From: Defluviitaleaceae bacterium
Lineage (GTDB): Bacteria; Bacillota; Clostridia; Lachnospirales; UBA5962
Assembly (NCBI GenBank): GCA_009787355.1
Contig: WRGD01000152.1
Span: 19,519 to 83,518, forward strand
Length of the DNA stretch: 64,000 nucleotides
Reading direction: 5' to 3'
Part shown: piece after piece, positions 1-64,000 of the stretch
Layout of the letters: each line of letters starts with the position of its first letter
Numbering within the stretch: the stretch's first letter is position 1
The notes under the pieces: model-generated
Database searches by the model: none
What the model was told of the DNA's origin: nothing
Seen by the model: the letters and a program-made list of their open reading frames with translations, nothing else
Position numbers and translations under genes: made by a program

Positions 1-1
1 A

Positions 2-295
2 GAAAGGTGTAAGGCTTTAAATCCTGAACATAAAGTTTTAAGAGAAAAAAAATATGTATCAGAAATAGTAAAAAATATAGATACAATTATAAATAACGAT
101 TTTGAAAAACATAAAAACAAACTAGCGTTTAATATAAGTATTTTGAAAGCAATCTCACCATTAAATATTTTGTCCAAAGGCTATACAATCGTATATAAAG
201 ATGAAAAAATAGTTAAAAGTGCTGAAAATTTAAAAAAAGATGATGAAATAATAATAAAATTTGAAAATGAAGAGAAACATGCAAAAATAATTTAA
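2..295 (+). CDS. xseA: Exodeoxyribonuclease VII large subunit, C-terminal part (start lies before the window)
   Basis: The frame is open from the window edge to a TAA at 293-295, giving about 97 residues. The end contains the family's SPLNILSKGYTIV block, the usual 'NPL-x-x-L-x-R-GY' signature of XseA C-termini, followed by the small terminal beta segment (DDEIIIKFENEEKHAKI). XseA forms the catalytic scaffold of exonuclease VII and binds many XseB subunits to degrade single-stranded DNA. xseB begins 21 bases later, the standard arrangement, so the two are almost certainly co-transcribed. Only the 3' end is visible, so nothing can be said about the OB-fold or catalytic core. Confidence 0.9.
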   Translation, partial: ERCKALNPEHKVLREKKYVSEIVKNIDTIINNDFEKHKNKLAFNISILKAISPLNILSKGYTIVYKDEKIVKSAENLKKDDEIIIKFENEEKHAKII

Positions 296-315
296 ACATA
301 TAAAGGTCGTATAAA

Positions 316-543
316 ATGCCAAAAAAAATAAATTATGAACAATTTATAGAAAAATTAGAAGAAATAGTTAATAAATTAGAAAATCCAGATACATCTCTTG
401 AAGATTCTATAAACTTGTATAAAGAGGGAATAGACATAGCAAAATTTTGTAATGAAAAATTAGATAGTATGGAAGGTGAAATTAAAATTCTAAAAAAATC
501 TGTAGATGATATTTTTACAAAAGAGGACTGGGTAGAAAATTAG
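316..543 (+). CDS. xseB: Exodeoxyribonuclease VII small subunit
   Basis: 75 residues, the normal size for XseB. The sequence follows the family pattern: N-terminal NYEQFIEKLEEIVNKLE, then the short DTSLEDSINLYKEGI turn and helix, then a second helix with E-G-E-I. These form the two-helix hairpin that coats XseA. The stop codon TAG shares its final G with the GTG start of ispA, so translation is probably coupled. It lies between xseA and ispA as in most clostridia. The assignment is firm from sequence pattern and position. Confidence 0.95.
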   Translation: MPKKINYEQFIEKLEEIVNKLENPDTSLEDSINLYKEGIDIAKFCNEKLDSMEGEIKILKKSVDDIFTKEDWVEN

Positions 544-1394
544 TGGAAAAAAATTTTGAAAAATACAAAAACATAATCGATAAAAATTTAGAAAAATATG
601 TAAATATAAAATCAGATAAACTCAAAGATTCTGTTATATACTCTTTAACTAGTGAAGGCAAAAGAATTAGAGGAATTTTACTTTTACTTGTGTTTGAGAG
701 TATAACGAACAGTAGTGATTATAAAAATATTTTGCCATTTGCCGTATCGCTTGAAATGATTCATACTTATTCTTTAATACATGATGATTTGCCGAGCATG
801 GACAACGATGAATATAGAAGAGGAAAATCCTCTAATCATATTGTTTTTGGTGAAGATATAGCTATTTTGGCAGGAGATGCACTTTTAAATTTGGCATATG
901 AAAATATGGTAAATCACATATATAAATACCCTGCAAAACAAAATATAAAAGCTATGAGAATAATATCGAAAGCAGCAGGGCTTATGGTATCTGGTCAAGC
1001 ACTCGACATTACACATAATACTTTAAATGTAGATGGAAAAATTCTTTTTGACATACAAAAATATAAGACAGCATATCTAATACATTCAGCGTTATATACT
1101 GGTGCTATTCTTGCCACTAAAAACAAAAAAATCTTATCTGACTTTTATACCGCAGGGTTTTATATAGGTCTTTCTTTTCAAATAAAAGATGATTATAATG
1201 ATTATTTAGAGTATAAAAAATCTAGTAAAAAAACAAGTGATATAATAAACGACAAGGCAACTTATGTTTCTATTTTTGGCGAAAATAAAGCAAAGGAAGA
1301 TATACAAATTTTGAAATCTAAAATTTTGATTATTTTTAACAAATATAATTTTAAAAATAATAATTTGAGTGATTTTGTTGAATGGTTATTTTAG
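543..1394 (+). CDS. ispA: Polyprenyl (farnesyl/geranyl) diphosphate synthase
   Basis: 283 residues from a GTG start that overlaps the xseB stop. The first aspartate-rich motif DDLPSMD is at residues 81-87, with RRGKSSNH just after. The second motif reads KDDYND (near residue 215), a slightly divergent form of the usual DDxxD. The G-K-R-I-R-G substrate motif is at about 39-44. The enzyme condenses IPP with allylic diphosphates for isoprenoid carriers. The last codons (DFVEWLF, stop TAG) lie inside a 40-bp sequence repeated at 4752-4791. The ancestral downstream gene was therefore probably the DUF212 gene now at 4796. The dxs gene often found nearby is absent. It is slightly shorter than many homologues but looks intact. 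Confidence 0.93.
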   Translation: MEKNFEKYKNIIDKNLEKYVNIKSDKLKDSVIYSLTSEGKRIRGILLLLVFESITNSSDYKNILPFAVSLEMIHTYSLIHDDLPSMDNDEYRRGKSSNHIVFGEDIAILAGDALLNLAYENMVNHIYKYPAKQNIKAMRIISKAAGLMVSGQALDITHNTLNVDGKILFDIQKYKTAYLIHSALYTGAILATKNKKILSDFYTAGFYIGLSFQIKDDYNDYLEYKKSSKKTSDIINDKATYVSIFGENKAKEDIQILKSKILIIFNKYNFKNNNLSDFVEWLF

Positions 1395-1409
1395 TTAAGG
1401 ATATAATAA
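1370..1409 (+). repeat. 40-bp direct repeat, left copy (end of ispA and old intergenic ribosome site)
   Basis: Identical base for base to 4752-4791; a near match extends it left to 1361 with two differences. It covers the last eight codons and stop of ispA, followed by AAGGATATAATAA, which at the right copy is the ribosome site of the DUF212 gene. The stretch 1410-4751 therefore sits between two copies of what was once a single junction. This resembles an attachment-site or target duplication around an inserted cassette. No integrase is encoded inside. Confidence 0.9.
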
Positions 1410-1413
1410 CACA

Positions 1414-1452
1414 AAAACTCAACACCGTATTATATCTTAGGTGTTGGGTTTT
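1414..1452. terminator. Bidirectional hairpin terminator between ispA and the C39 gene
   Basis: AAAACTCAACACC (1414-1426) pairs with GGTGTTGGGTTTT (1440-1452) over 13 positions with one T-G wobble. The A-rich 5' arm and T-rich 3' arm let it work on both strands. It ends ispA transcription and also closes the convergent peptide/ABC operon whose last gene stops at 1472. It lies just inside the left repeat, so it belongs to the inserted cassette. Confidence 0.7.
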
Positions 1453-1471
1453 GAATTAAGTTTTGCAAGTA

Positions 1472-1840
1472 TTAGAATATTGGAGTTACTTTTATAATTC
1501 CATATCCCGGGTCTGATACTATAATTTTATTTTTGGTTATGCTGTGTATCACAATATAATGTTCTAATCTATTATCTACAACAACATGAGCAATGCAGGG
1601 TAATGGAAAATGTAAATAAAAAGCCTCTTTAGTAACTTTTACAGCTTTTACTACAAATCCAAAAAATTCTAATGTTTTGATTATATCTTTTGCAGTTGTG
1701 CCTTCTTTACTTATATTTGTTATTTCTCGTATTTTTGAAATATCAATATTTATACCATTTTGTTTTAATACTGTTGATATACAAGCTATGGCACAGTCAT
1801 TTTCATTTTCTTGTAATACGGTATGATATTTTTTAAACAT
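1472..1840 (-). CDS. Standalone C39-family cysteine peptidase (double-glycine leader processing)
   Basis: 122 residues that match only the peptidase domain normally fused to the N-terminus of bacteriocin ABC exporters. The motif Q10..NDCAIACI carries the oxyanion Gln and nucleophile Cys16, HYIVIHSI carries the catalytic His (about 94), and the VSDPGYG block carries the Asp. The protein ends right after this domain, with no membrane or ATPase part. Its partner is probably the separate ABC system encoded just upstream, and its likely substrate the GG-leader peptide at 4288-4419. It is the last gene of the cassette operon, 1 base after the permease. It could be a truncated exporter, but all catalytic residues are present, so a free processing peptidase is more likely. 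Confidence 0.85.
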   Translation of the reverse strand: MFKKYHTVLQENENDCAIACISTVLKQNGINIDISKIREITNISKEGTTAKDIIKTLEFFGFVVKAVKVTKEAFYLHFPLPCIAHVVVDNRLEHYIVIHSITKNKIIVSDPGYGIIKVTPIF

Positions 1841-1841
1841 A

Positions 1842-2555
1842 TTAAAAGTCCCTTTTGTTATAAATTTTCAATGATAAGAATAATGATATTAAAAAAGGTA
1901 TAGTTAAAAATAAAACAAATAATAATATTGTAATTATTATTTGTGTAACAAAGCTACTAACATTTAAAAATAACAATTCTACAAAATTTATTAAACTATA
2001 TAAAGGTACAGTAGAAATATCGTTTTCATTTGTAGGTCTAAGGGCGAAAATAACAATAAGCATTACAACAGAAGGTATTAAAGAATTTAATAACATTAAC
2101 TTTTTAAATCCAAATTTAAAAAATAATGGAAATTCAATAATACTTATAATCATAGAAATAAAAGAAGCAAACATTGTTACAGCTACTATTTCTACTATAC
2201 TTACACCATGGTTTAAAATATTTCTTACAATTACAGCAAACAAAAAGTATGTAATACTAGCTAAAATTGAAAATATAATTAAAAAAATATATCTACCAAA
2301 AACAATAGTTTTTCTTTCTATACAAAGCATTGCATATAACTTATCAAGTCCATTTTTATCACCAGCAGAAAAAGGAAGAGAAGCAAGTCTAGAACCTGTT
2401 GTAACAACTCCTATAGAAGCTCCCAAAATCCCCGCAAAATTATAACCCATTGCTAAAAACACCATAAAAACAATACCACCAACAGCTACCACTCTTGGAC
2501 TTATAGCAAAAAAATCTGACTTTATAAATCTAATTATCTTTTTCGTATTTGACAT
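1842..2555 (-). CDS. ABC-2 type permease of the peptide cassette (copy 1)
   Basis: 237 residues with about six hydrophobic segments and no catalytic motif. It is a clear sister of the 237-aa protein at 3435-4148: both begin near FI-S-DF-A, share KNGLD-LYAMLCIERKT and GRY, and end in L-SLKIYN-DF. It starts 1 base after the ATPase stop, so the two are translationally linked. The two permeases probably form a heterodimer with the ATPase to move the cassette peptide or to confer immunity. The family resembles bacitracin/lantibiotic-immunity type ABC-2 permeases, but I cannot name the subfamily. Confidence 0.75.
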   Translation of the reverse strand: MSNTKKIIRFIKSDFFAISPRVVAVGGIVFMVFLAMGYNFAGILGASIGVVTTGSRLASLPFSAGDKNGLDKLYAMLCIERKTIVFGRYIFLIIFSILASITYFLFAVIVRNILNHGVSIVEIVAVTMFASFISMIISIIEFPLFFKFGFKKLMLLNSLIPSVVMLIVIFALRPTNENDISTVPLYSLINFVELLFLNVSSFVTQIIITILLFVLFLTIPFLISLFLSLKIYNKRDF

Positions 2556-2556
2556 A

Positions 2557-3405
2557 TTAAATCACCGTATTTTGTTCATTGTTAAAGCAAATTGCTAAAT
2601 CACTCAAATTTGCGTTTGAAATATCTAGACCATTTGCAATTTTACTTAAATTTTCTTTGTGTATAATAGCTTTAAATCTATCCGAATATCGTTTAGAACC
2701 TATAATAATATTTAAAAAGTCGCCTGTTATTTTGTCTAAACTACCTTCAATATTCAAATAATTTGTAAGTAGTGATTCTTTAGTATCTGATATAACTATA
2801 CTACCATTTGCAATATATGTAACATCATTCGCTATTTTTTCTATATCTTCTACTATATGTGTAGAAAACAATACACTACGTCCTCCTATTTTCACATAAT
2901 CTAATAGTAAATTACATATCTCATCTCTTGCGGTTATATCTAACCCACTTGTTGGTTCGTCTAGTATTAATATTTTTGCATTGTGAGAGAGAGCAACAGC
3001 AAGCATTAGTTTTACACTCATACCACGGCTTAATTCTTTTACTTTTTTACTCTTGTCTATGCTAAATTGTTTTAATAAATTATCAAAACGAGAGGCATCC
3101 CAATTTTCATGGTAAGGTTTTACAAATTTCTCAACTCCTGATACTTTCCAACGTTCTTCATATACTACAAAATCCATAACAGAACCTACATCAGAATTGA
3201 TGTATTTTGTATCATTTCCAAAAAATTTTATAGTACCAGAATCGTATTTACTTATACCAAGTATAGATTTTAAAAGTGTTGTTTTTCCAGCACCATTTGG
3301 TCCTACAAAACCCATTATAGTATTTTTAGGAATTGTCATATTTATATTTTTTATACTGAAATTTTTGTATGATTTTGTTAAATTAATTATTTCTAATGTG
3401 TTCAT
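2557..3405 (-). CDS. ABC transporter ATP-binding protein of the peptide cassette
   Basis: 282 residues. Walker A is GPNGAGKTT (about residues 35-43). The signature is LSRGMSVKLMLA, close to the YtrB/BcrA style of immunity or export ATPases rather than the canonical LSGGQ. Walker B is ILILDEPTSGLD, and the H-loop is FSTHIVED. A roughly 70-residue C-terminal extension follows, as in drug/bacteriocin-resistance ATPases. It lies between the two sister permeases, so one transporter is likely. It may export the matured peptide, or protect the producer, with the C39 protein trimming the leader. Co-direction and 1- and 29-base gaps support a single operon. Confidence 0.88.
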   Translation of the reverse strand: MNTLEIINLTKSYKNFSIKNINMTIPKNTIMGFVGPNGAGKTTLLKSILGISKYDSGTIKFFGNDTKYINSDVGSVMDFVVYEERWKVSGVEKFVKPYHENWDASRFDNLLKQFSIDKSKKVKELSRGMSVKLMLAVALSHNAKILILDEPTSGLDITARDEICNLLLDYVKIGGRSVLFSTHIVEDIEKIANDVTYIANGSIVISDTKESLLTNYLNIEGSLDKITGDFLNIIIGSKRYSDRFKAIIHKENLSKIANGLDISNANLSDLAICFNNEQNTVI

Positions 3406-3434
3406 AAAATTTCCTTTATAAAATTTTTAAATTT

Positions 3435-4148
3435 TCAAAAATCTTTATTGTTGTAAATTTTTAAGGATAATAGAAAAGATAAAATTAATGAAATAAGCCA
3501 GAACGTAATAAATATTAAGTCTGGTAATAAAATATTTATAAACAGTGTATTTTGATTATTTGTATATTCCAAAAAGTTTACAAATCTATATATAGGTGTT
3601 GGAGAGCTATCATCTATAGACCTAATAAAAAGCATTATAAATAGAACTAATAATGATGGTACTGCAGAAGTATATCGCTTTAGCTTATATCCTCCAAATT
3701 TAAAGCTTAATGGAAAGTGTAGTATATTTATTGTCGTTGATGCAAAAAAGCATACAAAGGTTATTATTGTTATTTCAATTGTACTTACATCATAATTAAA
3801 AAGTTTTTGCATTATTGTAGCGAATAAAAAATATATTATGCTAGATATTAAAGACAATAAAACAAAAAAGGTATATCTACCTAAAACAACAGTTTTGCGT
3901 TCGATACATAACATTGCGTATAATCTATCTAAACCGTTTTTACCTTCTCCAGCTTCAAAAGCAATATTAGGTAAAGCAGCTCCTATATTTATTATGCCCA
4001 TAGATACACCTAAAACGCCTCCAAAATAATATCCAAAAATGCTTACAATCATAACAAAAGCAAAAATACCACCTTTAAAAAATAATTTTGGCATTACAGC
4101 TAAAAAATCAGAGTGTATAAATTTAATTAAATCTCGGCTATTTGTCAT
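3435..4148 (-). CDS. ABC-2 type permease of the peptide cassette (copy 2)
   Basis: 237 residues, several strongly hydrophobic helices, paralogous to the 1842-2555 product and identical in length. It is the first transporter gene after the GG-leader peptide gene, with a 139-base gap holding a hairpin (4223-4262) that may reduce transporter transcription relative to the peptide. No soluble domain is visible. Its probable role is half of the membrane channel for the peptide, paired with copy 1. Two similar permeases flanking one ATPase suggest an old tandem duplication inside the cassette. Confidence 0.75.
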   Translation of the reverse strand: MTNSRDLIKFIHSDFLAVMPKLFFKGGIFAFVMIVSIFGYYFGGVLGVSMGIINIGAALPNIAFEAGEGKNGLDRLYAMLCIERKTVVLGRYTFFVLLSLISSIIYFLFATIMQKLFNYDVSTIEITIITFVCFFASTTINILHFPLSFKFGGYKLKRYTSAVPSLLVLFIMLFIRSIDDSSPTPIYRFVNFLEYTNNQNTLFINILLPDLIFITFWLISLILSFLLSLKIYNNKDF

Positions 4149-4222
4149 TTTTAAACCACTTTTCTAATTTATTATCAAAATATTTAATTACAAGTAAATG
4201 ATAAAAAATATTTCAAAAGACA

Positions 4223-4262
4223 TTACCTTAAATACCTGATATATTTATAGTATTTAAGGTAA
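4223..4262 (-). terminator. Hairpin between the leader-peptide gene and its transporter genes
   Basis: TTACCTTAAATAC (4223-4235) pairs with GTATTTAAGGTAA (4250-4262), a perfect 13-bp stem with a 14-base loop. It sits 25 bases after the peptide stop. Bacteriocin operons commonly carry such an element, so that peptide mRNA exceeds transporter mRNA. The following bases are only moderately T-rich on the - strand, so it may be a partial terminator or an mRNA-stabilising stem. Confidence 0.55.
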
Positions 4263-4287
4263 CATTTTTAGATTAAATTACGAAAAA

Positions 4288-4419
4288 CTACATAAGATTC
4301 CAAACGGTATAAAGAGCGTATGCAGCACAAACAGCTATGTCGAACCAACCACCTGTAATTTCTTCAGTTTCTGCTTCTGTCAACTCTGTAAAACCGTCTA
4401 AATTTAATATATCTTCCAT
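4288..4419 (-). CDS. Double-glycine-leader peptide (putative bacteriocin or signal precursor), 43 aa
   Basis: The ATG at 4419 is preceded by AAGGA eight bases upstream. The product begins MEDILNLDGFTELTE and reaches ETEEITGG: an acidic 24-residue leader with hydrophobic residues spaced as in class II bacteriocin leaders and a Gly-Gly cleavage site. The predicted core is WFDIAVCAAYALYTVWNLM: 19 residues, very hydrophobic, aromatic-rich, with one Cys and no net positive charge. A C39 peptidase and an ABC system follow in the same operon. The core is short for a class II bacteriocin and lacks YGNGV or a pair of Cys. It could instead be a membrane-active peptide, a communication peptide, or a substrate for modification, although no modifying enzyme is seen nearby. 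Confidence 0.82.
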   Translation of the reverse strand: MEDILNLDGFTELTEAETEEITGGWFDIAVCAAYALYTVWNLM

Positions 4420-4537
4420 ATTTATTATCCTTGTCTGTATAAGATAAATTTTTTATTGCCAAATAACATTTACTATGTAATTTAGATTTAAAGTTTCGTT
4501 TTTCTTTCTTCATAAGTAAATATTAGTTGATAATTAC

Positions 4538-4566
4538 TTTATAACAAATAAAATTGCATTTTTCAA
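4538..4566 (-). promoter_or_regulatory. Sigma-A type promoter of the leader-peptide operon
   Basis: On the - strand the -35 TTGAAA (4561-4566) and -10 TATAAA (4538-4543) are separated by exactly 17 bases. It would leave an untranslated leader of roughly 110 bases before the peptide ATG at 4419. No clear operator repeat is visible there. Confidence 0.55.
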
Positions 4567-4636
4567 TACAGTTTAGCGGTTTTTATGCAGGTAATTTCTG
4601 TTAATTTGCGTTGTACCTCAACGCATATATTTTGAC

Positions 4637-4664
4637 TTGAATTAATTCTGAAAAATGTTATAAT
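4637..4664 (+). promoter_or_regulatory. Possible promoter reading into the DUF212-tlyA-nadK-recN genes
   Basis: TTGAAT (4637-4642) and a perfect TATAAT (4659-4664) with a 16-base spacer on the + strand, about 130 bases before the DUF212 ATG. If real, it restores expression of the downstream genes cut off from ispA by the inserted cassette and its terminator. Confidence 0.5.
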
Positions 4665-4751
4665 TTCTTAAATATGTTCACGAGAAACAATAATAAAAAG
4701 TGAATAAAATAACATAAAGAAAACATATATTTTCTTTAGTTTTAATTTAAA

Positions 4752-4791
4752 TGATTTTGTTGAATGGTTATTTTAGTTAAGGATATAATAA
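4752..4791 (+). repeat. 40-bp direct repeat, right copy (orphan ispA tail plus DUF212 ribosome site)
   Basis: Exact copy of 1370-1409. It contains the terminal ispA codons and TAG without the rest of the gene, so it is a genomic scar. It ends 4 bases before the ATG of the DUF212 gene, and its AAGGA (about 4779-4783) serves as that gene's ribosome site. This shows that ispA and the DUF212 gene were adjacent before the 3.3-kb cassette arrived. Confidence 0.9.
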
Positions 4792-4795
4792 ATAA

Positions 4796-5227
4796 ATGAA
4801 TGGAATTTTAAAAAATGATATATTAATTTCTGCTATAATAGCTTGGTTTATAGCACAACTTATAAAACTTATTATAAGTATATTACATCACAAAAAATTT
4901 GATATGAGTCTTCTTGTTAGTTCTGGTGGTATGCCAAGTTCTCACACTTCACTTACTGTATCTATGGCAACAAAAATAGGAATAATAGAGGGTTTTAGCT
5001 CTACTTTTTTTGCTATTGCTGCTGTTTTTTGTATGGTTGTTATGTACGATGCAATGGGAGTAAGAAGGCAAGCAGGAAAACACGCACAAATACTTAATAT
5101 TCTTATACTTAATAATCTTGCACAAAATATTAAAGATTTTGGAAAATTAAAAGAACTTGTTGGTCATAGACCTATAGAAGTTTTTTTTGGTATGGTCTTA
5201 GGCATTACAGTTGCTTTTTTATTTTGA
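4796..5227 (+). CDS. Divergent PAP2-family membrane protein (DUF212, YuiD-like)
   Basis: 143 residues with about four membrane segments. The family signature SSGGMPSSHTSLT (about residues 42-54) is followed by the YDAMGVRRQAGKHA block and a C-terminal LVGHRPIEVFFG-G. These are the acid-phosphatase/PAP2-like residues, with SSH and GHR motifs on the membrane face. The substrate is unknown; a lipid or isoprenoid phosphate would fit its old position beside ispA, but that is inference. The ATG is chosen by the AAGGA contributed by the 40-bp repeat. Stop TGA. Confidence 0.9.
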   Translation: MNGILKNDILISAIIAWFIAQLIKLIISILHHKKFDMSLLVSSGGMPSSHTSLTVSMATKIGIIEGFSSTFFAIAAVFCMVVMYDAMGVRRQAGKHAQILNILILNNLAQNIKDFGKLKELVGHRPIEVFFGMVLGITVAFLF

Positions 5228-5251
5228 TTGTTATGTTAGGGGATTGTAATA

Positions 5252-5977
5252 ATGGAACGTTTTGATGTATTATTATCAAAAGAAATAAATATTTCTCGTG
5301 AAAAAGCAAAAGAGTTAATAATTTCGGGAAGAGTAAATTTAGATGGAACAGTATTAAAAAAGCCAAGTAAACTTTTAAATAGTCTTGGAAAAGTGTATAT
5401 ATCAGAATTAAATACGAAATATGTTAGTCGTGGTGGATACAAATTAGAGCAAGCTATAAAGAATTTCAAAATAGATGTAAAAGATAAAATATGTTTAGAT
5501 ATAGGTGCCAGTACAGGAGGTTTTACAGATTGTTTACTTAAACATAATGCAAAGTTAGTTTATGGAATAGATGTTGGTACTAATCAGTTAAATAAGGAAC
5601 TTTTGAATAATAAAAGGGTTATTAGCATGGAAAATACTAATATAAGAAATTTAGATATAGTATCGAAGTTACCTAAATTTGATATTGTAGTAGTAGATGT
5701 TTCTTTTATATCTATATCTTTAGTTCTACCTATTATTTATAAACTATTGCTTCAAAATGGAATATGTATATCGCTTATAAAACCACAGTTTGAAGTTGGT
5801 AAAAAATTTTTAAACAAAAAAGGTGTTGTAAATGACAAAAAAGCAATTGATACTTGTTTGAAAAATATATATATCATTGCTAGTTCACTAAATTTTAATG
5901 TTAGTATACCGATAGAATCAAGTCTTCTTGGCAAAAATGGAAACAAAGAATATTTTTATAAATTAGAAAAAAGGTAA
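5252..5977 (+). CDS. tlyA: TlyA-family rRNA 2'-O-methyltransferase / putative hemolysin
   Basis: 241 residues in two parts. An N-terminal S4 RNA-binding domain (about 1-60) carries SREKAKELIISGRVNLDG. A FtsJ-like methyltransferase follows, with KICLDIGASTGGFTD (SAM site, about 73-87), YGIDVGTNQL, DVSFIS and LIKPQFEVG. It uses the K-D-K-E style residues of 2'-O-ribose methyltransferases. Actinobacterial TlyA modifies 16S and 23S rRNA; here the exact target is inferred. It starts 24 bases after the DUF212 stop and ends 4 bases before nadK, so it belongs to one transcription unit. It is shorter than many homologues (about 270 aa) but complete in motifs. Confidence 0.9.
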   Translation: MERFDVLLSKEINISREKAKELIISGRVNLDGTVLKKPSKLLNSLGKVYISELNTKYVSRGGYKLEQAIKNFKIDVKDKICLDIGASTGGFTDCLLKHNAKLVYGIDVGTNQLNKELLNNKRVISMENTNIRNLDIVSKLPKFDIVVVDVSFISISLVLPIIYKLLLQNGICISLIKPQFEVGKKFLNKKGVVNDKKAIDTCLKNIYIIASSLNFNVSIPIESSLLGKNGNKEYFYKLEKR

Positions 5978-5981
5978 CAAA

Positions 5982-6797
5982 ATGTTTAACATTGGGATAT
6001 TTCCGAACACAACTAGAGATATAAATTTAGAATATACAAGAAATTTAATATCTTGGCTTATTATTAATAAATGTAATATTTATGTAACAGAATGTAATCA
6101 AGATTTAGAAAATGTAGTATTCACAACTATAGATATTATTTGTAAAAAATGCGATTTTGTTATTTTTTTGGGTGGAGATGGTACAATACTTCAAAAAGCC
6201 CCCATATGTGCAAAGTTTAATATACCTCTTATCGGTATAAATTTGGGTTCTGTTGGATATCTTACAGATGTCGATAAAGAAGATGGTACTTTAGCTATAG
6301 GTAAAGTTTTACAAAAAAATTATAGAATAGAAAAAAGGATGTTGATAGAAACAAAGGTAAAAGGAGAGACTAAAACAGCTCTAAATGATATATGTATAAC
6401 AAAAAAGGACCAAACAAAATTAATTACACTAACAATAAAAGTTAATGGAGAATACATAGATACTTATAGAGGAGATGGTATTATAGTTAGCACTCCAACG
6501 GGTTCTACTGCCTATAATTTAGCAGCAGGTGGACCAATTGTAAAGCCAGATATTTGTGCCATTATAGTAACTCCTATTTGTCCTTATAAAATATATTCAA
6601 GACCTTTGGTATTATCTGGTGATGATATTGTAACAATATCATCTAATGATTACTTTTGTACTTCTGTTTCTGTAGATGGATATATGGATAATTTGACAGA
6701 AGAAATAACAATAAAAAAATCGATAAATAAAGCCAGTATAATACGAACACATAAACAAAATTTTTACGACGTATTAAGAAAAAAGTTTTTCATCTAG
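5982..6797 (+). CDS. nadK: NAD kinase
   Basis: 271 residues. FLGGDGTILQKAP carries the GGDGT catalytic motif (about residues 62-66), followed by NLGSVGYLTDVD, and later DGIIVSTPTGSTAYNLAAGGPIV, the diagnostic substrate-binding block. It phosphorylates NAD to NADP. The ATG at 5982 follows an AAAAGG site at the end of tlyA. recN begins 11 bases after its stop. The argR gene that usually separates nadK and recN in clostridia is not present. Confidence 0.96.
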   Translation: MFNIGIFPNTTRDINLEYTRNLISWLIINKCNIYVTECNQDLENVVFTTIDIICKKCDFVIFLGGDGTILQKAPICAKFNIPLIGINLGSVGYLTDVDKEDGTLAIGKVLQKNYRIEKRMLIETKVKGETKTALNDICITKKDQTKLITLTIKVNGEYIDTYRGDGIIVSTPTGSTAYNLAAGGPIVKPDICAIIVTPICPYKIYSRPLVLSGDDIVTISSNDYFCTSVSVDGYMDNLTEEITIKKSINKASIIRTHKQNFYDVLRKKFFI

Positions 6798-6808
6798 GAG
6801 TATCGATT

Positions 6809-8467
6809 ATGATAGAAGAATTATCAATTAAAAATATGGCACTGATAAAAGAAGTTATTATTAATTTTTCAAAAAATCTTAATATACTTTCTGGAGAAAC
6901 AGGCTCAGGTAAATCTATAATAATAGATAGTATAAATTTTGTATTTGGAGGTAAAATTGGAGGAGATTTTATTAGGTCTGGTGAGGATTTTGCTATTGTT
7001 AGTATTTTGATAAGTATTTCTTCTTTTTCTAGTATAGAATTTTTAAAAGAAAATGGTATACCTATAGAAACAGATAACAAAATTTTGATAACAAGAAAAA
7101 TATGGATAACCGGAAAGTCTAGTATAAAAATAAATGGAAAATCTGTTACAATATCTTTACTTAGAGAATTTTCATCTTATTTTATAGATATATATGGTCA
7201 ATTTGAACATAATTATTTATTGAATGAAAAGGAACATATAAATTTACTAGATAAATTTTGTAATTCTTCTCTTGAACAACTTAAAATAGGACTTTCTGAT
7301 TCAATTGAAAATTATAAAGATATAAACACAAAAATTTTGAAAATGGAAAATGAAACAAAGAATATAGATACGTTGGCAGAAGAAATAGAAGAATTACAAA
7401 CTTTAGATTTAAAAGATAATGAAGAAGATGAAATATTAAAAAAAATTAAATATCTTAACAATTTTAGAGAACTTTCGGAAGGTATAAATAAATCAATATC
7501 TATGATATATCCGGAGGGTGGAGCTATTGATAAAATTGCAAAAGCAACTAAATTTTTAAAAAATATATCTAATATAATGGAAAATACAGAAGTAATAGAA
7601 AATTTAGAAAATATATTATTACAATTACAAGATATAAATCATGTTTTAAAACATACTGTTACAGACTTTGACCAAAAAAAGCTAAATGCTTTAGAAGATA
7701 GGCTTGCTACTATCCATACAGTAAAAAGAAAATATAAAAAAGAAATAAAAGATGTAATATTATACTTTGAAAATTTAAAAACTTTGCTAGATGAGATAGA
7801 AAATAAAGCTTTTATAATAGAGAATTTGAAAAATGAACGAAAATTTTTTAAAGAAAAAATTGTATATTTTTGTGCAGAAATAAGCAAATTAAGATGGGAA
7901 GCTAAAATATTTTTAGAATCTAAAATAATAGAAAGTCTGAAAGATTTGGGTATGAAAAATGTAGATTTTCAAATCAGCATAGAAAAAAAAGAAACATTTA
8001 GTATAAATGGAAATGATATAATAAAATTTATGATAACAGCAAATCTTGGTGAACCTTTAAAACCATTATCTAAAATAGCATCTGGAGGAGAGATGAGTCG
8101 TATAATGTTATCTTTAAAAATAGTTTTGTCAAGTGGAAACAATGTAGAAACATTTATATTTGACGAAATAGATACAGGTGTAAGTGGAAGAACAGCACAG
8201 AGAGTTGCAGATAAATTATATAAATTTTCTAAAAACAAACAAATAATATGTATTACACATTTACCACAAATAGCATCTATGGCAGACAGACACTTTTTGA
8301 TAGAAAAAGTAAATTATAATAATGAAACAATAACAAATATAAATAAGCTAAAAAATAATGAAATAACAGAAGAAATAGCAAGACTTATAGGTGGTACAAA
8401 AATAACAGAAAACACAATAAAAGCTGCAAAAGAAATGAAAGAGTTGGCTACTTTATGGAAAGTATAA
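6809..8467 (+). CDS. recN: DNA repair protein RecN
   Basis: 552 residues, the usual length. Walker A GETGSGKSI is near residue 30, and a long middle with heptad-like helices (about 150-370) matches the SMC-style coiled coil. The C-terminal ATPase half carries ASGGEMSRIMLSLK and the Walker B FDEIDTGVSGRTAQ. It is an SMC-like ATPase that gathers DNA ends during double-strand break repair. In spore-formers spoIVB and spo0A typically follow; here a FUSC membrane protein follows instead. Intact. Confidence 0.96.
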   Translation: MIEELSIKNMALIKEVIINFSKNLNILSGETGSGKSIIIDSINFVFGGKIGGDFIRSGEDFAIVSILISISSFSSIEFLKENGIPIETDNKILITRKIWITGKSSIKINGKSVTISLLREFSSYFIDIYGQFEHNYLLNEKEHINLLDKFCNSSLEQLKIGLSDSIENYKDINTKILKMENETKNIDTLAEEIEELQTLDLKDNEEDEILKKIKYLNNFRELSEGINKSISMIYPEGGAIDKIAKATKFLKNISNIMENTEVIENLENILLQLQDINHVLKHTVTDFDQKKLNALEDRLATIHTVKRKYKKEIKDVILYFENLKTLLDEIENKAFIIENLKNERKFFKEKIVYFCAEISKLRWEAKIFLESKIIESLKDLGMKNVDFQISIEKKETFSINGNDIIKFMITANLGEPLKPLSKIASGGEMSRIMLSLKIVLSSGNNVETFIFDEIDTGVSGRTAQRVADKLYKFSKNKQIICITHLPQIASMADRHFLIEKVNYNNETITNINKLKNNEITEEIARLIGGTKITENTIKAAKEMKELATLWKV

Positions 8468-8514
8468 AATTTAATAAATAATTTTAATCTATAATTTTTA
8501 GGAGAATGTAAAAA

Positions 8515-9207
8515 ATGGTACAAAAAATGTCTTTGCCGGGATTTAGAACAATAAAAACTGGTATAGCTGTTTTATTATGTTTGTTTATATACAATGTAAT
8601 AGGCAGAGATGGAGCTATATTTGCTATTATGGCTGTTCTTATTTGTATGCAAGATAGTGTAGAAAAGTCTATAAAAGAGGGAATAAATAGAACAATAGGG
8701 ACAATTATAGGAGCAACATTTGGTACTATATTTGTATTTACAAATTTATATTTTTTAAATATTTTTTTATATGATGCTATAATTGTTATTGTTCTAATAC
8801 TTCTTATTCATATATGCCATTTAATAGGAATAAGAAAATCTATTGTAATTGCTACAATAGTATATATGGTTATAATGTTAGGTGCAGATGAAAATCCTAT
8901 AATGTATTCTATAGATAGAACAATCGATACTCTTTTTGGTATAATAATTGCAGTTATTATAAATATATCTTTGTTTAGACCAAATAGGGCTAAGCAAGTT
9001 GTTCATTTAATTATAAAAAATGGTGATGAAAATTTTGAAATAGATTTTAAAAATTATATTACAGAAGAAACGAGAAGTAAAATAACGTACAAAATAAATT
9101 TAGAAGATATACAAAACGAAACTTTGAAAAATATTATCTTATGTAATGAAAATAAAAAAGATATAATAGAAGATAAAACACTAGAGGAAAACAATAATGA
9201 ATTTTAA
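8515..9207 (+). CDS. Aromatic acid exporter / FUSC-family membrane protein
   Basis: 230 residues. The first about 150 contain four or five membrane segments with the pattern G-x-R-T-I-K-T-G-I-A followed by AIFAIMAVLICMQDS-EKS-KEG-NR-IGT-IGA-FG, typical of the aromatic acid exporter (ArAE/FUSC) N-terminal domain. A soluble acidic tail of about 75 residues follows. AGGAG lies 9 bases before the ATG. Its last 11 bases overlap folC. The transported compound cannot be told from sequence. Confidence 0.85.
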   Translation: MVQKMSLPGFRTIKTGIAVLLCLFIYNVIGRDGAIFAIMAVLICMQDSVEKSIKEGINRTIGTIIGATFGTIFVFTNLYFLNIFLYDAIIVIVLILLIHICHLIGIRKSIVIATIVYMVIMLGADENPIMYSIDRTIDTLFGIIIAVIINISLFRPNRAKQVVHLIIKNGDENFEIDFKNYITEETRSKITYKINLEDIQNETLKNIILCNENKKDIIEDKTLEENNNEF

Positions 9208-10477
9208 CGAGTCTTTAGAATATCTTAACAGCTTTAGAGCATATGGAAGTAAACTAGGTCTTGATAGACTTAGAAAACTACTGAATTTTTTGAATAATCC
9301 ACAAAAAAAACTAAAATATGTACATATAGCTGGTACAAATGGTAAAGGCTCTACATCTTCATTTATTTTTCATATTTTAAAAGAAGCTGGTTTTAGAGCG
9401 GGTCTTTTTACATCTCCATATATACAAAAATTTAATGAAAGAATACAAGTAGGGAATCAACAAGTCTCAGATGATGAAGTTTGTAGTATAATAGCAAATA
9501 TAAAATTTATACTTGAAAATAAGTGGAAAGATACAGAATTTCCAACATGGTTTGAAATACTTACTGCAATGTGTTTTGTATTTTTTGAAAATCAAAATTG
9601 TGATATTGTAGTTTTGGAGGTTGGTATGGGCGGAGATTTGGATTCTACTAATGTAATAGATGATTCATTAGTATCTGTAATAACATCTATAAGCTATGAC
9701 CATATGGAGGTACTAGGCAATACACTAGAAGAAATATCAAGCAAAAAAGCAGGAATAATAAAACAAAATGGAAGAGCTATAATATATCCACAAGGAGAAA
9801 ACGTAATAAATGTAATAAAAAATTACGCAAAAGAAAAAAATGCAATTACAACTGTACTAAATGTTAAAGATATTAAGCATAATAAAAATACACTTGATGG
9901 GCAAGTTTTTGACTATAAAGAATTTAAGAATTTAAATATAAAAATGCTCGGCACATATCAGGTTACAAATGCTTGTGTTGCTGTGGAAACTATTTTAACT
10001 TTGATAAAAATGGGATTTAAAATAACAGAAAAAAACATAAGAGATGGGCTATATAATACGACATGGCCTGGCAGACTAGAAATAGTAAATAAGAATCCTT
10101 TATTTTTATTAGATGGAGCCCATAATGTGGGAGGTGCTACAAATTTGGCACATAATCTTAAATTACTATGCCCTAATGATAAATTTATATTTATAGTTGG
10201 TGTACTACAAAGTAAAGATTATAAAAATATGTTAGAAGACTTTTTTCCACTTGCTAATAGTTTTATTACAGTTACTCCAGATAATAAAGATAAAGCCCTT
10301 TCTGGAGAAGATTTGCATAATTTTTTAAAAGAAAAAGGAGCAATAACAACTTATAAAAATAGCGTATCTGAAGCTATTTCATATGCATTAAATATTTCTG
10401 ATGAAAAAATAAAAATATGTTCTTTTGGTTCTTTGTATTACATTGGTCAAGTACGTGATTATTTTGGTTTGTATTAA
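9197..10477 (+). CDS. folC: Folylpolyglutamate synthase / dihydrofolate synthase
   Basis: 426 residues. The P-loop is HIAGTNGKGSTSSF (about residues 43-56), followed by LFTSPYI-KFNERI, EVGMGGDLDSTNVI and YDHMEVLGNTLEEISSKKAGI, then the C-terminal LLDGAHN. All are hallmark Mur-ligase-like FolC motifs. It adds glutamates to folates. It overlaps the preceding FUSC gene by 11 bases. A short hairpin follows at 10487-10507. Confidence 0.96.
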   Translation: MNFNESLEYLNSFRAYGSKLGLDRLRKLLNFLNNPQKKLKYVHIAGTNGKGSTSSFIFHILKEAGFRAGLFTSPYIQKFNERIQVGNQQVSDDEVCSIIANIKFILENKWKDTEFPTWFEILTAMCFVFFENQNCDIVVLEVGMGGDLDSTNVIDDSLVSVITSISYDHMEVLGNTLEEISSKKAGIIKQNGRAIIYPQGENVINVIKNYAKEKNAITTVLNVKDIKHNKNTLDGQVFDYKEFKNLNIKMLGTYQVTNACVAVETILTLIKMGFKITEKNIRDGLYNTTWPGRLEIVNKNPLFLLDGAHNVGGATNLAHNLKLLCPNDKFIFIVGVLQSKDYKNMLEDFFPLANSFITVTPDNKDKALSGEDLHNFLKEKGAITTYKNSVSEAISYALNISDEKIKICSFGSLYYIGQVRDYFGLY

Positions 10478-10486
10478 TTTAGATTA

Positions 10487-10507
10487 AGTTCTTTCGAGAA
10501 AAGAACT
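10487..10507. other. Short inverted repeat after folC
   Basis: AGTTCTTT (10487-10494) pairs with AAAGAACT (10500-10507) across 5 bases. It is followed by A-rich rather than T-rich sequence on the + strand, so it is not a clear intrinsic terminator. Confidence 0.35.
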
Positions 10508-10573
10508 CAAAAAAAATATAAAGTAAATTGAAGTAAAAATATTTTTATTTTATTTACTAATGAGGAGGTTTTT

Positions 10574-11899
10574 TTGGAAATAGTATATTTATTTGGTGGA
10601 ATAAAAAGTTATGATACTTATTTAACAAAAGTAACAAATTTGGTATCTGCTACCATGCTAGAGCTTGGAATAAATGTAAAAGAAATAAATTTAGGTCCCC
10701 CAGTGGATATACCTTATTATGCTGGAATTAAAAATTCTGTTGTAACAGAATTTTTAAATATTATTAATAATGCTGATGGGGTAATATTTGCTACAAATTG
10801 TAGTTTTACTGGATTATCTCCTGTTTTTCATACTTTTTTTGAATATATAGAGGCAGATACAGATATTATAAAAGATAAAAATTGTATGACAATAGTTGTT
10901 TCTAAAAAAAATATAATTTCTTATGATTTACCAAATGCAATAAAAAACTTAGGTGCTTTTGATAGTGTTCGTTCTATCATAGATGAATATTTTTTTGATA
11001 TAGAGAGTAATAAAGAAATATTAGAAAAACAAGTCGAAGATTTTTATAGAATAATTAGACAAAAAAGGAAATTTTATAATATTAAATCTCAAGAAAATGC
11101 TTTTTTTTCTAATAACTATAAAAAAGACCCAAAACCTTTTTCACCACCAGTTTTTGAAAGTAAACCTTTAGTAACACAAGGGCAGGTTTATAAAACGAAA
11201 CCAGATAATTTTGAAAATCAGGTATTTAAAAGTAACCAAAATATTCAAAATACAAGTTTTGCAAGTAATCAAAATACTTTTGATAATAATAAAAAAACGC
11301 AAAATATAATTCAAAATTATAATACTTTGAATGAACAAAAAAATAAAGAATCTAAAAAAGAACCAAAAATTGATAAAAATCAAAGTGAAACAAATATAAA
11401 TAATGTTATAGATAGTTTTAATCAAAAACAAAATGAAGATATAATGGAGATAACAAATTTCTTTACTTCGAGAGATTTTTTTAGTAGTAATTCAATAAAT
11501 AGTACAAATATGGATACTAAAAATAATAATAACACATGGGATACAGTATCACAAAACAATGATGTACAAAAAACACCGAGACAACTTACTAAAGGTCTTG
11601 TGCATTATTATCAGCCACAACTCTCAAATAATTTAATATGTGCTATACAATTAAATGTAGAAGGAATAAATGGTTTTGATGGTTATTTTCTTATAAATAA
11701 TAAAGATTGTGAGTATTATGATGGTGTTTTTGAAAACCCTAGTGTTACAATTATTAGCAATGAAATAAATTGGTTAAATATAGTAACGGGTAAAATAAGT
11801 GCCCAAAAATCTTTTATGACAGGTAATATAAAAATAAAAGGTAATTTTGTTCTTATTACTAAATTTGACCAAATGTTTAATATTTCAAAGAATTATTAA
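10574..11899 (+). CDS. Flavodoxin-like / SCP2-like fusion protein of unknown function
   Basis: 441 residues from a TTG start set by GAGGAGG at 10562-10568. Residues 1 to about 170 look like an NAD(P)H-FMN-reductase/flavodoxin fold: a beta strand VYLFGGIKSY, then the GVIFATNCSFTGLSP region typical of flavin-phosphate contact. Residues about 175-330 are a long low-complexity linker rich in N, Q, K and S. Residues about 335-441 (YYQPQLSNNLICAIQLNVEG, then NPSVTIISNEINWLNIVTGK and MTGNIKIKGNF) match the shape of an SCP2 sterol-carrier domain. This would join a redox or sensor module to a lipid-binding module. It is not part of a pathway I can name, and lies between folC and recJ. Confidence 0.6.
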   Translation: MEIVYLFGGIKSYDTYLTKVTNLVSATMLELGINVKEINLGPPVDIPYYAGIKNSVVTEFLNIINNADGVIFATNCSFTGLSPVFHTFFEYIEADTDIIKDKNCMTIVVSKKNIISYDLPNAIKNLGAFDSVRSIIDEYFFDIESNKEILEKQVEDFYRIIRQKRKFYNIKSQENAFFSNNYKKDPKPFSPPVFESKPLVTQGQVYKTKPDNFENQVFKSNQNIQNTSFASNQNTFDNNKKTQNIIQNYNTLNEQKNKESKKEPKIDKNQSETNINNVIDSFNQKQNEDIMEITNFFTSRDFFSSNSINSTNMDTKNNNNTWDTVSQNNDVQKTPRQLTKGLVHYYQPQLSNNLICAIQLNVEGINGFDGYFLINNKDCEYYDGVFENPSVTIISNEINWLNIVTGKISAQKSFMTGNIKIKGNFVLITKFDQMFNISKNY

Positions 11900-11908
11900 T
11901 ATTTAAAA

Positions 11909-13660
11909 ATGGCAGAATGGATACTAAAAAACACACAAGTAAATTTAGAGCTAATGTCTAAAACCTTGGGTACTTCAAAAATAATTTCAAAAATAATTTC
12001 AAACAGAAATATGGTAACAAAAAAGACTGCAATAAGATTTTTAAACTCTGACACAAAGTATTTTTGTAATAACAAAGATTTTTTAAATATAAATAATGCT
12101 ATAAAAACTTTATTAGAATATAAAGACAAAAAAATAGTAATATATGGAGATTATGATGTAGATGGTGTTATGAGTACAACTATACTTTACAAGGGATTAT
12201 ATTCTATATTTAAAAATCTTGTATATTATATACCTCATAGAGAAAAAGATGGATATGGATTAAATATTAAATTGATAAAAAAATTCAAAAACAAAAATAT
12301 AGATTTGATATTGTGTTGTGATAATGGAATATCTGCTATAGAAGAAGTAGAACTTGCTAATGAATTAGGTATGGAAGTAATAATCTTAGACCATCACGAG
12401 CCAGTTATAAAAGATAATATGGAAATTTTGCCAAATGCTATTATAGTAAATCCAAAACAGAGTAATTGCACATATCCATTTAAAGAGTTATGTGCTGCAG
12501 GTATTTGCTATAAATTTATATTAGAACTTTATATACATTTAAATATTGAAATAGAAAAAACGTTTCATGATGAGCTTTTAATATTTGCAGCGATAGGTAC
12601 ATTATGCGATGTTGTAAATTTGAAAGATGAAAATAGAATAATTGTAAAAAAAGGACTAAATCTTTTACAAAATCCTATAAAAAATTTCGGTCTTATGACT
12701 TTAGTAAAAGAAAAAGAGCTATTAAATATAAATGAAGAATCAATAGGCTTTGTAATAGGACCTTGTATAAATGCAGCTGGAAGACTAGATACTGCTATGC
12801 TTGCAGCTTCGATATTTATTAGTGAAGACAAAGAATATATAGAAAAAGCTACCAAAAAAGTTGTAGAATTAAACGAAGAAAGAAAAAAACTTACAAAAAA
12901 TGCAATAGATAATATAGCAAATGAAATATATAAAGATGACAATGTAATAGTAATATACAAACAAGATATACACGAAAGTATTGCGGGAATTGTTGCAGGA
13001 CGTATAAAAGATAAAATATATAAACCGACAATTATAATAACAAAAGGTGAAAAATTTGCAAAAGGAAGTGGCAGGTCTGTAGAAGGATATAATTTATATG
13101 AAAATTTATCTAAATATCGTCATCTATTTTATAGATTTGGTGGTCACGAAATGGCAGCAGGTTTATCTATGGATGAGTCAAAAATAGAAGAGCTTAAAAT
13201 TTCTTTAAATAATGATTTTAAAAATTTAGATATAGAATTAAAGCAAATATTAGAAATAGATGCAAATATAAATTTAGATATGGCTACATACAATTTTGTA
13301 AAAGAAATTGACGTACTTAGACCTTTTGGAAAAGGGAACAATGCACCTCTATTTTTAACTAAAAATGTTCGTACTGAGAGTTTGAATTTAAAGTCAGAAA
13401 AAAATACTTTAATTTTTGATTTTTTAACTGAGAGTGAAAGACGAATAAAAGGTATTTGTTTTAACAAAATAGAAAAATTTGTAGACTTAATAAATAATAA
13501 TTACAATAGCTATGAGGCAAACAAAATTTTAGGAGGAATACTTAGGACAGCAAATTTAAAACTTGATATTGTATACAGTATAGAATTTAATAATTATAGA
13601 GGTTTAACATCTGTACAGCTTAATATTGTAGATTTTGATATCGGTAGATTTAGAGATTAA
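11909..13660 (+). CDS. recJ: Single-stranded-DNA-specific exonuclease RecJ
   Basis: 583 residues. The DHH-family motifs appear in order: IYGDYDVDGVMSTT (motif I, about residues 78-91), LCCDNGISA (motif II), ILDHHEP (motif III) and GTLCDVVNL (motif IV), then the DHHA1 region with GRSVEGYNL and RFGGHEMAAGLS. RecJ degrades 5'-ended single strands in recombination repair. It is near the short end of the family but has all catalytic motifs. The ATG lies 9 bases after the previous stop. A good terminator follows at 13707-13746. Confidence 0.95.
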   Translation: MAEWILKNTQVNLELMSKTLGTSKIISKIISNRNMVTKKTAIRFLNSDTKYFCNNKDFLNINNAIKTLLEYKDKKIVIYGDYDVDGVMSTTILYKGLYSIFKNLVYYIPHREKDGYGLNIKLIKKFKNKNIDLILCCDNGISAIEEVELANELGMEVIILDHHEPVIKDNMEILPNAIIVNPKQSNCTYPFKELCAAGICYKFILELYIHLNIEIEKTFHDELLIFAAIGTLCDVVNLKDENRIIVKKGLNLLQNPIKNFGLMTLVKEKELLNINEESIGFVIGPCINAAGRLDTAMLAASIFISEDKEYIEKATKKVVELNEERKKLTKNAIDNIANEIYKDDNVIVIYKQDIHESIAGIVAGRIKDKIYKPTIIITKGEKFAKGSGRSVEGYNLYENLSKYRHLFYRFGGHEMAAGLSMDESKIEELKISLNNDFKNLDIELKQILEIDANINLDMATYNFVKEIDVLRPFGKGNNAPLFLTKNVRTESLNLKSEKNTLIFDFLTESERRIKGICFNKIEKFVDLINNNYNSYEANKILGGILRTANLKLDIVYSIEFNNYRGLTSVQLNIVDFDIGRFRD

Positions 13661-13706
13661 TTTAATATATTTTTCGTATTCGTTTATAACGTTTGAAAAG
13701 TGTACT

Positions 13707-13746
13707 AAAAATCACCCGAACTATATGTTTTGGGTGATTTTTTTAT
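13707..13746 (+). terminator. Intrinsic terminator after recJ
   Basis: AAAATCACCC (13708-13717) pairs with GGGTGATTTT (13732-13741), a 10-bp stem with a 14-base loop followed by more T. It ends the xseA-recJ transcription block. Confidence 0.75.
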
Positions 13747-13749
13747 TTT

Positions 13750-14200
13750 CATTAAAAAATGTTGTTCCAGCACTTACTGAAGCTGAAAAATTCGGAGGTG
13801 TAGCAAAAAAGAGAAATGATATAATGATAATAACAGTTAGAAGTTATAGAAAAATACAAAAAACATTTAAAAAAAGAAGTTATTTCAAGTCCTTCTGCTT
13901 CGTTTTCTTCTGTTGTTTGATTTTGATTTTCTACATTTCTATTATCTCTCGTATCGTTATCCATTTTGCTTGTTTGCTTATGTACTTCAGTTCCTATATC
14001 GTGGTTTGTATTCCTGTAGATAATCTAGCCTCATTGTTCCCAATTGGTTCAATTGTTTGGTCATGTATCACTTTATGTGAGTCGAGAAAATTTGTTATTC
14101 TAAATCTTTGGAGATGCACATTAATACGGTTTCTCTTCTTATTAATTTTCTTGAATTTGACCTTCACTTGTTTTGATACAGGCCCCTTTTGTTATAAAAA
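13750..14200. other. About 450 bases of decayed or unassigned sequence between recJ and tRNA-Leu
   Basis: No convincing intact gene. On the + strand a short stretch reads VPALTEAEKFGGVAKKRNDI before the frame loses sense. On the - strand a peptide rich in N, T, E and Q (MDNDTRDNRNVENQNQ, from 13964) joins another open frame (SHKVIHDQTIEPIGNNEARL, around 14035-14100) only across a frame change and a TAG. No ribosome site supports either. The best reading is gene debris beside a tRNA, possibly from a past insertion. I recognise no family. Confidence 0.35.
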
Positions 14201-14201
14201 T

Positions 14202-14230
14202 TTGACAAACAAAAAAATATAATGTATAAT
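14202..14230 (+). promoter_or_regulatory. Consensus promoter of the tRNA-Leu gene
   Basis: Perfect TTGACA (14202-14207) and perfect TATAAT (14225-14230) with exactly 17 bases between them. Transcription would start about 10 bases before the tRNA at 14248, as expected for a strong stable-RNA promoter. Confidence 0.85.
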
Positions 14231-14247
14231 AATTGAACATTGGAGTT

Positions 14248-14331
14248 GCAGTAGTGGCGGAATTGGCATACGCGCAAGACTAAGGATCTTGTGGAGGTTA
14301 CTCTGTGCAGGTTCAAGTCCTGTTTACTGCA
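14248..14331 (+). tRNA. tRNA-Leu (anticodon AAG)
   Basis: 84 nt with a class II variable arm. Acceptor GCAGTAG pairs with TTACTGC, with discriminator A at 14331. The anticodon stem is CAAGA/TCTTG with loop CTAAGGA, so the anticodon is AAG. The T arm has GTTCAAGTCC. CCA is not encoded. A34 outside tRNA-Arg(ACG) is rare in bacteria but is known for Leu in some Firmicutes, where a TadA-type deaminase may make inosine to read CUU/CUC/CUA. It has its own promoter and terminator and is therefore a single-gene unit. Confidence 0.92.
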
Positions 14332-14347
14332 TTATATTTTTTAACCA

Positions 14348-14378
14348 AATGTGTATACTTTTGTATACACATTTTTTT
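14348..14378 (+). terminator. Intrinsic terminator after tRNA-Leu
   Basis: AATGTGTATAC (14348-14358) and GTATACACATT (14363-14373) form a perfect 11-bp stem with a TTTT loop, followed by five T. Confidence 0.85.
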
Positions 14379-14460
14379 ATACTAAAAAATTTGCAAATTG
14401 TAACTACTTAATATAAAATAGCAGTATATAGAGAACAGGGAAGAAAGGGATAAAAGCATA

Positions 14461-15798
14461 ATGATAGAGATAAAAAATCCCAAAATAGCTTTTATATCTT
14501 TAGGATGTGATAAAAACCTTGTAGATAGTGAAGTTATGCTTGGACTTATAAATAAGGAAGGTTACGAAATATCAAGTGAGGAAAACTCAGATATTATTAT
14601 AATAAATACTTGTGGTTTTATAATGGATGCTACAAACGAGGGGATACAAACAATACTTAGACTTGCGGAATACAAGAAAATAGGTTCTTGCAAAGCACTA
14701 ATTGTAACAGGTTGTATGGCTCAAAGATACGAACAGGAAATTTTCAAAGAACTACCAGAGGTAGATGCTGTAATAGGTACAACTCAATTTCAAAAATTAC
14801 CAAAAGTTTTAAAGGAAGTAATGGCAGGTAAACAAGTATCATATCTTGCTAGTATAAATACACCATTACCAGAAGACCTTTTCCTCTTGAGAAAACCTAC
14901 AAATAAACATTTTGCATATCTAAAAATTTCTGAAGGTTGCGACAAGAATTGTACTTACTGTACAATACCTAGCATAAGAGGCTCTTATAGAAGCAGAACA
15001 ATTGAAAGTCTTTTAAAAGAAGCTACACTTCTTGCAAATGCAGGGGTAAAGGAACTCATATTAGTTGCACAAGATTCTGCTTTATACGGAACAGATTTAT
15101 ATAATGAAAATATGCTACACATTTTATTGCAAGAACTTTCAAAAATAGATGGTATAAAATGGTTACGTATATTATATGCTTATCCTGAACATATAACAGA
15201 AGAAACAATTGCAGAAATATCAAATAACCCTAAAGTTTTACCATATTTAGATATGCCCATACAACATAGCCACGATTATATTCTGAAGCGTATGGGAAGA
15301 AGAATGAGTGGTAGTAGACTTCGTGAAATTATAGCAAACCTAAGAGCTAAAATACCAAATATAACAATTAGGACAACATTAATAGTTGGTTTTCCTGGTG
15401 AAGAAGAGATACATTTTTTAAATCTTGTAGAATTTATAAAAGATATAAAATTTGATAGACTAGGTGTTTTTGCATATTCTAAGGAAGAAAATACACCAGC
15501 TGCCAAACTTAATAATCAAGTTGAAGATTATGTTAAACAATTTAGAAAAAGTTTCATAATGAAAACTCAAGAAAAAATATCAAAAGAGAAGTTGCAAAGC
15601 AAAGTAGGTGAAACTATGGAAGCAGTAGTAGAAAAAAAATGGGGTGAAAAATCATATATTGCAAGAACATATATGGATTGTTATGAAATAGATGGATATG
15701 TAAATTTTGATAGTAATATTCCATTAAATATTGGTGATTTTGTAAACGTTAAAATAACACATAGCTTAGACCACGATTTATCTGGAGAAATAATATGA
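14461..15798 (+). CDS. rimO: Ribosomal protein S12 methylthiotransferase RimO
   Basis: 445 residues. The N-terminal UPF0004 domain contains LGCDKNLVDSE, NTCGFI and TGCMAQRY, with its three Cys for one iron-sulphur cluster. The radical-SAM core has SEGCDKNCTYCTIPSIRG (CxxxCxxC). A C-terminal TRAM domain ends at about 445. The CDKN and CDKNCTYC wording separates RimO from MiaB. It thiomethylates an Asp of ribosomal protein S12. AAAGGGA precedes the ATG, and its TGA overlaps pgsA by 4 bases. Confidence 0.95.
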   Translation: MIEIKNPKIAFISLGCDKNLVDSEVMLGLINKEGYEISSEENSDIIIINTCGFIMDATNEGIQTILRLAEYKKIGSCKALIVTGCMAQRYEQEIFKELPEVDAVIGTTQFQKLPKVLKEVMAGKQVSYLASINTPLPEDLFLLRKPTNKHFAYLKISEGCDKNCTYCTIPSIRGSYRSRTIESLLKEATLLANAGVKELILVAQDSALYGTDLYNENMLHILLQELSKIDGIKWLRILYAYPEHITEETIAEISNNPKVLPYLDMPIQHSHDYILKRMGRRMSGSRLREIIANLRAKIPNITIRTTLIVGFPGEEEIHFLNLVEFIKDIKFDRLGVFAYSKEENTPAAKLNNQVEDYVKQFRKSFIMKTQEKISKEKLQSKVGETMEAVVEKKWGEKSYIARTYMDCYEIDGYVNFDSNIPLNIGDFVNVKITHSLDHDLSGEII

Positions 15799-16331
15799 AT
15801 ATAGCTAATAAAATTACAATTTTTAGGATATTGATGATTCCTGTATTTTTATTTTTCCTCTTATGGGATATATTTCTGTTTAGTCGTTATATCTCAATAT
15901 CAATATTTATTTTGCTTGCACTTACAGATGCACTAGATGGTTATTTGGCAAGAAGTTTAAATCTTATAACAAATTTCGGTAAATTTTTAGACCCTGTTGC
16001 AGATAAAATACTTGTTTGTGCTGCTTTGGTAGCCCTGGTAGAATTAAATATATTACCATCTTGGGTTGTTATTATCATAATAAGTCGTGATTTTATAATT
16101 ATGACTTTTAGAATGATAGCCTCTTCTTCAAATATTGTTATTGCAGCAGATAAATTAGGGAAAATTAAAACTATTTTACAAATGATTATGATTATACACT
16201 TACTTTTTAGTTTCGATAATGATTTGTTAATTTTGGCTGGAAATATTTTAGTTTGGACTGTTGTCGGTTTAACTGTTTTTTCGGCTACCAGGTATATTTT
16301 TAAAAATATATCTGTACTAAAATTTGATTAA
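15795..16331 (+). CDS. pgsA: CDP-diacylglycerol-glycerol-3-phosphate 3-phosphatidyltransferase
   Basis: 178 residues, several membrane helices. The CDP-alcohol phosphotransferase signature D-x2-DG-x-AR-x8-G-x3-D-x3-D is visible as TDALDGYLARSLNLITNFGKF continuing into LDPVADK. It makes phosphatidylglycerol phosphate, the precursor of PG and cardiolipin. The ATG overlaps the rimO stop (ATGA), and cinA follows after 10 bases. The rimO-pgsA-cinA-recA order is widely conserved in clostridia. Confidence 0.95.
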   Translation: MNIANKITIFRILMIPVFLFFLLWDIFLFSRYISISIFILLALTDALDGYLARSLNLITNFGKFLDPVADKILVCAALVALVELNILPSWVVIIIISRDFIIMTFRMIASSSNIVIAADKLGKIKTILQMIMIIHLLFSFDNDLLILAGNILVWTVVGLTVFSATRYIFKNISVLKFD

Positions 16332-16341
16332 AGGTGAATAT

Positions 16342-17568
16342 ATGAAAGCTGAAATAATAGCAATAGGAACAGAAATTTTAATTGGTGATACACTAAACAC
16401 AAATTCACAATTTATCTCTAAAAAATTAAAAGAACTTGGTATATCTGTATATTACCATTCTACAGTTGGAGATAACAAAAAAAGATTATATGACATTTTA
16501 AAAAATTCTTTAAATAGGTCAGATATAGTAATTACAACAGGTGGTCTTGGTCCAACAGATGATGATATAACAGTAGAAATAGCTGCAAATATTTTTGATA
16601 AAAAAGTTGTTACACATGACGAGAGTTTGAAAAAAGCAATAGATTTTTTTAAAAAAAGAGGTATTCAAAATACTGAAAATGCTTTATCTCAATCACAAGT
16701 TATTTCGGATTCAAAAGTTTTGATAAATGAAAATGGTTTAGCGCCGGGCAGTATAGTAGAAAAAAACGATAAAATATTAATAATATTGCCAGGACCTCCA
16801 GAAGAACTAAAAAATATGTGGAAAAATGTACACTTGTATTTACAAAGTAAATCTGATGGGGTTATATTATCTAAAATTATTCATATGGCTGGAATTGGTG
16901 AAAGTAGTGCAGAAAATATTTTAAAAGACTTAATAAATGCCCAAGAAAATCCAACTATTGCACCATATGCAAAAAGCATTGGAGGTGTTTCTTTTCGTAT
17001 TACTGCAAAAGCAAAAACAGAAAATGAAGCAAATAATTTAATAGAACCAATGAAAAAAGAAGTATATAAAAAATTAGGAAAATATATATTTGCAGAAGAT
17101 GATAGTACACTAGAAAATGAAATAATAAAACTTTTAAAAGAAAATAACCTCACAATATCTATAGCAGAATCTATAACAGGTGGAAAAGTTGTAAGTAGGC
17201 TTATAGATGTAGCTGGAGCTTCTGAAGTTTTAAAAGAAGGTATTGTTGCTTACTCAAATGAAGCAAAATTGCGACATAATCTTACAAATTATAAGAATTT
17301 AGAAAAGTATACAGCAGTAAGCGAACAAGTTTCAAAAGATATGGCAAAAAATATTGCAATATCTAGCGGTTCAAATATTGGAATATCTACAACAGGTTAT
17401 GCTCAAAAAGAAAAAAACGAAGGAATGTCATTTTTATCTATATATTTTAAGTATGAAACTCATACTTTTAACTTTAATACTGTAGGAAATAGAGAAAGAG
17501 TTAGAAATCAAGCCACTACTGCTATTTTGTGGCATCTATATTCTATCATCAAAAATAATATAAATTAA
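16342..17568 (+). CDS. cinA: CinA-family protein (competence/damage-inducible, nicotinamide-nucleotide amidase-like)
   Basis: 408 residues from the ATG at 16342, chosen because AGGTGA lies just upstream; an in-frame TTG at 16324 is less likely. The N-terminal MoeA/MoCF-like domain has AIGTEILIGDTLNTN and TTGGLGPTDDD. The C-terminal CinA domain has SIAESITGGKVVSRL and later GISTTGYA, matching PncC-type amidase motifs (S-x-A-E-S-x-T-G-G). It is involved in pyridine nucleotide recycling and often sits upstream of recA, as here. The C-terminal domain lacks the common GPGG after GI-x-TTG. Confidence 0.9.
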   Translation: MKAEIIAIGTEILIGDTLNTNSQFISKKLKELGISVYYHSTVGDNKKRLYDILKNSLNRSDIVITTGGLGPTDDDITVEIAANIFDKKVVTHDESLKKAIDFFKKRGIQNTENALSQSQVISDSKVLINENGLAPGSIVEKNDKILIILPGPPEELKNMWKNVHLYLQSKSDGVILSKIIHMAGIGESSAENILKDLINAQENPTIAPYAKSIGGVSFRITAKAKTENEANNLIEPMKKEVYKKLGKYIFAEDDSTLENEIIKLLKENNLTISIAESITGGKVVSRLIDVAGASEVLKEGIVAYSNEAKLRHNLTNYKNLEKYTAVSEQVSKDMAKNIAISSGSNIGISTTGYAQKEKNEGMSFLSIYFKYETHTFNFNTVGNRERVRNQATTAILWHLYSIIKNNIN

Positions 17569-17629
17569 AAAGAAACAATAAAAAATCAAATTGAAACATT
17601 TTTATTTTTTATTACTCAGAGGTAATTTT

Positions 17630-18805
17630 ATGGCAAAGAAAGATTCCAAAAATCAAATCAATTATTCTAGCTTATCGGATGAAGAAAAATCTAAAGCATT
17701 AGAAACGGCAATTGCTAGCATAGAAAAAAACTTTGGCAAAGGTGCAGTAATGAAACTTGGTGAAAGCCAAAAAAATACAGATATTAGGGTTACTCCTACA
17801 GGTTGCCTTGGACTAGATATAGCTCTTGGTGTTGGTGGTATTCCGGGTGGTCGTATAATAGAAATATATGGTCCCGAATCTTCTGGAAAAACTACTATAG
17901 CTTTACATGTTGTTTCAGAAATTCAAAAAAGAGGTGGTATAGCAAGTTACATAGATGCAGAGCATGCTCTAGACCCTGTTTATGCAAAAAAACTAGGTGT
18001 TAATATAGACGAACTTTACATATCTCAACCAGACGATGGAGAACAAGCACTTGAAATAGCTGAATCTATGGTTAGGTCTGGTGCAATAGATATTGTTGTT
18101 GTGGATTCTGTTGCAGCACTTGTACCACGTGCAGAAATAGATGGGGAAATGGGAGATAGTCATATGGGACTGCAAGCTAGGCTTATGAGTCAAGCACTTC
18201 GTAAACTTGTTGGTATTACAAAAAAAACAAATTGTACAGTTATATTTATAAATCAATTGCGTGAAAAAATTGGTGGTGGTGGATATGGTCCAAGTGAAAC
18301 TACAACTGGTGGTCGTGCTCTTAAATTTTATGCATCTATTCGTATAGACATAAGAAGAATAGAAACAATAAAAGGCAGTGATGAACTTTTAGGTAATAAA
18401 ACACGTGCAAAAATAGCAAAAAACAAACTTGCACCACCTTTCAAAACTCACGAATTTGATATAATGTTTGGAAAAGGAATATCTAGAGAAGGAGATATTT
18501 TAGATATTGGTGTAGAGTTAAATCTTGTCGGAAAAGCCGGCTCTTGGTATTCACTTGGAGAGAAAAAAATAGGGCAAGGTCGTGAAGCGGCAAAAAAATA
18601 TTTTGAAGAAAATCCAGATGTATGTCTTGAAATAGAAAATAAAATACGTGTACATTATGAATTACCAGAAATAGATGGTTTTACTATTATACCAGATACT
18701 TCTGTAGAAAATCTAGAAGAAGAGACAAAAGAAGAAAAGAAACCAAGAACTAAAAAACAGAAACAAGAAATAGAACAAGAGTTAGTTATTTCTTTTGATG
18801 ACTAA
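17630..18805 (+). CDS. recA: Recombinase RecA
   Basis: 391 residues from the ATG at 17630 (AGAGG just upstream; an upstream TTG frame gives an unlikely tail). Walker [10 protein letters not shown] is at 81-89. The core also has [36 protein letters not shown], the L2 loop region [23 protein letters not shown] and the C-terminal KAGSWYS. The acidic/basic C-terminal tail ([16 protein letters not shown] and on) is longer than average. RecA polymerises on ssDNA for recombination and SOS induction. No clear LexA box was recognised upstream. guaB follows 35 bases on. Confidence 0.97.
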
Positions 18806-18840
18806 AATAAAAATTACAAAAAATAATAGGAGTTTTTAAA

Positions 18841-19947
18841 ATGGCAACTTTCAAAAAAAAGGGTTATTCATTCGATGATGTTTTATTAGTGCCTAGAGAA
18901 TCGAAAGTTTTACCAAGTATGGTAAGTCTAAAAACAAATCTAACAAACAATATAATTTTAAATATACCTCTTATAAGTGCAGCAATGGATACTGTAACAG
19001 AATATAAGATGGCAGTAGCTATGTCATTATATGGTGGTGTTGGTGTTATTCATAAAAATATGCCTATAGAAACGCAAGCAGAACAAGTAAAGTTAGTTAA
19101 AAATAAGAAAATAGATTTTGATGAGTATCCAAATGCAGTTACAGACAAAAATGATAAATTACTTGTATGTGCAGGAATAGGTGTTTCTAAAGATATGGAA
19201 GAACGTGCAGCAGCTTTAATAGATGCTAAAGTAGATGTTCTTGTAATAGATAGTGCTCATGGACATTCTGAAAATGTAATAAATGCTGTAAAAAAAATCA
19301 AATCCAAATATACTGTAGATGTAATAGCAGGAAATGTTGCAACAGAAAAAGGTACATTAGCACTTATAGATGCAGGTGTAGATTGTGTAAAAGTTGGTAT
19401 AGGACCTGGGTCTATTTGTACAACACGCATTATATCTGGTGTTGGCGTACCACAAATAACAGCCATATCTGATGCTGCAGAAGCTGCAAATAGATACAAT
19501 ATACCAATAATAGGTGATGGCGGTATAAAATATAGTGGAGACATTACAAAAGCAATTGCAGCAGGTTCTAGTGTTTGTATGCTTGGTAGTCTTTTGGCTG
19601 GTCATAGCGAGTGTCCTGCAGAATTGGTTTCTCAAAATGGAATAAAATATATGGCATACCGTGGTATGGGTTCATTAGGTGCTATGTACAAAGGTAGTGG
19701 AGATAGATATTCACAAGAGGGTGCAACAAAATTTGTACCAGAGGGAGTAGAGGCATTAACACCTTTTAAAGGTCCTGTACATGATACATTATATCAATTA
19801 TTAGGTGGCTTACGTTCTGGCATGGGTTATTGTGGTTTTGATACGATAGGACAACTTAGGACAGAAAGTGAATTTATAATTATAACATCAGCTGGGATGG
19901 TAGAGAGTAAACCACATAGTGTTACTAGTATAGAGCATAAGCACTAA
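18841..19947 (+). CDS. guaB: IMP dehydrogenase lacking the CBS regulatory domains
   Basis: 368 residues, about 120 fewer than typical GuaB. The catalytic barrel is complete: YSFDDVLLVP at the start, GIGPGSICTTR with the nucleophile Cys193, the DGGIKYSGD IMP-binding block, the GMGSLGAM flap side, and DRYSQ with the Arg-Tyr dyad that marks IMPDH. The usual CBS pair between the DFDEYPNA segment and the LVCAGIGVSKD strand is missing and replaced by a short link (about residues 92-106). GMP reductase was considered because of size, but the DRYSQ flap and GLRSGMGYCG end fit IMPDH. It converts IMP to XMP, probably without CBS-mediated nucleotide feedback. Terminator at 19952. Confidence 0.9.
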   Translation: MATFKKKGYSFDDVLLVPRESKVLPSMVSLKTNLTNNIILNIPLISAAMDTVTEYKMAVAMSLYGGVGVIHKNMPIETQAEQVKLVKNKKIDFDEYPNAVTDKNDKLLVCAGIGVSKDMEERAAALIDAKVDVLVIDSAHGHSENVINAVKKIKSKYTVDVIAGNVATEKGTLALIDAGVDCVKVGIGPGSICTTRIISGVGVPQITAISDAAEAANRYNIPIIGDGGIKYSGDITKAIAAGSSVCMLGSLLAGHSECPAELVSQNGIKYMAYRGMGSLGAMYKGSGDRYSQEGATKFVPEGVEALTPFKGPVHDTLYQLLGGLRSGMGYCGFDTIGQLRTESEFIIITSAGMVESKPHSVTSIEHKH

Positions 19948-19951
19948 TTAA

Positions 19952-19985
19952 AAAAAGTAGGAGATTTTACTTCCCCTACTTTTTT
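19952..19985 (+). terminator. Intrinsic terminator after guaB
   Basis: AAAAAGTAGG (19952-19961) pairs with CCTACTTTTT (19975-19984), with the T-tract running on. The A-rich left side means it could also stop transcripts arriving on the - strand. Confidence 0.75.
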
Positions 19986-20042
19986 ATTTAATAACAACTA
20001 TAAATAATCCTTATATAAGTATTAATTTATCAAATTCAGCTT

Positions 20043-20330
20043 TTACTTCTTATTTATTAATCTTTCTAAATATTTTACTAAAACTTTTTCTCCGTAACCT
20101 CCGATAATAAAAGATAACATGAATGAAATATACTACATATGTATTTCACCTTTGTAAGAAGAATTTATTACATAATAACAAATATTTTCAAGTGGCTTAT
20201 AATAAATCTCAATATTTAATATATCTTTTACAAAATTACCATTACTCTTCCATTCATCTTTTATTTTATCTATTATATCTTTATGCATTATCCTTTTCTC
20301 ATTTATTTCTATAAAAAAATCAAATTTCAG
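20043..20330 (-). pseudogene. Small decayed gene with altered start and in-frame TAG
   Basis: A good ribosome site GAGGAGG (20340-20346) points at a CTG codon (20328-20330) where ATG would be expected. The frame reads LKFDFFIEINE, then MHKDIIDKIKDEW, and is interrupted by TAG at 20133-20135. It continues in the same frame (FMLSFIIGGYGEKVLVKYLE) to TAA at 20043. The intended product would be about 95 residues. A second ATG at 20288 gives only 51 aa. I do not recognise the family; size and style resemble small immunity-type proteins, but that is speculation. A consensus promoter lies upstream (20373-20401). The two lesions suggest a recently dead gene. Confidence 0.55.
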
Positions 20331-20372
20331 CTAAAAACACCTCCTCAAAAGCCTAAGTTTATAATTGTGTAC

Positions 20373-20401
20373 ATGATACTATTATTAGTATTAAATGTCA
20401 A
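20373..20401 (-). promoter_or_regulatory. Promoter upstream of the decayed small gene
   Basis: On the - strand TTGACA (20396-20401), a 17-base spacer and TATCAT (20373-20378). It would drive the small decayed gene. It lies just after the end of the TerY-like operon at 20428. Confidence 0.5.
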
Positions 20402-20427
20402 ACTTTTTTAATAAATATAATAAAAAA

Positions 20428-21522
20428 TTAAATAACGGTTACAGTAGATAAATCTATCTCCATAGCGGGTCTAATACCACCTATTCTATATCCAACAAAA
20501 TTTATTCCTTTTGAATCTTTGTAAGAATACACACTAGTTTGACCATCAAAGCTAATACTACCATTTGAATAAACAAATGCTGAGGCATCTGGGCTTTTTC
20601 CAGAAGATCTAAGCCACCACCAAGTATTTTCATTATCAATTTTTGCTACTCTTTTTGTATCGTCTCTAAAAAATTTTTTTGCTTCCTCTATACTAAGAAG
20701 AAAAATTTTATCTATAGTTGTTTTTCCACCCTGTGTAAAATATTTCTCATTGAAATAATTGTTCACTTCTTTAGATATTATTTTTTTCTGTTCCGATACT
20801 GTAAATTTTTCATAAAAATTAGAATTAAGATACTTTCTTATATCACTACGTTCCCAAGTAATTGTTGTTTTTCTATTATGATATGCCATTTTAAATAATA
20901 TATCTTTTGAAATTACAAGTCCTATACCATTTTTATATACTTTTAAAACTATCCATTTGTATTGTCCAAAATATATAATATCTAAATCTTTAGGATACTG
21001 AGTATCGTTTTTAGGTTTTTGAAAATCATCTTCTATTTTAGCGTCTATTTTACTTTTTTGATTTATATTTTCATTTGAAACATCATCTATTATTTTATTT
21101 ATAAAATTTTGTGGTATATCTATTGGATTTGTATATACTTGTGTAAATGTTATTTCTTCTTGCTTTTCTATTTCTTTAATATCTACTATCTCATCTTTTT
21201 TTAAAGATTCTTGTATTTCTTCCTCTGGCTCATACAAATTATGTAATTTTGCAATACTTCTTATCACAATGTTTGAAGCTTCTCTCATGATTTCATATTC
21301 AGAAGTCATTTCAGATACAAGAGTGTTTATATTTATAGTAAGAAGTTTTGTGAAAACTTTCATTTCACATATTGCAAGCGTTAACAAAAATCTAATTTTT
21401 TTCGCATTCGTTTCAATTTTTTCATCCAAAATAGCAGCTCTGAATCTATTGGAATCTTTAAAAATATCAGAGCCAAAATTTTTCATCAAATTTTCAAGAA
21501 CTTTGTCTATTTCTTCTTTCAT
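20428..21522 (-). CDS. DUF6273-domain protein in a TerY/PP2C operon
   Basis: 364 residues. The N-terminal about 105 residues are helical with FKDSNRFRAAILDEKI, a pattern I associate with helical modules of signalling proteins. An acidic/Lys linker runs to about 165. The C-terminal about 195 residues show DUF6273 features: IIYFGQYKWIVLKV, WERSDIRKYLNSNF, IFLLSIEEAKKFF, WWWLRSSG and GIRPAMEI. This fold resembles formylglycine-enzyme/C-type-lectin ligand-display domains. Function unknown. It starts 7 bases after the PP2C gene with an AGAGGA site and is clearly co-transcribed. Where classical TerY operons have a kinase, this gene stands instead, so it may be the regulated target. Confidence 0.7.
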   Translation of the reverse strand: MKEEIDKVLENLMKNFGSDIFKDSNRFRAAILDEKIETNAKKIRFLLTLAICEMKVFTKLLTININTLVSEMTSEYEIMREASNIVIRSIAKLHNLYEPEEEIQESLKKDEIVDIKEIEKQEEITFTQVYTNPIDIPQNFINKIIDDVSNENINQKSKIDAKIEDDFQKPKNDTQYPKDLDIIYFGQYKWIVLKVYKNGIGLVISKDILFKMAYHNRKTTITWERSDIRKYLNSNFYEKFTVSEQKKIISKEVNNYFNEKYFTQGGKTTIDKIFLLSIEEAKKFFRDDTKRVAKIDNENTWWWLRSSGKSPDASAFVYSNGSISFDGQTSVYSYKDSKGINFVGYRIGGIRPAMEIDLSTVTVI

Positions 21523-21529
21523 ATATCCT

Positions 21530-22390
21530 CTACCTTATATCAAAATCTTTTTTATAAATTATACCAATACTAACATCATCTCCAGATCCATTTAAAGTTA
21601 CTTCTTTTAAAAAATTTTCAAGTTTTTTTTGTATGTTCATGTCTTTTTTTAATTCATTTTTTATTACAATTGGTATTTTGTAAAATTGGCTTATTTCTTC
21701 ATGCACTTTATCATTATAAGAATTTTTTATACCATCTGTAGAAAGCATAATAAGATTTGGTATTTCTTCATTTGTAAAAATTTTATGTTTTATTGAAGAA
21801 GCATCTGCAATGCTAGCTATGGAGAGAGTAGACCCTCCAAAATTTCTATCATCTGATTCCATAATATCCATAACTTTATCAATATCTTTATTTTGGTAAA
21901 CTCCTAGTATATCTCCATCTCCATATTTTAATACTAAAACAAAATCAATATATACAACGGCACATAAAAAAGTAGTACCAAAAATTATTTTCGGATTATT
22001 TTCTATACTCAATATTTCAGAATTCGTTAAATTATTTTCTAAAAAAACAATTTCATCTTCATTAAGAGGATTGTTTTTTAAATCATTTAATACACTTTGT
22101 TGCCATAATAGTAAAAAACGCATTTTCATATGACGTATTAATTCTTCTAAATCTTTCGAATTTATGTTTATATTATTGTATATCGGAAAATGTTCTATTA
22201 TAACTTGCTCAATTGCTTTTGTAGCCGCAAAAGCACCAAAAGAAGAGCGTATATATTTTTTAGAGCCATGCCCATCTGCAAGAGCAACAAAAGGAGGACT
22301 ATTTCCAAAATTCACACTATCTTGATTTTCTTTATTAATTTTACTATGGGATGCACCTGTAACACTAAGGGCAAATGTAAATAATTCCAT
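21530..22390 (-). CDS. PP2C-type serine/threonine phosphatase
   Basis: 286 residues from the ATG at 22390, placed by GAGG six bases upstream. PP2C metal motifs are visible: N-x-E-N-Q-D-S near residue 20, ALADGHGS near 37 (the DGH/DG motif), GTTF, KYGDGDI, LSTDGIKNSY and the final GSGDDVS. It should be a soluble, Mg/Mn-dependent phosphatase. It sits between the TerY-like VWA gene (8-base upstream intergenic to its alternate start) and the DUF6273 gene. VWA-PP2C pairing is the core of TerY-P systems linked to stress and metal-resistance regulation. No kinase is encoded in this operon. Confidence 0.85.
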   Translation of the reverse strand: MELFTFALSVTGASHSKINKENQDSVNFGNSPPFVALADGHGSKKYIRSSFGAFAATKAIEQVIIEHFPIYNNININSKDLEELIRHMKMRFLLLWQQSVLNDLKNNPLNEDEIVFLENNLTNSEILSIENNPKIIFGTTFLCAVVYIDFVLVLKYGDGDILGVYQNKDIDKVMDIMESDDRNFGGSTLSIASIADASSIKHKIFTNEEIPNLIMLSTDGIKNSYNDKVHEEISQFYKIPIVIKNELKKDMNIQKKLENFLKEVTLNGSGDDVSIGIIYKKDFDIR

Positions 22391-22410
22391 CTTTGTCCTC
22401 AAAATTATTT

Positions 22411-23118
22411 TTAAAAAATTTCATCTTCACTATCATCTGCAGAACCAATCATAACTTGATTATCTGGGATAGGAGGCAATTTTACATTACTATTAGAATT
22501 ATCTCCAATAATAGAATGACTAACACTTTTACTTACTTCTATACTTGCCCACTTTATATATTTTACTAAATCTGAAGCTTTATCTGCAACAAGAGGAGGA
22601 TTTTCAAGTGGATTAGAACAAAATTTTGCAAGCTCTTTTATATTTGCATCATTACCAATTGCTATAGCAATACGTACTGATTTCTGACCCCACCTTTGAC
22701 TAAGAAGTTTAGAAAGTCCAGCCTCGTAGTCATCTGTTGCTTCCCCATCACTAAGTAATATTATAACAGGAGGTAAAGCTCTATTTCCCATTTTTTCCAT
22801 AGTTAATTCATCTGCCATAAGTTTAAGAGCAGCTCCAGTATCTGTATATCCATTTGTTTCTAAATCGTACCAAACAAAATCTTCTATAGGTGTTTCTATT
22901 GTATGCCATATTGCACCTACAGAAAATTTCATCGCACGAACACACATTTTTGCTTCTGGATTGTCGTAAGATGCATCTTTTAAAGGACCGATACAAGCTT
23001 TTATTGCTCTATTTACTGTTGCTATTTTTTCTCCACTCATAGAATATGAAACATCTACAAGCCAATATATTTTCAAATCTCTTTTACTAACAGCACTTCC
23101 TATTTCATCAAAACCCAT
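22411..23118 (-). CDS. TerY-like von Willebrand factor A domain protein
   Basis: 235 residues, mostly one VWA domain. The MIDAS metal site is WLVDVSYSMSG (D-x-S-x-S, about residues 20-26), with the Thr side in NGYTDTGAALKL and the Asp in LLSDGEATDDY. The sequence is close to TerY: AVNRAI-like helix, GNRALPPVIILLSDG, and VRIAIAIGNDA with KEL-FCSNP. A short acidic tail follows. TAGGAG precedes the ATG. First gene of a three-gene operon with PP2C and DUF6273. TerY proteins are thought to scaffold phosphorylation-dependent assemblies; the target here is unknown. Confidence 0.85.
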   Translation of the reverse strand: MGFDEIGSAVSKRDLKIYWLVDVSYSMSGEKIATVNRAIKACIGPLKDASYDNPEAKMCVRAMKFSVGAIWHTIETPIEDFVWYDLETNGYTDTGAALKLMADELTMEKMGNRALPPVIILLSDGEATDDYEAGLSKLLSQRWGQKSVRIAIAIGNDANIKELAKFCSNPLENPPLVADKASDLVKYIKWASIEVSKSVSHSIIGDNSNSNVKLPPIPDNQVMIGSADDSEDEIF

Positions 23119-23183
23119 TTGCTTACTCCTACGTTTTATTTTATAATATCTTATATATTTATCGGAAATTTTAAAATTTCTTG

Positions 23184-23212
23184 TAATAAAAAAGGAATGC
23201 TTAACATCCCTT
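23184..23212 (-). terminator. Intrinsic terminator after the DUF3284 gene
   Basis: On the - strand AAGGGATG, a 5-base loop and CATTCCTT form an 8-bp stem (one wobble) followed by TTTTATT. It lies 8 bases after the DUF3284 stop and ends the ROK-DUF3284 unit. Confidence 0.7.
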
Positions 23213-23219
23213 AATCATT

Positions 23220-23657
23220 TCAAGATTTTTTACTTATTATATATTCTTCCATTATTTTTAACATTTGTGATAATCTTCTTTTGTTTGATTTTTTAAAAAA
23301 AATATTCATTATAGAAAAGTTTAAATTTGACATACTAGATAATCCTTTATATTCTTCTTCTATAGTTACTTCACAATAGTCCCCATTTTGATTTACAATG
23401 TATCTCAAATAATTTATACTTTTTTCTGTTGTAAATTTAGCAAAATAAAATAAAGGTTTTTCGAATTTTTCAATTTCAACTTTAGATATTATTTGTTTTC
23501 CCAACTTATTTGTTATTTTTTTTTCATATATATATCCAGCTTTTAAATCTTCTTTATTAAAACTTTCAACATTGCTTTTTATATCATTTAGTAGAGAATT
23601 TTCCAAAAGTTCAAAAAATTCATCAGATGTCACTTTTATATTTTTAGATACTGTCAT
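23220..23657 (-). CDS. DUF3284 domain protein
   Basis: 145 residues. The start MTVSKNIKVTSDEFFELLENSLL, the middle GYIYEKKITNKLGKQ and the end FFKKSNKRRLSQMLKIMEEYI fit the DUF3284 pattern (a START-like small domain). DUF3284 genes often occur in beta-glucoside or chitobiose PTS operons in Firmicutes, which matches the PTS genes farther upstream on the same strand. Its ATG overlaps the ROK kinase stop (ATGA). The biochemical role is unknown. Probably an original member of the chitobiose operon, now separated from it by the hydrolase island. Confidence 0.8.
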   Translation of the reverse strand: MTVSKNIKVTSDEFFELLENSLLNDIKSNVESFNKEDLKAGYIYEKKITNKLGKQIISKVEIEKFEKPLFYFAKFTTEKSINYLRYIVNQNGDYCEVTIEEEYKGLSSMSNLNFSIMNIFFKKSNKRRLSQMLKIMEEYIISKKS

Positions 23658-24529
23658 TTTACTATACCTTCTTGCTTTAGCAAATTGTAAACAGCACCTA
23701 TTTTCCCAGAATTATTAAAAAACAAACAAGGCTCTACAACAAAATGATACTTAAAATTTGAAAAACTGTCCAAATATTTTTTTATTTCTGGATATATTAT
23801 TTGTCTACTACTGACACCACCACCAATTAATATTTTGTCTGGGTCAAGAGATATTCCTATGTTGAAAATACCCATAGATAGTCCATGTATCCATTCATCG
23901 TATAAATTTTTTATTTCTTCTCTATGAAGATTTTCGAAAAAATCTTCACCATTTTTTATATTTTCATCTATTTTAGCTGCTCTTTTAATAAGCTGTATAG
24001 AAGAATTATAACCGTATGATGTATAGGTACTATGTCCAATTGGCTTTGTTATCATTATACCAAATTCTCCAGAAAAATTATGACTACCATGATATAATTC
24101 TTTATTTATTATTATACCACCACCTATTCCTGTACCAATTGTTATAACTGCTATATTGGAACATTCATTTCCATTTCCAATCCAAAATTCCGCTAATGTA
24201 GCACAATTTGCATCATTTTCTATTGCTACTGGCAAATTGTATATTTCATTTAAAGTATGTTTTAAATTTATATTATTAAAGCAGGGTATAGCACTTATTT
24301 GAGATATAATACCTTCTTTAGAATTTATGTTTCCGGGCATTGCTATGGCTATTCCATCTATTTTTCTATAATGTTTTATTATTTTTTCTATATTTTTCAA
24401 TATTTCAGATAGAGAAATATATCTCTCTATTTGTAAACTATCTTCTGTTCCTATCAAATCTCCTTTACTATCATAAAGTCCATATTTTATACTTGTTCCA
24501 CCAAAATCTAATGCTAAAATATTATTCAT
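23654..24529 (-). CDS. ROK-family sugar kinase
   Basis: 291 residues from the ATG at 24529, chosen because GAGGAG sits seven bases upstream. The ATP site is LDFGGTSIKYGLYD. The family core has DGIAIAMPGN, ENDANCATLAE and TIGTGIGGGIIIN, followed by FSGEFG. The Cys residues of the usual zinc motif (CGCGxxGCxE) are missing, which is seen in a minority of ROK kinases such as BglK-type beta-glucoside kinases. Likely substrates are glucose, GlcNAc or a beta-glucoside released by the nearby PTS pathway. Its ribosome site lies inside the last codons of the broken S41 gene, which shows how tightly the island abuts it. Confidence 0.85.
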   Translation of the reverse strand: MNNILALDFGGTSIKYGLYDSKGDLIGTEDSLQIERYISLSEILKNIEKIIKHYRKIDGIAIAMPGNINSKEGIISQISAIPCFNNINLKHTLNEIYNLPVAIENDANCATLAEFWIGNGNECSNIAVITIGTGIGGGIIINKELYHGSHNFSGEFGIMITKPIGHSTYTSYGYNSSIQLIKRAAKIDENIKNGEDFFENLHREEIKNLYDEWIHGLSMGIFNIGISLDPDKILIGGGVSSRQIIYPEIKKYLDSFSNFKYHFVVEPCLFFNNSGKIGAVYNLLKQEGIVK

Positions 24530-24542
24530 AAAATAACTCCTC

Positions 24543-26330
24543 TTATTCATTTCTAATCAAAGCTTTTATATGCTCAAGAATTGGGTCAACGTTGTTTACC
24601 CAATGCTCTAACGTGTACGGTATTAATACGTGCGGGGTTAGCGTTTCAAGTTCTATAACTATACTTTGTGCCATTTCGGCTGTCCAAGCAAATGCCTTTT
24701 CGATTTTCACCGGGGTTTATTAAATTTGTTAAAAAATTCGGTATTGTTATAAAAAGCTCGCTATTAGTTAGTATATGTGTTAAAGGTGGCAAGTCTTCGT
24801 TTTCAGACACTTGCCCGTAAAAAACTGCTCTTTGGTCTAGCGGTTCGCCAATAATTACTGCACCTTTGTATTCAAAAATATGCCCGCCGATACGTGTTGC
24901 AGACGCAGAACGTGGACTTATAGCGTAAAAAACCATACCTTCTTGTAAAGACGGCGACATTTCAAACAAAGCCTGTATAAGTGGCATTGCGTAAGCTGTG
25001 CTACCACCGCCGTTTTCCCTTACGTCAAAAAGTATTGCGTTTACTTCATAGTTTTCTAAAATGTTTGTAATAACTGGGCTTGGAACAAATAAGTTACTTC
25101 CCTGCTCTGCTGCGTCTACAACTTGTTGTAATGTGTAGCCTTCTGGTACGTCAACTAAAATTTCATTTAACAAATGGGCGTTTCCTTCTTCGTCTACCAT
25201 TAATGAAGGCATCCACGCCTCTACGATTATGTGTAAAATGCCGTATTCTTCTATGAAAAAGTGGCGGTTGTTAGATACTTCACTAGGAACGGCAAAAGCA
25301 GGAATTTCACCGTCTGCTCTGTTGTCAACAAAGACTTCATTAGCTTCAAATATGTCTAATTCGTGGTTTTCATTTAAAGTTATGCTTTCACCATTTGCAA
25401 AAGTATACGTTACTTCTCTACCTTCGTACAAGCCTAGGTAATAAAGAACGGCTACATTTGACATTCTTCTTGCTGAAACGTCCAGTGCGGCAAGTGGCGT
25501 TTCTACGTTAATCGTAGCCCTAAAGTCGTCTAAAAGTTGTTCTACAGGCACGCCGCTTATTGAAACTAACCTTTGGTTAAGTACGTGTTCAAATTGCGGT
25601 GTACTTCTTCTTGCGTAAAAACCACTAGGAAAATAATAAAATTGTATAGAAGTAGTAACATTATTTATCCAAAATGGTAAAACACTAATGTGATTATCGT
25701 TAAAAGTGGCTACTAGTCGTTGAATACCGAATATTATTTGCAAGTCAGTAAGTTGTGGCACTCTGTTTATAAGGTCGTCTACAGCGGTGTTTACGTATTC
25801 ACGAAGTTGTATGTTTTCTTCTAAGTCCTTTATAGTTTCTTCCCAAAATCTAGGGTGGCTTATAAATAAACTTTCTCTAAACTGTTCTAAGTCCGCTAAC
25901 CACATAGCGTTACGTTTTGGGTTGTCTTCACCCATTATATTTAAGTTAAATGGGTCGGCACTAGGTAGCTGTGCAGAAAGCATAAAATAAAGGTTTTCAA
26001 GTGTAATGCCCATTGCGTTTTCAAAGAAAAGGGGAACTACGTAAGTCGTACCGTTTATAATAACTGGTGGGTGTTCAAGTGTAACAGTTCTTTGTTCACC
26101 TGTAGCCTCTGTAACTTGTATGGCTGTTTCACCTATAGTAAGTTGTACTATTAAGTCTGACTGTAGGTTCATTGTAATAGTAACGGTTTGTGCCCCAGAG
26201 TTCCAGTCAATACTAACCCACAAAGCTGCGTCCCTTATTGTATCTCTAAGGGGCTGAAATGTAGTTCCTTCGTGAATATAGTGTTTTCAAATTGTATTGC
26301 TTGCTCTGTAGCGTTTATTGTTGTACGTAA
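24543..26330 (-). pseudogene. Broken S41-like protease with CuAO-N-like domain
   Basis: The main frame runs 24646-26223 and aligns along its length with the intact S41 protein at 26470-28323 (shared MGEDNP-RNAMW-ADLE-FR, LTDLQIIF-QRLV, AILFDVREN-GG, SPRSASA-RIGG). Both ends are in other frames. At the 5' side the open frame breaks near 26290: an N-terminal remnant (ATEQAIQFENTIF) is out of frame with PLRDTIRDAALWV. At the 3' side the frame ends in junk (GICLDSRNGTKY), while the true tail (TAEMAQSIVIELETLTPHV, ending in LIRNE and TAA at 24543) continues in another frame. No signal peptide is usable. The gene is at least doubly frameshifted. Confidence 0.85.
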
Positions 26331-26434
26331 AACTAAACGAAAACGCAAATACAGCTATTAAACCAAATTAGGTAGTTAGACATTTGTTTGTTGTTTACTT
26401 TCATTAATAAGTACCTTACAAATTATTTTTTATT

Positions 26435-26466
26435 TTTATGCCCCCCTAGTTATAGGAGGGCATAAA
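26435..26466. other. GC-rich hairpin after the intact S41 gene, followed by A-tract
   Basis: On the - strand TTTATGCCCTCC pairs with GGGGGGCATAAA (12 bp, one wobble), with AATAAAAAATAA after it instead of a T-tract. It lies just past the S41 stop. The same hairpin-then-A layout recurs at 29969 and 41780. Confidence 0.5.
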
Positions 26467-26469
26467 GTT

Positions 26470-28323
26470 CTACTGCGTAGCTCTAATTAATGCTTTTATG
26501 TGTTCAAGAACTGGGTCAACGTTGTTTGCCCAATGTTCTATACGGTACGGTATTAATACGTGTGGGTTTAACGTTTCAAACTCTACAACTATGCTTTGTG
26601 CCATTTCTGGTGTGTAACCAAACCCTTGTGCGTCGTCTGAAGTTGGGTTCGTTAAGTCTACTAAAGAGTTCGGCACCATAAACCAAATTTGACTATTTGT
26701 AAGTGTATAGTTTAACGGTGGTAAGCCCGGGTGGTCGGTCGCTTGGCTGTAAAAAATTGCTCTTTGGTCTAGCGGTTCACCGATAATTACTGCACCGAGT
26801 GCTTCAAAAATTTGCCCTCCGATACGGCTTGCAGAGGCTGAACGTGGGCTTATAGCGTAAAAAAGCATACCTTCATCTAAAGTTTCTGCCCTTTCAAATA
26901 AAGTTTCTATAAGCGGTATTGCAAAACCTGTGTTTCCACCCGGGTTTTCTCTAACGTCAAAAAGTATTGCGTTTAGTTCATAGTTTTCTAGTATATTTGT
27001 TATAGCGGGGTTTGCTCTCCACAGTCTAAGTGTTGGGTCTGCCTCTGTTTCTTCTAAAAGCTGTTCTATCGTGTAGCCTTCTGGCATAGCAAATACTGTG
27101 TCTCCTATATAGTGCGGTTCTCCAACTTCATTTGTGAAAAATGAAGGCATCCATTGTTCAAGATTTATATGAAGAATGCCGTATTCCTCTATAAAAGTAT
27201 GGCTATTTTGCGACATTTCTGACAACGGTATATCAATTAATCGGTTTTGAACCAAAATGTCGTTAAAGTCAGACCTTGTTGTTTCGTGGTTTTGGTCAAG
27301 CGTTATAGATTGCCCATTTTCAAAAGTAAACGTTACCTCTCTACCATCGTAAAATCCTAAGTAGTATAGAACAACTACATTTGATATTCTTCTTGCTGCA
27401 ACGTTTAATTGACCAAGTGGTGTTTCAGAACTAATTGTATCTTTAAGCCTTGGCAAAATCTCTTCTAAGGGTGTGTCGTTTATATGTGTTAACCTTTCGT
27501 TTAAAACGTGTGCAAACTCTGGAAGTGTGCGAATTAAATAAACGCCGTCAAACCACCTAAACTCTGCTGACGTAACAGGTTCAGTAATCCAGCTAGGAAG
27601 TACTCCAAAGTGGTTGTCGTTAAACTGTGATACTAGTCTTTGCATACTAAAGATTATTTGTAAGTCTGTAAGGTTTGAAACGTCTTGTATAAGTTCGGTA
27701 ATACTTTCGTCAAATTGTTCACGAAGTCTTAAATTTTCGGCTGTTTGGTTTACACGGCTGTCTACAAATTTTGGGTGTGAAGTAAATGCGGCTGTTCTAA
27801 ACTCTTCTAAGTCTGCTACCCACATAGCATTACGCTCGGGGTTGTCTTCACCCATTATTTGTAAATTGAAAGGGTCTATTCTTTGCGGAGCATTGAACAG
27901 TTGTAAAAATGTGTCCATAGAAATATCAAGGAAGTTAGAAAAGAACTCCGGTGTTATGTGCGTACTACCGCCTATAATAACAGGCGGTGCTAACAAAGTT
28001 ACATTTCTTTCGTCTCCGATTATTGGTACAATGTTTACAACTGTGTTACCTATAAAAAAAGTTGCTTGTCTTGAAAATTCTCCGTGTTCTTGGGTTACAA
28101 TAATTTTTGAAAGTTCTTCGTTCCATTGTATAGTACCCGGGAAACCTAGTTCTTCCATTGTGTCCCTAAGTGGTAAAAGCTCTAACCCGTCTACAATGAC
28201 TGCATTTGGAAAAGTTATTTGCGTCCCAGTAGTATTTTCTGCTGCATAAGTGGGTATGCTAACTACATTAGTTATAACTAATGTAGTTGCAAGGGAAAGT
28301 GCTATCAATTTTTTGTTTTTCAT
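26470..28323 (-). CDS. Secreted S41-like serine protease with N-terminal CuAO-N-like domain
   Basis: 617 residues from the ATG at 28323, supported by GAGGAGG. A signal peptide (MKNKKLIALSLATTLVITN...AYA-AE) predicts export. Residues about 40-150 resemble the copper amine oxidase N-terminal domain used by Firmicutes as an envelope-stalk module (LPLRDTMEELG, then SKIIVTQ and the APPVIIGGSTHITPEFF signature). Residues about 155-617 are an S41/tail-protease-like core: AILFDVRENPGG (D-x-R-x-N-x-GG), AISPRSASASRIGG with the probable catalytic Ser, and GAVIIGEPLDQR. No CtpA-style Lys is seen, as in tricorn/IRBP-like members. Paralogue of 24543, 41852 and 43952. Substrate unknown. Confidence 0.8.
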   Translation of the reverse strand: MKNKKLIALSLATTLVITNVVSIPTYAAENTTGTQITFPNAVIVDGLELLPLRDTMEELGFPGTIQWNEELSKIIVTQEHGEFSRQATFFIGNTVVNIVPIIGDERNVTLLAPPVIIGGSTHITPEFFSNFLDISMDTFLQLFNAPQRIDPFNLQIMGEDNPERNAMWVADLEEFRTAAFTSHPKFVDSRVNQTAENLRLREQFDESITELIQDVSNLTDLQIIFSMQRLVSQFNDNHFGVLPSWITEPVTSAEFRWFDGVYLIRTLPEFAHVLNERLTHINDTPLEEILPRLKDTISSETPLGQLNVAARRISNVVVLYYLGFYDGREVTFTFENGQSITLDQNHETTRSDFNDILVQNRLIDIPLSEMSQNSHTFIEEYGILHINLEQWMPSFFTNEVGEPHYIGDTVFAMPEGYTIEQLLEETEADPTLRLWRANPAITNILENYELNAILFDVRENPGGNTGFAIPLIETLFERAETLDEGMLFYAISPRSASASRIGGQIFEALGAVIIGEPLDQRAIFYSQATDHPGLPPLNYTLTNSQIWFMVPNSLVDLTNPTSDDAQGFGYTPEMAQSIVVEFETLNPHVLIPYRIEHWANNVDPVLEHIKALIRATQ

Positions 28324-28387
28324 AATAAATGCCTCCTCAATTGAACAATTGAACAATTGAACGAATAATATTTGAACGAATACTGTT

Positions 28388-29905
28388 TTAGTTAAACTCA
28401 AAGTATACGCCTAGTACGTTTTCAAAAAATTCTTGTGTTAAATATGTTCTACCGTTTATAACTATTGGTGCTTGCGGTAGTTCAAAAGTTTGTGTAGCAC
28501 CGTCTAATGTTTTCGTTATAGAGCTGTTGCCTATTTGTAGTAAAATCTCTCTTCCAGCTACGTTTAAAGTTATTTGGGAAGTTGCCCCGTACCAAACAAT
28601 ATCATTTCCAAAACCTACGTAGTTTACAGTTTCTCTAAACGGAAGCAAGTATATGCCGCCTTCGTTTCTTCTATCAACGCCAGAAATGTCGTGTACGTTT
28701 AGTGTTAATATTTCATTTAAGAAAATGCCGTATGCTCTTAAAGCACGTTCAACAAGCCCCGGGTGGTTTTCTTGCAAAAATGCTAAGTTGTCATTCGGGG
28801 AGTGTAGCACAAGTCCCATTTGAACAGCGTAGCCTTGGTCGTCCTCTTCGGAAGGTTGTACAGGCGGCCCGGGGTTTTCTATCATATCAATTCTAACATT
28901 AATTTGTGTAGATAGCGTGTTGTACAAAATTTCGTTGTTCATTGCTCTTACAGTTTCTAAAATGGTATTTAACTGTTCTGCGTCGTTTGCGTCTGCTGCT
29001 GCGTCAATTTGGTCTTGAAAGTCAAGCACAAGGTCAAAGTCTGCTGGTGCTGGAATAGGCATTAAAATTGCGTAAAGCACAGCTACTGTAAACCCAGCCT
29101 CTTTAAAAGGCACTTGGTCCGTTGGTACATAGATTCCCTCTGGTGCGATTACAAAGTCTAAGTTTAAAGACTCAGCTAATGCTTTTACCCTTCTTGACTT
29201 GTTGTTGTGTGCTGTTCTGTTTGTTTGCGGGTCGTGAAAACCAGTTGCAAAGAACATAGTTTCTGCGTCAAAAATAACGTCTGCATTTACCATAAGTACA
29301 AGATTGTCTATTTCTGTTTGTGTCATGTTGTTAACGAAGTAACGTGAACCTATATAACCTTGCTCTTCTGCACCGAAAAACACAAATTGTATTGTGTAGT
29401 GCAAGTCTTGCCCGAACAAACGCTCGGCTGCCTCTAACATTAAAACTGTACCCGAACTATTATCGCTTATGCCGGGACCTGCCACAAAAACAGTGTCGTA
29501 GTGTGCCCCAGCTATTATTGTGCGTTCACTTCTACCCGGAATTGTTAAAATTACGTTTTGGCTAGTTGATAATTTTTCAAGCCCGTCCTGCTCTACAAGC
29601 ATACGAACCATGTCTGCCATGTCGCCTTCTACAGTAAATTCTTGAAGGCTAATGTCTGAAAGGGGAAAACCTATTTCAACAAGCCTTTCTACAATCCAGT
29701 CTGCCATAATTTTTTCGCCTTGGGTGAAACCTACTCTGTGGTGTAAATTTTCTTCTATATATTCTAAGTGCCTAAAAGCTATTTCGCCAAAATTTTGGTT
29801 TTCTACTGCTAATGCGGTTTGTGTAAAGTTTAGCGGGGAAAGTATAAAAGCTCCTGTTAATACTGCTGCTAAAATTTTGTTTGTTTTTTTGCTTTTAATT
29901 TTCAT
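28388..29905 (-). CDS. Secreted M28-family peptidase with C-terminal CuAO-N-like domain
   Basis: 505 residues, signal peptide in the first about 33. M28 core: AGAHYDTVF (zinc His and Asp), GISDNSSGT (bridging Asp), FFGAEEQGYIGSRYF (catalytic Glu and zinc Glu), NADV (zinc Asp). The block that normally carries the last zinc His (SDHxPF) reads TDQVPF, so that ligand is Gln. A CuAO-N-like domain lies at about 410-505 (YLLPFRETVNYVG..., then APIVINGRTYLTQEFF). The sequence is close to the front half of the 1047-aa protein at 37379. Expected to act at the cell surface or outside; loss of the His may change metal content or activity. Confidence 0.82.
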   Translation of the reverse strand: MKIKSKKTNKILAAVLTGAFILSPLNFTQTALAVENQNFGEIAFRHLEYIEENLHHRVGFTQGEKIMADWIVERLVEIGFPLSDISLQEFTVEGDMADMVRMLVEQDGLEKLSTSQNVILTIPGRSERTIIAGAHYDTVFVAGPGISDNSSGTVLMLEAAERLFGQDLHYTIQFVFFGAEEQGYIGSRYFVNNMTQTEIDNLVLMVNADVIFDAETMFFATGFHDPQTNRTAHNNKSRRVKALAESLNLDFVIAPEGIYVPTDQVPFKEAGFTVAVLYAILMPIPAPADFDLVLDFQDQIDAAADANDAEQLNTILETVRAMNNEILYNTLSTQINVRIDMIENPGPPVQPSEEDDQGYAVQMGLVLHSPNDNLAFLQENHPGLVERALRAYGIFLNEILTLNVHDISGVDRRNEGGIYLLPFRETVNYVGFGNDIVWYGATSQITLNVAGREILLQIGNSSITKTLDGATQTFELPQAPIVINGRTYLTQEFFENVLGVYFEFN

Positions 29906-29968
29906 TGTTTTGTTCTCCTAGTACCACAAATTTAAATTATTTTTTTGGTTTTAAATTTTTGTTTTTAG

Positions 29969-29999
29969 CTGTGCTTTAAACTTTGAGTTTAAAGCACAG
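29969..29999. other. Perfect 13-bp hairpin after the first lipoprotein gene
   Basis: CTGTGCTTTAAAC (29969-29981) pairs perfectly with GTTTAAAGCACAG (29987-29999), loop 5. It lies 13 bases beyond the stop at 30013 on the - strand. It is followed on that strand by A-rich, not T-rich, sequence. Confidence 0.55.
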
Positions 30000-30012
30000 T
30001 GTGAAGTTATCT

Positions 30013-31272
30013 TTATCTAAAAGTTGCACGTCTTCTTTCTATTAAGTTTAATGTTTCGTCTATAAAGTCTTGTGTAGCTACACTTGGGTTTGGTAAAGAC
30101 CTACCTGAAAAGTGGTCGTATAGTAAAGAAAGAGAAGTTACGTTGTAGTCGTCCATTATCGTTTGTTGCCACACATCGCTTTCTACGTATCTGTTAAGTA
30201 GCATAGTCGCTAAAGAACCGATATAGTAACCTTCTAAAACTAGCCCTATTGTTAATCGATTTTCATAATCAATATAGGTCATCCAATAAGCTAACGCTTC
30301 GTCTAACCCTTCCCTAGTTTGTACTTCGTTTGGGAAAAGAATGTTTAATGCTGCAACAAAGTCAAAGTACGTAGCTGTACCTTCTGATCTGTCTTGGTCT
30401 GTAGAGATTAGGTGTTGCTGCGGAAAATTTTCTCTAAAGGCTCTATACGTTGCTAAGGCTGTTAAAGTATAGTCTTCGTTGTCTCTATTAACAACTGCGA
30501 GTCTAAGGTCTCTCATAAGTAAGCGGCGTGCTACTCTTGCGTCTGTTTCTTCTAAAAATTCCTCTCTTTCTGCGTTAACTCTTATTAAAAATTCTGCAAA
30601 TTCTTCTTCACTAACTAGCATTTCAAATGTTTCAAAGTCAAACACGGTTCTACTAGCGTTTGCCCATTTTTGACTTTGTTCTAATACGTGGAAACCTTCG
30701 TGAACACCTAGCCTAAAAACCTCTGTAGGAGCAAAGCTTGGGTGTAGCACTTCCCAGTTGTTTAAGTTGTTTACGTCTATTGGTGTAAAATAACCTCTAC
30801 CGTCTCCAAGTTGGTGATACATGTCAATGCGTTCTTCATCTAAGCCACGTGCTATAGCATCTTGTAAAGAAATTTCGCTTACTGTACCGTCTGAGTAAAC
30901 AAGCCACAACCTGTCTGGCTCTGAAACTTCCTTAACAATAGCGTACATGTCTAAAACAGAGTTGTTTAGCCAAATTGTCGGTGCTATTTCGTTGTATGAA
31001 CTAATTAGCCAGCCTAGAAAATTTAAATGCTCTTCAAGTGTATAAGGCACGTCAAGAAAGTCCATACTAAAACGGGAAAGTTCAGGTTGTGTTACTTCGT
31101 TTGTTACTGGTTCTTGAACTGGTACTTCTTGAACCAATGCTGGTGGTTGTGTTATTTCTTGCGTTGGTTGTGATTCTTGTGCTGGTGGCGCGTCTGAATA
31201 TAGCCCGCACGCTGAAAGTGTTAATAAAGCTGCTGTACCAAGTCCTAAAGTTGTTAAATTTTTTATTTTCAT
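30013..31272 (-). CDS. Lipoprotein with HExxH metalloprotease-like motif (copy A)
   Basis: 419 residues. The lipobox LSACG at about 18-22 gives a lipidated Cys21. A P/Q/E/V-rich linker follows to about 65. The C-terminal domain of about 350 residues is mostly helical. VHEGFHVLEQ holds an HExxH motif, and about 130 residues on EGTATYFDF could give the third Glu ligand, a gluzincin-like layout. It is a tandem paralogue of 31294-32538, with blocks such as ETDARVARRLL-RDLRLAVVNRDNED nearly identical. Family not recognised by name. Inferred to be a zinc peptidase anchored on the outer face of the membrane. Confidence 0.65.
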   Translation of the reverse strand: MKIKNLTTLGLGTAALLTLSACGLYSDAPPAQESQPTQEITQPPALVQEVPVQEPVTNEVTQPELSRFSMDFLDVPYTLEEHLNFLGWLISSYNEIAPTIWLNNSVLDMYAIVKEVSEPDRLWLVYSDGTVSEISLQDAIARGLDEERIDMYHQLGDGRGYFTPIDVNNLNNWEVLHPSFAPTEVFRLGVHEGFHVLEQSQKWANASRTVFDFETFEMLVSEEEFAEFLIRVNAEREEFLEETDARVARRLLMRDLRLAVVNRDNEDYTLTALATYRAFRENFPQQHLISTDQDRSEGTATYFDFVAALNILFPNEVQTREGLDEALAYWMTYIDYENRLTIGLVLEGYYIGSLATMLLNRYVESDVWQQTIMDDYNVTSLSLLYDHFSGRSLPNPSVATQDFIDETLNLIERRRATFR

Positions 31273-31293
31273 TTTTTGTTCCTCTTTTCATAT

Positions 31294-32538
31294 TTAATTA
31301 TTTGCGATAGGTTCTAAAAATCGCCTTTCTTCATCACTTAATGATTCATAAGAATATACAAGCTCTGCACGTCTTCTTTCTATTAAATCTAATGTTTCGT
31401 CTATAAACTCTTGTGTAGCTACGCTTGGGTCTGGTAGTGAAGTTCCTGAAAAATGGTCATATAGCAGAGAAAGAGGCGTTACATTATAGTCATCCATTAT
31501 CATTTGTTGCCATATATCGTTTTCTACATATCTATTAAGTAACATTGCTGATAAATAGCCAACATGATAACTTTCTAAAATTAACCCCACCGTTACCAAG
31601 CTTTCATACTCAATTAGATTCATAAAATAAGCAAATGCTTCGTCTAGCCCTTCCCTAGTTTGTACTTCGTCTAGGAAAAGTGTGTGTAAGATTGCAACAA
31701 AGTCAAAGTACGTTGCTGTACCTTCTGCTCTGTCGTGTTCTGTAGAGATTAAATGTTGGCGTGGAAAGTTTTCTCTAAAGTCTCTATACGTTGCTAAGGC
31801 TGTTAAAGTATAGTCTTCGTTATCTCTATTAACGACTGCAAGTCTTAAATCTCTTATAAGCAAGCGACGTGCTACCCTTGCGTCTGTTTCTTCTAAAAAC
31901 TCTTCTCTTTCAGCGTTAAGCCTTAATAACTGTTCTGCGAATTCTTCTTCACTAACTAATATTTCAAATGTTTCAGGATCTTGCACAGCATCCATTGCAT
32001 TTGCCCATTTACTTTGTTCTACTGCATGAAAAGCTTCATGTACAGTCATTTTAAAAGGGGATAACGGTGCAAAGCGAGGATTACTAAAATCTCCATAGTT
32101 TAGGTTTTCTACGTTCAAGCGATTAAAATGACCTCTACGGTCTTTTTCAAAAAGATGCCAATCAAAAATCATAGATTCTTCATCTAAACCAAGTTCTAAG
32201 GCATATTCTAAAGTAATTTCACTGATTGAACCTTCAGTGTTAATAAGCCAAAGTTGGTCATTACCATATTCTTGCACAACAGTATAAATATCTAAAACAG
32301 AACTATTAAGCCAAAGTGTTGGTGCTATTTCGTTAAATAAACGAATGTTTTTTGCTAAAAATGCTATGTGTTCTTCAATCGTATATGGAACGTCAAGAAA
32401 GTCCATACTAAAGCGAGAAAGTTCAGGTTGTGTTATTTCTTGCGTTGGTTGCGGTTCTTCTGCATATAGCCCACAAGCTGAAAGTGTTAACAAAACTGCT
32501 GAACCAACGCCTAAGATTGTTAAATTTTTATTTTTCAT
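31294..32538 (-). CDS. Lipoprotein with HExxH metalloprotease-like motif (copy B)
   Basis: 414 residues from the ATG at 32538; an in-frame TTG at 32556 is less likely. The lipobox is LSACGLY, with a shorter linker than copy A. The motif VHEAFHAVEQ again gives HExxH, and RAEGTATYFDF supplies the likely third ligand. It has the same length and layout as copy A 21 bases downstream, so a recent tandem duplication is likely. Copy A has a longer P/Q/V linker, and copy B ends with an extra EERRFLEPIANN tail. Function inferred only from the motif; no family name. Confidence 0.65.
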   Translation of the reverse strand: MKNKNLTILGVGSAVLLTLSACGLYAEEPQPTQEITQPELSRFSMDFLDVPYTIEEHIAFLAKNIRLFNEIAPTLWLNSSVLDIYTVVQEYGNDQLWLINTEGSISEITLEYALELGLDEESMIFDWHLFEKDRRGHFNRLNVENLNYGDFSNPRFAPLSPFKMTVHEAFHAVEQSKWANAMDAVQDPETFEILVSEEEFAEQLLRLNAEREEFLEETDARVARRLLIRDLRLAVVNRDNEDYTLTALATYRDFRENFPRQHLISTEHDRAEGTATYFDFVAILHTLFLDEVQTREGLDEAFAYFMNLIEYESLVTVGLILESYHVGYLSAMLLNRYVENDIWQQMIMDDYNVTPLSLLYDHFSGTSLPDPSVATQEFIDETLDLIERRRAELVYSYESLSDEERRFLEPIANN

Positions 32539-32614
32539 TTTTTGTTTCCCCGCCAATAGTATACATAAATTTTTGCTGTATAACTAATTTTTCTAAATAT
32601 TAGATTTTATGCCA

Positions 32615-35095
32615 TTACTCAAAAGTTACAAAGCCCCAAAGTCCGTTGTCCTTTTGTACCGCTACTCTGTTTTCTAACGAGTTTAATATTCTTCTAAATG
32701 GCATTTCGGCTGGTATTATTATATTTCCTTGTATATCTACCAAACCCCAGTAACCGCCTCTTATTTCGCTTACGTTGTTACCTGTTTGCACCCACTCAGT
32801 TCCACCACGGTTTACAATACCAAGCCCTTCAGCCGAAAACCAAGAATTTATACTGTCATACTCTACTTTTAATATTACGTTTCCGTGTCTATCAACCATG
32901 CCCCATTTTGCTATATGTGGTTCCCAAATATTTGACGGTCTATCACCAACAGCTACTACAAAAGTATCTCTACTCCAGTCGTCTGTATTAGTTTGATTTC
33001 CACGCTCAACTACGAATACAGCAGCTATAGCGTCATATTCAAACGGAAGTATTACCTCATATCTACTTATAATGCCGTACTTTTGACCGATAGCTTCATA
33101 TCCTCCCCAATCCGAAGTGTGCCATTCACCATACATAGTTGCTATAAAAATATCTTCATAAGTCTTCCATATATTATTAAAAGTCGGTTCTACTAATACT
33201 TCACCTGTTTTTGGATTTATTAATCCTGCACGTGTATTTTCTGCTGTTCCTGTTATAACAACTGCATATTCGTCTGAAACCCTTGTTATACTTTGGTAAA
33301 TAACGGGTACTATATATTCTCCTGTGCTAATGTCTAAAATACCAAAAAGCATAGTTCGGTCGTAAGTACTGATTCCCCAGTCTCCAATACCTACAATAGC
33401 AATGTTTTCATCTATGACTTGAATAACATTATAAATAAAAGGTATTTTTTCTGTACCGTCTACATAAATAATTCCACTGAAATTATCTTTGTCTATAGCT
33501 ACTAAGAATATATTACCGCTTGTAGTTTTAAAGCTATTATGCGTAGATATATTTCTGAATTTGGGTTCTATAACAATATTGCCTTGTATATCCATAATAC
33601 CAAACATATCATTGCCATCCGCTATTAAAATATAGTTTTCACCTATACCCATTGGGTGTTGAATTCTATATACAAACTCTGTAATAGGATTTCCGCTTGT
33701 GTCTAAAAAGCTCCAAATAGGTTCTCTCCAATCACCACTATCTAGTCTTGCAGGTATTAAACCATTTGTCCATGAACCAAAAGCGTTAAAATAAGGTGTT
33801 ATTAACTCGCCAGTTTTGAAATTTATTAAAGAGTGTCTATTGCCATCCCAAAAATCCCCTATCCAGACCTGTGCTATGTTATGTTCTAAGCTAAAGTTTT
33901 GTATACCATGGTATATACCACTTGGAATAATAATTTCGTTAGTTCTAAAATTTTTAAGGCTAATTGTTTCGTCTTCATGAACTAATGTTACAAAGTCAGT
34001 ATTTTGTACAAAAGATATTCTTCTATATTCAAAAGGTATATGAACGTAGCCCGTTATATCTATAGCACCTACATAGCCTTCTATATTTCGTACAATAATA
34101 AGTTCGTTATTGTTGGACTTATAAAAGGTATCGTCCTCCAAAGAATGTAAATTTGAGTATATACTTAAAAACTGTGGTTCTAATATATAATTACCATATA
34201 TATCTATCAAGCCCCAAAGTGTATCGTCTGTATTTGTTGCAAAGTTCCAGCCCCCTGTTCTTACAAAAGCAACACCGTTCAAAAAATTTGTTACAGCTGT
34301 ATATTTTGGTTGTATTATCAACTGCCAATTTGTACCTTGTTGCTGCAAAGGTCTTATGATTTGTTGTGTTACATTATTTACTTGCATTGTATTAAAACCG
34401 CCACCGTCATGACTAACTATAGTGAAATTTGTTGTTGCTATAGTTACATTTTGAAAAACTTTTTCATCATATTCATTAATTGTGTAGTTGAAATTTTCAA
34501 GCAAGGGAATTAAGTCGTTTACGTTAGATATACCGAACCATAACGAACGGCTGTCGTTTACGAACTTTGGGAAATTAACATAAGCCCAAGTATTAGGTGT
34601 TGGTAAAAAGCGTAACTCTGGAAGAGGGTTGCCCGCAATATTGTCTTCTTGTAACAAAATAAGCTCACCTTCTATATCATAACCTAGATTAGAAAAAGAG
34701 GCAACACCCCAGCCTAGTCGGTAATAGTTATTAGAAAGCATAACTAAGCTAGTTTCAAAATTTTCAAGTGTGTGAATATGACGGAAAATGTCCCCGCTAC
34801 GAATTGCTTGCGGCTCATCTTGCCCTGTTGTGTTTGTTACATACATAAAGTCTACAGTTACAATCCTAGTTTCATCATATTCTACGTAAAAGTCTGTTAC
34901 TATACCGTCCCAAAAAGGATAAGTGTATACTGTTTCTTCATAATTATTTGATATTTCGTAAGTTGTCCAGTTTTCATTTCCTCCTGTTTGTGTTGCTGGG
35001 CTTGCAGTTTCTTGAATGTTAATTATATAAATTGCAACTACAGTAATTAAAAAAACTAAAATACAACCTAGTAATAAAATTTTTCTATGCTTCAT
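32615..35095 (-). CDS. Membrane-anchored WG-repeat protein
   Basis: 826 residues. The N-terminal hydrophobic anchor (ILLLGCILVFLITVVAIYII) points outward. About ten WG-type repeats follow: LWGLIDIYGNYILEPQF, FGIMDIQGNIVIEPKF, MLFGILDISTGEYIVPVIY, KWGMVDRHGNVILKVEY, YWGLVDIQGNIIIPAEM and a final LWGFVTFE. WG repeats make beta-rich scaffolds, often on the surface of Firmicutes and Bacteroidetes; no enzymatic residues are visible. The AGGTGA ribosome site lies inside a small overlapping fragment (35085-35258) with a similar anchor. Its neighbours are exported hydrolases, so a cell-surface binding role is plausible. Confidence 0.8.
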   Translation of the reverse strand: MKHRKILLLGCILVFLITVVAIYIINIQETASPATQTGGNENWTTYEISNNYEETVYTYPFWDGIVTDFYVEYDETRIVTVDFMYVTNTTGQDEPQAIRSGDIFRHIHTLENFETSLVMLSNNYYRLGWGVASFSNLGYDIEGELILLQEDNIAGNPLPELRFLPTPNTWAYVNFPKFVNDSRSLWFGISNVNDLIPLLENFNYTINEYDEKVFQNVTIATTNFTIVSHDGGGFNTMQVNNVTQQIIRPLQQQGTNWQLIIQPKYTAVTNFLNGVAFVRTGGWNFATNTDDTLWGLIDIYGNYILEPQFLSIYSNLHSLEDDTFYKSNNNELIIVRNIEGYVGAIDITGYVHIPFEYRRISFVQNTDFVTLVHEDETISLKNFRTNEIIIPSGIYHGIQNFSLEHNIAQVWIGDFWDGNRHSLINFKTGELITPYFNAFGSWTNGLIPARLDSGDWREPIWSFLDTSGNPITEFVYRIQHPMGIGENYILIADGNDMFGIMDIQGNIVIEPKFRNISTHNSFKTTSGNIFLVAIDKDNFSGIIYVDGTEKIPFIYNVIQVIDENIAIVGIGDWGISTYDRTMLFGILDISTGEYIVPVIYQSITRVSDEYAVVITGTAENTRAGLINPKTGEVLVEPTFNNIWKTYEDIFIATMYGEWHTSDWGGYEAIGQKYGIISRYEVILPFEYDAIAAVFVVERGNQTNTDDWSRDTFVVAVGDRPSNIWEPHIAKWGMVDRHGNVILKVEYDSINSWFSAEGLGIVNRGGTEWVQTGNNVSEIRGGYWGLVDIQGNIIIPAEMPFRRILNSLENRVAVQKDNGLWGFVTFE

Positions 35096-35258
35096 TATTC
35101 ACCTTTGAACAGGAAGTTCTGTTATTTGTGTTCCTTCTTCGCCCGCTGTCAAAATAGTTAGCAGGCAAGTTGACGTTAGTGGAACGTGCCGTAATTATAT
35201 AAATTACAACTACGGCAATTAAAGCACAACCCATTAATAAAATTTTTCTGTTTTTCAT
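35085..35258 (-). pseudogene. Remnant of a second WG-type anchor (57 aa)
   Basis: An ATG at 35258 opens a 57-residue frame starting MKNRKILLMGCALIAVVVIY, nearly the same as the anchor of the adjacent WG protein. It then runs into unrelated sequence (SGRRRNTNNRTSC) and stops at 35085, overlapping the WG start by 11 bases. It looks like the truncated 5' end of a former WG paralogue beside the restriction-modification genes. It could be a translated leader, but nothing supports that beyond the overlap. Confidence 0.5.
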
Positions 35259-35380
35259 TTTTATCTATGTTTTCACCGCACTTTTTCAAAATAATATGAA
35301 TTTATAACTATTATTTTTTATTTTGAATGCCTCTAAGCTGTCTGACAATTAGTTGAACTCCCATACCATTACAGCTTCTT

Positions 35381-36253
35381 TTAATTCTCTATCAATAATT
35401 TAATTTTATTTTTTAATGCTAATTTTTCACTAGTAGGAAGTTCGTCATATTCTTTTAAAAATTCTATAATAAACTTCCTTAAAGCATTGTTAAACCAAGG
35501 CTCGTTAGATTTTAAACTATTTGCATTTAAGAGTATGTCTACCCAACGCTTAGATAAAACGTCTTGCCAGTCAGAAAGCAATTCATATTTTATTAAACTA
35601 TTTTTGTCTTCTTTAAATTCTAAAACTCCATTTTTGTTTGACCTATATAGCAAATTCCATTTTTTTATTTCATTGAACGATACTTGTGGACGTGGACTTC
35701 TATCTGGAAATTGCATTTTTGAGTTAATGGCATTTATATATTGTCCAGTTGTAATATCAATATTGTTATCTTTAGAAAATTTAACAAAAACAACCCATTC
35801 ATTAGGTGTTATCTGCTGTATACTAGAACCAGGTATAGCATCCGTTTTAGTAGTTTTTAACTCAATGGTTTCATAATATTTAATACCATTTAGAATTATC
35901 TCCAAACATAAATCGGGTTTTGTGTAAACACCATCTTTTTCATTATATATTAAATTTTTTATATTCGGTGTTATTTCTTCAGGTAATAAAACATTAGCGA
36001 TTTCAAATTTATTTATATCGTCTATATTTGTATTTTCAGAATTATCAAAAACAACTCTCACAATATCTGTATTTACAGGCAACTTATTAAAACTATGTTC
36101 TATAAGTTTTTTTAAATATTCTTTTAAAGGTCTGTCTGTGTTCGCCTCATCTTGCCAAAGAGAAATTTTCAAAATTTCATTTTTCTTTGTTTGTAAATAT
36201 TTTTCTAACTCATATAAATACACAGCTGTAAAAGCCTTAATTATTTTTTTCAA
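35381..36253 (-). CDS. Putative type II restriction endonuclease
   Basis: 290 residues, soluble. A PD-(D/E)xK style core can be read: KPDLCLEI (about residues 112-119), then YETIELKTTKTDAIPGSSIQ with E-L-K as the catalytic E-x-K (about 130-150), then ITPNEWVVFVK. It lies 36 bases downstream of a C5 cytosine methyltransferase on the same strand, the usual companion position. Recognition sequence unknown. Base composition is clearly more AT-rich than the flanking hydrolase genes. Just past its stop another frame reads IDRELKEAVMVWEFN then stop, perhaps debris of an interrupted gene. Confidence 0.7.
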   Translation of the reverse strand: MKKIIKAFTAVYLYELEKYLQTKKNEILKISLWQDEANTDRPLKEYLKKLIEHSFNKLPVNTDIVRVVFDNSENTNIDDINKFEIANVLLPEEITPNIKNLIYNEKDGVYTKPDLCLEIILNGIKYYETIELKTTKTDAIPGSSIQQITPNEWVVFVKFSKDNNIDITTGQYINAINSKMQFPDRSPRPQVSFNEIKKWNLLYRSNKNGVLEFKEDKNSLIKYELLSDWQDVLSKRWVDILLNANSLKSNEPWFNNALRKFIIEFLKEYDELPTSEKLALKNKIKLLIEN

Positions 36254-36289
36254 GTATATATCTCCTTAGTTCAAGCACTTAAATAAATT

Positions 36290-37366
36290 CTAATTGTTTA
36301 GAGAATTATATAAGGCTCTTGCTATATGCCAAGCCATAACAGGTGGTACGGCATTTCCAATTTGTTTGTAAGCCTCACTAGCAGAACAATCCCATTCAAA
36401 ATCATCAGGAAAACTTTGAAGTCTTGCACATTCTCTTACACTTAGTCTCCTCCAATTTAATACATTATCAGGTTCTTTATCACACAAGCTACGATAATGA
36501 CCTTCTATATTGCCATGATGCTCAGCTCTTATTGTGGGTGAAGGACTGTTAGCTTTAATTTTCATATTTCCTTGCATTTTTTTACCAGGATAAAACTTAG
36601 CACGTGAAAAATCTTTCTGTGTATGATTTTTGACATCAAGCGAACCTAATTTAAACCATAAGTCGTCAATTGCCGATTTTGAAGTTATGTGATTATAAGT
36701 TTTATCTGCTCCATGTGTTGGACTTGGATATTTAATTGTCTTATTAATATCTTGTCTTATACCTATTATTATAACTCTAACACGATTTTGAGGAACTCCG
36801 TAATCAGCAGCATTAAGAACTTTATATTTAACTTTATAACCTATATTTTTAAAATCTTCTACAATAATTTCAAGTGGTGATAATTCTAGTGGCAAGTTAG
36901 ATTTTCTTATACCGTCAACATTTTCTGCGACAAAAGCAATTGGTCTTACATATTCTATTATTTTTTTCATTTCTAAATATAATTTACCACGTTCCGAAGA
37001 AAGTCCTTTTCTCTTTCCAGCTAAACTAAAATCTTGACAAGGAAAACCGCCTATTATAATGTCTGCTGTTTTAGGTAGTAAAGAATAGTCTAAGTCTCGT
37101 ATATCAATACAATAAGAATTGTGTTTAAAATTATGAGTATAAGTATCACAAGCTTTTTGCTTTATATCACTTGCAAAAACAATATCATAGGGATTTTTTT
37201 CATAACTATTATTTAGAAAATCAAAACCACCTCTAAACCCTAAATCCATTCCACCACAACCACTAAATAAAGATATAACAGAAAGTTTTTTAATAGATTT
37301 TAGTTCTTTAGTAGATATATATATCTCTTGCTTTTGTTCTTCAAGAAATGAAATTTGTCTTGCCAT
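36290..37366 (-). CDS. DNA (cytosine-5) methyltransferase of a type II R-M system
   Basis: 358 residues with C5-methyltransferase motifs in order: I (SLFSGCGGMDLGF, about residues 32-44), IV (GGFPCQDFSLAGKRKG with catalytic Cys), VI (FVAENVDG), VIII (QNRVRVIIIG), a target-recognition region around 250-290 (SPSPTIRAEHHGNIEGHY), IX (RRLSVRECARLQSFPDDF) and X (GNAVPP). It protects host sites against the endonuclease encoded next. The target cannot be read from sequence. A hand count of the line at 36961 gives about 30% G+C versus about 43% for the line at 38041 in the next gene, so the pair looks like a separate arrival inside the hydrolase island. Confidence 0.92.
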   Translation of the reverse strand: MARQISFLEEQKQEIYISTKELKSIKKLSVISLFSGCGGMDLGFRGGFDFLNNSYEKNPYDIVFASDIKQKACDTYTHNFKHNSYCIDIRDLDYSLLPKTADIIIGGFPCQDFSLAGKRKGLSSERGKLYLEMKKIIEYVRPIAFVAENVDGIRKSNLPLELSPLEIIVEDFKNIGYKVKYKVLNAADYGVPQNRVRVIIIGIRQDINKTIKYPSPTHGADKTYNHITSKSAIDDLWFKLGSLDVKNHTQKDFSRAKFYPGKKMQGNMKIKANSPSPTIRAEHHGNIEGHYRSLCDKEPDNVLNWRRLSVRECARLQSFPDDFEWDCSASEAYKQIGNAVPPVMAWHIARALYNSLNN

Positions 37367-37378
37367 AATACTTACTCC

Positions 37379-40300
37379 TTAATTCAAAAACATACTTTTC
37401 AGCATAACTGAGCCACTTTCGGTTTGGTCAAAGCTAAGTGTTATTTGTGCGACGTTAGTTAAGTCCACATTTCTAAAAATAGATAGTGGTATGCGTAGTT
37501 CGCCAAGGGGCATATAGCCGCTCCACGGGTGTATGTCTTCTGCTTGCAAAACACTTCTGTCTGTAACAAAGTCGGGTAGTTCATATTTTGTACCCGGGTG
37601 GTACGTAATAGTACTTGTTCCAGCAGGTATTAAAACGGTGTAGCTGTTGCCGTCTGTATCGGTCAAGATGATGCTAAAAGACTGGTCTAAGTTTTCTTGG
37701 TTAAGCTCGCTTGAACTGTCTACAGACAAATAGATTGATAAAGCTGTGTTTTCAGAAAAATCAGTAACAGCTGGCACGAAACTTACTTCCCCGTTACCTT
37801 CCCAAGCAATGTTAATAAAATATAAACTTCTCGGGCGTAATGCGTTCGGGTGTATAAAAAAGTCTGGGTTGCCGTAATTTTGCGGTAGTTGAACGTGCTT
37901 TGTTGCCGACACGTTGCCTGTAGATTGTACTGTATTTAATTCAAATGGATAGCTTAAAATAGTCGTAAGCCCTGCAAAATAAGTTGACGCAGTCATATTA
38001 AGTGAACCTATACTTCTTGGCTGTGCAACGCTCGGGTCAAAAATGCCCCACGGCTCACTTGCACCGCTAACGACATTTAAGAAAGAAACGACATATTTAG
38101 TTACAAAAGTTTCTTGCTGCTCTCTCGTTATCCAACGGTCTTCGTTTTGCTGGATAACTGTGAAAAATATGTCGTACCTGTCGTCGTCGTCAAAACTACG
38201 GTTCGTACTGTTGTGGTTACCGCCTCTCAAATACACTAAAGAAACGATAGACGAATGCGTCCCGTCATTTAAGATGTCGTCAAAAACGGTTTGCCCTAGG
38301 TGATTGTTTACGTCTGCGTCAAACTCTGAAAGTAAAATGCCAATGGGAACGTCTGCAAACGTAGTTATTTGTTCGTTTATATATGGGTTTAAAAGCATTA
38401 TAGATGCTATTTGAAAACTATCTTGTTCTAATTGACGATAAGCGATTTCCGCAACATGCCCACCACCTCTTGAATGCCCAATTAAGTGAATTTCGTCAAA
38501 ATTAATGCGGTTTGCTAAATTAACGCCGTGTGCGGTAGCTTCTCCGTTATTACCTAACACTAATTGTCTCAAATGTTCTTCAAAAAGCTGGGTAGTTAAC
38601 TGAATTTCACCTTCATAGTCAATATCAGTTGTTTCGCCTGTCGTGTTATCTACTTCTTGGTGATAAGCCGCTTGCAAACTTATACTAAGTGCGACAAAAC
38701 CTTCGGCAGCTAACTGTTTAACTAAATAATCAAACCCGCTATAAAAGTCTTCCTCAAGCCCAACGTCAGAACGCCCGTGAAAAAACATTACTAATGGTGA
38801 AGGCTCTTCTACAGTAGGAAGTGCGATAATACCATTAAGTGGTGCATTAAGCACACCAAAAGCTTCTGTTTCAAGCGGCAGGTACCCTAGTGAAAAGGAA
38901 TGAACCGAAATATTAGAAGAATCTTCTAAAACAACAACCATGTCTTCTAATGGTAAAGTGGAAACGCCCACGTTTTGAGTAGCTACAGGCGTAGCAAGTG
39001 CCGTTTCTATACCATTGGTGTCCAGTGCTAACTGTACACCAAGTACATTTTCAAAAAAGTCTAAAGAAACATACGTTCTATTGTCTATAATAATAGGCGG
39101 TGCCACTAGGGTTACAATTTGAGTTGTGCCGTTTCTTGTGATAGTTACTTCGTTATTCATTATTTGCAAGGTTATTTCTCTACCTTGTATGTGTAAAGTT
39201 ATTTCTCTAGTGGCACCGTCCCAAGTGATGTTATAACTAAGAACTAAATACTCTTTTAAAGCTCTCAGTGGAACAAGTTGCGTACCGTTATAATTTCTTA
39301 CCCAGTTTCCAGAAACGTCATGCACGTTCGTATTAAGTATTTCGTTTAAGAAAATGCTATAAGCTCTTAAATTCCTTTCAACACGCCCCGGGAAATTTTC
39401 TTGAAAAAACGGTAAATTGTCGTTTTCGGAATGTAAAATAAGGTTTGTAGGGGCTAACCAACTAGCCAAAATGTCTGCAAGGGCGTAAGAACCTTCACCG
39501 TCCCTATCTCTTACTTGTTGTAGTAATTGTTCAAGTCGCTCTGTTTCGTTTGTATCGTGTGCGGCTTGTGCCTCACCAAGCCAGTCAGAAACTTCTAACT
39601 CGTCCCAAGCGTCTAAAACGGCAAAGGCTGCGTCTTGCGAACCCGGTCTTAACGGTTCTTCGTCTGCAAAGAGAACTACAACAGGAAAATTATTGTTGTT
39701 AAAATAGGTATTATCGGAAGTGTAATAAATACCATAAGGGGAAAATACGAAGTCTAAAGGAAGGCTTTGTGCAAGCTGCATTATTCTATTTGTTTTATTA
39801 TTTTGCACAGGGGCATTTGTTTCAGTGTCGTGAATGCCTGTTCCGAAAAATAACGTGTCCACTTCAAACAAAACGTCCACATTTACGTAAAGTAACAAGT
39901 TGTCTCTTCCCGCTTGGGTAAGGTTTTCTACAAAATAACGTGAGCCAAAAAAGCCTTGCTCTTCAGCACCGAAAAAGACAAGCTGAATTGTAAAGTGCGT
40001 GTCTGTACCGAACAGGCGCTGCGCCATTTCAAGTACCAAAGCTGTACCCGAAGCGTTGTCAACAGTACCTGCGGTATAGACGCTGTCGTAGTGGGCACCT
40101 ACGACAATAGTACGTTCAGTTCTACCATGTATCGTAACGATAATGTTTTGGCTAGTTGGTAATTTTTCAAGCCCATGCCCTTCTACCGTTTGTGTAACGT
40201 CTTCTAAGTCTTGCCCAAAAACTTCAAACGGTTGAACAGTAATGTCGGAAGCGGAATAACCAATTCTTTGCAATTCTGAAACTATCCAGTCCGCTGTATC

Positions 40301-40522
40301 TCTTTCTCTTTGCGTAAAGCCGATTCTTTGGGTAAAGTTATTTTGCATATGAACGACGTGTCTGTACGCTATTTCACCAAATTCACCAAACATTTCCCCA
40401 GCTTGTAAGGTGTTTTGGTTAATCGCTTTTGTCGTTTCTGTAGCAAAAATATTTGTGCTAACCAACGGTATAAAAAAGAATACACTTGCTAATAATAACG
40501 GTATAAGATTTTTGTTTTTCAT
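37379..40522 (-). CDS. Large exported M28 peptidase / CuAO-N / alpha-beta hydrolase fusion
   Basis: 1047 residues. Signal peptide in the first about 30. An M28 domain to about 400 has VGAHYDSVY, TVDNASGT, FFGAEEQGFFGSRYF and VNVDVL; the expected last zinc His reads N (TSDNTYF). A CuAO-N-like module follows at about 420-510 (LVPLRALKEYL, APPIIIDNRTYVSLDFF). An alpha/beta hydrolase at about 540-850 has VMFFHGRSD, IGHSRGGGHVAE with nucleophile Ser, and a late Asp/His region. A beta-rich C-terminal domain (870-1047) may bind carbohydrate or mediate contacts. The M28 half is a paralogue of 28388. Such a peptidase-esterase fusion suggests attack on acylated or peptide-linked polymers outside the cell. 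Confidence 0.8.
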   Translation of the reverse strand: MKNKNLIPLLLASVFFFIPLVSTNIFATETTKAINQNTLQAGEMFGEFGEIAYRHVVHMQNNFTQRIGFTQRERDTADWIVSELQRIGYSASDITVQPFEVFGQDLEDVTQTVEGHGLEKLPTSQNIIVTIHGRTERTIVVGAHYDSVYTAGTVDNASGTALVLEMAQRLFGTDTHFTIQLVFFGAEEQGFFGSRYFVENLTQAGRDNLLLYVNVDVLFEVDTLFFGTGIHDTETNAPVQNNKTNRIMQLAQSLPLDFVFSPYGIYYTSDNTYFNNNNFPVVVLFADEEPLRPGSQDAAFAVLDAWDELEVSDWLGEAQAAHDTNETERLEQLLQQVRDRDGEGSYALADILASWLAPTNLILHSENDNLPFFQENFPGRVERNLRAYSIFLNEILNTNVHDVSGNWVRNYNGTQLVPLRALKEYLVLSYNITWDGATREITLHIQGREITLQIMNNEVTITRNGTTQIVTLVAPPIIIDNRTYVSLDFFENVLGVQLALDTNGIETALATPVATQNVGVSTLPLEDMVVVLEDSSNISVHSFSLGYLPLETEAFGVLNAPLNGIIALPTVEEPSPLVMFFHGRSDVGLEEDFYSGFDYLVKQLAAEGFVALSISLQAAYHQEVDNTTGETTDIDYEGEIQLTTQLFEEHLRQLVLGNNGEATAHGVNLANRINFDEIHLIGHSRGGGHVAEIAYRQLEQDSFQIASIMLLNPYINEQITTFADVPIGILLSEFDADVNNHLGQTVFDDILNDGTHSSIVSLVYLRGGNHNSTNRSFDDDDRYDIFFTVIQQNEDRWITREQQETFVTKYVVSFLNVVSGASEPWGIFDPSVAQPRSIGSLNMTASTYFAGLTTILSYPFELNTVQSTGNVSATKHVQLPQNYGNPDFFIHPNALRPRSLYFINIAWEGNGEVSFVPAVTDFSENTALSIYLSVDSSSELNQENLDQSFSIILTDTDGNSYTVLIPAGTSTITYHPGTKYELPDFVTDRSVLQAEDIHPWSGYMPLGELRIPLSIFRNVDLTNVAQITLSFDQTESGSVMLKSMFLN

Positions 40523-40584
40523 TTTCGTGTTTCCTCCTTAATTTAAAACCAATATTGGTAATATAATTTTAACGCCCCTGCCTT

Positions 40585-41739
40585 TTAAACAAGTCGGGGG
40601 TTTGTTTCTTTCGTTTTAATCGTTACGTAATGCGTGTTGCTTAAACGTTCGTAAAAGACGTAGTTCTTTTTAATGCGACTGACTACTAGGAAGTGAGTGG
40701 CAAGCAAAAGGTGAAACATTAAGTATAAGAGGGCGTATATGCCGTTTTCGTAAGTTGTTTCTATGAAAAAGCGTAAAAGTTGGCTAATTAACATTAAGAA
40801 AACGAACAAGAATGCCCGCAACGTAACGTTGTTAGCACGCCTTTTTGTAGACTTAACCTCAAGTTTAATGTTCACTAACTTTTCACCAATAGTTGAAGAA
40901 AAATAAATTTGAAAAATAGTGTAGTACACGAACAAAAGTGCCACGAATATAAACACGTGAAGTAAATTTGTATTTTCGTGCTGTGGATTTGCTCCGAGAA
41001 GGTGTTCCACTACGCCCGTTAAAACACCTACGATTGTGTAGTCTATTAAAAAGGCGACTGCTCTTCTTGTGTAGCTAACTTTTAGGCTTTTTTGAAACTG
41101 CCTTTCTTCTAATTTACGCCTTGACGGTAAATATTTAGAAAAGCGTTTGTAAACCAAAAAGCCGATAACACCACCAAACGTATTTAAAAGTAAGTCGTCT
41201 ATGTCAAATACTCTGTACGGTCTTTGGTAAAAGCCGTAAAGTCCTGAAAGTTGTGTAAGTTCAAAGAAAAGTGATAACGAAAATGAAAACACAACGATTG
41301 TTCTTAACTTTAGTTTTTTACCTAGAAACCCCCGCAAGTAGTAAGAAAAGTACATACCGAAAGGGATAGTAAGCACGACGTTAAAAAACGGCTGAATAAA
41401 TACGTTGCTTCGTAGTGCTGGGAAAAAGGTGCTTGGGTTAAAAGGGTCAAAACCCGAACGACTGAAAAAATTTATTACAAAGCTAAACGGTACTAAGTTA
41501 ACCATGTCCGCATAACTAACGTTTTGCTGTGCAAGCACTTCACGACTTGGAAGTGGTAAAATAACAAGATAATACGCACAAAGCATATAAAACACGAAAG
41601 AGAACAGCAAAAATGCTTTGTAAAACGAAACGGCACCATATTTTTTATATTGGAAAACGGCATATGGTATGGTTAAAAATTGTGCCAATAAAATAACTGT
41701 AATGATAGCCGTTTGAATAGGAAAATAATACGTGTTCAT
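40585..41739 (-). CDS. VanZ / RDD fusion membrane protein
   Basis: 384 residues. The first about 210 form a VanZ-like domain: several helices and the FELTQLSGLYGFYQRPYRVFDIDDLLLNTFGG block (written here only as a landmark, residues about 160-195) with the D-x-D-D-L-x-N-x-x-G signature. After a basic linker the second part is an RDD domain, with YTRRAVAFLIDY (R-x-x-A-x-x-x-D) and GEKLVNIKLEV. VanZ proteins can give low-level teicoplanin resistance or reshape the envelope; RDD is a membrane module of unknown transport. It lies between the M28 fusion and S41 genes with a similar, less AT-rich composition. Confidence 0.8.
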   Translation of the reverse strand: MNTYYFPIQTAIITVILLAQFLTIPYAVFQYKKYGAVSFYKAFLLFSFVFYMLCAYYLVILPLPSREVLAQQNVSYADMVNLVPFSFVINFFSRSGFDPFNPSTFFPALRSNVFIQPFFNVVLTIPFGMYFSYYLRGFLGKKLKLRTIVVFSFSLSLFFELTQLSGLYGFYQRPYRVFDIDDLLLNTFGGVIGFLVYKRFSKYLPSRRKLEERQFQKSLKVSYTRRAVAFLIDYTIVGVLTGVVEHLLGANPQHENTNLLHVFIFVALLFVYYTIFQIYFSSTIGEKLVNIKLEVKSTKRRANNVTLRAFLFVFLMLISQLLRFFIETTYENGIYALLYLMFHLLLATHFLVVSRIKKNYVFYERLSNTHYVTIKTKETNPRLV

Positions 41740-41779
41740 TTTGACCCCTTTCTTTTAAAATGTGCTGGCGTTTTTTTTA

Positions 41780-41817
41780 CTTTAAAGGGGCATACTACAT
41801 GTATACACCCCTTTAGT
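41780..41817. other. Hairpin after the 687-aa S41 gene, followed by A-tract
   Basis: AAAGGGG (41784-41790) pairs with CCCCTTT (41808-41814); outer T-A and G-T pairs extend it slightly. On the - strand the hairpin lies past the S41 stop (41852) and is followed by GTAAAAAAAACG. It has the same odd hairpin-then-A arrangement as 26435 and 29969. Confidence 0.45.
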
Positions 41818-41851
41818 GTGTTCTAGACTACAACTTCAGAACTACCGACAA

Positions 41852-43915
41852 CTACTGGAGGTCAAGAACGTTTATGCCGAAAACTGTTTGGAAAAAGTCC
41901 TCTGTTACGTAAGTTCTGCCGTCTCTAATAATAGGGGCGGTGTCCACTGTAATATTTTGTGTAATGCCGTTTTGGCTTGCATGGTTTACAACGACTGTCG
42001 TACTGCCAATAGTAATTAAAAACTGTGCAGTGTCTGTCGTAACGGTTATTTGAGAAGTTTCGGCATTCCACTGAATGTTCCCACCAAAATTTGCATTTTC
42101 TGCTACTGTTCTAAAAGGTACTAGCTGTGCATTTTGCTGTGCTTGTGCAGAAACTGCCGTTTGACTTGTCGTAGACAAATTCAAGCTGTTTATAACGTGG
42201 TTCAAAACAGGGTCTTCGTTATTTGCCCAGTGTTCTATTGTGTGTATAACTTGCACGTCTGGTCTAATTGTGTAAAACTCAAAGTTTGGGCTGTTTTCTA
42301 TATAATCTGACGCTTGCCCTGTTAGTCCGTACACTTCAAAACCAAAAGTTTCACTTTCTATATGTGCAACGACGTTCGGTATTCTAATCGTTAAGTTAGA
42401 ATTTGTAAGTGTTACATATGGAAAATACGGACTATCAGCACCGTCTGAAGCTATTCCGTAAAAGATTGCGTTTTGCCCGAGCGGTTCACCGACAATTACT
42501 GCTCCCATTTGGCTTATTATCCTAGTGGCAATGCTAGTTGCAGAATATGAATATCCGTTTATAAAGTAAAACAACCTACCTTCGTCTACACTTTGTGAAA
42601 GTGTTTTAAACATGTCAATAAATGCAGCTGGGTCGCCACCGCCGTTGTTTCTTGCGTCAACGACAATTGCTTGTACGTCGTTTTCTGCTATAACTTGTAG
42701 TAAAGCTGGGTGCGTTGTCCAAAGTTGCCTACCGCCTAGTATTCCTTGCTCTGGGTTGCCGTCTCCACCCCAAAAAATAGGGGATATTTCTTCATTTTGA
42801 TATGGCGGAACGACTAGGCCTGTAAAGTCCGCCGCTCTTGCCCATTCACGCAAAATAGCTACCACTTCTTGTACCGCTGTATTTTCTGGGTCAACCATTT
42901 GCTCTATCGTTAAGTCGTTAATATTGATGCCTCTCGCTTCAAATTCTCTATTTGAAAGTTCTTCTAATTGGTTTCCTGCGTTGGAAATAAACTCCGCTAA
43001 TACGATATATAGTAACCCGTACTCTTCCAAAAAGTAAAATCTGTTTTCGCCACCTTGGAAAACTCTTGGGACTTCACCTGCGTTGCGACTACGCACGATA
43101 TTTACTTCGTCTGAAGTTAGTGCTATATTTGTAAAGTCAAGTTGTGTTTCGTGTTGGGCTGTTAGTGTTATGTCTACGGTGTTACCGTTGTCGTCTGTGA
43201 GGGTAAACACGGTTACGCCATTTTCTCTCAAGCCCATAAAGCTAAGGTATTCTGATGAACTTAAAGCTCTAATGCCGTACGTTCTTAAAAAGTAAACATT
43301 TTCAATTGGCTGAATGTTGGTAATGCGTTCAAAAATGGTGTCCATATCTATACCGTTTATGGACACTAAACGTAAGTTTAGTGCATTTGAAAATTGATTA
43401 GTTGTGGCTACTAAATGCACACCGCCGTTGTTTCCGCCAAAGTGCCTAAAAGTAAGTGGTAAATTAGTGGAAAGTTGTGCCGCACTACTTAAAGCAGACC
43501 AAGAATGCCCCTCTCTTAAATGTGAAAGTGCCGCCTGCATATTAAATAGTATCTCTAGGTCTGTCATTGTTTGGAAGTTCTCAAGCAAATCATCCATAGT
43601 GCTTACGAAACCTTGCCTAGCTTGTTCGTTTCTGGAAAGCTCTATCCAAACGCCACGCCTACCGCCGCCATTGTCCGTAAATAAGTCGCTCGGTAAGTAT
43701 ACGTTAACGTCGTCGTGAAACTTGCCGTGCCTAGTCGTAACAGCTTCCTTAAATTGCTCTATGTCTTCACGCCATTTTGTTATTCTTTCTTCGGCGGTGT
43801 CCGCTGTAATAAACTGTATACTTTGGCTTTGCTCGTTTGCTAAGGCAACTGTGCTAAATAGCGGTGAAAGTGCTAAAGTGATTGCTAAAAATAGTGCTTT
43901 TGTGTTTTTATTCAT
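41852..43915 (-). CDS. Secreted S41-like serine protease with C-terminal CuAO-N-like domain
   Basis: 687 residues. Signal peptide MNKNTKALFLAITLALSPLF to an ALA cleavage site. The S41 core at about 35-580 contains AIVVDARNNGGGDPAAF, FYFINGYSYSATSIATR with the probable Ser, and GAVIVGEPLGQNAIFYG. An insertion of about 100 residues in the middle is larger than in its paralogues. The CuAO-N-like module (LVPFRTVAENANFGGNIQW, APIIRDGRTYVTEDFF) is at the C-terminus, whereas in the 26470 protein it is N-terminal: the same module moved to the other end. Exported; substrate unknown. Closest to 43952 in core motifs. Confidence 0.8.
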   Translation of the reverse strand: MNKNTKALFLAITLALSPLFSTVALANEQSQSIQFITADTAEERITKWREDIEQFKEAVTTRHGKFHDDVNVYLPSDLFTDNGGGRRGVWIELSRNEQARQGFVSTMDDLLENFQTMTDLEILFNMQAALSHLREGHSWSALSSAAQLSTNLPLTFRHFGGNNGGVHLVATTNQFSNALNLRLVSINGIDMDTIFERITNIQPIENVYFLRTYGIRALSSSEYLSFMGLRENGVTVFTLTDDNGNTVDITLTAQHETQLDFTNIALTSDEVNIVRSRNAGEVPRVFQGGENRFYFLEEYGLLYIVLAEFISNAGNQLEELSNREFEARGININDLTIEQMVDPENTAVQEVVAILREWARAADFTGLVVPPYQNEEISPIFWGGDGNPEQGILGGRQLWTTHPALLQVIAENDVQAIVVDARNNGGGDPAAFIDMFKTLSQSVDEGRLFYFINGYSYSATSIATRIISQMGAVIVGEPLGQNAIFYGIASDGADSPYFPYVTLTNSNLTIRIPNVVAHIESETFGFEVYGLTGQASDYIENSPNFEFYTIRPDVQVIHTIEHWANNEDPVLNHVINSLNLSTTSQTAVSAQAQQNAQLVPFRTVAENANFGGNIQWNAETSQITVTTDTAQFLITIGSTTVVVNHASQNGITQNITVDTAPIIRDGRTYVTEDFFQTVFGINVLDLQ

Positions 43916-43951
43916 TTTGAATACTCCTAATATCTGTGTTAGTATCTAATT

Positions 43952-45628
43952 TTAATTATGAAAATTTAAACTTTCTATTACATATTCTAAAAGCGGGTCT
44001 TCATTGTTTATGAAGTGCTGTATTGTATGTTCAATTGTTACGTGCGGAAATACCGAGTAAAAATCTAAATTAGGAAATCGTTCTATAAAACTTTGTATAG
44101 AAATGTCTAGAAGGTTAAATATATAACCATCATTTAAATCTTCTAAATGCGTAAGTATATTAGGAACGGTTATAAAAATTCCAGAGTTCCTAAGTTCATG
44201 TTCGCTCTGATATTCTGAACTATAAAGCGTACTATGAAAAATAAGATTTTGACCTGTAGGTTCACCAACAAGTGTAAATCCTAGATATTGTAAAGAAACG
44301 GCTGCAATAGAAGCGGCAGAAAAAGAACCATTGTCTATTAAGTAAAATAACCTATCCTCTTCTATGTTGCTACTTAAAAAAGTAAACAAATTTGCAAAAG
44401 CTCTTATATTTCCACCACCATTTCCACGAGCATCTATAATAACAGTATTTACAGTACCATCTTGTATAGCATTAACAATTGCAAAGTTAGGAATAAAAGA
44501 AGAGAAAATTTGGTCATTTTCTTCGCTAGTAACTTCATCTAACGTAAGTTTATTAAGAATTTCTTCTGCAGAAAATCCAAGTTCTTCTTCGTTAAGCACG
44601 ATTAAAAGGTCTTCATATTGCAATTCAAGATTAGTAAGTTGATTAACAAACATTTGCCTTAAATTTATATATAAAATTCCTTCATTTTCTAAAATCTCAA
44701 ATGAGTTTAAACCTCGTTCAAAAAAACGTGGTATTTCTCCAATTTCACGCCCTTGTACTGGTAAATTTAAAAGATGATTCAGAAAATTTTCACCTGGGGT
44801 TTTTAGAGTATCATTTAAAGTTAAGCTTATTTCTATTCTGTTTTGTGTAGTTGGGTGTTCCAAAGTGAACGTAAAATCAACATCTCCTTCTAAACCCAAT
44901 TTTTCAAGCCATAAAGGTAAACTTAAACGCTCTGCAAGTCTGTAATTCAAGTCAAACTCGTTTTCGTGGAAACTTAAAGTTGAATAGATATTTATAATGT
45001 CTTCTATAGGCACACCATTTACATAAATAAGTCTATGGTTTAAAGCGTCTCCAAATTCCAAAACAGTAGATAATAGATAAAAGTTAACATCTTCTCCACC
45101 AAAATGACGAAAAGCTATAGGTAGTGGGATTTCAAGATGAAAAAATTCATCTGAAAAAGGAAGTCTAATGTCAAAATGAGCATCATTTATAATATTAGCA
45201 ATAGCGTGCATTTGTCTAAATATTTCAAAGTCGGTAAGATTAGATACTTTTTGTATTAAATCATCAATTGCAACTACAAAGTCTTCTCTTTTTTGTATAT
45301 TAGTTTCAAGTTCATTCCAACGTATACGCTGAAAATTTTCCTCACCTAGAAGCTCACCTGGAATAAATATTTCTGTGTCATCCCAAAACCTAGGATGATT
45401 ATTTAAAACAGCATCTCTAAATTGTTCTAAATCTTGCTGCCACATATCTCGCCTTATCCAAGAAATATTTTCTCTAATGAGTGTAATATCTTGTGGTTTA
45501 GTAGTGTTTGCTAAAGCTAATGAATTAAAAGTATTAGTAAAAATCAAAAAAGCACTTGATAAAACAAAAGTCTTTATACTCAGCTTCAAAAATTCATTTC
45601 CATTTTTCATTTTCCTATTTATTTTCAC
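43952..45628 (-). CDS. Secreted S41-like serine protease without CuAO-N-like domain
   Basis: 558 residues from the GTG at 45626-45628, set by GGAGG at 45639-45643; an internal ATG 7 codons on is possible. A signal-like segment (FVLSSAFLIFTNTFNSLALA) precedes the S41 core, with TVIIDARGNGGGNIRAF, IDNGSFSAASIAAVS and GFTLVGEPTGQNLIFHS. No CuAO-N-like module. Base composition (about 30% G+C in one 60-base line counted) is nearer the chromosome than that of the other island genes, so it may be the older resident copy. It is the first island gene, placed after the chitobiose operon terminator. Confidence 0.8.
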   Translation of the reverse strand: MKINRKMKNGNEFLKLSIKTFVLSSAFLIFTNTFNSLALANTTKPQDITLIRENISWIRRDMWQQDLEQFRDAVLNNHPRFWDDTEIFIPGELLGEENFQRIRWNELETNIQKREDFVVAIDDLIQKVSNLTDFEIFRQMHAIANIINDAHFDIRLPFSDEFFHLEIPLPIAFRHFGGEDVNFYLLSTVLEFGDALNHRLIYVNGVPIEDIINIYSTLSFHENEFDLNYRLAERLSLPLWLEKLGLEGDVDFTFTLEHPTTQNRIEISLTLNDTLKTPGENFLNHLLNLPVQGREIGEIPRFFERGLNSFEILENEGILYINLRQMFVNQLTNLELQYEDLLIVLNEEELGFSAEEILNKLTLDEVTSEENDQIFSSFIPNFAIVNAIQDGTVNTVIIDARGNGGGNIRAFANLFTFLSSNIEEDRLFYLIDNGSFSAASIAAVSLQYLGFTLVGEPTGQNLIFHSTLYSSEYQSEHELRNSGIFITVPNILTHLEDLNDGYIFNLLDISIQSFIERFPNLDFYSVFPHVTIEHTIQHFINNEDPLLEYVIESLNFHN

Positions 45629-45748
45629 TTTTATTTTCCTCCAAGGAATATTTTTAATAATGTAGTCAATACTATTTTAGTAACTCAAAAATTATAAGAC
45701 ACATTTAATGCAGAATTTATTTGTTAAACTATTAACTTTAAACATAAT

Positions 45749-45786
45749 TAAAAAAGAGCCTAACAAATAGTTAAGCCCTTTTTTTA
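45749..45786 (-). terminator. Terminator after the HPr gene, end of the chitobiose operon
   Basis: On the - strand AAAGGGCTTAAC pairs with GTTAGGCTCTTT with two wobbles or mismatches, followed by TTTTAATT. It lies about 12 bases after the HPr stop, and separates the PTS operon from the S41 genes. Confidence 0.65.
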
Positions 45787-45797
45787 ACAAACAAAAA

Positions 45798-46061
45798 TTA
45801 CTCACCTAATCCATTTTCTATCTCTTTTACAATAGCATCCATTGCCTCTTTTTCATCTTTACCATCAGTAAAAATCTCTATTTCATCATCTTTTTTTACA
45901 ACTGCTCCTAAAGTGGACATAAGGCTTTTGCCATTGTAATTCTTATCTCTTATAGAAAATTTAATATCTGATTCAAAACTAGAACAAAGTTTTACAAACA
46001 CACTTGCAGGTCTCATATGTAAACCTGATTTATTTCTTACTATTACTTTTTTACTTACCAT
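45798..46061 (-). CDS. ptsH: Phosphocarrier protein HPr
   Basis: 87 residues from the ATG at 46061 (AAGGAG just upstream). His15 lies in the RNKSGLHMRPASVFV block, and the regulatory Ser46 region is NGKSLMSTLGAVV, which HPr kinase would phosphorylate in Firmicutes. It passes phosphate from enzyme I to the PTS transporter. Finding HPr as the last gene of a sugar-specific operon is unusual; ptsH is normally alone or with ptsI. It may be a dedicated second HPr or the only one; the window cannot tell. It follows chbG by 19 bases. Confidence 0.93.
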   Translation of the reverse strand: MVSKKVIVRNKSGLHMRPASVFVKLCSSFESDIKFSIRDKNYNGKSLMSTLGAVVKKDDEIEIFTDGKDEKEAMDAIVKEIENGLGE

Positions 46062-46080
46062 AAAAAACTCCTTGTAATTT

Positions 46081-46818
46081 TTATATATCTTCAAAAGATG
46101 ATATTACAATATTTTTTTCATTTATAAAATCTTTAAGTTTTTGATTTGTTAAAATACCAAGCTCAAATGCTCTATTTATATTATAGCTACTAGATTTGTA
46201 AAGAAATTCATCTATATAAGCAGGATGACACATTATTTCTGTATCTTCTTTCAAAGATGACAAAATATCTATAATACCTCTATCTGTTACGTTTTCACCA
46301 AAAAATTCTGTGTTTAAAGCTACTGCTTTTAAATTATGTTTATCTGCTATACTTTTATCTGATACCCTTACAGGTACATTGTATTTTTTAGCTATTTTTA
46401 AAAATACATCTATTATATTTGGCAAACATTGTGTATGATGATGACCATCAAAATGAGTAGGTTTTATCCCTGTATTTAATATTTTTTCTATTTGTAGCGT
46501 ATATTCGTTTTCTATTTCTACTGTATCTAATTTATTTTCTTTAGCTAAATTCTCTATTTCTCGCAGGGGTAAAAACATCCCGTTTTCATCGCTTATTGTT
46601 TTATAAACTCCACCTAAAGTTTTACCAGCTGTTAAAGTAAGATGTACACCAATTTTTAAAGTTTCATTTTCTTTGGCAAGTTTTATACCATGTTCAAAAC
46701 CTGACATATTTGCCATCATAGTTGTAGATTTTACAACACCATTTATATGACTTTCTATTATTCCTAAATTTACACCTTTGGAATAACCGTAATCATCTGC
46801 ATTTAATATAACTCTCAT
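46081..46818 (-). CDS. chbG: ChbG/YdjC-family carbohydrate deacetylase
   Basis: 245 residues from the ATG at 46818; a GTG two codons up is possible. RVILNADDYGYSKGVN carries the Asp pair, and HFDGHHHTQCLP the metal-binding His residues of the YdjC fold. LSSLKEDTEIMCHPAY is near the end. In E. coli ChbG removes one acetyl group from chitobiose-6-phosphate so that the GH4 enzyme ChbF can cut it. Both partners are here, so the same role is likely. It lies between the PTS EIIA gene and HPr. Confidence 0.85.
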   Translation of the reverse strand: MRVILNADDYGYSKGVNLGIIESHINGVVKSTTMMANMSGFEHGIKLAKENETLKIGVHLTLTAGKTLGGVYKTISDENGMFLPLREIENLAKENKLDTVEIENEYTLQIEKILNTGIKPTHFDGHHHTQCLPNIIDVFLKIAKKYNVPVRVSDKSIADKHNLKAVALNTEFFGENVTDRGIIDILSSLKEDTEIMCHPAYIDEFLYKSSSYNINRAFELGILTNQKLKDFINEKNIVISSFEDI

Positions 46819-46828
46819 AATCACCTTA

Positions 46829-47152
46829 TTATAATTTATTTATTAACAATTTTTCGTATAAATCTATAAATTCATTTGCCAAATCTTTTGTAGTTATAGT
46901 TGTCATAAGATGGTCTTGTGCGTGTACCATAAACAAATTTATATCTACGTTTTTGCCCTGTGCAGCTTCTTGTATCAAATTTGTTTGTATATTGTGTGCC
47001 ATTCCCAATTCTTCATCTGCTTTTTGTAATGCTTCTCTAGCTTCCTTGATTTTTCCTTCTTTAGATAAAGATATTGCTTCCATAGCAAAACTTTTCGCAC
47101 TACCAGAACTCACTATAATGGTCATTATTATTTCTTCTAAATCTTTTTCCAT
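46829..47152 (-). CDS. chbA: PTS lactose/cellobiose-type EIIA component
   Basis: 107 residues, all helical. The phosphorylated His is in LFMVHAQDHLMT (about residue 77), and the pattern SGSAKSFAMEAI-A-EGK-EAR-AL-KADEEL matches LicA/CelC/ChbA. It takes phosphate from HPr and gives it to EIIB. It lies downstream of nagB and upstream of chbG. The specific sugar, chitobiose, is inferred from operon content. Confidence 0.92.
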   Translation of the reverse strand: MEKDLEEIIMTIIVSSGSAKSFAMEAISLSKEGKIKEAREALQKADEELGMAHNIQTNLIQEAAQGKNVDINLFMVHAQDHLMTTITTKDLANEFIDLYEKLLINKL

Positions 47153-47180
47153 TTTATCCTCTTGTTTTTATTTATTGCTC

Positions 47181-47222
47181 TAGGAATTTGTTTTTTAATT
47201 TACTTAAAAAAACAAATTCCTA
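47181..47222. other. Long hairpin overlapping the 3' end of nagB
   Basis: TAGGAATTTGTTTTTT (47181-47196) pairs with AAAAAACAAATTCCTA (47207-47222), 16 perfect pairs, loop 10. It includes the last codons of nagB. No T-tract follows on the - strand, so it is perhaps an mRNA 3'-end or processing stem before chbA. Confidence 0.5.
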
Positions 47223-47956
47223 TTAAGTAAATTAACCGATGATAACTCATCAAGTATTATTGTTACATTTGGATGCAACTGAAGTATAGAACTTGGTATT
47301 TGTGGTGTTATTTTTTCGAAAATTGTCTTTTCTATTATTTCATTTTTGTTTTCTCCAGAAGCTATAAGTAATATTTCTTTAGCTTTAAATATTGTACCTA
47401 TTCCCATCGTAATAGCATTTTTCGGCATTTCATTTATGTTTTCAAAATTTTTAGAGTTTATTTCTATAGTCAAATCCGCTAATTCAGTATAGTGAGTATA
47501 TTTCGGAAAATAATCACAAGGCTCACTAAAACCTATATGACCATTCACTCCAATCCCTATTAGTTGTAAATCAATCATCCCTTTTGATTCTATTTTATTT
47601 TCATATTCTTCTGCTTCTATATTTGGGTCTGTTGCTTCTCCATTTGGAATATATATATTATTTTTATCTATATTTATGTGAGAAAACAAATTTTCCCTCA
47701 TATAATAATCGTAACTTTGATTGTTCGATTTTAAAATTGGATAATATTCGTCTAAATTGAAAATTGTTACTTTGGAAAAATCCAAATTTTTACCTCTTAA
47801 AAATTTATATGTTCCAAGTGGGCTATTACCTGTTGCAAGACCTAAAACAGAGTTTGGTTTTTTGTTTATTTGTTCTGCTATTAAATCTGCTGTTTTTTTG
47901 CTTAATTCTTCGTAGTTTTCTGTTATTATAATTTTAAAATTTTCGTATACTATCAT
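47204..47956 (-). CDS. nagB: Glucosamine-6-phosphate deaminase
   Basis: 250 residues from the ATG at 47956 (GGGG upstream; an earlier in-frame start lacks a ribosome site). SVLGLATGNSPLGTYKFL is the phosphate-binding loop, FNLDEYYPI follows, then IGIGVNGHIGFSEP with catalytic Asp/His, and MGIGTIFKAKEILLIASG. It turns glucosamine-6-P into fructose-6-P, the final step for GlcN released from chitobiose. nagA (deacetylase) is not in the window, so how the remaining GlcNAc-6-P is deacetylated is open. Between chbF and chbA, preceded by a terminator-like stem. Confidence 0.95.
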   Translation of the reverse strand: MIVYENFKIIITENYEELSKKTADLIAEQINKKPNSVLGLATGNSPLGTYKFLRGKNLDFSKVTIFNLDEYYPILKSNNQSYDYYMRENLFSHINIDKNNIYIPNGEATDPNIEAEEYENKIESKGMIDLQLIGIGVNGHIGFSEPCDYFPKYTHYTELADLTIEINSKNFENINEMPKNAITMGIGTIFKAKEILLIASGENKNEIIEKTIFEKITPQIPSSILQLHPNVTIILDELSSVNLLNRNLFF

Positions 47957-48001
47957 GTAAAAAACCCCGTTATATATAGCTGTTTTAAGTATAAAAAGTA
48001 A

Positions 48002-48044
48002 CATTTATATCTGATTGCTTTTTTGAAGCAACCAGATATAAATG
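48002..48044 (-). terminator. Hairpin with T-rich tail between chbF and nagB
   Basis: CATTTATATCTGATTGCTT (48002-48020) pairs with 48026-48044 over 19 positions with a single mismatch. On the - strand it is followed by TTACTTTTTATA. It could be a terminator or attenuator lowering expression of nagB and later genes relative to the transporter and hydrolase. Confidence 0.6.
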
Positions 48045-48113
48045 AAAGCATAATGTAAAGGTCAAAATAAAATTAGATAAATTAATATTTAATAACCCTT
48101 ATTTTAATATTTT

Positions 48114-49433
48114 CTACTTAAAAAACTGTGGCAAATACTTTTTGTGTGCATCGAGCAACTTCATTGTTACTTCTTTTGCAAGTTTATCTGATGGAGTAAG
48201 TGGATTTATAGAAAGTGCCAAAATTGCTTTTTCTATATCTCCTTCTACACTTGCCTCCACTACCATTCTTTCAAAAGACTTCATTTGAATAACAAGACCA
48301 TGTACTTGTACAGGTAATTTTCCAATATTAAGTGGCATAGGTCCAGATTTTGTAATAACACTACTTACTTCTATTGCACTTTCATGCTCTATGCCGTATA
48401 TCGCACCATTATTTATTGTATTTACTGTTTGTATGTCTCTTTTATCATTATATATAGATTCTATCAAATTACAAGCTGCATCGGAGTAATATGCACCACC
48501 TCTTTTTTCTAATTGTGGTGGTTTTATTTGTAAATTCTCGTCTTTGTACAATTCAAAAAGCTCATCTTCTATTTTCTTTACTTCTAAAGCTCTTGTTGTA
48601 CCTTCTTTGTGTTGCTTTAAAATTTTTGCTAGTTGCTCATCTTGTCTATAGTAATAAGTATGATAATAGCAAGGTAAAACTCCCAAAGCTCTCAAAAACT
48701 CTGGCTCGTAATCTACAGCGGCTACGTTTTGTATTTTCATTGCCTCGCTATCTTTCATCTCTTCCATTTTTGTAGGTATTTGTTTCATTACGTCTACACC
48801 ATCTAAGTAGGCATTAATTGCGTATACCATGTGGTTTAGACCTGCAAATTTCATCCAAAACCTAGATGAATCAGCTTCAAATAATGTTGCCATACGTTTT
48901 TCCATGTGTATAGGCACATTGCAAAGCCCAACAGTTTTTTTAATTGCCCCGTGTCTTAATATTGCTTCTGTTACAATACCTGCTGGGTTACTAAAGTTTA
49001 TTAGCCATGCATCTGGGCAAAGTTCTTTCATTTCTTTTGTTATTTCTAATATTACAGGTATAGTTCTAAATGCTTTGAACATTCCACCTGCACCATTCGT
49101 TTCTTGACCTAACATTCCATGGTCTAGTGGTATTTTTTCATCTATTGCACGTGCAGCTAGAAGTCCTACACGTATTTGAGTTGTTACGAAATCTGCACCC
49201 TCTAATGCTTTTTTTCTATCGTAAGAAAGATGAATTTCTATAGGAACATTTGCTTTTTGAACCATTCTTTTAGCTAATGCTCCTACTATTTCTAGTTTTT
49301 CTCTTCCTTCTTCGATATCTACAAGCCAAAGTTCTCTTATTGGTAATACATCGTATCTTTTTATAAAACCTTCCACTAGCTCTGGTGTATAACTAGAGCC
49401 ACCGCCTATTGTAACTACTTTAAGACCTTTCAT
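48114..49433 (-). CDS. chbF: Glycoside hydrolase family 4, 6-phospho-beta-glucosidase / diacetylchitobiose-6-P hydrolase
   Basis: 439 residues. NAD-binding VVTIGGGSSYTPELV is at about 5-19. GH4 features follow: DFVTTQIRVGLLAARAIDEKIPL, LGQETNGAGGMF, INFSNPAGI, GLCNVPIH (Cys and His for the Mn site) and GLNH. These enzymes use NAD and Mn to split 6-phosphoglycosides by oxidation-elimination. With ChbG and NagB present, phosphorylated chitobiose is a better guess than cellobiose, although LicH-type activity is possible. GGAGA precedes the ATG. Confidence 0.92.
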   Translation of the reverse strand: MKGLKVVTIGGGSSYTPELVEGFIKRYDVLPIRELWLVDIEEGREKLEIVGALAKRMVQKANVPIEIHLSYDRKKALEGADFVTTQIRVGLLAARAIDEKIPLDHGMLGQETNGAGGMFKAFRTIPVILEITKEMKELCPDAWLINFSNPAGIVTEAILRHGAIKKTVGLCNVPIHMEKRMATLFEADSSRFWMKFAGLNHMVYAINAYLDGVDVMKQIPTKMEEMKDSEAMKIQNVAAVDYEPEFLRALGVLPCYYHTYYYRQDEQLAKILKQHKEGTTRALEVKKIEDELFELYKDENLQIKPPQLEKRGGAYYSDAACNLIESIYNDKRDIQTVNTINNGAIYGIEHESAIEVSSVITKSGPMPLNIGKLPVQVHGLVIQMKSFERMVVEASVEGDIEKAILALSINPLTPSDKLAKEVTMKLLDAHKKYLPQFFK

Positions 49434-49506
49434 TGTTATCTCCTATCTTAATTATAATATTTTATAAAAATTTTTATTTTTATTTATTATTCAATGCCAA
49501 AATTTA

Positions 49507-49905
49507 TTACAGTAAATCTTTTAATTTTACTCTTGTTCTAATATTATTATTTTCTGATACTAAAATTGCATTTTCATAGCCATACCTCCAAGTATCTGAA
49601 AAACAATAGCCCTCTATATAATCTAGCTTACCATCTGTTACTAAAATACGAAAGTCAGCAGGTAACTCGGGTTCATCTTCAAATTCTAACCACGATAAAC
49701 TAGTATCTTTACTTTCGTCTATAACAACAAATTCATCTGGTACTACAAAATAAGTAAAGAAACCAACGCCTGTAAATTCTCGCTCTGACACAACTGCATT
49801 TTTATACTGCATTTTGTATATGCCTTTTGGATCATCTGAAAATTCAATTAGTATGCTCTCTAATTTTTCTTGTATTTCCTCAATTTCTTCTTTTTGGTTT
49901 TTCAT
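49507..49905 (-). CDS. Hypothetical protein, 132 aa, inside the chitobiose operon
   Basis: Soluble, acidic, with a helical start (KEEIEEIQEKLESILIEF) and a beta-rich rest (GVGFFTYFVVPDEFVVID, LVTDGKLDYIEGYC). Aromatic and acidic residues suggest a binding or regulatory role, but I recognise no family. It lies between chbF and chbB on the same strand with gaps of 73 and 102 bases, so it is probably co-transcribed. GGAATA upstream is a weak ribosome site. Confidence 0.6.
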   Translation of the reverse strand: MKNQKEEIEEIQEKLESILIEFSDDPKGIYKMQYKNAVVSEREFTGVGFFTYFVVPDEFVVIDESKDTSLSWLEFEDEPELPADFRILVTDGKLDYIEGYCFSDTWRYGYENAILVSENNNIRTRVKLKDLL

Positions 49906-50007
49906 ATCTATATTCCTTATTTTCCTACCTAATTGTTTGAATTAATATAGATACTTTTTTCTTCATTATCATGTATTTCTTTAATTTTATTATATTTTTT
50001 AGTTTAA

Positions 50008-50316
50008 TTATCTATTATTCAAATCTAAAATTTGGTCTAACACTTTTGGTGCATCCATACGACCGTATGCAAGCATATCTACTACACCTAGTTTTGTTTC
50101 TTTTCCTTCCAGCATTTTTTGCATTTGTTTTTCCAAGTATCTCACTTGAGGGCCTAACAAAAGTACATCTATTTCATCTAGTCCTTTTCTTGTTTCTGCT
50201 TCTGGAACAGCTTTAAGCTGCATTTCTATACCTCTATTTTCTGCCTCTTTTTTTATTTTTTCTACAAGTAAACTTGTAGACATTCCTGCTACACATACAA
50301 ATAATACATTAAGCAT
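50008..50316 (-). CDS. chbB: PTS cellobiose/chitobiose-type EIIB component
   Basis: 102 residues. FVCVAGMSTSLLVEKI gives the phosphocysteine Cys8 and the P-loop typical of LicB/CelA/ChbB. IDVLLLGPQVRYL follows. It receives phosphate from EIIA and gives it to the sugar held by EIIC. GGAG lies 5 bases before the ATG. A 12-bp hairpin stands in the leader just upstream (50336-50368). Confidence 0.93.
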   Translation of the reverse strand: MLNVLFVCVAGMSTSLLVEKIKKEAENRGIEMQLKAVPEAETRKGLDEIDVLLLGPQVRYLEKQMQKMLEGKETKLGVVDMLAYGRMDAPKVLDQILDLNNR

Positions 50317-50335
50317 AATTACTCCTTTTTCATAC

Positions 50336-50368
50336 CATTTAGGTATAATTAAAATCTATACCTAAATG
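50336..50368. other. Hairpin in the mRNA leader before chbB
   Basis: CATTTAGGTATA (50336-50347) pairs with TATACCTAAATG (50357-50368), 12 perfect pairs, just upstream of the chbB ribosome site. It may protect or process the mRNA between the membrane-protein genes and chbB. Confidence 0.45.
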
Positions 50369-50378
50369 TTTTATATTT

Positions 50379-50714
50379 TTATTTATCTATATTGAAGTAT
50401 CCTGATAATAAAAGTTTTCTCGTTATATGAGGGTATAAAATTGTTATAATCATGAACAAAAACATTGAAATTCGCCAAATCCATACGTTATTAAATATTT
50501 CTATTAATCCAGATGCCAGTATTGTAATTGCTTTCAAAATTATCGAAATACCTGCAAACTGTGAAAGTTTTAAAGTATCTATTTCTTTATTTCTATCAAA
50601 ATTCCAATACTCACCTGCTATTTTCGGAGCAAGAAACAAAGCCTCGTTTTTGTCGAAAAATTTTGTTGAATATATAACTAGTATAACAAACCCTACAATG
50701 TAAATTAAAAACAT
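50379..50714 (-). CDS. Small membrane protein of unknown function, 111 aa
   Basis: Four likely membrane segments: one at residues 1-16, two around 52-72 and 77-97, and weaker hydrophobicity after. The loop is KNEALFLAPKIAGEYWNFDRNKE. It starts 8 bases after the EIIC stop with no strong ribosome site, suggesting translational coupling to chbC. Not part of the known PTS set; no family recognised. Confidence 0.6.
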   Translation of the reverse strand: MFLIYIVGFVILVIYSTKFFDKNEALFLAPKIAGEYWNFDRNKEIDTLKLSQFAGISIILKAITILASGLIEIFNNVWIWRISMFLFMIITILYPHITRKLLLSGYFNIDK

Positions 50715-50722
50715 AAATTAAT

Positions 50723-52150
50723 TTAAGCTACTTCACTACTCTTTTTTTCCTTGGTTCCAATATTATTAGAAGCTATTATAAACGGTGCATATATCAAAAA
50801 TGCCACAACCAAATTTACAACTGTAAGCACTATTGCCATAGGGTCAAAAGCTGTTGCAAAAAATCCAGACAAAATAGTAGGCATAACCCATACTACAGGT
50901 ATTACAGCTGGTCCAACTATTCCTGTTATTGTTGCAAAATACGCTATTGTTGCTGTAACAAGTGGTGCTAAAATAAACGGTATAAACATAAGTGGATTTA
51001 AAACAACAGGAAGTCCAAACATAACAGGTTCATTTATATTAAAAATACCTGGTGCTAAACTTAATTTACCAACAGCTTTATAATCTTCTCTCTTTGATAA
51101 CACAAGTACAGCTATGATTAAAACTAAAGAGGCTCCAGCACCACCAGGCCATACAAATGCTTCGAAAGAACTAGCAACCCATAAAAATGGAGGTTCTAGA
51201 CCAAGAGCATGTGCCTCTACATTTTGAGTTTGTGCTATACCGTATGTTGCATTCAAAACTGCTGCCATAATATTTGTTCCATGTAATCCAAAAAACCATA
51301 ATAAATGTACAAGTAAAACTATTACTATTACAGCAATATATCCTTGAGAAAGGTTTAATAGTGGAGTTTGAATTGTATTCATTATCCAAGTTGGAAGTGG
51401 AATTGCAACATTCAAATTCCATATTCTGTAAAGCAATGCCATAGTATATAATGCGATTAAACCGGGTAAAATAGCAGTAAAAGCATTTGAAACTGCTGGT
51501 GGAACAGAATCAGGAAGTTTGATTTTAAGTTTTGAGTTCATTAATTTTGAAAAAATAATTACAGATATAAAAGATGTTATTATAACAGCAAAAAGACCAT
51601 TTGGATTAAAAAATTGAGCAAAGTTGAAAAAGCCCCATGCTCCACCAGGCACACTAATAGATGTACCGTCGGCAGATACAGTTGCTGTTGTTGAATTTAT
51701 AAGATTTATAGCATCGTATGACAATACCCCATCTAATGTTAGAGTTGTGTTTGTTTGTGCAGATTGTGGCAAACCAAGAACATAAGCTGCTAAAGCTATA
51801 ATAGACCCTGCTATACCATTTGTTCCATAAGATTTTGCAATAGTATAACCAAGTGTTACAGCTAAAACTAAGGATATTATGGCAAGTGTACCACCCCATA
51901 CTATACCATTCATAGCTATTATATGTTGAGATAACCAGTTATTCGTAATAAAGTTACCAGGACCTAATACATTTGGGTCATTTGGTAAATCACGAAGTAT
52001 TGCATTAAGTGTAACAGCTACAGCACCAGCCATAGTTATAGGCATCATAGCTATAAAGGCATCCCTAAGTGCCAAAAGATGTTTTTGATTTCCTATTTTT
52101 GCAGCAAAAGGAACGAAATATTTTTCTAAAAAATTAACAATTGCATTCAT
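50723..52150 (-). CDS. chbC: PTS cellobiose/chitobiose-type EIIC permease
   Basis: 475 residues, about ten membrane helices. EIIC-lac family signature points: the start KHLLALRDAFIAMMPITMAGA, HLLWFFGLHGTNI in the middle (the conserved His-Gly sugar region), and FNINEPVMFGLPVVLNPL near the end with the conserved Asn-Glu-Pro. It transports and, with EIIB, phosphorylates the disaccharide. First large gene of the operon after two small reading frames. AGGAGG lies upstream of the ATG at 52150. Confidence 0.94.
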   Translation of the reverse strand: MNAIVNFLEKYFVPFAAKIGNQKHLLALRDAFIAMMPITMAGAVAVTLNAILRDLPNDPNVLGPGNFITNNWLSQHIIAMNGIVWGGTLAIISLVLAVTLGYTIAKSYGTNGIAGSIIALAAYVLGLPQSAQTNTTLTLDGVLSYDAINLINSTTATVSADGTSISVPGGAWGFFNFAQFFNPNGLFAVIITSFISVIIFSKLMNSKLKIKLPDSVPPAVSNAFTAILPGLIALYTMALLYRIWNLNVAIPLPTWIMNTIQTPLLNLSQGYIAVIVIVLLVHLLWFFGLHGTNIMAAVLNATYGIAQTQNVEAHALGLEPPFLWVASSFEAFVWPGGAGASLVLIIAVLVLSKREDYKAVGKLSLAPGIFNINEPVMFGLPVVLNPLMFIPFILAPLVTATIAYFATITGIVGPAVIPVVWVMPTILSGFFATAFDPMAIVLTVVNLVVAFLIYAPFIIASNNIGTKEKKSSEVA

Positions 52151-52179
52151 TATGTATCCTCCTACATATTAAAAAAATT

Positions 52180-52347
52180 TTAACGTTTTGTTTCTTTTTT
52201 ATTTTTGTATAAAAGATATATACCAAAAATAATTATTATGATGGAAAATAAAAAAAGGTCTATGTTTTGTAGATTCCCATCTAAACCTGCAGACAAGATT
52301 ATTAGCATACATCCAATACTAATAATCGCTAAGGCTGTTTTTTTCAT
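52180..52347 (-). CDS. Small two-helix membrane protein, 55 aa
   Basis: ATG at 52347 with GGAG nine bases upstream; stop TAA at 52180. The product has two hydrophobic spans (AIISIGCMLIIL and LFLFSIIIIIFGIYLLY) and a short Lys-rich tail (KNKKETKR). It lies between the 66-aa gene and chbC on the same strand with 29 bases to the EIIC start. Clean start and good hydrophobic design support translation, but no family is recognised. Confidence 0.6.
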   Translation of the reverse strand: MKKTALAIISIGCMLIILSAGLDGNLQNIDLFLFSIIIIIFGIYLLYKNKKETKR

Positions 52348-52407
52348 TTAAGACTCCGTCTAAAAATTAGAAATACGCAAAATAAAATTTTACTAAAAAA
52401 ATTCACT

Positions 52408-52608
52408 TTATTTCTCTGCAATAGCATTAAAATAAAGAATCCTCCCCCATTCAGTAGCTTTTATGAGTTCTCTTGCATTTCTTGCTGCAAGTGCATCTTC
52501 CCCTGTGTTTTCAAAAAAAAGTTTTATACCCTCTTTTTTTATGAATTTATATGAAAAATTTTCATTTTCATACTCCTGTAAAAGTTTTTTTATTTCTTCT
52601 TGTTGCAA
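52408..52608 (-). CDS. Small conserved-looking protein at the head of the chitobiose operon, start uncertain
   Basis: About 66 residues from a TTG at 52608, but no ribosome site precedes it. A strong AGGAGG lies farther up (about 52640), and the frame is open there without ATG: the in-frame codons 8-11 bases after it are ATA and ATT. The true start may thus be a rare codon and the protein about 8 residues longer. The sequence (ENFSYKFIKKEGIKLFFENT, then ATEWGRILYFNAI) looks like a compact alpha/beta fold. It is the first gene of the PTS unit. I do not know its function. Confidence 0.5.
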   Translation of the reverse strand: MQQEEIKKLLQEYENENFSYKFIKKEGIKLFFENTGEDALAARNARELIKATEWGRILYFNAIAEK

Positions 52609-52796
52609 TGGACTAGATATTGAAATTATTTTGGTAGCCTCCTCTCAAAATAGAATATAAAAATAAATTTTTACACATAAATAAACATATACAAATAGCA
52701 TGCCATGCTTAAAAATATGTTTTTTCTAATGGAATAATTATATAATTTTATGTATTAAATTGCAAGTATTATATTTTGATATTGCAAAATGTAGTA

Positions 52797-52838
52797 GTAT
52801 CATATATAAATATATTAAATATCTGTAATATATGATAC
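52797..52838. promoter_or_regulatory. Inverted repeat upstream of the chitobiose operon, possible operator
   Basis: GTATCATATAT (52797-52807) and ATATATGATAC (52828-52838) are perfect 11-bp inverted arms 20 bases apart. They lie in the 270-base gap before the operon's first gene. A second, shorter palindrome-like element (ATTTTG-ATATTG-CAAAAT) is just left. No regulator gene is in the window, so the factor is unknown. Confidence 0.45.
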
Positions 52839-52879
52839 ATAATTGATAAAAGATATCTCTTTATTAAGATAGCTATTTT

Positions 52880-53056
52880 TTAATACTCCTTTCCCTTTGA
52901 TTCTAATTTACCACAAAATAAAGCATCTGACAAATTGTCAGATGCTTTATTTTGTATGTTTCTTGTTCTTATCCTATTTCTATTGTTTCTATTTGGTATT
53001 GAGGAGTTATCTTTTGTAAATCCATTTACATTTTGTTCGTTATTTTTTACTAACAT
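52880..53056 (-). CDS. Small basic reading frame with excellent ribosome site, 58 aa, ends through a terminator
   Basis: AGGAGG sits just before the ATG at 53056. The product is N/R-rich and polar (MLVKNNEQNVNGFTKD, then IPNRNNRNRIRTRN), without domain match. Its last third is encoded by the strong 20-bp hairpin at 52913-52955. It is the last frame on the glycan-operon side. It could be a real small protein, a truncated gene tail, or a chance frame after a good ribosome site. Confidence 0.4.
   Translation of the reverse strand: MLVKNNEQNVNGFTKDNSSIPNRNNRNRIRTRNIQNKASDNLSDALFCGKLESKGKEY
52913..52955. terminator. Very strong bidirectional terminator at the end of the glycan operon
   Basis: ACAAAATAAAGCATCTGACA (52913-52932) pairs perfectly with TGTCAGATGCTTTATTTTGT (52936-52955): 20 pairs with a 3-base loop. 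AT-rich outer arms supply T on both strands. It separates the glycan operon from the PTS operon. Confidence 0.85.
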
Positions 53057-53078
53057 ATTAAATCCTCCTAATTTTAAA

Positions 53079-53339
53079 CTACATACTTCTTAAATATATA
53101 AAGAAACTTCTAAATGCTAATCTTTCATTAGCAGTACTATATACTCCTATAGAGCCTTCATCAATAATGTGTATTGCACTACTATTAGGAACTCTAAGTG
53201 AATGTTGTCCATATCCAACACCAAAAATAGCAGCAATATTAAACCTACCATTAGCATCTGTAGTAACTCTAGTAGTTCTCTCATGATGAGAATTATTTAT
53301 ACTACGCCAGACATAATTTCTAATTTCTATAGCCTCCAA
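53079..53339 (-). CDS. Hypothetical protein, about 86 aa, start uncertain
   Basis: The frame begins with a TTG at 53339 inside the 3' end of the dehydrogenase gene. A GGAGG there could instead serve an ATT codon a few bases on. The sequence (TTRVTTDANGRFNIAAIFGV, GYGQHSLRV, then NERLAFRSFFIYLRSM) is beta-rich with a carboxypeptidase-regulatory-like feel. It may be the tail of a former larger gene rather than a complete protein. No family recognised. Confidence 0.4.
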   Translation of the reverse strand: MEAIEIRNYVWRSINNSHHERTTRVTTDANGRFNIAAIFGVGYGQHSLRVPNSSAIHIIDEGSIGVYSTANERLAFRSFFIYLRSM

Positions 53340-54628
53340 TAAGAATATCCCATAGACATAATTTCTTTTTTATCGTAGATACCTTTTATATCCGCAAGTA
53401 GTCCATCAACATTGAGATGTTCGATTATGTTTATTTTATAAAATTCTGTGTGAGAAACAGCAATTACTAAGCAATCTAAATATTTTAGCTCATTTAATTC
53501 AACCAAATTAATCCCATAGTAATTCATAGCTTCTTTTTTATCTGAATAAGGGTCACAAATCTGTGGCTCTATACCATAAGATTTTAATTCATTTATAATA
53601 TCTATAACTTTTGTATTTCTTATATCTGAACAATTTTCTTTAAAAGTTAAGCCTAATATTCCTATTTTTATTTCATATATATGTTTTTTCATTCGTATCA
53701 TTTCCTTGATAATACTTTGTGCAATAAAACATCCCATATAATCATTTACTTGTCTACTAGAAAGAATAATTTGCGATTTATATCCAAGTTGCTGTGCTTT
53801 ATATGTTAAATAATAAGGATCAACACCAATACAATGACCTCCGACAAGACCTGGTACAAATTTAATAAAATTCCACTTTGTTTCTGCTGCTTTTAAAACT
53901 TCTAAAGTGTCTATGTTCATGTGCTTAAATATTATAGACAATTCATTCATAAAAGCTATATTTATATCTCGTTGTATGTTTTCTACTATTTTTGCAGCTT
54001 CTGCAACTTTTATGGAACTAGCTTTATAAACCCCAACCTCAACTACAAGTTCGTAAACTTCTGCTATTATGTCGCAAACTTGTTCATTTTGTCCTGAAAC
54101 AATTTTCACTATGTTCTCTAAACGATTTATCTTATCGCCTGGATTTATTCTTTCTGGACTATATCCTACAAAAAAATCTATTCCACATTTTAATCCCGAT
54201 GTTTTTTCTAAAATAGGTATACATACTTCTTCTGTAACACCCGGATATACAGTTGATTCAAAAACAACAATAGAGCCTGATACTAAGTTATTGCCAAGAG
54301 AATTACTAGCTGATTCAATTAAAGATAAATCTGGAGTATTATCTATACTAACAGGAGTTGGAACAGCAACAATATGAAAACTGGCTTTTTTCAAATCTGA
54401 TGCATTATATGTAAAAAATACATTAGACTGTTCGAGTTCTTTATTTCCAACTTCTCCAGTAATGTCTATATTATTTTTATATTGCTCTATTTTTTTAATA
54501 TTAATATCAAAAGCAATTACTTTTGTTTTTCTAGCAAAACTAACAGCTATAGGCAATCCAACATATCCTAGACCTATTACTGATATATATTTTTTTCTAT
54601 TTGATAATTCTTCTCTTGTAACCATCAT
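53327..54628 (-). CDS. UDP-N-acetylhexosamine dehydrogenase (TviB/WbpO-like nucleotide-sugar dehydrogenase)
   Basis: 433 residues. Rossmann start SVIGLGYVGLPIAVSFA (about 16-32). The family core has STVYPGVTEEVC, YSPERINPGDK, EAAKIVENIQRDINIAFMNE and the catalytic Cys in PGLVGGHCIGVDPYYL, then the C-terminal GILGLTFKENCSDIRNTKV. The GHCIGVDPYYL form and end YWRL resemble TviB/WbpO, which oxidise UDP-GlcNAc or UDP-GalNAc to uronic acids; the precise sugar is not proven. Last large gene of the glycan operon; it supplies an acidic sugar for a capsule or other surface polymer. Confidence 0.9.
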   Translation of the reverse strand: MMVTREELSNRKKYISVIGLGYVGLPIAVSFARKTKVIAFDINIKKIEQYKNNIDITGEVGNKELEQSNVFFTYNASDLKKASFHIVAVPTPVSIDNTPDLSLIESASNSLGNNLVSGSIVVFESTVYPGVTEEVCIPILEKTSGLKCGIDFFVGYSPERINPGDKINRLENIVKIVSGQNEQVCDIIAEVYELVVEVGVYKASSIKVAEAAKIVENIQRDINIAFMNELSIIFKHMNIDTLEVLKAAETKWNFIKFVPGLVGGHCIGVDPYYLTYKAQQLGYKSQIILSSRQVNDYMGCFIAQSIIKEMIRMKKHIYEIKIGILGLTFKENCSDIRNTKVIDIINELKSYGIEPQICDPYSDKKEAMNYYGINLVELNELKYLDCLVIAVSHTEFYKINIIEHLNVDGLLADIKGIYDKKEIMSMGYSYWRL

Positions 54629-54645
54629 AATTCAATTATAACCTC

Positions 54646-55101
54646 TCACATCAATTCAAGTTTAAATCTAAGCATATGTTTACACTGTATACCGTTTTCA
54701 TAAATTTTATCATCATATTTATATAAAAAATAATTAATCCATAAATCAAACAAATCAAATCCATTTTTCTGATAAAAAGCTATATTAGAAATACTAGAAT
54801 TGCCAGTTCCAATAAAAATACTTTTATATCCTTTATTTTTAATAAAATTTATTGTATATTTCAGAATGGTACTTCCATAACCTTTATTATGAAGTGTTTC
54901 ATCTATAGCTATGTTTGTAATTTCAACATTAATGATATCTAGTGGTTTGAAATGACATATCCCTATAATTTTATCTTTATCTTCCATAATAATTAAATCA
55001 CCTTTATTTATATATGATTTGATAATTTTCTCATCAGGATCTGCAATTAATAGCATGTTCATAAAATCTTCTCTATTTTTATCTATTACTCTAAATATCA
55101 T
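54646..55101 (-). CDS. GNAT-family N-acetyltransferase
   Basis: 151 residues. GNAT motif A is visible in ITNIAIDETLHNKGYGSTIL (Q/R-x-x-G-x-G/A variant N-K-G-Y-G-S), preceded by the beta strand IGICHFKPL and followed by FYQKNGFDLFDLW. It probably acetylates an amino sugar or other small amine in the glycan pathway. It starts 2 bases after the sugar-isomerase stop, so the two are tightly linked. Substrate unknown. Confidence 0.85.
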   Translation of the reverse strand: MIFRVIDKNREDFMNMLLIADPDEKIIKSYINKGDLIIMEDKDKIIGICHFKPLDIINVEITNIAIDETLHNKGYGSTILKYTINFIKNKGYKSIFIGTGNSSISNIAFYQKNGFDLFDLWINYFLYKYDDKIYENGIQCKHMLRFKLELM

Positions 55102-55103
55102 AT

Positions 55104-55988
55104 CTAATCACCTATTGCTTTTTTAAACCATTCTAGTGTTAAAAAAGCATTTTTTCTTTTCATATAACAATTTTCAACAACTTCAAATACAATACCTATA
55201 TTTTTAGGATATTTAGAGTTAATAGATTTTAATATATTCAATAAAACTGATTCTTCAGGAAGTCCCTCATAAGGTTTTAAACCTTCTTGACATATACCTT
55301 CGCTATAAGGTATAAGTAAATTCCTAAAAGAACTAAAATGAAAATGAATTATATTTGATATCTCGAGAAAATCATCTATATTTAAAATAAAATCTTCTCT
55401 TTTTAATAAAGCTATACTTTTAAGGGTATAGTAAGTTATAAGCCAATGACAAATGTCAAAAGTAGTTTTTATATTGCTAAAATTTTTAATATCTTGAAAC
55501 GAATCAGGCATTACAAACAGAGGGTCAAATTCATCAGCTTCATTGCCTATAATAGGTATATTTTCTATTCCAATATAAAGATTAGTGTTTTTCAATTCTT
55601 TATCTAATTTATCGAGTAAAGAAATAAACATAGATTTTCTTTTACTAATATTATAATTTTTATAATCTTCTACTTTCACAAAATCATTAGTATGAAGTGT
55701 AAGAACTTCAATATCATATTTCAACGCAATCTCGATAAACCTAAATAAATTATTTAACATTTTATCATTATCTATATATGAAGCATTGGATGTTGGAAAA
55801 TGCAACGTTAATTTTTTAGGATTCATATTTTTAATTATTTGTATAGAATTTTCTAAGTTGTTGAAACAATTTTTATCAATAAAATCAAATCCATCAAATA
55901 TATGACCTTCAACACCACAACCAAGTTGTATCCATTCTGAATTTACTTGTCTAACATCTAAAAGATTAAAAGCAATTTGAGGTATCAT
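55104..55988 (-). CDS. TIM-barrel sugar phosphate isomerase/epimerase-like protein
   Basis: 294 residues with the AP-endonuclease-2/xylose-isomerase-like barrel: LTLHFPTSN, VLTLHTND, YIGIENIPI (Glu ligand), TTFDICHWL (Asp and His ligands), IIHFHFSSF (His) and GIVFEVVEN (last Glu). These positions fit a divalent metal centre for sugar epimerisation. Its partner PIG-L lies 31 bases upstream and GNAT directly downstream. The exact sugar step is unknown. Confidence 0.8.
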   Translation of the reverse strand: MIPQIAFNLLDVRQVNSEWIQLGCGVEGHIFDGFDFIDKNCFNNLENSIQIIKNMNPKKLTLHFPTSNASYIDNDKMLNNLFRFIEIALKYDIEVLTLHTNDFVKVEDYKNYNISKRKSMFISLLDKLDKELKNTNLYIGIENIPIIGNEADEFDPLFVMPDSFQDIKNFSNIKTTFDICHWLITYYTLKSIALLKREDFILNIDDFLEISNIIHFHFSSFRNLLIPYSEGICQEGLKPYEGLPEESVLLNILKSINSKYPKNIGIVFEVVENCYMKRKNAFLTLEWFKKAIGD

Positions 55989-56019
55989 AAATATTAACTC
56001 CTTATAATATTAAAAATTG

Positions 56020-56691
56020 TTATCTTATTCTTCCCATAACAAATCTAAAACTCTCTGCATAAGAAAATCCGCTAGTAGCTCCATGTCCTCTATTTCTTGT
56101 TTTTATTGCTTCAATTGACCTTGGATGTGGAAAATTTCTCATTTCAGATTCGTAGCATATCAGTGCTGAAATTTTTTGTTCGATATGTTCAGAAATATCA
56201 ACAAAGTAATTTGGATAAAATGATTTTTCATCACTAAAATTCCACTCCGTAGATGACAATGTTTCAAATGATAAGATTAAATCTACTTTTGATTCTAACA
56301 AAGGGCGAGCAGCGATAATAGTTGAATGAAATGCAATACGATGGTCATTATTCAAGTCATTTTCCCAATGAGTGTATATTATATTTATATCATGTTTTTG
56401 TATTGTAGATTCAATAACTTTAACAATGTCTAATAAATTACTTGAATCTAATCTATTGCTCTTAAAGCCTCCATACATAACTTTTTTTATCCCTAAAATA
56501 CGAGATGATAATTCAGTTTCCTTTTCAGATTTAAGTTTAATATCATTTGGAACAATACTATATCTTGAAGATTTTCCATCACATAAAATTAAAACATATA
56601 CTGAATCTCCTTTTTCCACATGTTTTAATATTGTTCCTCCAACCCCTATAACTTCATCATCAGGATGAGAAGCTACAATTAAAATATTCAT
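56020..56691 (-). CDS. PIG-L family LmbE-like deacetylase
   Basis: 223 residues. The N-terminal metal motif is IVASHPDDEVIGVGGTI (H-P-D-D-E), with the second His in THWENDLNNDHRIAF (H-x-D-H style). These enzymes remove acetyl groups from GlcNAc moieties using zinc. With an aminotransferase, acetyltransferase and epimerase nearby, it could make or unmask an amino sugar. Intact, soluble. Neighbour WbqC 14 bases upstream. Confidence 0.9.
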   Translation of the reverse strand: MNILIVASHPDDEVIGVGGTILKHVEKGDSVYVLILCDGKSSRYSIVPNDIKLKSEKETELSSRILGIKKVMYGGFKSNRLDSSNLLDIVKVIESTIQKHDINIIYTHWENDLNNDHRIAFHSTIIAARPLLESKVDLILSFETLSSTEWNFSDEKSFYPNYFVDISEHIEQKISALICYESEMRNFPHPRSIEAIKTRNRGHGATSGFSYAESFRFVMGRIR

Positions 56692-56705
56692 AAATAAATC
56701 TCCTT

Positions 56706-57383
56706 TTATATAAAATCAATACTTTTTTCTCCATGATTCATCATTAAATCAATTATGGATAAACCTGACTCAAATTTCCCAAATTTTTTACTGTATGTTT
56801 TAAATTTATAATCTTGAAATATTACTTCTATACCATAGTATTTAAATTTTTCAATATCTAGATAATTAATACCCTGTTTTCCAGAATAATAGATAGTTGC
56901 GTTTAGACTTCGACATAAAGACAAAACAAAATCACTTTTTTTGCCAACTAATCCTTTTAATTCAGATGAATAAACAATTTTTGTACCAATATTAATTTCT
57001 ATTAGTATAAATTCGAGAAATTTTCTACAAAAATCACTTAGATTTTCAGTATCATACGAATAAAATGTTTGCAATTTTGAATTATATTTATGAAAATAAG
57101 GAGATTTTCCATAGGCACATTGAATCATACGATAATGCTTCCGTCTCCAATTTTCATCTTTTGCAATTTTTATTTGATTTAGTTTTTGTTCTTTATAATT
57201 AGTATAATTTATTGGTACTGTTAAGTATTCTTTTCCTTGTGAAGTCTTTATTAAATTTCTATTGGAATAACCTCCTTTTTCAAATTGAGAAGTATCATCA
57301 ATTACAAAAACATCTGATTTTATTATTTTATCAAAGTAAGGTAACCAAGGAATATAAGATATTTGATGTCCTGACAATATCAT
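56706..57383 (-). CDS. WbqC-family protein
   Basis: 225 residues from the ATG at 57383, placed by AAGGAGA 5 bases upstream. The start ILSGHQISYIPWLPYFDKI and the next block DVFVIDDTSQFEKGGYSNRN with RNLIKTSQGKEYLTVPI are diagnostic of the WbqC family seen in O-antigen and capsule clusters. The role is unsettled, with suggestions of a transferase for modified sugars or amino acids. It begins 1 base after the FemAB-like stop. Confidence 0.88.
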   Translation of the reverse strand: MILSGHQISYIPWLPYFDKIIKSDVFVIDDTSQFEKGGYSNRNLIKTSQGKEYLTVPINYTNYKEQKLNQIKIAKDENWRRKHYRMIQCAYGKSPYFHKYNSKLQTFYSYDTENLSDFCRKFLEFILIEINIGTKIVYSSELKGLVGKKSDFVLSLCRSLNATIYYSGKQGINYLDIEKFKYYGIEVIFQDYKFKTYSKKFGKFESGLSIIDLMMNHGEKSIDFI

Positions 57384-57384
57384 T

Positions 57385-58269
57385 TTAATTCTCCTTAAAA
57401 TCAACATTTAAAAAATAAGTATTTTTAATATTTGAACCCCATAATTCTTTAAATTTTTTAATTTTTTCATTATGAGAATATCCAAAATCAAATTGCTTAA
57501 TTCCCAAATTTATTGCCAACTTAATTCCTTCATTTACTAAAGCATAATTAACTTGCATTTTTCTCCCTAAATCATTTTGAACACTTATTAAATAATAAAA
57601 AGATTTTGTATCAAATACGAATATATTAAATCCAACCAATATTTCATCAATATAAGCACCTATTATTAAACTATTACTTGCAATATATTGTTTCAAACGT
57701 TTAAAAAAATTAATTGGAAGTATGTATTCGGAATTGATTTTACTACTAAAATCAAAATATAATTTATACAATTCTCCAAAAGCCTCTATTGAAACTTCTT
57801 TAATTACAACATTATTTTTATTAGCATATTTTAAACCTGTTCTAGCTTTTCCATTTATTGATTTTAAAAAGATAGAATATGTGCTTTGTAAATCAATTAT
57901 TTGAGTTAATCTTGTATTTATCTCATATTTATTTTTTATATTTAATTTATCCTCATAACAATTTATTCCTAAATTAGTTCGTGATATTTTAAAGCCAATC
58001 TCATTTTGTAATTTAGCAATTATATCACCATAGCTAATAACTACAGAATCCAACACACAAGGACCTCCATATCCAATCAAACTAGTATAAAAGTTATTTA
58101 ACTGTTTATAAAGTAATACAAAACACCCATGAATTATTTCGATTGCCGAAAATTCTATATTAGGTAAAGTCTGCATTAATTCTCCCCATTCGTAAGTATG
58201 AAATATACTGCTATCTTTGCATAATGAAATACTATCATTCCATAAAATTGAATTTTTATATATTTTCAT
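57385..58269 (-). CDS. FemAB/BioF2-like GNAT-fold transferase
   Basis: 294 residues with a double-GNAT-like plan. SIFHTYEWGELMQ at the start, FLKSINGKARTGLKYANKNN in the middle (the substrate/tRNA region of Fem-like proteins), then FNIFVFDTKSFYYLISVQND and the end IKQFDFGYSHNEKIKKFKEL with FKELWGS. Such enzymes add amino acids or acyl groups to lipid-linked peptides or sugars. It overlaps the DegT aminotransferase end by 14 bases. It may attach an amino acid to the glycan's amino sugar. Confidence 0.8.
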   Translation of the reverse strand: MKIYKNSILWNDSISLCKDSSIFHTYEWGELMQTLPNIEFSAIEIIHGCFVLLYKQLNNFYTSLIGYGGPCVLDSVVISYGDIIAKLQNEIGFKISRTNLGINCYEDKLNIKNKYEINTRLTQIIDLQSTYSIFLKSINGKARTGLKYANKNNVVIKEVSIEAFGELYKLYFDFSSKINSEYILPINFFKRLKQYIASNSLIIGAYIDEILVGFNIFVFDTKSFYYLISVQNDLGRKMQVNYALVNEGIKLAINLGIKQFDFGYSHNEKIKKFKELWGSNIKNTYFLNVDFKEN

Positions 58270-59476
58270 TGTATATCCTATTTTCTATATCATCAAAAAT
58301 ATTTACGATAATAGAACAAATCTTTTCTATACTTTTCTGTGTATTAGGATATTTAAAAGGTATAGATAAAACTTTTTTCCAAATACATTCGGTTTTTTCT
58401 AATGATGAACCATCATCATAAATCTTTATTTTGTGTAAAGGGTAATAATTCCAAGTTGTCTGTATTCCGTTTTTAGATAAGTGTTTTGATACCATCCATC
58501 TTGTGTTATCATCTTTAAATATTAAAGTAGCATAATTATAATTACCTTTATAAGGGTCTAATAATTTTACAAAATCGCTGTATCTAATTAAACAATTATA
58601 AATATATTTGTAGTTACTAGAATTTGTCGTGATAATTTTATTCTTTTTGTATAATAAATAAAGTAACAATTTCATATTGATGGGACTCATAGCAGTAGGA
58701 TTTATAATCTCTTTTTTAGAAGGTAACCTTTCAATAACTGATTGCTTTAAATTAGGTATTAATTTCAGCTTCATTCCAAAATATCTTCTTATTTTTGTTT
58801 TAAAAAGAAAATGATATATATTATAAATAAGCATATGACTAATAAAATCAAAACTTTTCTCTACTTTCAGACTTTTATATTGATTTGGAAATACGTGTTC
58901 AGAACTTAACCTAACAACAATTCCACCTTTATAGGATGAAATAGGTTTAGTATTACTAAAACTATAAACACAAAAATCTCCTCGCAATCCTCCCCCTAAT
59001 TTCCCATTATTCAAAAATAAATATTGAGCTACATCATTAATTACAGAGAGTTTATACTTGTAAGCTATATCAATTATTTCAGATAATTCATCAACACCAT
59101 AGGTGTGAGTTAATATTACAGCTTTCGTTTTCCTATCAATTGCTTTCTCAAAAGATGAAATATCCATTTGAAAAGAGTCATTTATATCTACAAATTTAGG
59201 TACTAATCCAGCAGAATAAATTGCATCGACTACAGCAGTACAGTTAAAAGATAAGCATAATACACAATCTTCTTTTTCAAGATTTAGCGATTTCAAAGCA
59301 ATATATAATGCATCTCTACCAGAAGATGTTAACAAAATTTCATATCCGTATATTATATTTTTTATTTCAGTTTTTAAGCTAACACATTTTTTAAGTAAAA
59401 CATTTAATATATGTTTAAAATTAATATTCTTATAAATTAAAGGTTCATATATACAAAATTTAATTTTTTTGGGCAA
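58256..59476 (-). CDS. DegT/DnrJ/EryC1-family PLP aminotransferase
   Basis: 406 residues, fold type I. TSSGRDALYIALKSL is the PLP phosphate region, FNCTAVVDAIYSAGLVPKFVD and ILTHTYGVDE follow, and VINDVAQYL gives the PLP Asp. SFSNTKPISSYKGG supplies the Schiff-base Lys. It transfers an amino group to a keto-sugar nucleotide. It has its own divergent N-terminus (about 45 residues, hydrophobic). Second aminotransferase of the cluster; unlike 62580-63749 it is intact. Confidence 0.88.
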   Translation of the reverse strand: MPKKIKFCIYEPLIYKNINFKHILNVLLKKCVSLKTEIKNIIYGYEILLTSSGRDALYIALKSLNLEKEDCVLCLSFNCTAVVDAIYSAGLVPKFVDINDSFQMDISSFEKAIDRKTKAVILTHTYGVDELSEIIDIAYKYKLSVINDVAQYLFLNNGKLGGGLRGDFCVYSFSNTKPISSYKGGIVVRLSSEHVFPNQYKSLKVEKSFDFISHMLIYNIYHFLFKTKIRRYFGMKLKLIPNLKQSVIERLPSKKEIINPTAMSPINMKLLLYLLYKKNKIITTNSSNYKYIYNCLIRYSDFVKLLDPYKGNYNYATLIFKDDNTRWMVSKHLSKNGIQTTWNYYPLHKIKIYDDGSSLEKTECIWKKVLSIPFKYPNTQKSIEKICSIIVNIFDDIENRIYNENI

Positions 59477-59505
59477 ATAAGGATACTTTTCACTAATACT
59501 AATTT

Positions 59506-61593
59506 TTAATCACCACCTTTTATAAATACAGGCTTATTATTATAATATAAATTCAAATTTAAAACGGCAAACCCTTTAATATAATACAGATGAGGTTCAA
59601 ACTTTGTATTTAAAGTAATTTTTATTTTATAAGTCTTCTCTTCATTAGACTCTAAGTCTATTTTTAATATTGATGGGTTATATATGAGGTCATATTTTTT
59701 AGATGAATCGATTCTTATTCCTCCGAATCCAATATATTTCTGATTTGAATTGTTTTTTATTCGTAAAGTTTGAATAAATTCTCCATTGTTACTAGTTTCA
59801 CATAAACCTTCAATTGTCATTTCAATACAAGATTGATAAGGATAATCGTAAACACAACCGCAACGTGGACAATATAAAGCTTGTCTTTGGGTTTTGGTTA
59901 TTCTATGCTGAAATGTTATCAATTCTGATAAAGAAGAACAAATAAAACATTCTATTTTCTGATTTTTATTTCTAATTATTTTAGAAACATCTAAATAAGC
60001 ATCAGGTAACCACACAGATGTATCAGTAGTAGATTTAACTAGTAATTTTTCTACCAATTCCTTTTGTATATTACTAATTTCTTCTTCAATCTTTATTTTT
60101 TGATTTAATGCCCTATTATAAGCTGTAGTATCATAATTCATTTTTTCAAAAAGTTTAGCCAATTTATCTAACATACTGTGTAAAGAGGTAAAACGATTAT
60201 GAATGTTTTTTCCTGTTATATATCTTTCTAATCCCAAAATCCAATTTTCTAATGGTAATTCAAAATATAAAATTTTTACTACTTCTTTTGTAATAAAATT
60301 AATAGCTAAATTGTCATTTTCAAAATTATCCCAAGAATAAATTAAAATTTTATATATGTTATTTCTATTGTCATAATATTTACTAAAGTAAATTTCTTGT
60401 TTAGATTTAATCCAAATGCTTTCAACAATATTATAAGTAAATTCATCAACTATTACTTCAAAGAAAGATTTATTTTTAGTAGATACAATAAATTCATTAT
60501 AAATATCATCAAGATAAAATATCGATAATTCTTCAATTTGACTTCCGAATGTATTTGGGTCTCCTAAAATGAAAAATGTATTAATATCAAAATCACTATT
60601 TTTCAAAATATTATTAAGAATTTTAACAGCTTTACCTACAGAATATCCATATTTGATAAGGTTCACAAATAAACATACTTCTGAATCAGGTCCATATTTT
60701 ACTGTATTTGAACTTACATATACTTTCGGGAATCCTTCGAAAAAATTGGTTGTAATATTAGATTCTATTGGTAATATTGTAGAATTCAATCTAAATCCTA
60801 AACAGGTATTATTGAAAATAATTTTACTTTTTATCAAAAAACTCATAAAAGAATTTTTATTTACTGGACATCTTTCTCCAGGTATACAAGTAAGACCATT
60901 AACAAAATCACAAGACTTTCCACAAATAATACCATCACTTAGAGAAATACAGTCCTCAGTACCATGAGATGATATAGAAAAAACATCAACATTATTGTCT
61001 TCAGCAAATATATCTTTCAATTCATTCAACATTTTAGATTTTTGTGTTAGTTTAATCCATGAATTTTTATTAAATTCTCTTGTTTCTCTAGGCAATAAAG
61101 TAAGATAATTTTCTGTGGGGTATTCCAATAAAGATTTTAATAAAATCCAACTTAGACTACTCAAATTTCTAGCAGTTATAACACCTGATTCATAGTTATT
61201 TGATACATAATTTTGAAATTCGTCAAATATATTATGGTTAAAAAAGTCGGTATCAATAAACAAATATGTAAAATCAGGATTTATTTTTTTTAAATGATTT
61301 TCAACTTCTTTTAAATGTGAAACCTCTATAATTATTGCATTAAATATCTTGGCAGCAAAATCTATTAATATTGAAATTTTTTTTGCATTATAAACAATCA
61401 ATAAATTTCTTTGTTTATACATATTTTGATTAATATCTTTTATGTCGAAATCATAAAAGTAATTATTATATTTATTAAAAAATTTACTATCGATATCTAA
61501 AATCGGGAATTTTTCTATCCCTTCTGTATCTTGCAATATATTTTCTACTGCAGTCAAGAACTTATTTTCATTTTCATATATTTCAACTTTCAT
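59506..61593 (-). CDS. Caspase-like (clan CD / C25-CHAT-like) protein with zinc-ribbon and beta-rich tail
   Basis: 695 residues. Residues about 60-350 read like a caspase-haemoglobinase fold: alternating strands, a probable catalytic His210 in VFSISSHGTED, a probable Cys264 in IIFNNTCLGFR, and the closing FFILGDPNTFG, which resembles the LxGDP motif of gingipain/CHAT domains. A helical middle follows (about 360-530) with a coiled-coil-like stretch. Next is a Cys4 zinc ribbon (CFIC...YCPRCG, about 545-585). A beta-rich C-terminal domain of about 100 residues ends the protein. No signal peptide. It sits among sugar-modifying enzymes in one operon, an unusual place for a peptidase. It could process a peptide carrier, sense damage, or be a structural relative without activity. 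Confidence 0.55.
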   Translation of the reverse strand: MKVEIYENENKFLTAVENILQDTEGIEKFPILDIDSKFFNKYNNYFYDFDIKDINQNMYKQRNLLIVYNAKKISILIDFAAKIFNAIIIEVSHLKEVENHLKKINPDFTYLFIDTDFFNHNIFDEFQNYVSNNYESGVITARNLSSLSWILLKSLLEYPTENYLTLLPRETREFNKNSWIKLTQKSKMLNELKDIFAEDNNVDVFSISSHGTEDCISLSDGIICGKSCDFVNGLTCIPGERCPVNKNSFMSFLIKSKIIFNNTCLGFRLNSTILPIESNITTNFFEGFPKVYVSSNTVKYGPDSEVCLFVNLIKYGYSVGKAVKILNNILKNSDFDINTFFILGDPNTFGSQIEELSIFYLDDIYNEFIVSTKNKSFFEVIVDEFTYNIVESIWIKSKQEIYFSKYYDNRNNIYKILIYSWDNFENDNLAINFITKEVVKILYFELPLENWILGLERYITGKNIHNRFTSLHSMLDKLAKLFEKMNYDTTAYNRALNQKIKIEEEISNIQKELVEKLLVKSTTDTSVWLPDAYLDVSKIIRNKNQKIECFICSSLSELITFQHRITKTQRQALYCPRCGCVYDYPYQSCIEMTIEGLCETSNNGEFIQTLRIKNNSNQKYIGFGGIRIDSSKKYDLIYNPSILKIDLESNEEKTYKIKITLNTKFEPHLYYIKGFAVLNLNLYYNNKPVFIKGGD

Positions 61594-61671
61594 TTTAAGT
61601 AATTACGTAATATACATTAATTTCTAAAATACGTATCCTTTCTTTTATTATTAATCATTACATACATTTTA

Positions 61672-62583
61672 TCAGCTTTTATTTTTTATAATCAAATCAA
61701 TACCATCTTCGATATCAATAGTTGCTTTAAATCCAAAGATTTGTGATATTTTATCTATACACGGTACTCGCTTGTAGATTTCAATACTACTAGGTCTACT
61801 AAAGGCATTATCTAAAGGAACATATTCTATTTTACTCTCAGAACGAGTCTTATTAATAATGATTTGTGCTAATTCATTTACTGTTATTGGTTTTGGATTA
61901 GCTATGTTAAATACATCATATGAAGTATCTTGATTAAAATAAATAAGTAATGTTGCAGCTACAGCATCATCAACATAAGTATAACATCGTGTCTGATTAC
62001 CATCTCCATATATTGTTATTTTTTCACCAGATAAAGCTTGATTGATAAATCTTTTAACTACAAAATCGTTTCTCTGTTCATCTCCATAAACATTAAAATA
62101 TCTAACTACAGAAATTTTTAAATCTTTAGAATAATTTTCATAAAGAAATTGTTCTGCCATTAATTTTGTTTTTCCATACTCAGATTTAGGAAGTTTTTCA
62201 TCATTCTCAATAAATGGAATCTTACTACTATCACCATAAACTTCTGAACTAGAAGAAAACAATAAACGCTTTATTCCATTAATTTCGCAAGCTTTAGCAA
62301 CATTTTTAACCCCATTCAAATTAACATCCTTAACTAACTCATGATTTGAACTACATAAGTCAACACCTACAACTGCTCCAAGATGAATTAAGCCATCAAG
62401 ATTTTTAGTTTCTTGAATTATTTGAGATAAATTAGTTATATCTACTTCTCCAAATTCATAAGAATTATTTTTTGGTTTTTTTATATCAAGAATTTTAACT
62501 TTATATTTCTTCGATTCTAATTTTTTAACAATATTCGATCCAATAAAACCTGAACCACCTATAACTCCTATATATTCACTCAC
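61672..62583 (-). CDS. NAD-dependent nucleotide-sugar epimerase/dehydratase (GalE/WbpP-like)
   Basis: 303 residues from a GTG overlapping the aminotransferase stop. GVIGGSGFIGSNIV is the NAD motif, LIHLGAVVGVD follows, SSSSEVYGD and SEYGKTKLMAEQFL give the catalytic Ser and Y-x-x-x-K, then RYFNVYG. It belongs to the extended short-chain dehydrogenases that epimerise or dehydrate UDP-sugars, and is probably the branch before amino-sugar formation. Slightly short of GalE (about 330). Confidence 0.9.
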   Translation of the reverse strand: MSEYIGVIGGSGFIGSNIVKKLESKKYKVKILDIKKPKNNSYEFGEVDITNLSQIIQETKNLDGLIHLGAVVGVDLCSSNHELVKDVNLNGVKNVAKACEINGIKRLLFSSSSEVYGDSSKIPFIENDEKLPKSEYGKTKLMAEQFLYENYSKDLKISVVRYFNVYGDEQRNDFVVKRFINQALSGEKITIYGDGNQTRCYTYVDDAVAATLLIYFNQDTSYDVFNIANPKPITVNELAQIIINKTRSESKIEYVPLDNAFSRPSSIEIYKRVPCIDKISQIFGFKATIDIEDGIDLIIKNKS

Positions 62584-63749
62584 GACAAACCTCCACTCTC
62601 TTTAATAATATTAGAAATTGCATTACACACTAATAATACATCCTCAAAATCTAGTTGACTATAAATAGGTAACGAAAGTATGCTGCCATAAACTTTTTCT
62701 GTTATAGGAAGTGAAATATTATATTTTTCTTTATAATAAGGATGCATATGAACTGGTATAAAATGAACACTTACCCCTATCATTCTATCCTTTAGACTTT
62801 CTATAAACTCATCTCGACTTATTGTATTGTTTGATTTTAATCTTATAGGATATAAATGTCAAGAATGCTGTTGATTATACATCTCAAATTCAGGTAAAAT
62901 AATAAAATTACTTAGTGAAGATAATTCATTATTATATATTCTAGCAATATCTTCTCTTTTTTTTCTCATAAGTTCCATTTTTGATAATTGATTAATTCCT
63001 AATCCTGCTTGAATATCAGACATATTATATTTAAAACCAGGAGTAACAACATCATACTTCCAACTACCTTTTATTTCATAACGATTCCAAGCATTTTTAG
63101 TTATACCATGCCAAGACAAAAGTCTAATCTTTTCTGCTAATTCGTAATTCTTAATACTAAGTGCCCCGCCTTCTCCAGTCGTTATATTTTTAGTTGCATA
63201 AAAACTATAACAAACAATATCTCCATGATTACCTATATATTCATCTTTATATTTACTTCCTATAGAATGTGCAGCATCCTCAATAAGAAAAATCCCCATT
63301 TCATCACATATACTTCTAAATTCCGAAAAATTATTTGTTATTCTTCCAGCAAAATGTACCAAAATAACTGCTTTGGTATTTTCATTTATTTTTTCTTTGA
63401 ATTGATTTATATCTATACATAGAGTTTCTTCTTCTATATCAGCAAATACAGGCGTTGCACCTACATGTTCAATTACATTTACCGTTGAACAAAATGTAAA
63501 ACTTGGGACAATAACCTCATCTCCTTTACCTATTTCTAGACCGAGAAGAGCTAGATGAAGAGCAGATGTTCCAGAATTACAAGAAACAACTTGACCTTTT
63601 AAAGATAGCACTTCCTTGATTTTTTTCTCAAAATCAACAACCTTAGGTCCCTTTGATAACCATCCAGAAACCAGAGCTTCTGTAACCATTTTAATATCTA
63701 CATTATCAATATCTGGTTTTGCAAAAGGAATATGTTTATTTAAATGCAT
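62580..63749 (-). pseudogene. DegT/DnrJ/EryC1-family aminotransferase interrupted by an in-frame TGA
   Basis: A single frame of 389 residues with start MHLNKHIPFAKPDID at 63749. The front has SCNSGTSALHLALLGL, VSFTFCS-style VPSFTFCSTVNVIEH, LIEDAAHSIGSKY and SFYATKNITTGEGG (Schiff-base Lys). At 62859-62861 the + strand TCA makes a - strand TGA between QQHS and HLYPIRL. In relatives this position is Trp (HSWHLYPIRL), so TGG changed to TGA. The frame then continues unbroken through FIPVHMHPYYKEKYN to 62580. TGA is a true stop elsewhere here (for example at 5225-5227 and rimO), so a changed code is ruled out. Either a fresh nonsense mutation or a sequencing error; without readthrough the enzyme lacks its C-terminus. 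Confidence 0.9.
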
Positions 63750-63870
63750 TTTAACCTCGCATAATATATTTTATTTTTAAGATATATCCATAATAAATTC
63801 CTTTTAAACTTATATCTGTAGTAATTTATCACTTTTAAGTACTATTTTTACTAACTTATTTCGATTACTA

Positions 63871-63910
63871 CAATAATAATTTTTATGATTTATCATAAAA
63901 ATTATTATTG
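63871..63910. repeat. Perfect 40-nt palindrome (19-bp arms, TT loop)
   Basis: CAATAATAATTTTTATGAT (63871-63889) and its exact complement (63892-63910) are separated by TT. It lies about 120 bases upstream of the first glycan-operon gene and runs into the 15-bp array. It could be a terminator for a gene beyond the window, a protein-binding palindrome, or a replication/cruciform site. Confidence 0.9.
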
Positions 63911-64000
63911 CTTACGAAATTATTGCTTACGAAATTATTGCTTACGAAATTATTGCTTACGAAATTATTGCTTACGAAATTATTGCTTACGAAATTATTG
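63904..64000. repeat. 15-bp tandem repeat array, at least 6.5 units
   Basis: The unit ATTATTGCTTACGAA recurs without a single change at 63904, 63919, 63934, 63949, 63964 and 63979, with a seventh copy cut by the window edge at 63994. Its first bases ATTATTG are the end of the preceding palindrome's right arm. It may be an iteron array, a variable-number locus upstream of a surface-glycan operon, or a slippage product. There are no spacers, so it is not CRISPR. Confidence 0.95.

Follow-up and report, generated by a model that had tools for sequence, protein, structure and literature searches.

A perfect 40-bp direct repeat encloses a predicted peptide-export cassette between ispA and DUF212, and this repeat is probably the end of a worn and shortened copy of the front of the surrounding gene row, which would likely provide a promoter for DUF212, tlyA, nadK and recN behind the cassette. 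The row era-nusB-xseA-xseB-ispA enters from the left into the window, that is, the whole stretch of 64,000 nucleotides analysed. The genes that a first-pass annotation had named here are present: ispA and DUF212, and in the interval, on the minus strand, those of a C39 peptidase, two permeases, an ATPase and a peptide. The features are arranged as follows; the last two genes of the row we take, from their sequences, to be nadK and recN.

543 to 1394, plus strand: ispA (polyprenyl synthetase), complete; PF00348, 180 bits
1361 to 1409, plus strand: native ispA tail and spacer, holding the left 40-bp repeat (1370-1409); 47/49 identical to 4743-4791
1410 to 1471, minus strand: left insertion end with a stem-loop (about 1413-1454; fold of -13.7 kcal/mol on the minus strand)
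1472 to 1840, minus strand: lone C39 peptidase, 122 aa; PF03412, 109 bits
1842 to 2555, minus strand: ABC permease B (ABC2_membrane_5); PF13346
2557 to 3405, minus strand: ABC ATPase; PF00005
3435 to 4148, minus strand: ABC permease A (ABC2_membrane_5); PF13346
4288 to 4419, minus strand: open reading frame of a 43-aa precursor with a double-glycine leader
4607 to 4625, plus strand: terminator-like hairpin just 5' of the copied promoter (terminator scan)
4635 to 4699, plus strand: copy of the last era bases and the nusB promoter region
4700 to 4747, plus strand: nusB stub, codons 1-16
4743 to 4791, plus strand: copied ispA tail and spacer, including the predicted DUF212 ribosome site and the right repeat (4752-4791)
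4796 to 8467, plus strand: DUF212 (4796-5227), tlyA, nadK and recN, the severed distal half of the row; PF02681, PF01728

Comparison of the window with itself showed a perfect 40-bp match between positions 1370-1409 and 4752-4791, which extends with two substitutions to 49 bp (1361-1409 and 4743-4791). Chance does not account for such a length: a third-order Markov model of the window was used to simulate 30 sequences, whose longest perfect repeats measured 16-20 bp. Nor is the repeat a dispersed sequence: allowing up to three mismatches, the 40-mer occurs in just these two places of the 2.25-Mb genome. This is not the only repeat of its length within the window; a second perfect 40-bp pair (30441-30480 and 31782-31821) lies inside tandem paralogous genes, and the window end carries a 15-bp tandem array.

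That ispA was originally joined to DUF212 and that the intervening 3.3 kb were added, as had been proposed from the sequence, is borne out by the relatives checked, in which the junction is empty. In the four other genomes of the family with a DUF212 match, ispA lies directly 5' of DUF212 in the order nusB-xseA-xseB-ispA-DUF212, and the junction is also empty in one more Clostridia contig; the order DUF212, tlyA, nadK, recN was found again in relative G006. No DUF212 match was found in two further family genomes, and at a sixth, distant locus (Aquibacillus, L005) no ispA match was found within the stretch fetched. Upstream of nusB, era was not found in the stretches of any of the four relatives; hence nusB as the operon head is seen here only.

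The sequence preceding the right repeat carries the main evidence. Positions 4635-4747 match positions 18126-18248 of the contig, which comprise the era end, the nusB promoter (PnusB) and the nusB 5' end, with 83% identity over 123 columns; this original is placed 1,271-1,393 bases to the left of the first base of the window. The alignment score was 83.5, whereas 200 random 113-mers drawn from the contig scored no higher than 27. When the same segment was compared with the whole genome, the era/nusB front gave an E value of 7.9e-32, followed by the ispA tail (2.4e-16), and the best other place gave 0.017 among the 40 of 122 first-look candidates that were scored. Among the candidates scored, only the era/nusB front matched 4635-4747 strongly, and a dispersed promoter repeat was therefore rejected as an explanation. 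The copied nusB front meets the copied ispA tail with a 5-nt overlap, both in their native order and orientation, and therefore the right side of the insertion reads as a PnusB-nusB-xseA-xseB-ispA copy from which about 2.6 kb are missing.

The copy is unequally worn. The promoter, TTGAAT-16-TATAAT with a TG (4637-4664), retains both hexamers of the original, and the 28-bp stem-loop stretch inside the nusB stub (4716-4743) is unchanged. Identities are 53/56 in the promoter region, 28/28 in the stem-loop and 47/49 in the ispA tail; this evenness outside the nusB start region fits a single copying event. By contrast, the ribosome-site and start region has a 10-bp deletion, which takes out the nusB ribosome-site region, and 7/25 changed positions versus 5/133 elsewhere (Fisher p 0.0005, the regions having been picked after the alignment was seen). 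Having lost this site, with its ATG changed to GTG and a stop at codon 6, the stub is dead: it reads VNKIT*RKHIFSLVLI* where nusB reads MDKRTERKHIFSLVFII, which points to a sequence that decayed where it stands and not to a functional nusB from a donor. The hairpin 5' of the promoter was the one terminator-like site found in the scan, with 0.8 expected by chance, and consensus promoters are common in this DNA (37 found versus 30.2 expected).

The cassette has the same GC content (25.6%) as its flanks (25.7% and 25.5%), so composition is of no help on a foreign origin. The stem-loop at about 1413-1454 may be the predicted end of the minus-strand cassette; the terminator scan did not flag it. 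The C39 protein aligns to residues 11-126 of 4ry2 and its reading frame ends right past the C39 domain, the usual fused transporter part being missing; matches to full-length NCBIfam models were far below cut-off. The two permeases are 44% identical, and the 43-aa precursor matched the ComC, cerein-type and BlpC models weakly, in each case short of the cut-off. A search for close relatives of permease B returned only the protein of the window at the sensitivity of the search (2042 candidates), and a plasmid search with the same protein gave no match. The phage search with the C39 domain gave 12 records, all with less than 60% identity, reflecting only the wide distribution of the domain, and none of the three pattern matches to the ATPase in viral contigs is a relative. 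In the proposed function, the lone C39 peptidase would cleave the double-glycine leader and the two-permease ABC transporter would export the peptide or confer immunity to it.

We propose a direct duplication of about 2.8 kb, spanning the era end to the spacer after ispA, with which, or at whose joint, the cassette came in. One possible route is that DNA carrying the cassette beside PnusB-nusB-xseA-xseB-ispA was integrated by homologous or by one-sided illegitimate recombination. We infer that an intact second copy existed and that its redundant nusB-xseA-xseB-ispA was subsequently lost through a deletion of about 2.6 kb, which joined codon 16 of nusB to the ispA tail. Under selection, the promoter, the leader stem-loop and the ribosome site would have been retained for the distal genes even as the nusB stub ceased to be translated, and the remnant would re-supply a promoter to DUF212-tlyA-nadK-recN. 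Judged from its sequence, the copied promoter would likely drive these genes; it is an upstream promoter copy joined in the same orientation 5' of downstream genes. The left joint contains no recognisable DUF212 remnant, the joints are known from a 152-contig assembly, and no intermediate stage of the rearrangement was found in a genus represented by this single genome.

A single replication or repair event with template switches, joining the ispA tail, the cassette, the PnusB-nusB 5' end and the ispA tail again, would yield an identical final structure although a complete second copy of the operon front never existed. One step would then account for insertion and duplication sharing the joint 1409/1410, and the short overlap at the nusB/ispA joint is in keeping with it. 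However, such an event requires a cassette template in the same cell, and no second cassette copy was found in the genome among the 40 of 356 first-look candidates scored. Template switching and duplication followed by deletion are indistinguishable here, and we regard the former as possible, if rather unlikely.

Site-specific integration, or a minimal mobile module, had been suggested by the first-pass annotation and was set aside because the operon-front copy was found. The repeats would in that case be attachment sites of a CIME-like or decayed element at the ispA 3' end, with the recombinase acting in trans or lost. A perfect 40-bp repeat that leaves ispA whole, the empty junction in the relatives, and one match to PF00589 and two to PF00239 elsewhere in the genome, all on other contigs, would agree with it. 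Nevertheless, the right repeat belongs to a longer collinear copy of nusB front and ispA tail, and a collinear nusB promoter, nusB codons 1-16 and ispA tail have no reason to occur in an attachment site, whereas duplication with internal deletion predicts them. Moreover, no integrase or transposase is present among the insert reading frames, the inverted arms of the 40-mer are nothing unusual (of 2000 random 40-mers taken from the window, 227 score equally well), and a search of viral contigs with 31 bases of the core gave no match. Attachment sites are thus a very improbable explanation. Two related classes were also considered. For a cis-mobilizable element or site-specific island, an attL/attR pair was not recognised, the right repeat lying within the operon-front copy; for a transposon with target-site duplication, the insert frames lack a transposase and the duplicated pieces come from 2.6-2.8 kb away.

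That unrelated pieces were joined by the assembler through a common 40-mer is extremely unlikely: the assembly is in 152 contigs and a repeat of only 40 bp is near the word length of some assemblers, but the right copy has its own substitutions and adjoins the decayed stub, so that the nusB stub-ispA tail sequence exists regardless, and permease B, the C39 protein and ispA were each found on two contigs, which may derive from the same sample (the longest of 85,500 bases versus 83,518 here).

The arrangement suggests that cargo inside a housekeeping row may be tolerated by copying the row promoter to the far side of the insert. The 40-bp repeats could also permit rare exact excision. A doubtful extension is that the cassette would be an operon-neutral reversible unit, entering and leaving an essential operon without a recombinase of its own. 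If so, the copied promoter, leader stem-loop and ribosome site would keep the distal genes on while the cassette is present, and its loss through the 40-bp copies would restore the native ispA-DUF212 operon exactly. Furthermore, what is left of a duplication can be no more than a short perfect repeat around cargo. Such a repeat is usually read as a pair of attachment sites, and its origin shows up only when the rest of the copy is looked for in the neighbourhood.

Several known systems share parts of this arrangement. The Pmt exporter is PmtABCD, with a second ATPase, PmtC. The cassette ATPase is nearest to PmtA among the NCBIfam models, at 211.7 bits, below the cut-off of 350, and here one ATPase gene stands with two permeases; the assignment was rejected. 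As in PCAT loci, a double-glycine peptide accompanies a C39 peptidase, also seen in G063, but the domain stands alone instead of being fused to an ABC transporter, and no PCAT was found in the genome. PMC10885120 treats C39 domains as components of PCATs and describes the LahT150 domain, once excised, as a protease that is active. Like a CIME, which according to PMC5704250 retains the attL and attR sites of a former ICE or IME, the cassette is cargo between repeats at a gene end without integration genes; the difference is that the copied operon front accounts for the repeat. The microcin H47 island of E. coli is likewise a cassette of peptide-antibiotic type with direct repeats and no recombinase of its own; as given in PMC3191183 and PMC5426353, its repeats of 146/148 bp, with 77% identity, surround 12.6 kb, and empty sites occur in natural strains. 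The repeat described here is instead 40 bp long, perfect, placed around 3.3 kb, the end of an operon-front copy and known from sequence alone. Among 10 of the 23 titles returned by a literature search on operon insertions, none was a close precedent. The closest mechanistic parallel is bacterial promoter capture by tandem duplication or deletion, documented in PMC11111574, which cites Anderson and Roth 1978 and Li and Bock 2019: a duplication joint produced by illegitimate recombination sets an existing promoter before promoterless genes. The present case would differ in that the rescued genes are the host's own distal housekeeping genes, severed by an insertion, and the copy is trimmed to a promoter, a stub and a ribosome site.

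The first-pass annotation had placed an insertion of about 3.3 kb, flanked by a perfect 40-bp direct repeat, between ispA and DUF212, and the exact match of the two repeat copies was confirmed. The repeat is beyond chance, the longest perfect repeat in simulated windows (n = 30) being 16-20 bp. The host genome (2.25 Mb in 152 contigs, 96.5% complete and the sole member of its genus in the set searched) contains the 40-mer at these two sites only, even with up to three mismatches allowed. The window corresponds to positions 19519-83518 of its contig (G000:C152). The features concerned are the following:

Window 1370-1409: left repeat copy, in the native ispA tail
Window 1472-4419, minus strand: cassette; in transcription order, 43-aa double-glycine (GG) precursor, permease A, PmtA-like ATPase, permease B, 122-aa C39 peptidase
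Window 4635-4747: scar, worn copy of the operon front
Window 4752-4791: right repeat copy
Window 4796-8467, plus strand: DUF212, tlyA, nadK and recN, the distal genes
Contig 18126-18248: original operon front, made of the era 3′ end (11 bases), the promoter region of nusB and its codons 1-16

That ispA-DUF212 was the original junction is borne out by the relatives. DUF212 was matched in five of the seven family genomes, host included, and gave no match in the other two; ispA lies directly 5′ of it in all four other carriers, with 24 nt (L006) or 74 nt (L007) between the ORFs, or 88 (L008) or 27 (L009) bases between aligned ends. The same holds for one further Clostridia contig (L004), where the two ORFs are 30 nt apart, while an Aquibacillus stretch of 16.4 kb (L005) had no ispA match and is uninformative on the junction. 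The order nusB-xseA-xseB-ispA-DUF212 is complete in the four family members. In G006 tlyA, nadK and recN follow DUF212 directly, and in the three others tlyA lies 1.9-2.5 kb downstream of DUF212, with further genes visible up to the stretch ends. Since no era was detected close to nusB in the four stretches, the era-nusB junction is known from the host genome only.

A search of the 19.5 kb preceding the window revealed that the right end of the insertion is a copy of the front of its own gene row: the scar matches contig 18126-18248 with 83% identity over 123 columns, and its alignment score was 83.5 against at most 27 for random contig 113-mers (n = 200). In the whole-genome search, which scored 40 of its 122 first-look candidates, the operon front (E 7.9e-32) was followed by the ispA tail (2.4e-16), the best other place reaching 0.017. 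The scar overlaps by 5 nt with a second copied piece, 49 bp of ispA tail and spacer, identical at 47 positions. Both pieces keep chromosomal order and orientation, and therefore the right side reads PnusB-nusB...ispA minus about 2.6 kb. The right repeat copy is part of the operon-front copy, and the earlier reading of the repeat as a trace of site-specific integration or as bounding a mobile module is not supported; a CIME was likewise set aside, the supposed att-site repeats being better explained as operon copy.

The copy has decayed unevenly. The promoter region retains 53 of 56 positions, whereas the nusB ribosome-site and start region carries a 10-bp deletion and 7 changes in 25 positions, versus 5 in 133 elsewhere (Fisher p 0.0005, for regions picked after inspection of the alignment); the stub has a GTG start and a stop at codon 6. 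The hexamers TTGAAT and TATAAT, and the TG preceding the second, are identical, with one change in the spacer. The promoter is predicted from consensus alone, and because the 3.7-kb region contains 37 promoter-like sites against 30.2 expected by chance, its weight rests on conservation between copies and on position, not on the scan. A 28-bp A/T-rich stem-loop within nusB codons 6-15 (L045, the stretch with the original nusB, 18217-18244; window 4716-4743) is unchanged (28/28) despite decay of the rest of the stub, a hint that it acts in the mRNA leader.

On the right, the distance between ispA tail and DUF212 is still the native one, and on the left the copy stops within the spacer. The simplest history would hence be that about 2.8 kb were directly duplicated, with the cassette at the joint, and that a deletion within the second copy followed. 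The common joint suggests that insertion and duplication were one event, which might have been integration, via the shared operon segment, of DNA carrying the cassette beside PnusB, or a template switch. The distal genes are preceded by a cassette on the opposite strand and by a terminator-like hairpin at 4607-4625 (the one such site found, with 0.8 expected), and the remnant, through its predicted promoter, would give them a renewed supply.

The cassette C39 domain aligns with the bacteriocin transporter 4ry2 (residues 11-126), known as PCAT1, a C39 peptidase fused to a transporter (PCAT). Of the order's 392 genomes, 93 have a C39 match, and the listed matches mostly lie in open frames some 700-800 aa long; the host has a single match, in a 131-aa frame. 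A 5.8-billion protein set, restricted to 0.55-1.75 times the cassette C39 length, gave 17 candidates, of which four matched; one of the four is the window's own, and two lie on contigs under 1.8 kb and may be cut; the close stand-alone form is hence rare at that search's sensitivity. Permease relatives occur in 49 of the 392 genomes. Among the 29 listed loci other than the window's own, one (G063) has a C39 domain within about 1.5 kb of flank. At this locus a related ATPase (51%) and permease (31%) stand together with GG peptides, a full PCAT and an HlyD-like gene, the last two labels being a reading of ORFs; the set in the window therefore has the look of a reduced or split form. The two-permease transporter is predicted to serve in export or immunity.

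At L050 (G338:C6:18000-32000), a 60-bp sequence spanning the start of a PCAT-like gene recurs four times upstream of it (5254, 7528, 8030 and 8453; 83-93% identical), an array of truncated PCAT starts. Between the copies lie small membrane-protein ORFs, GG peptides and ORF 6339-7184, which resembles a tyrosine recombinase. In the host genome the PF00589 search found one phage-type integrase (L044:396-1799 on G000:C48; 467 aa, helix-turn-helix-like stretch at about residues 137-200) and no further tyrosine recombinase, whether XerC, XerD or another. Elsewhere in the window are tandem paralogues at 30025-32459 (a pair of proteins of some 420 aa that look secreted, their DNA 78% identical over 1.1 kb) and at 24552-27014 (two large secreted-looking proteins resembling S41 peptidases; 78% over 541 bp). 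Read from the ORF list alone, 35381-37366 holds a cytosine-methyltransferase-like gene and an adjoining gene that may encode its restriction enzyme. The contig end (63904-64000) is a perfect 15-bp tandem repeat, at which the assembly probably stopped.

Promoter capture by duplication is already described in PMC11111574, and peptide islands flanked by repeats without a recombinase in PMC3191183 and PMC5426353, on microcin H47. According to the latter paper, a perfect 46-bp repeat with copies 886 bp apart recombined RecA-independently in a plasmid; island-excised clones were not obtained and its authors could not fully exclude PCR chimeras. By analogy with the H47 results, loss of the window cassette through its perfect 40-bp repeat may be possible and would restore the native junction.
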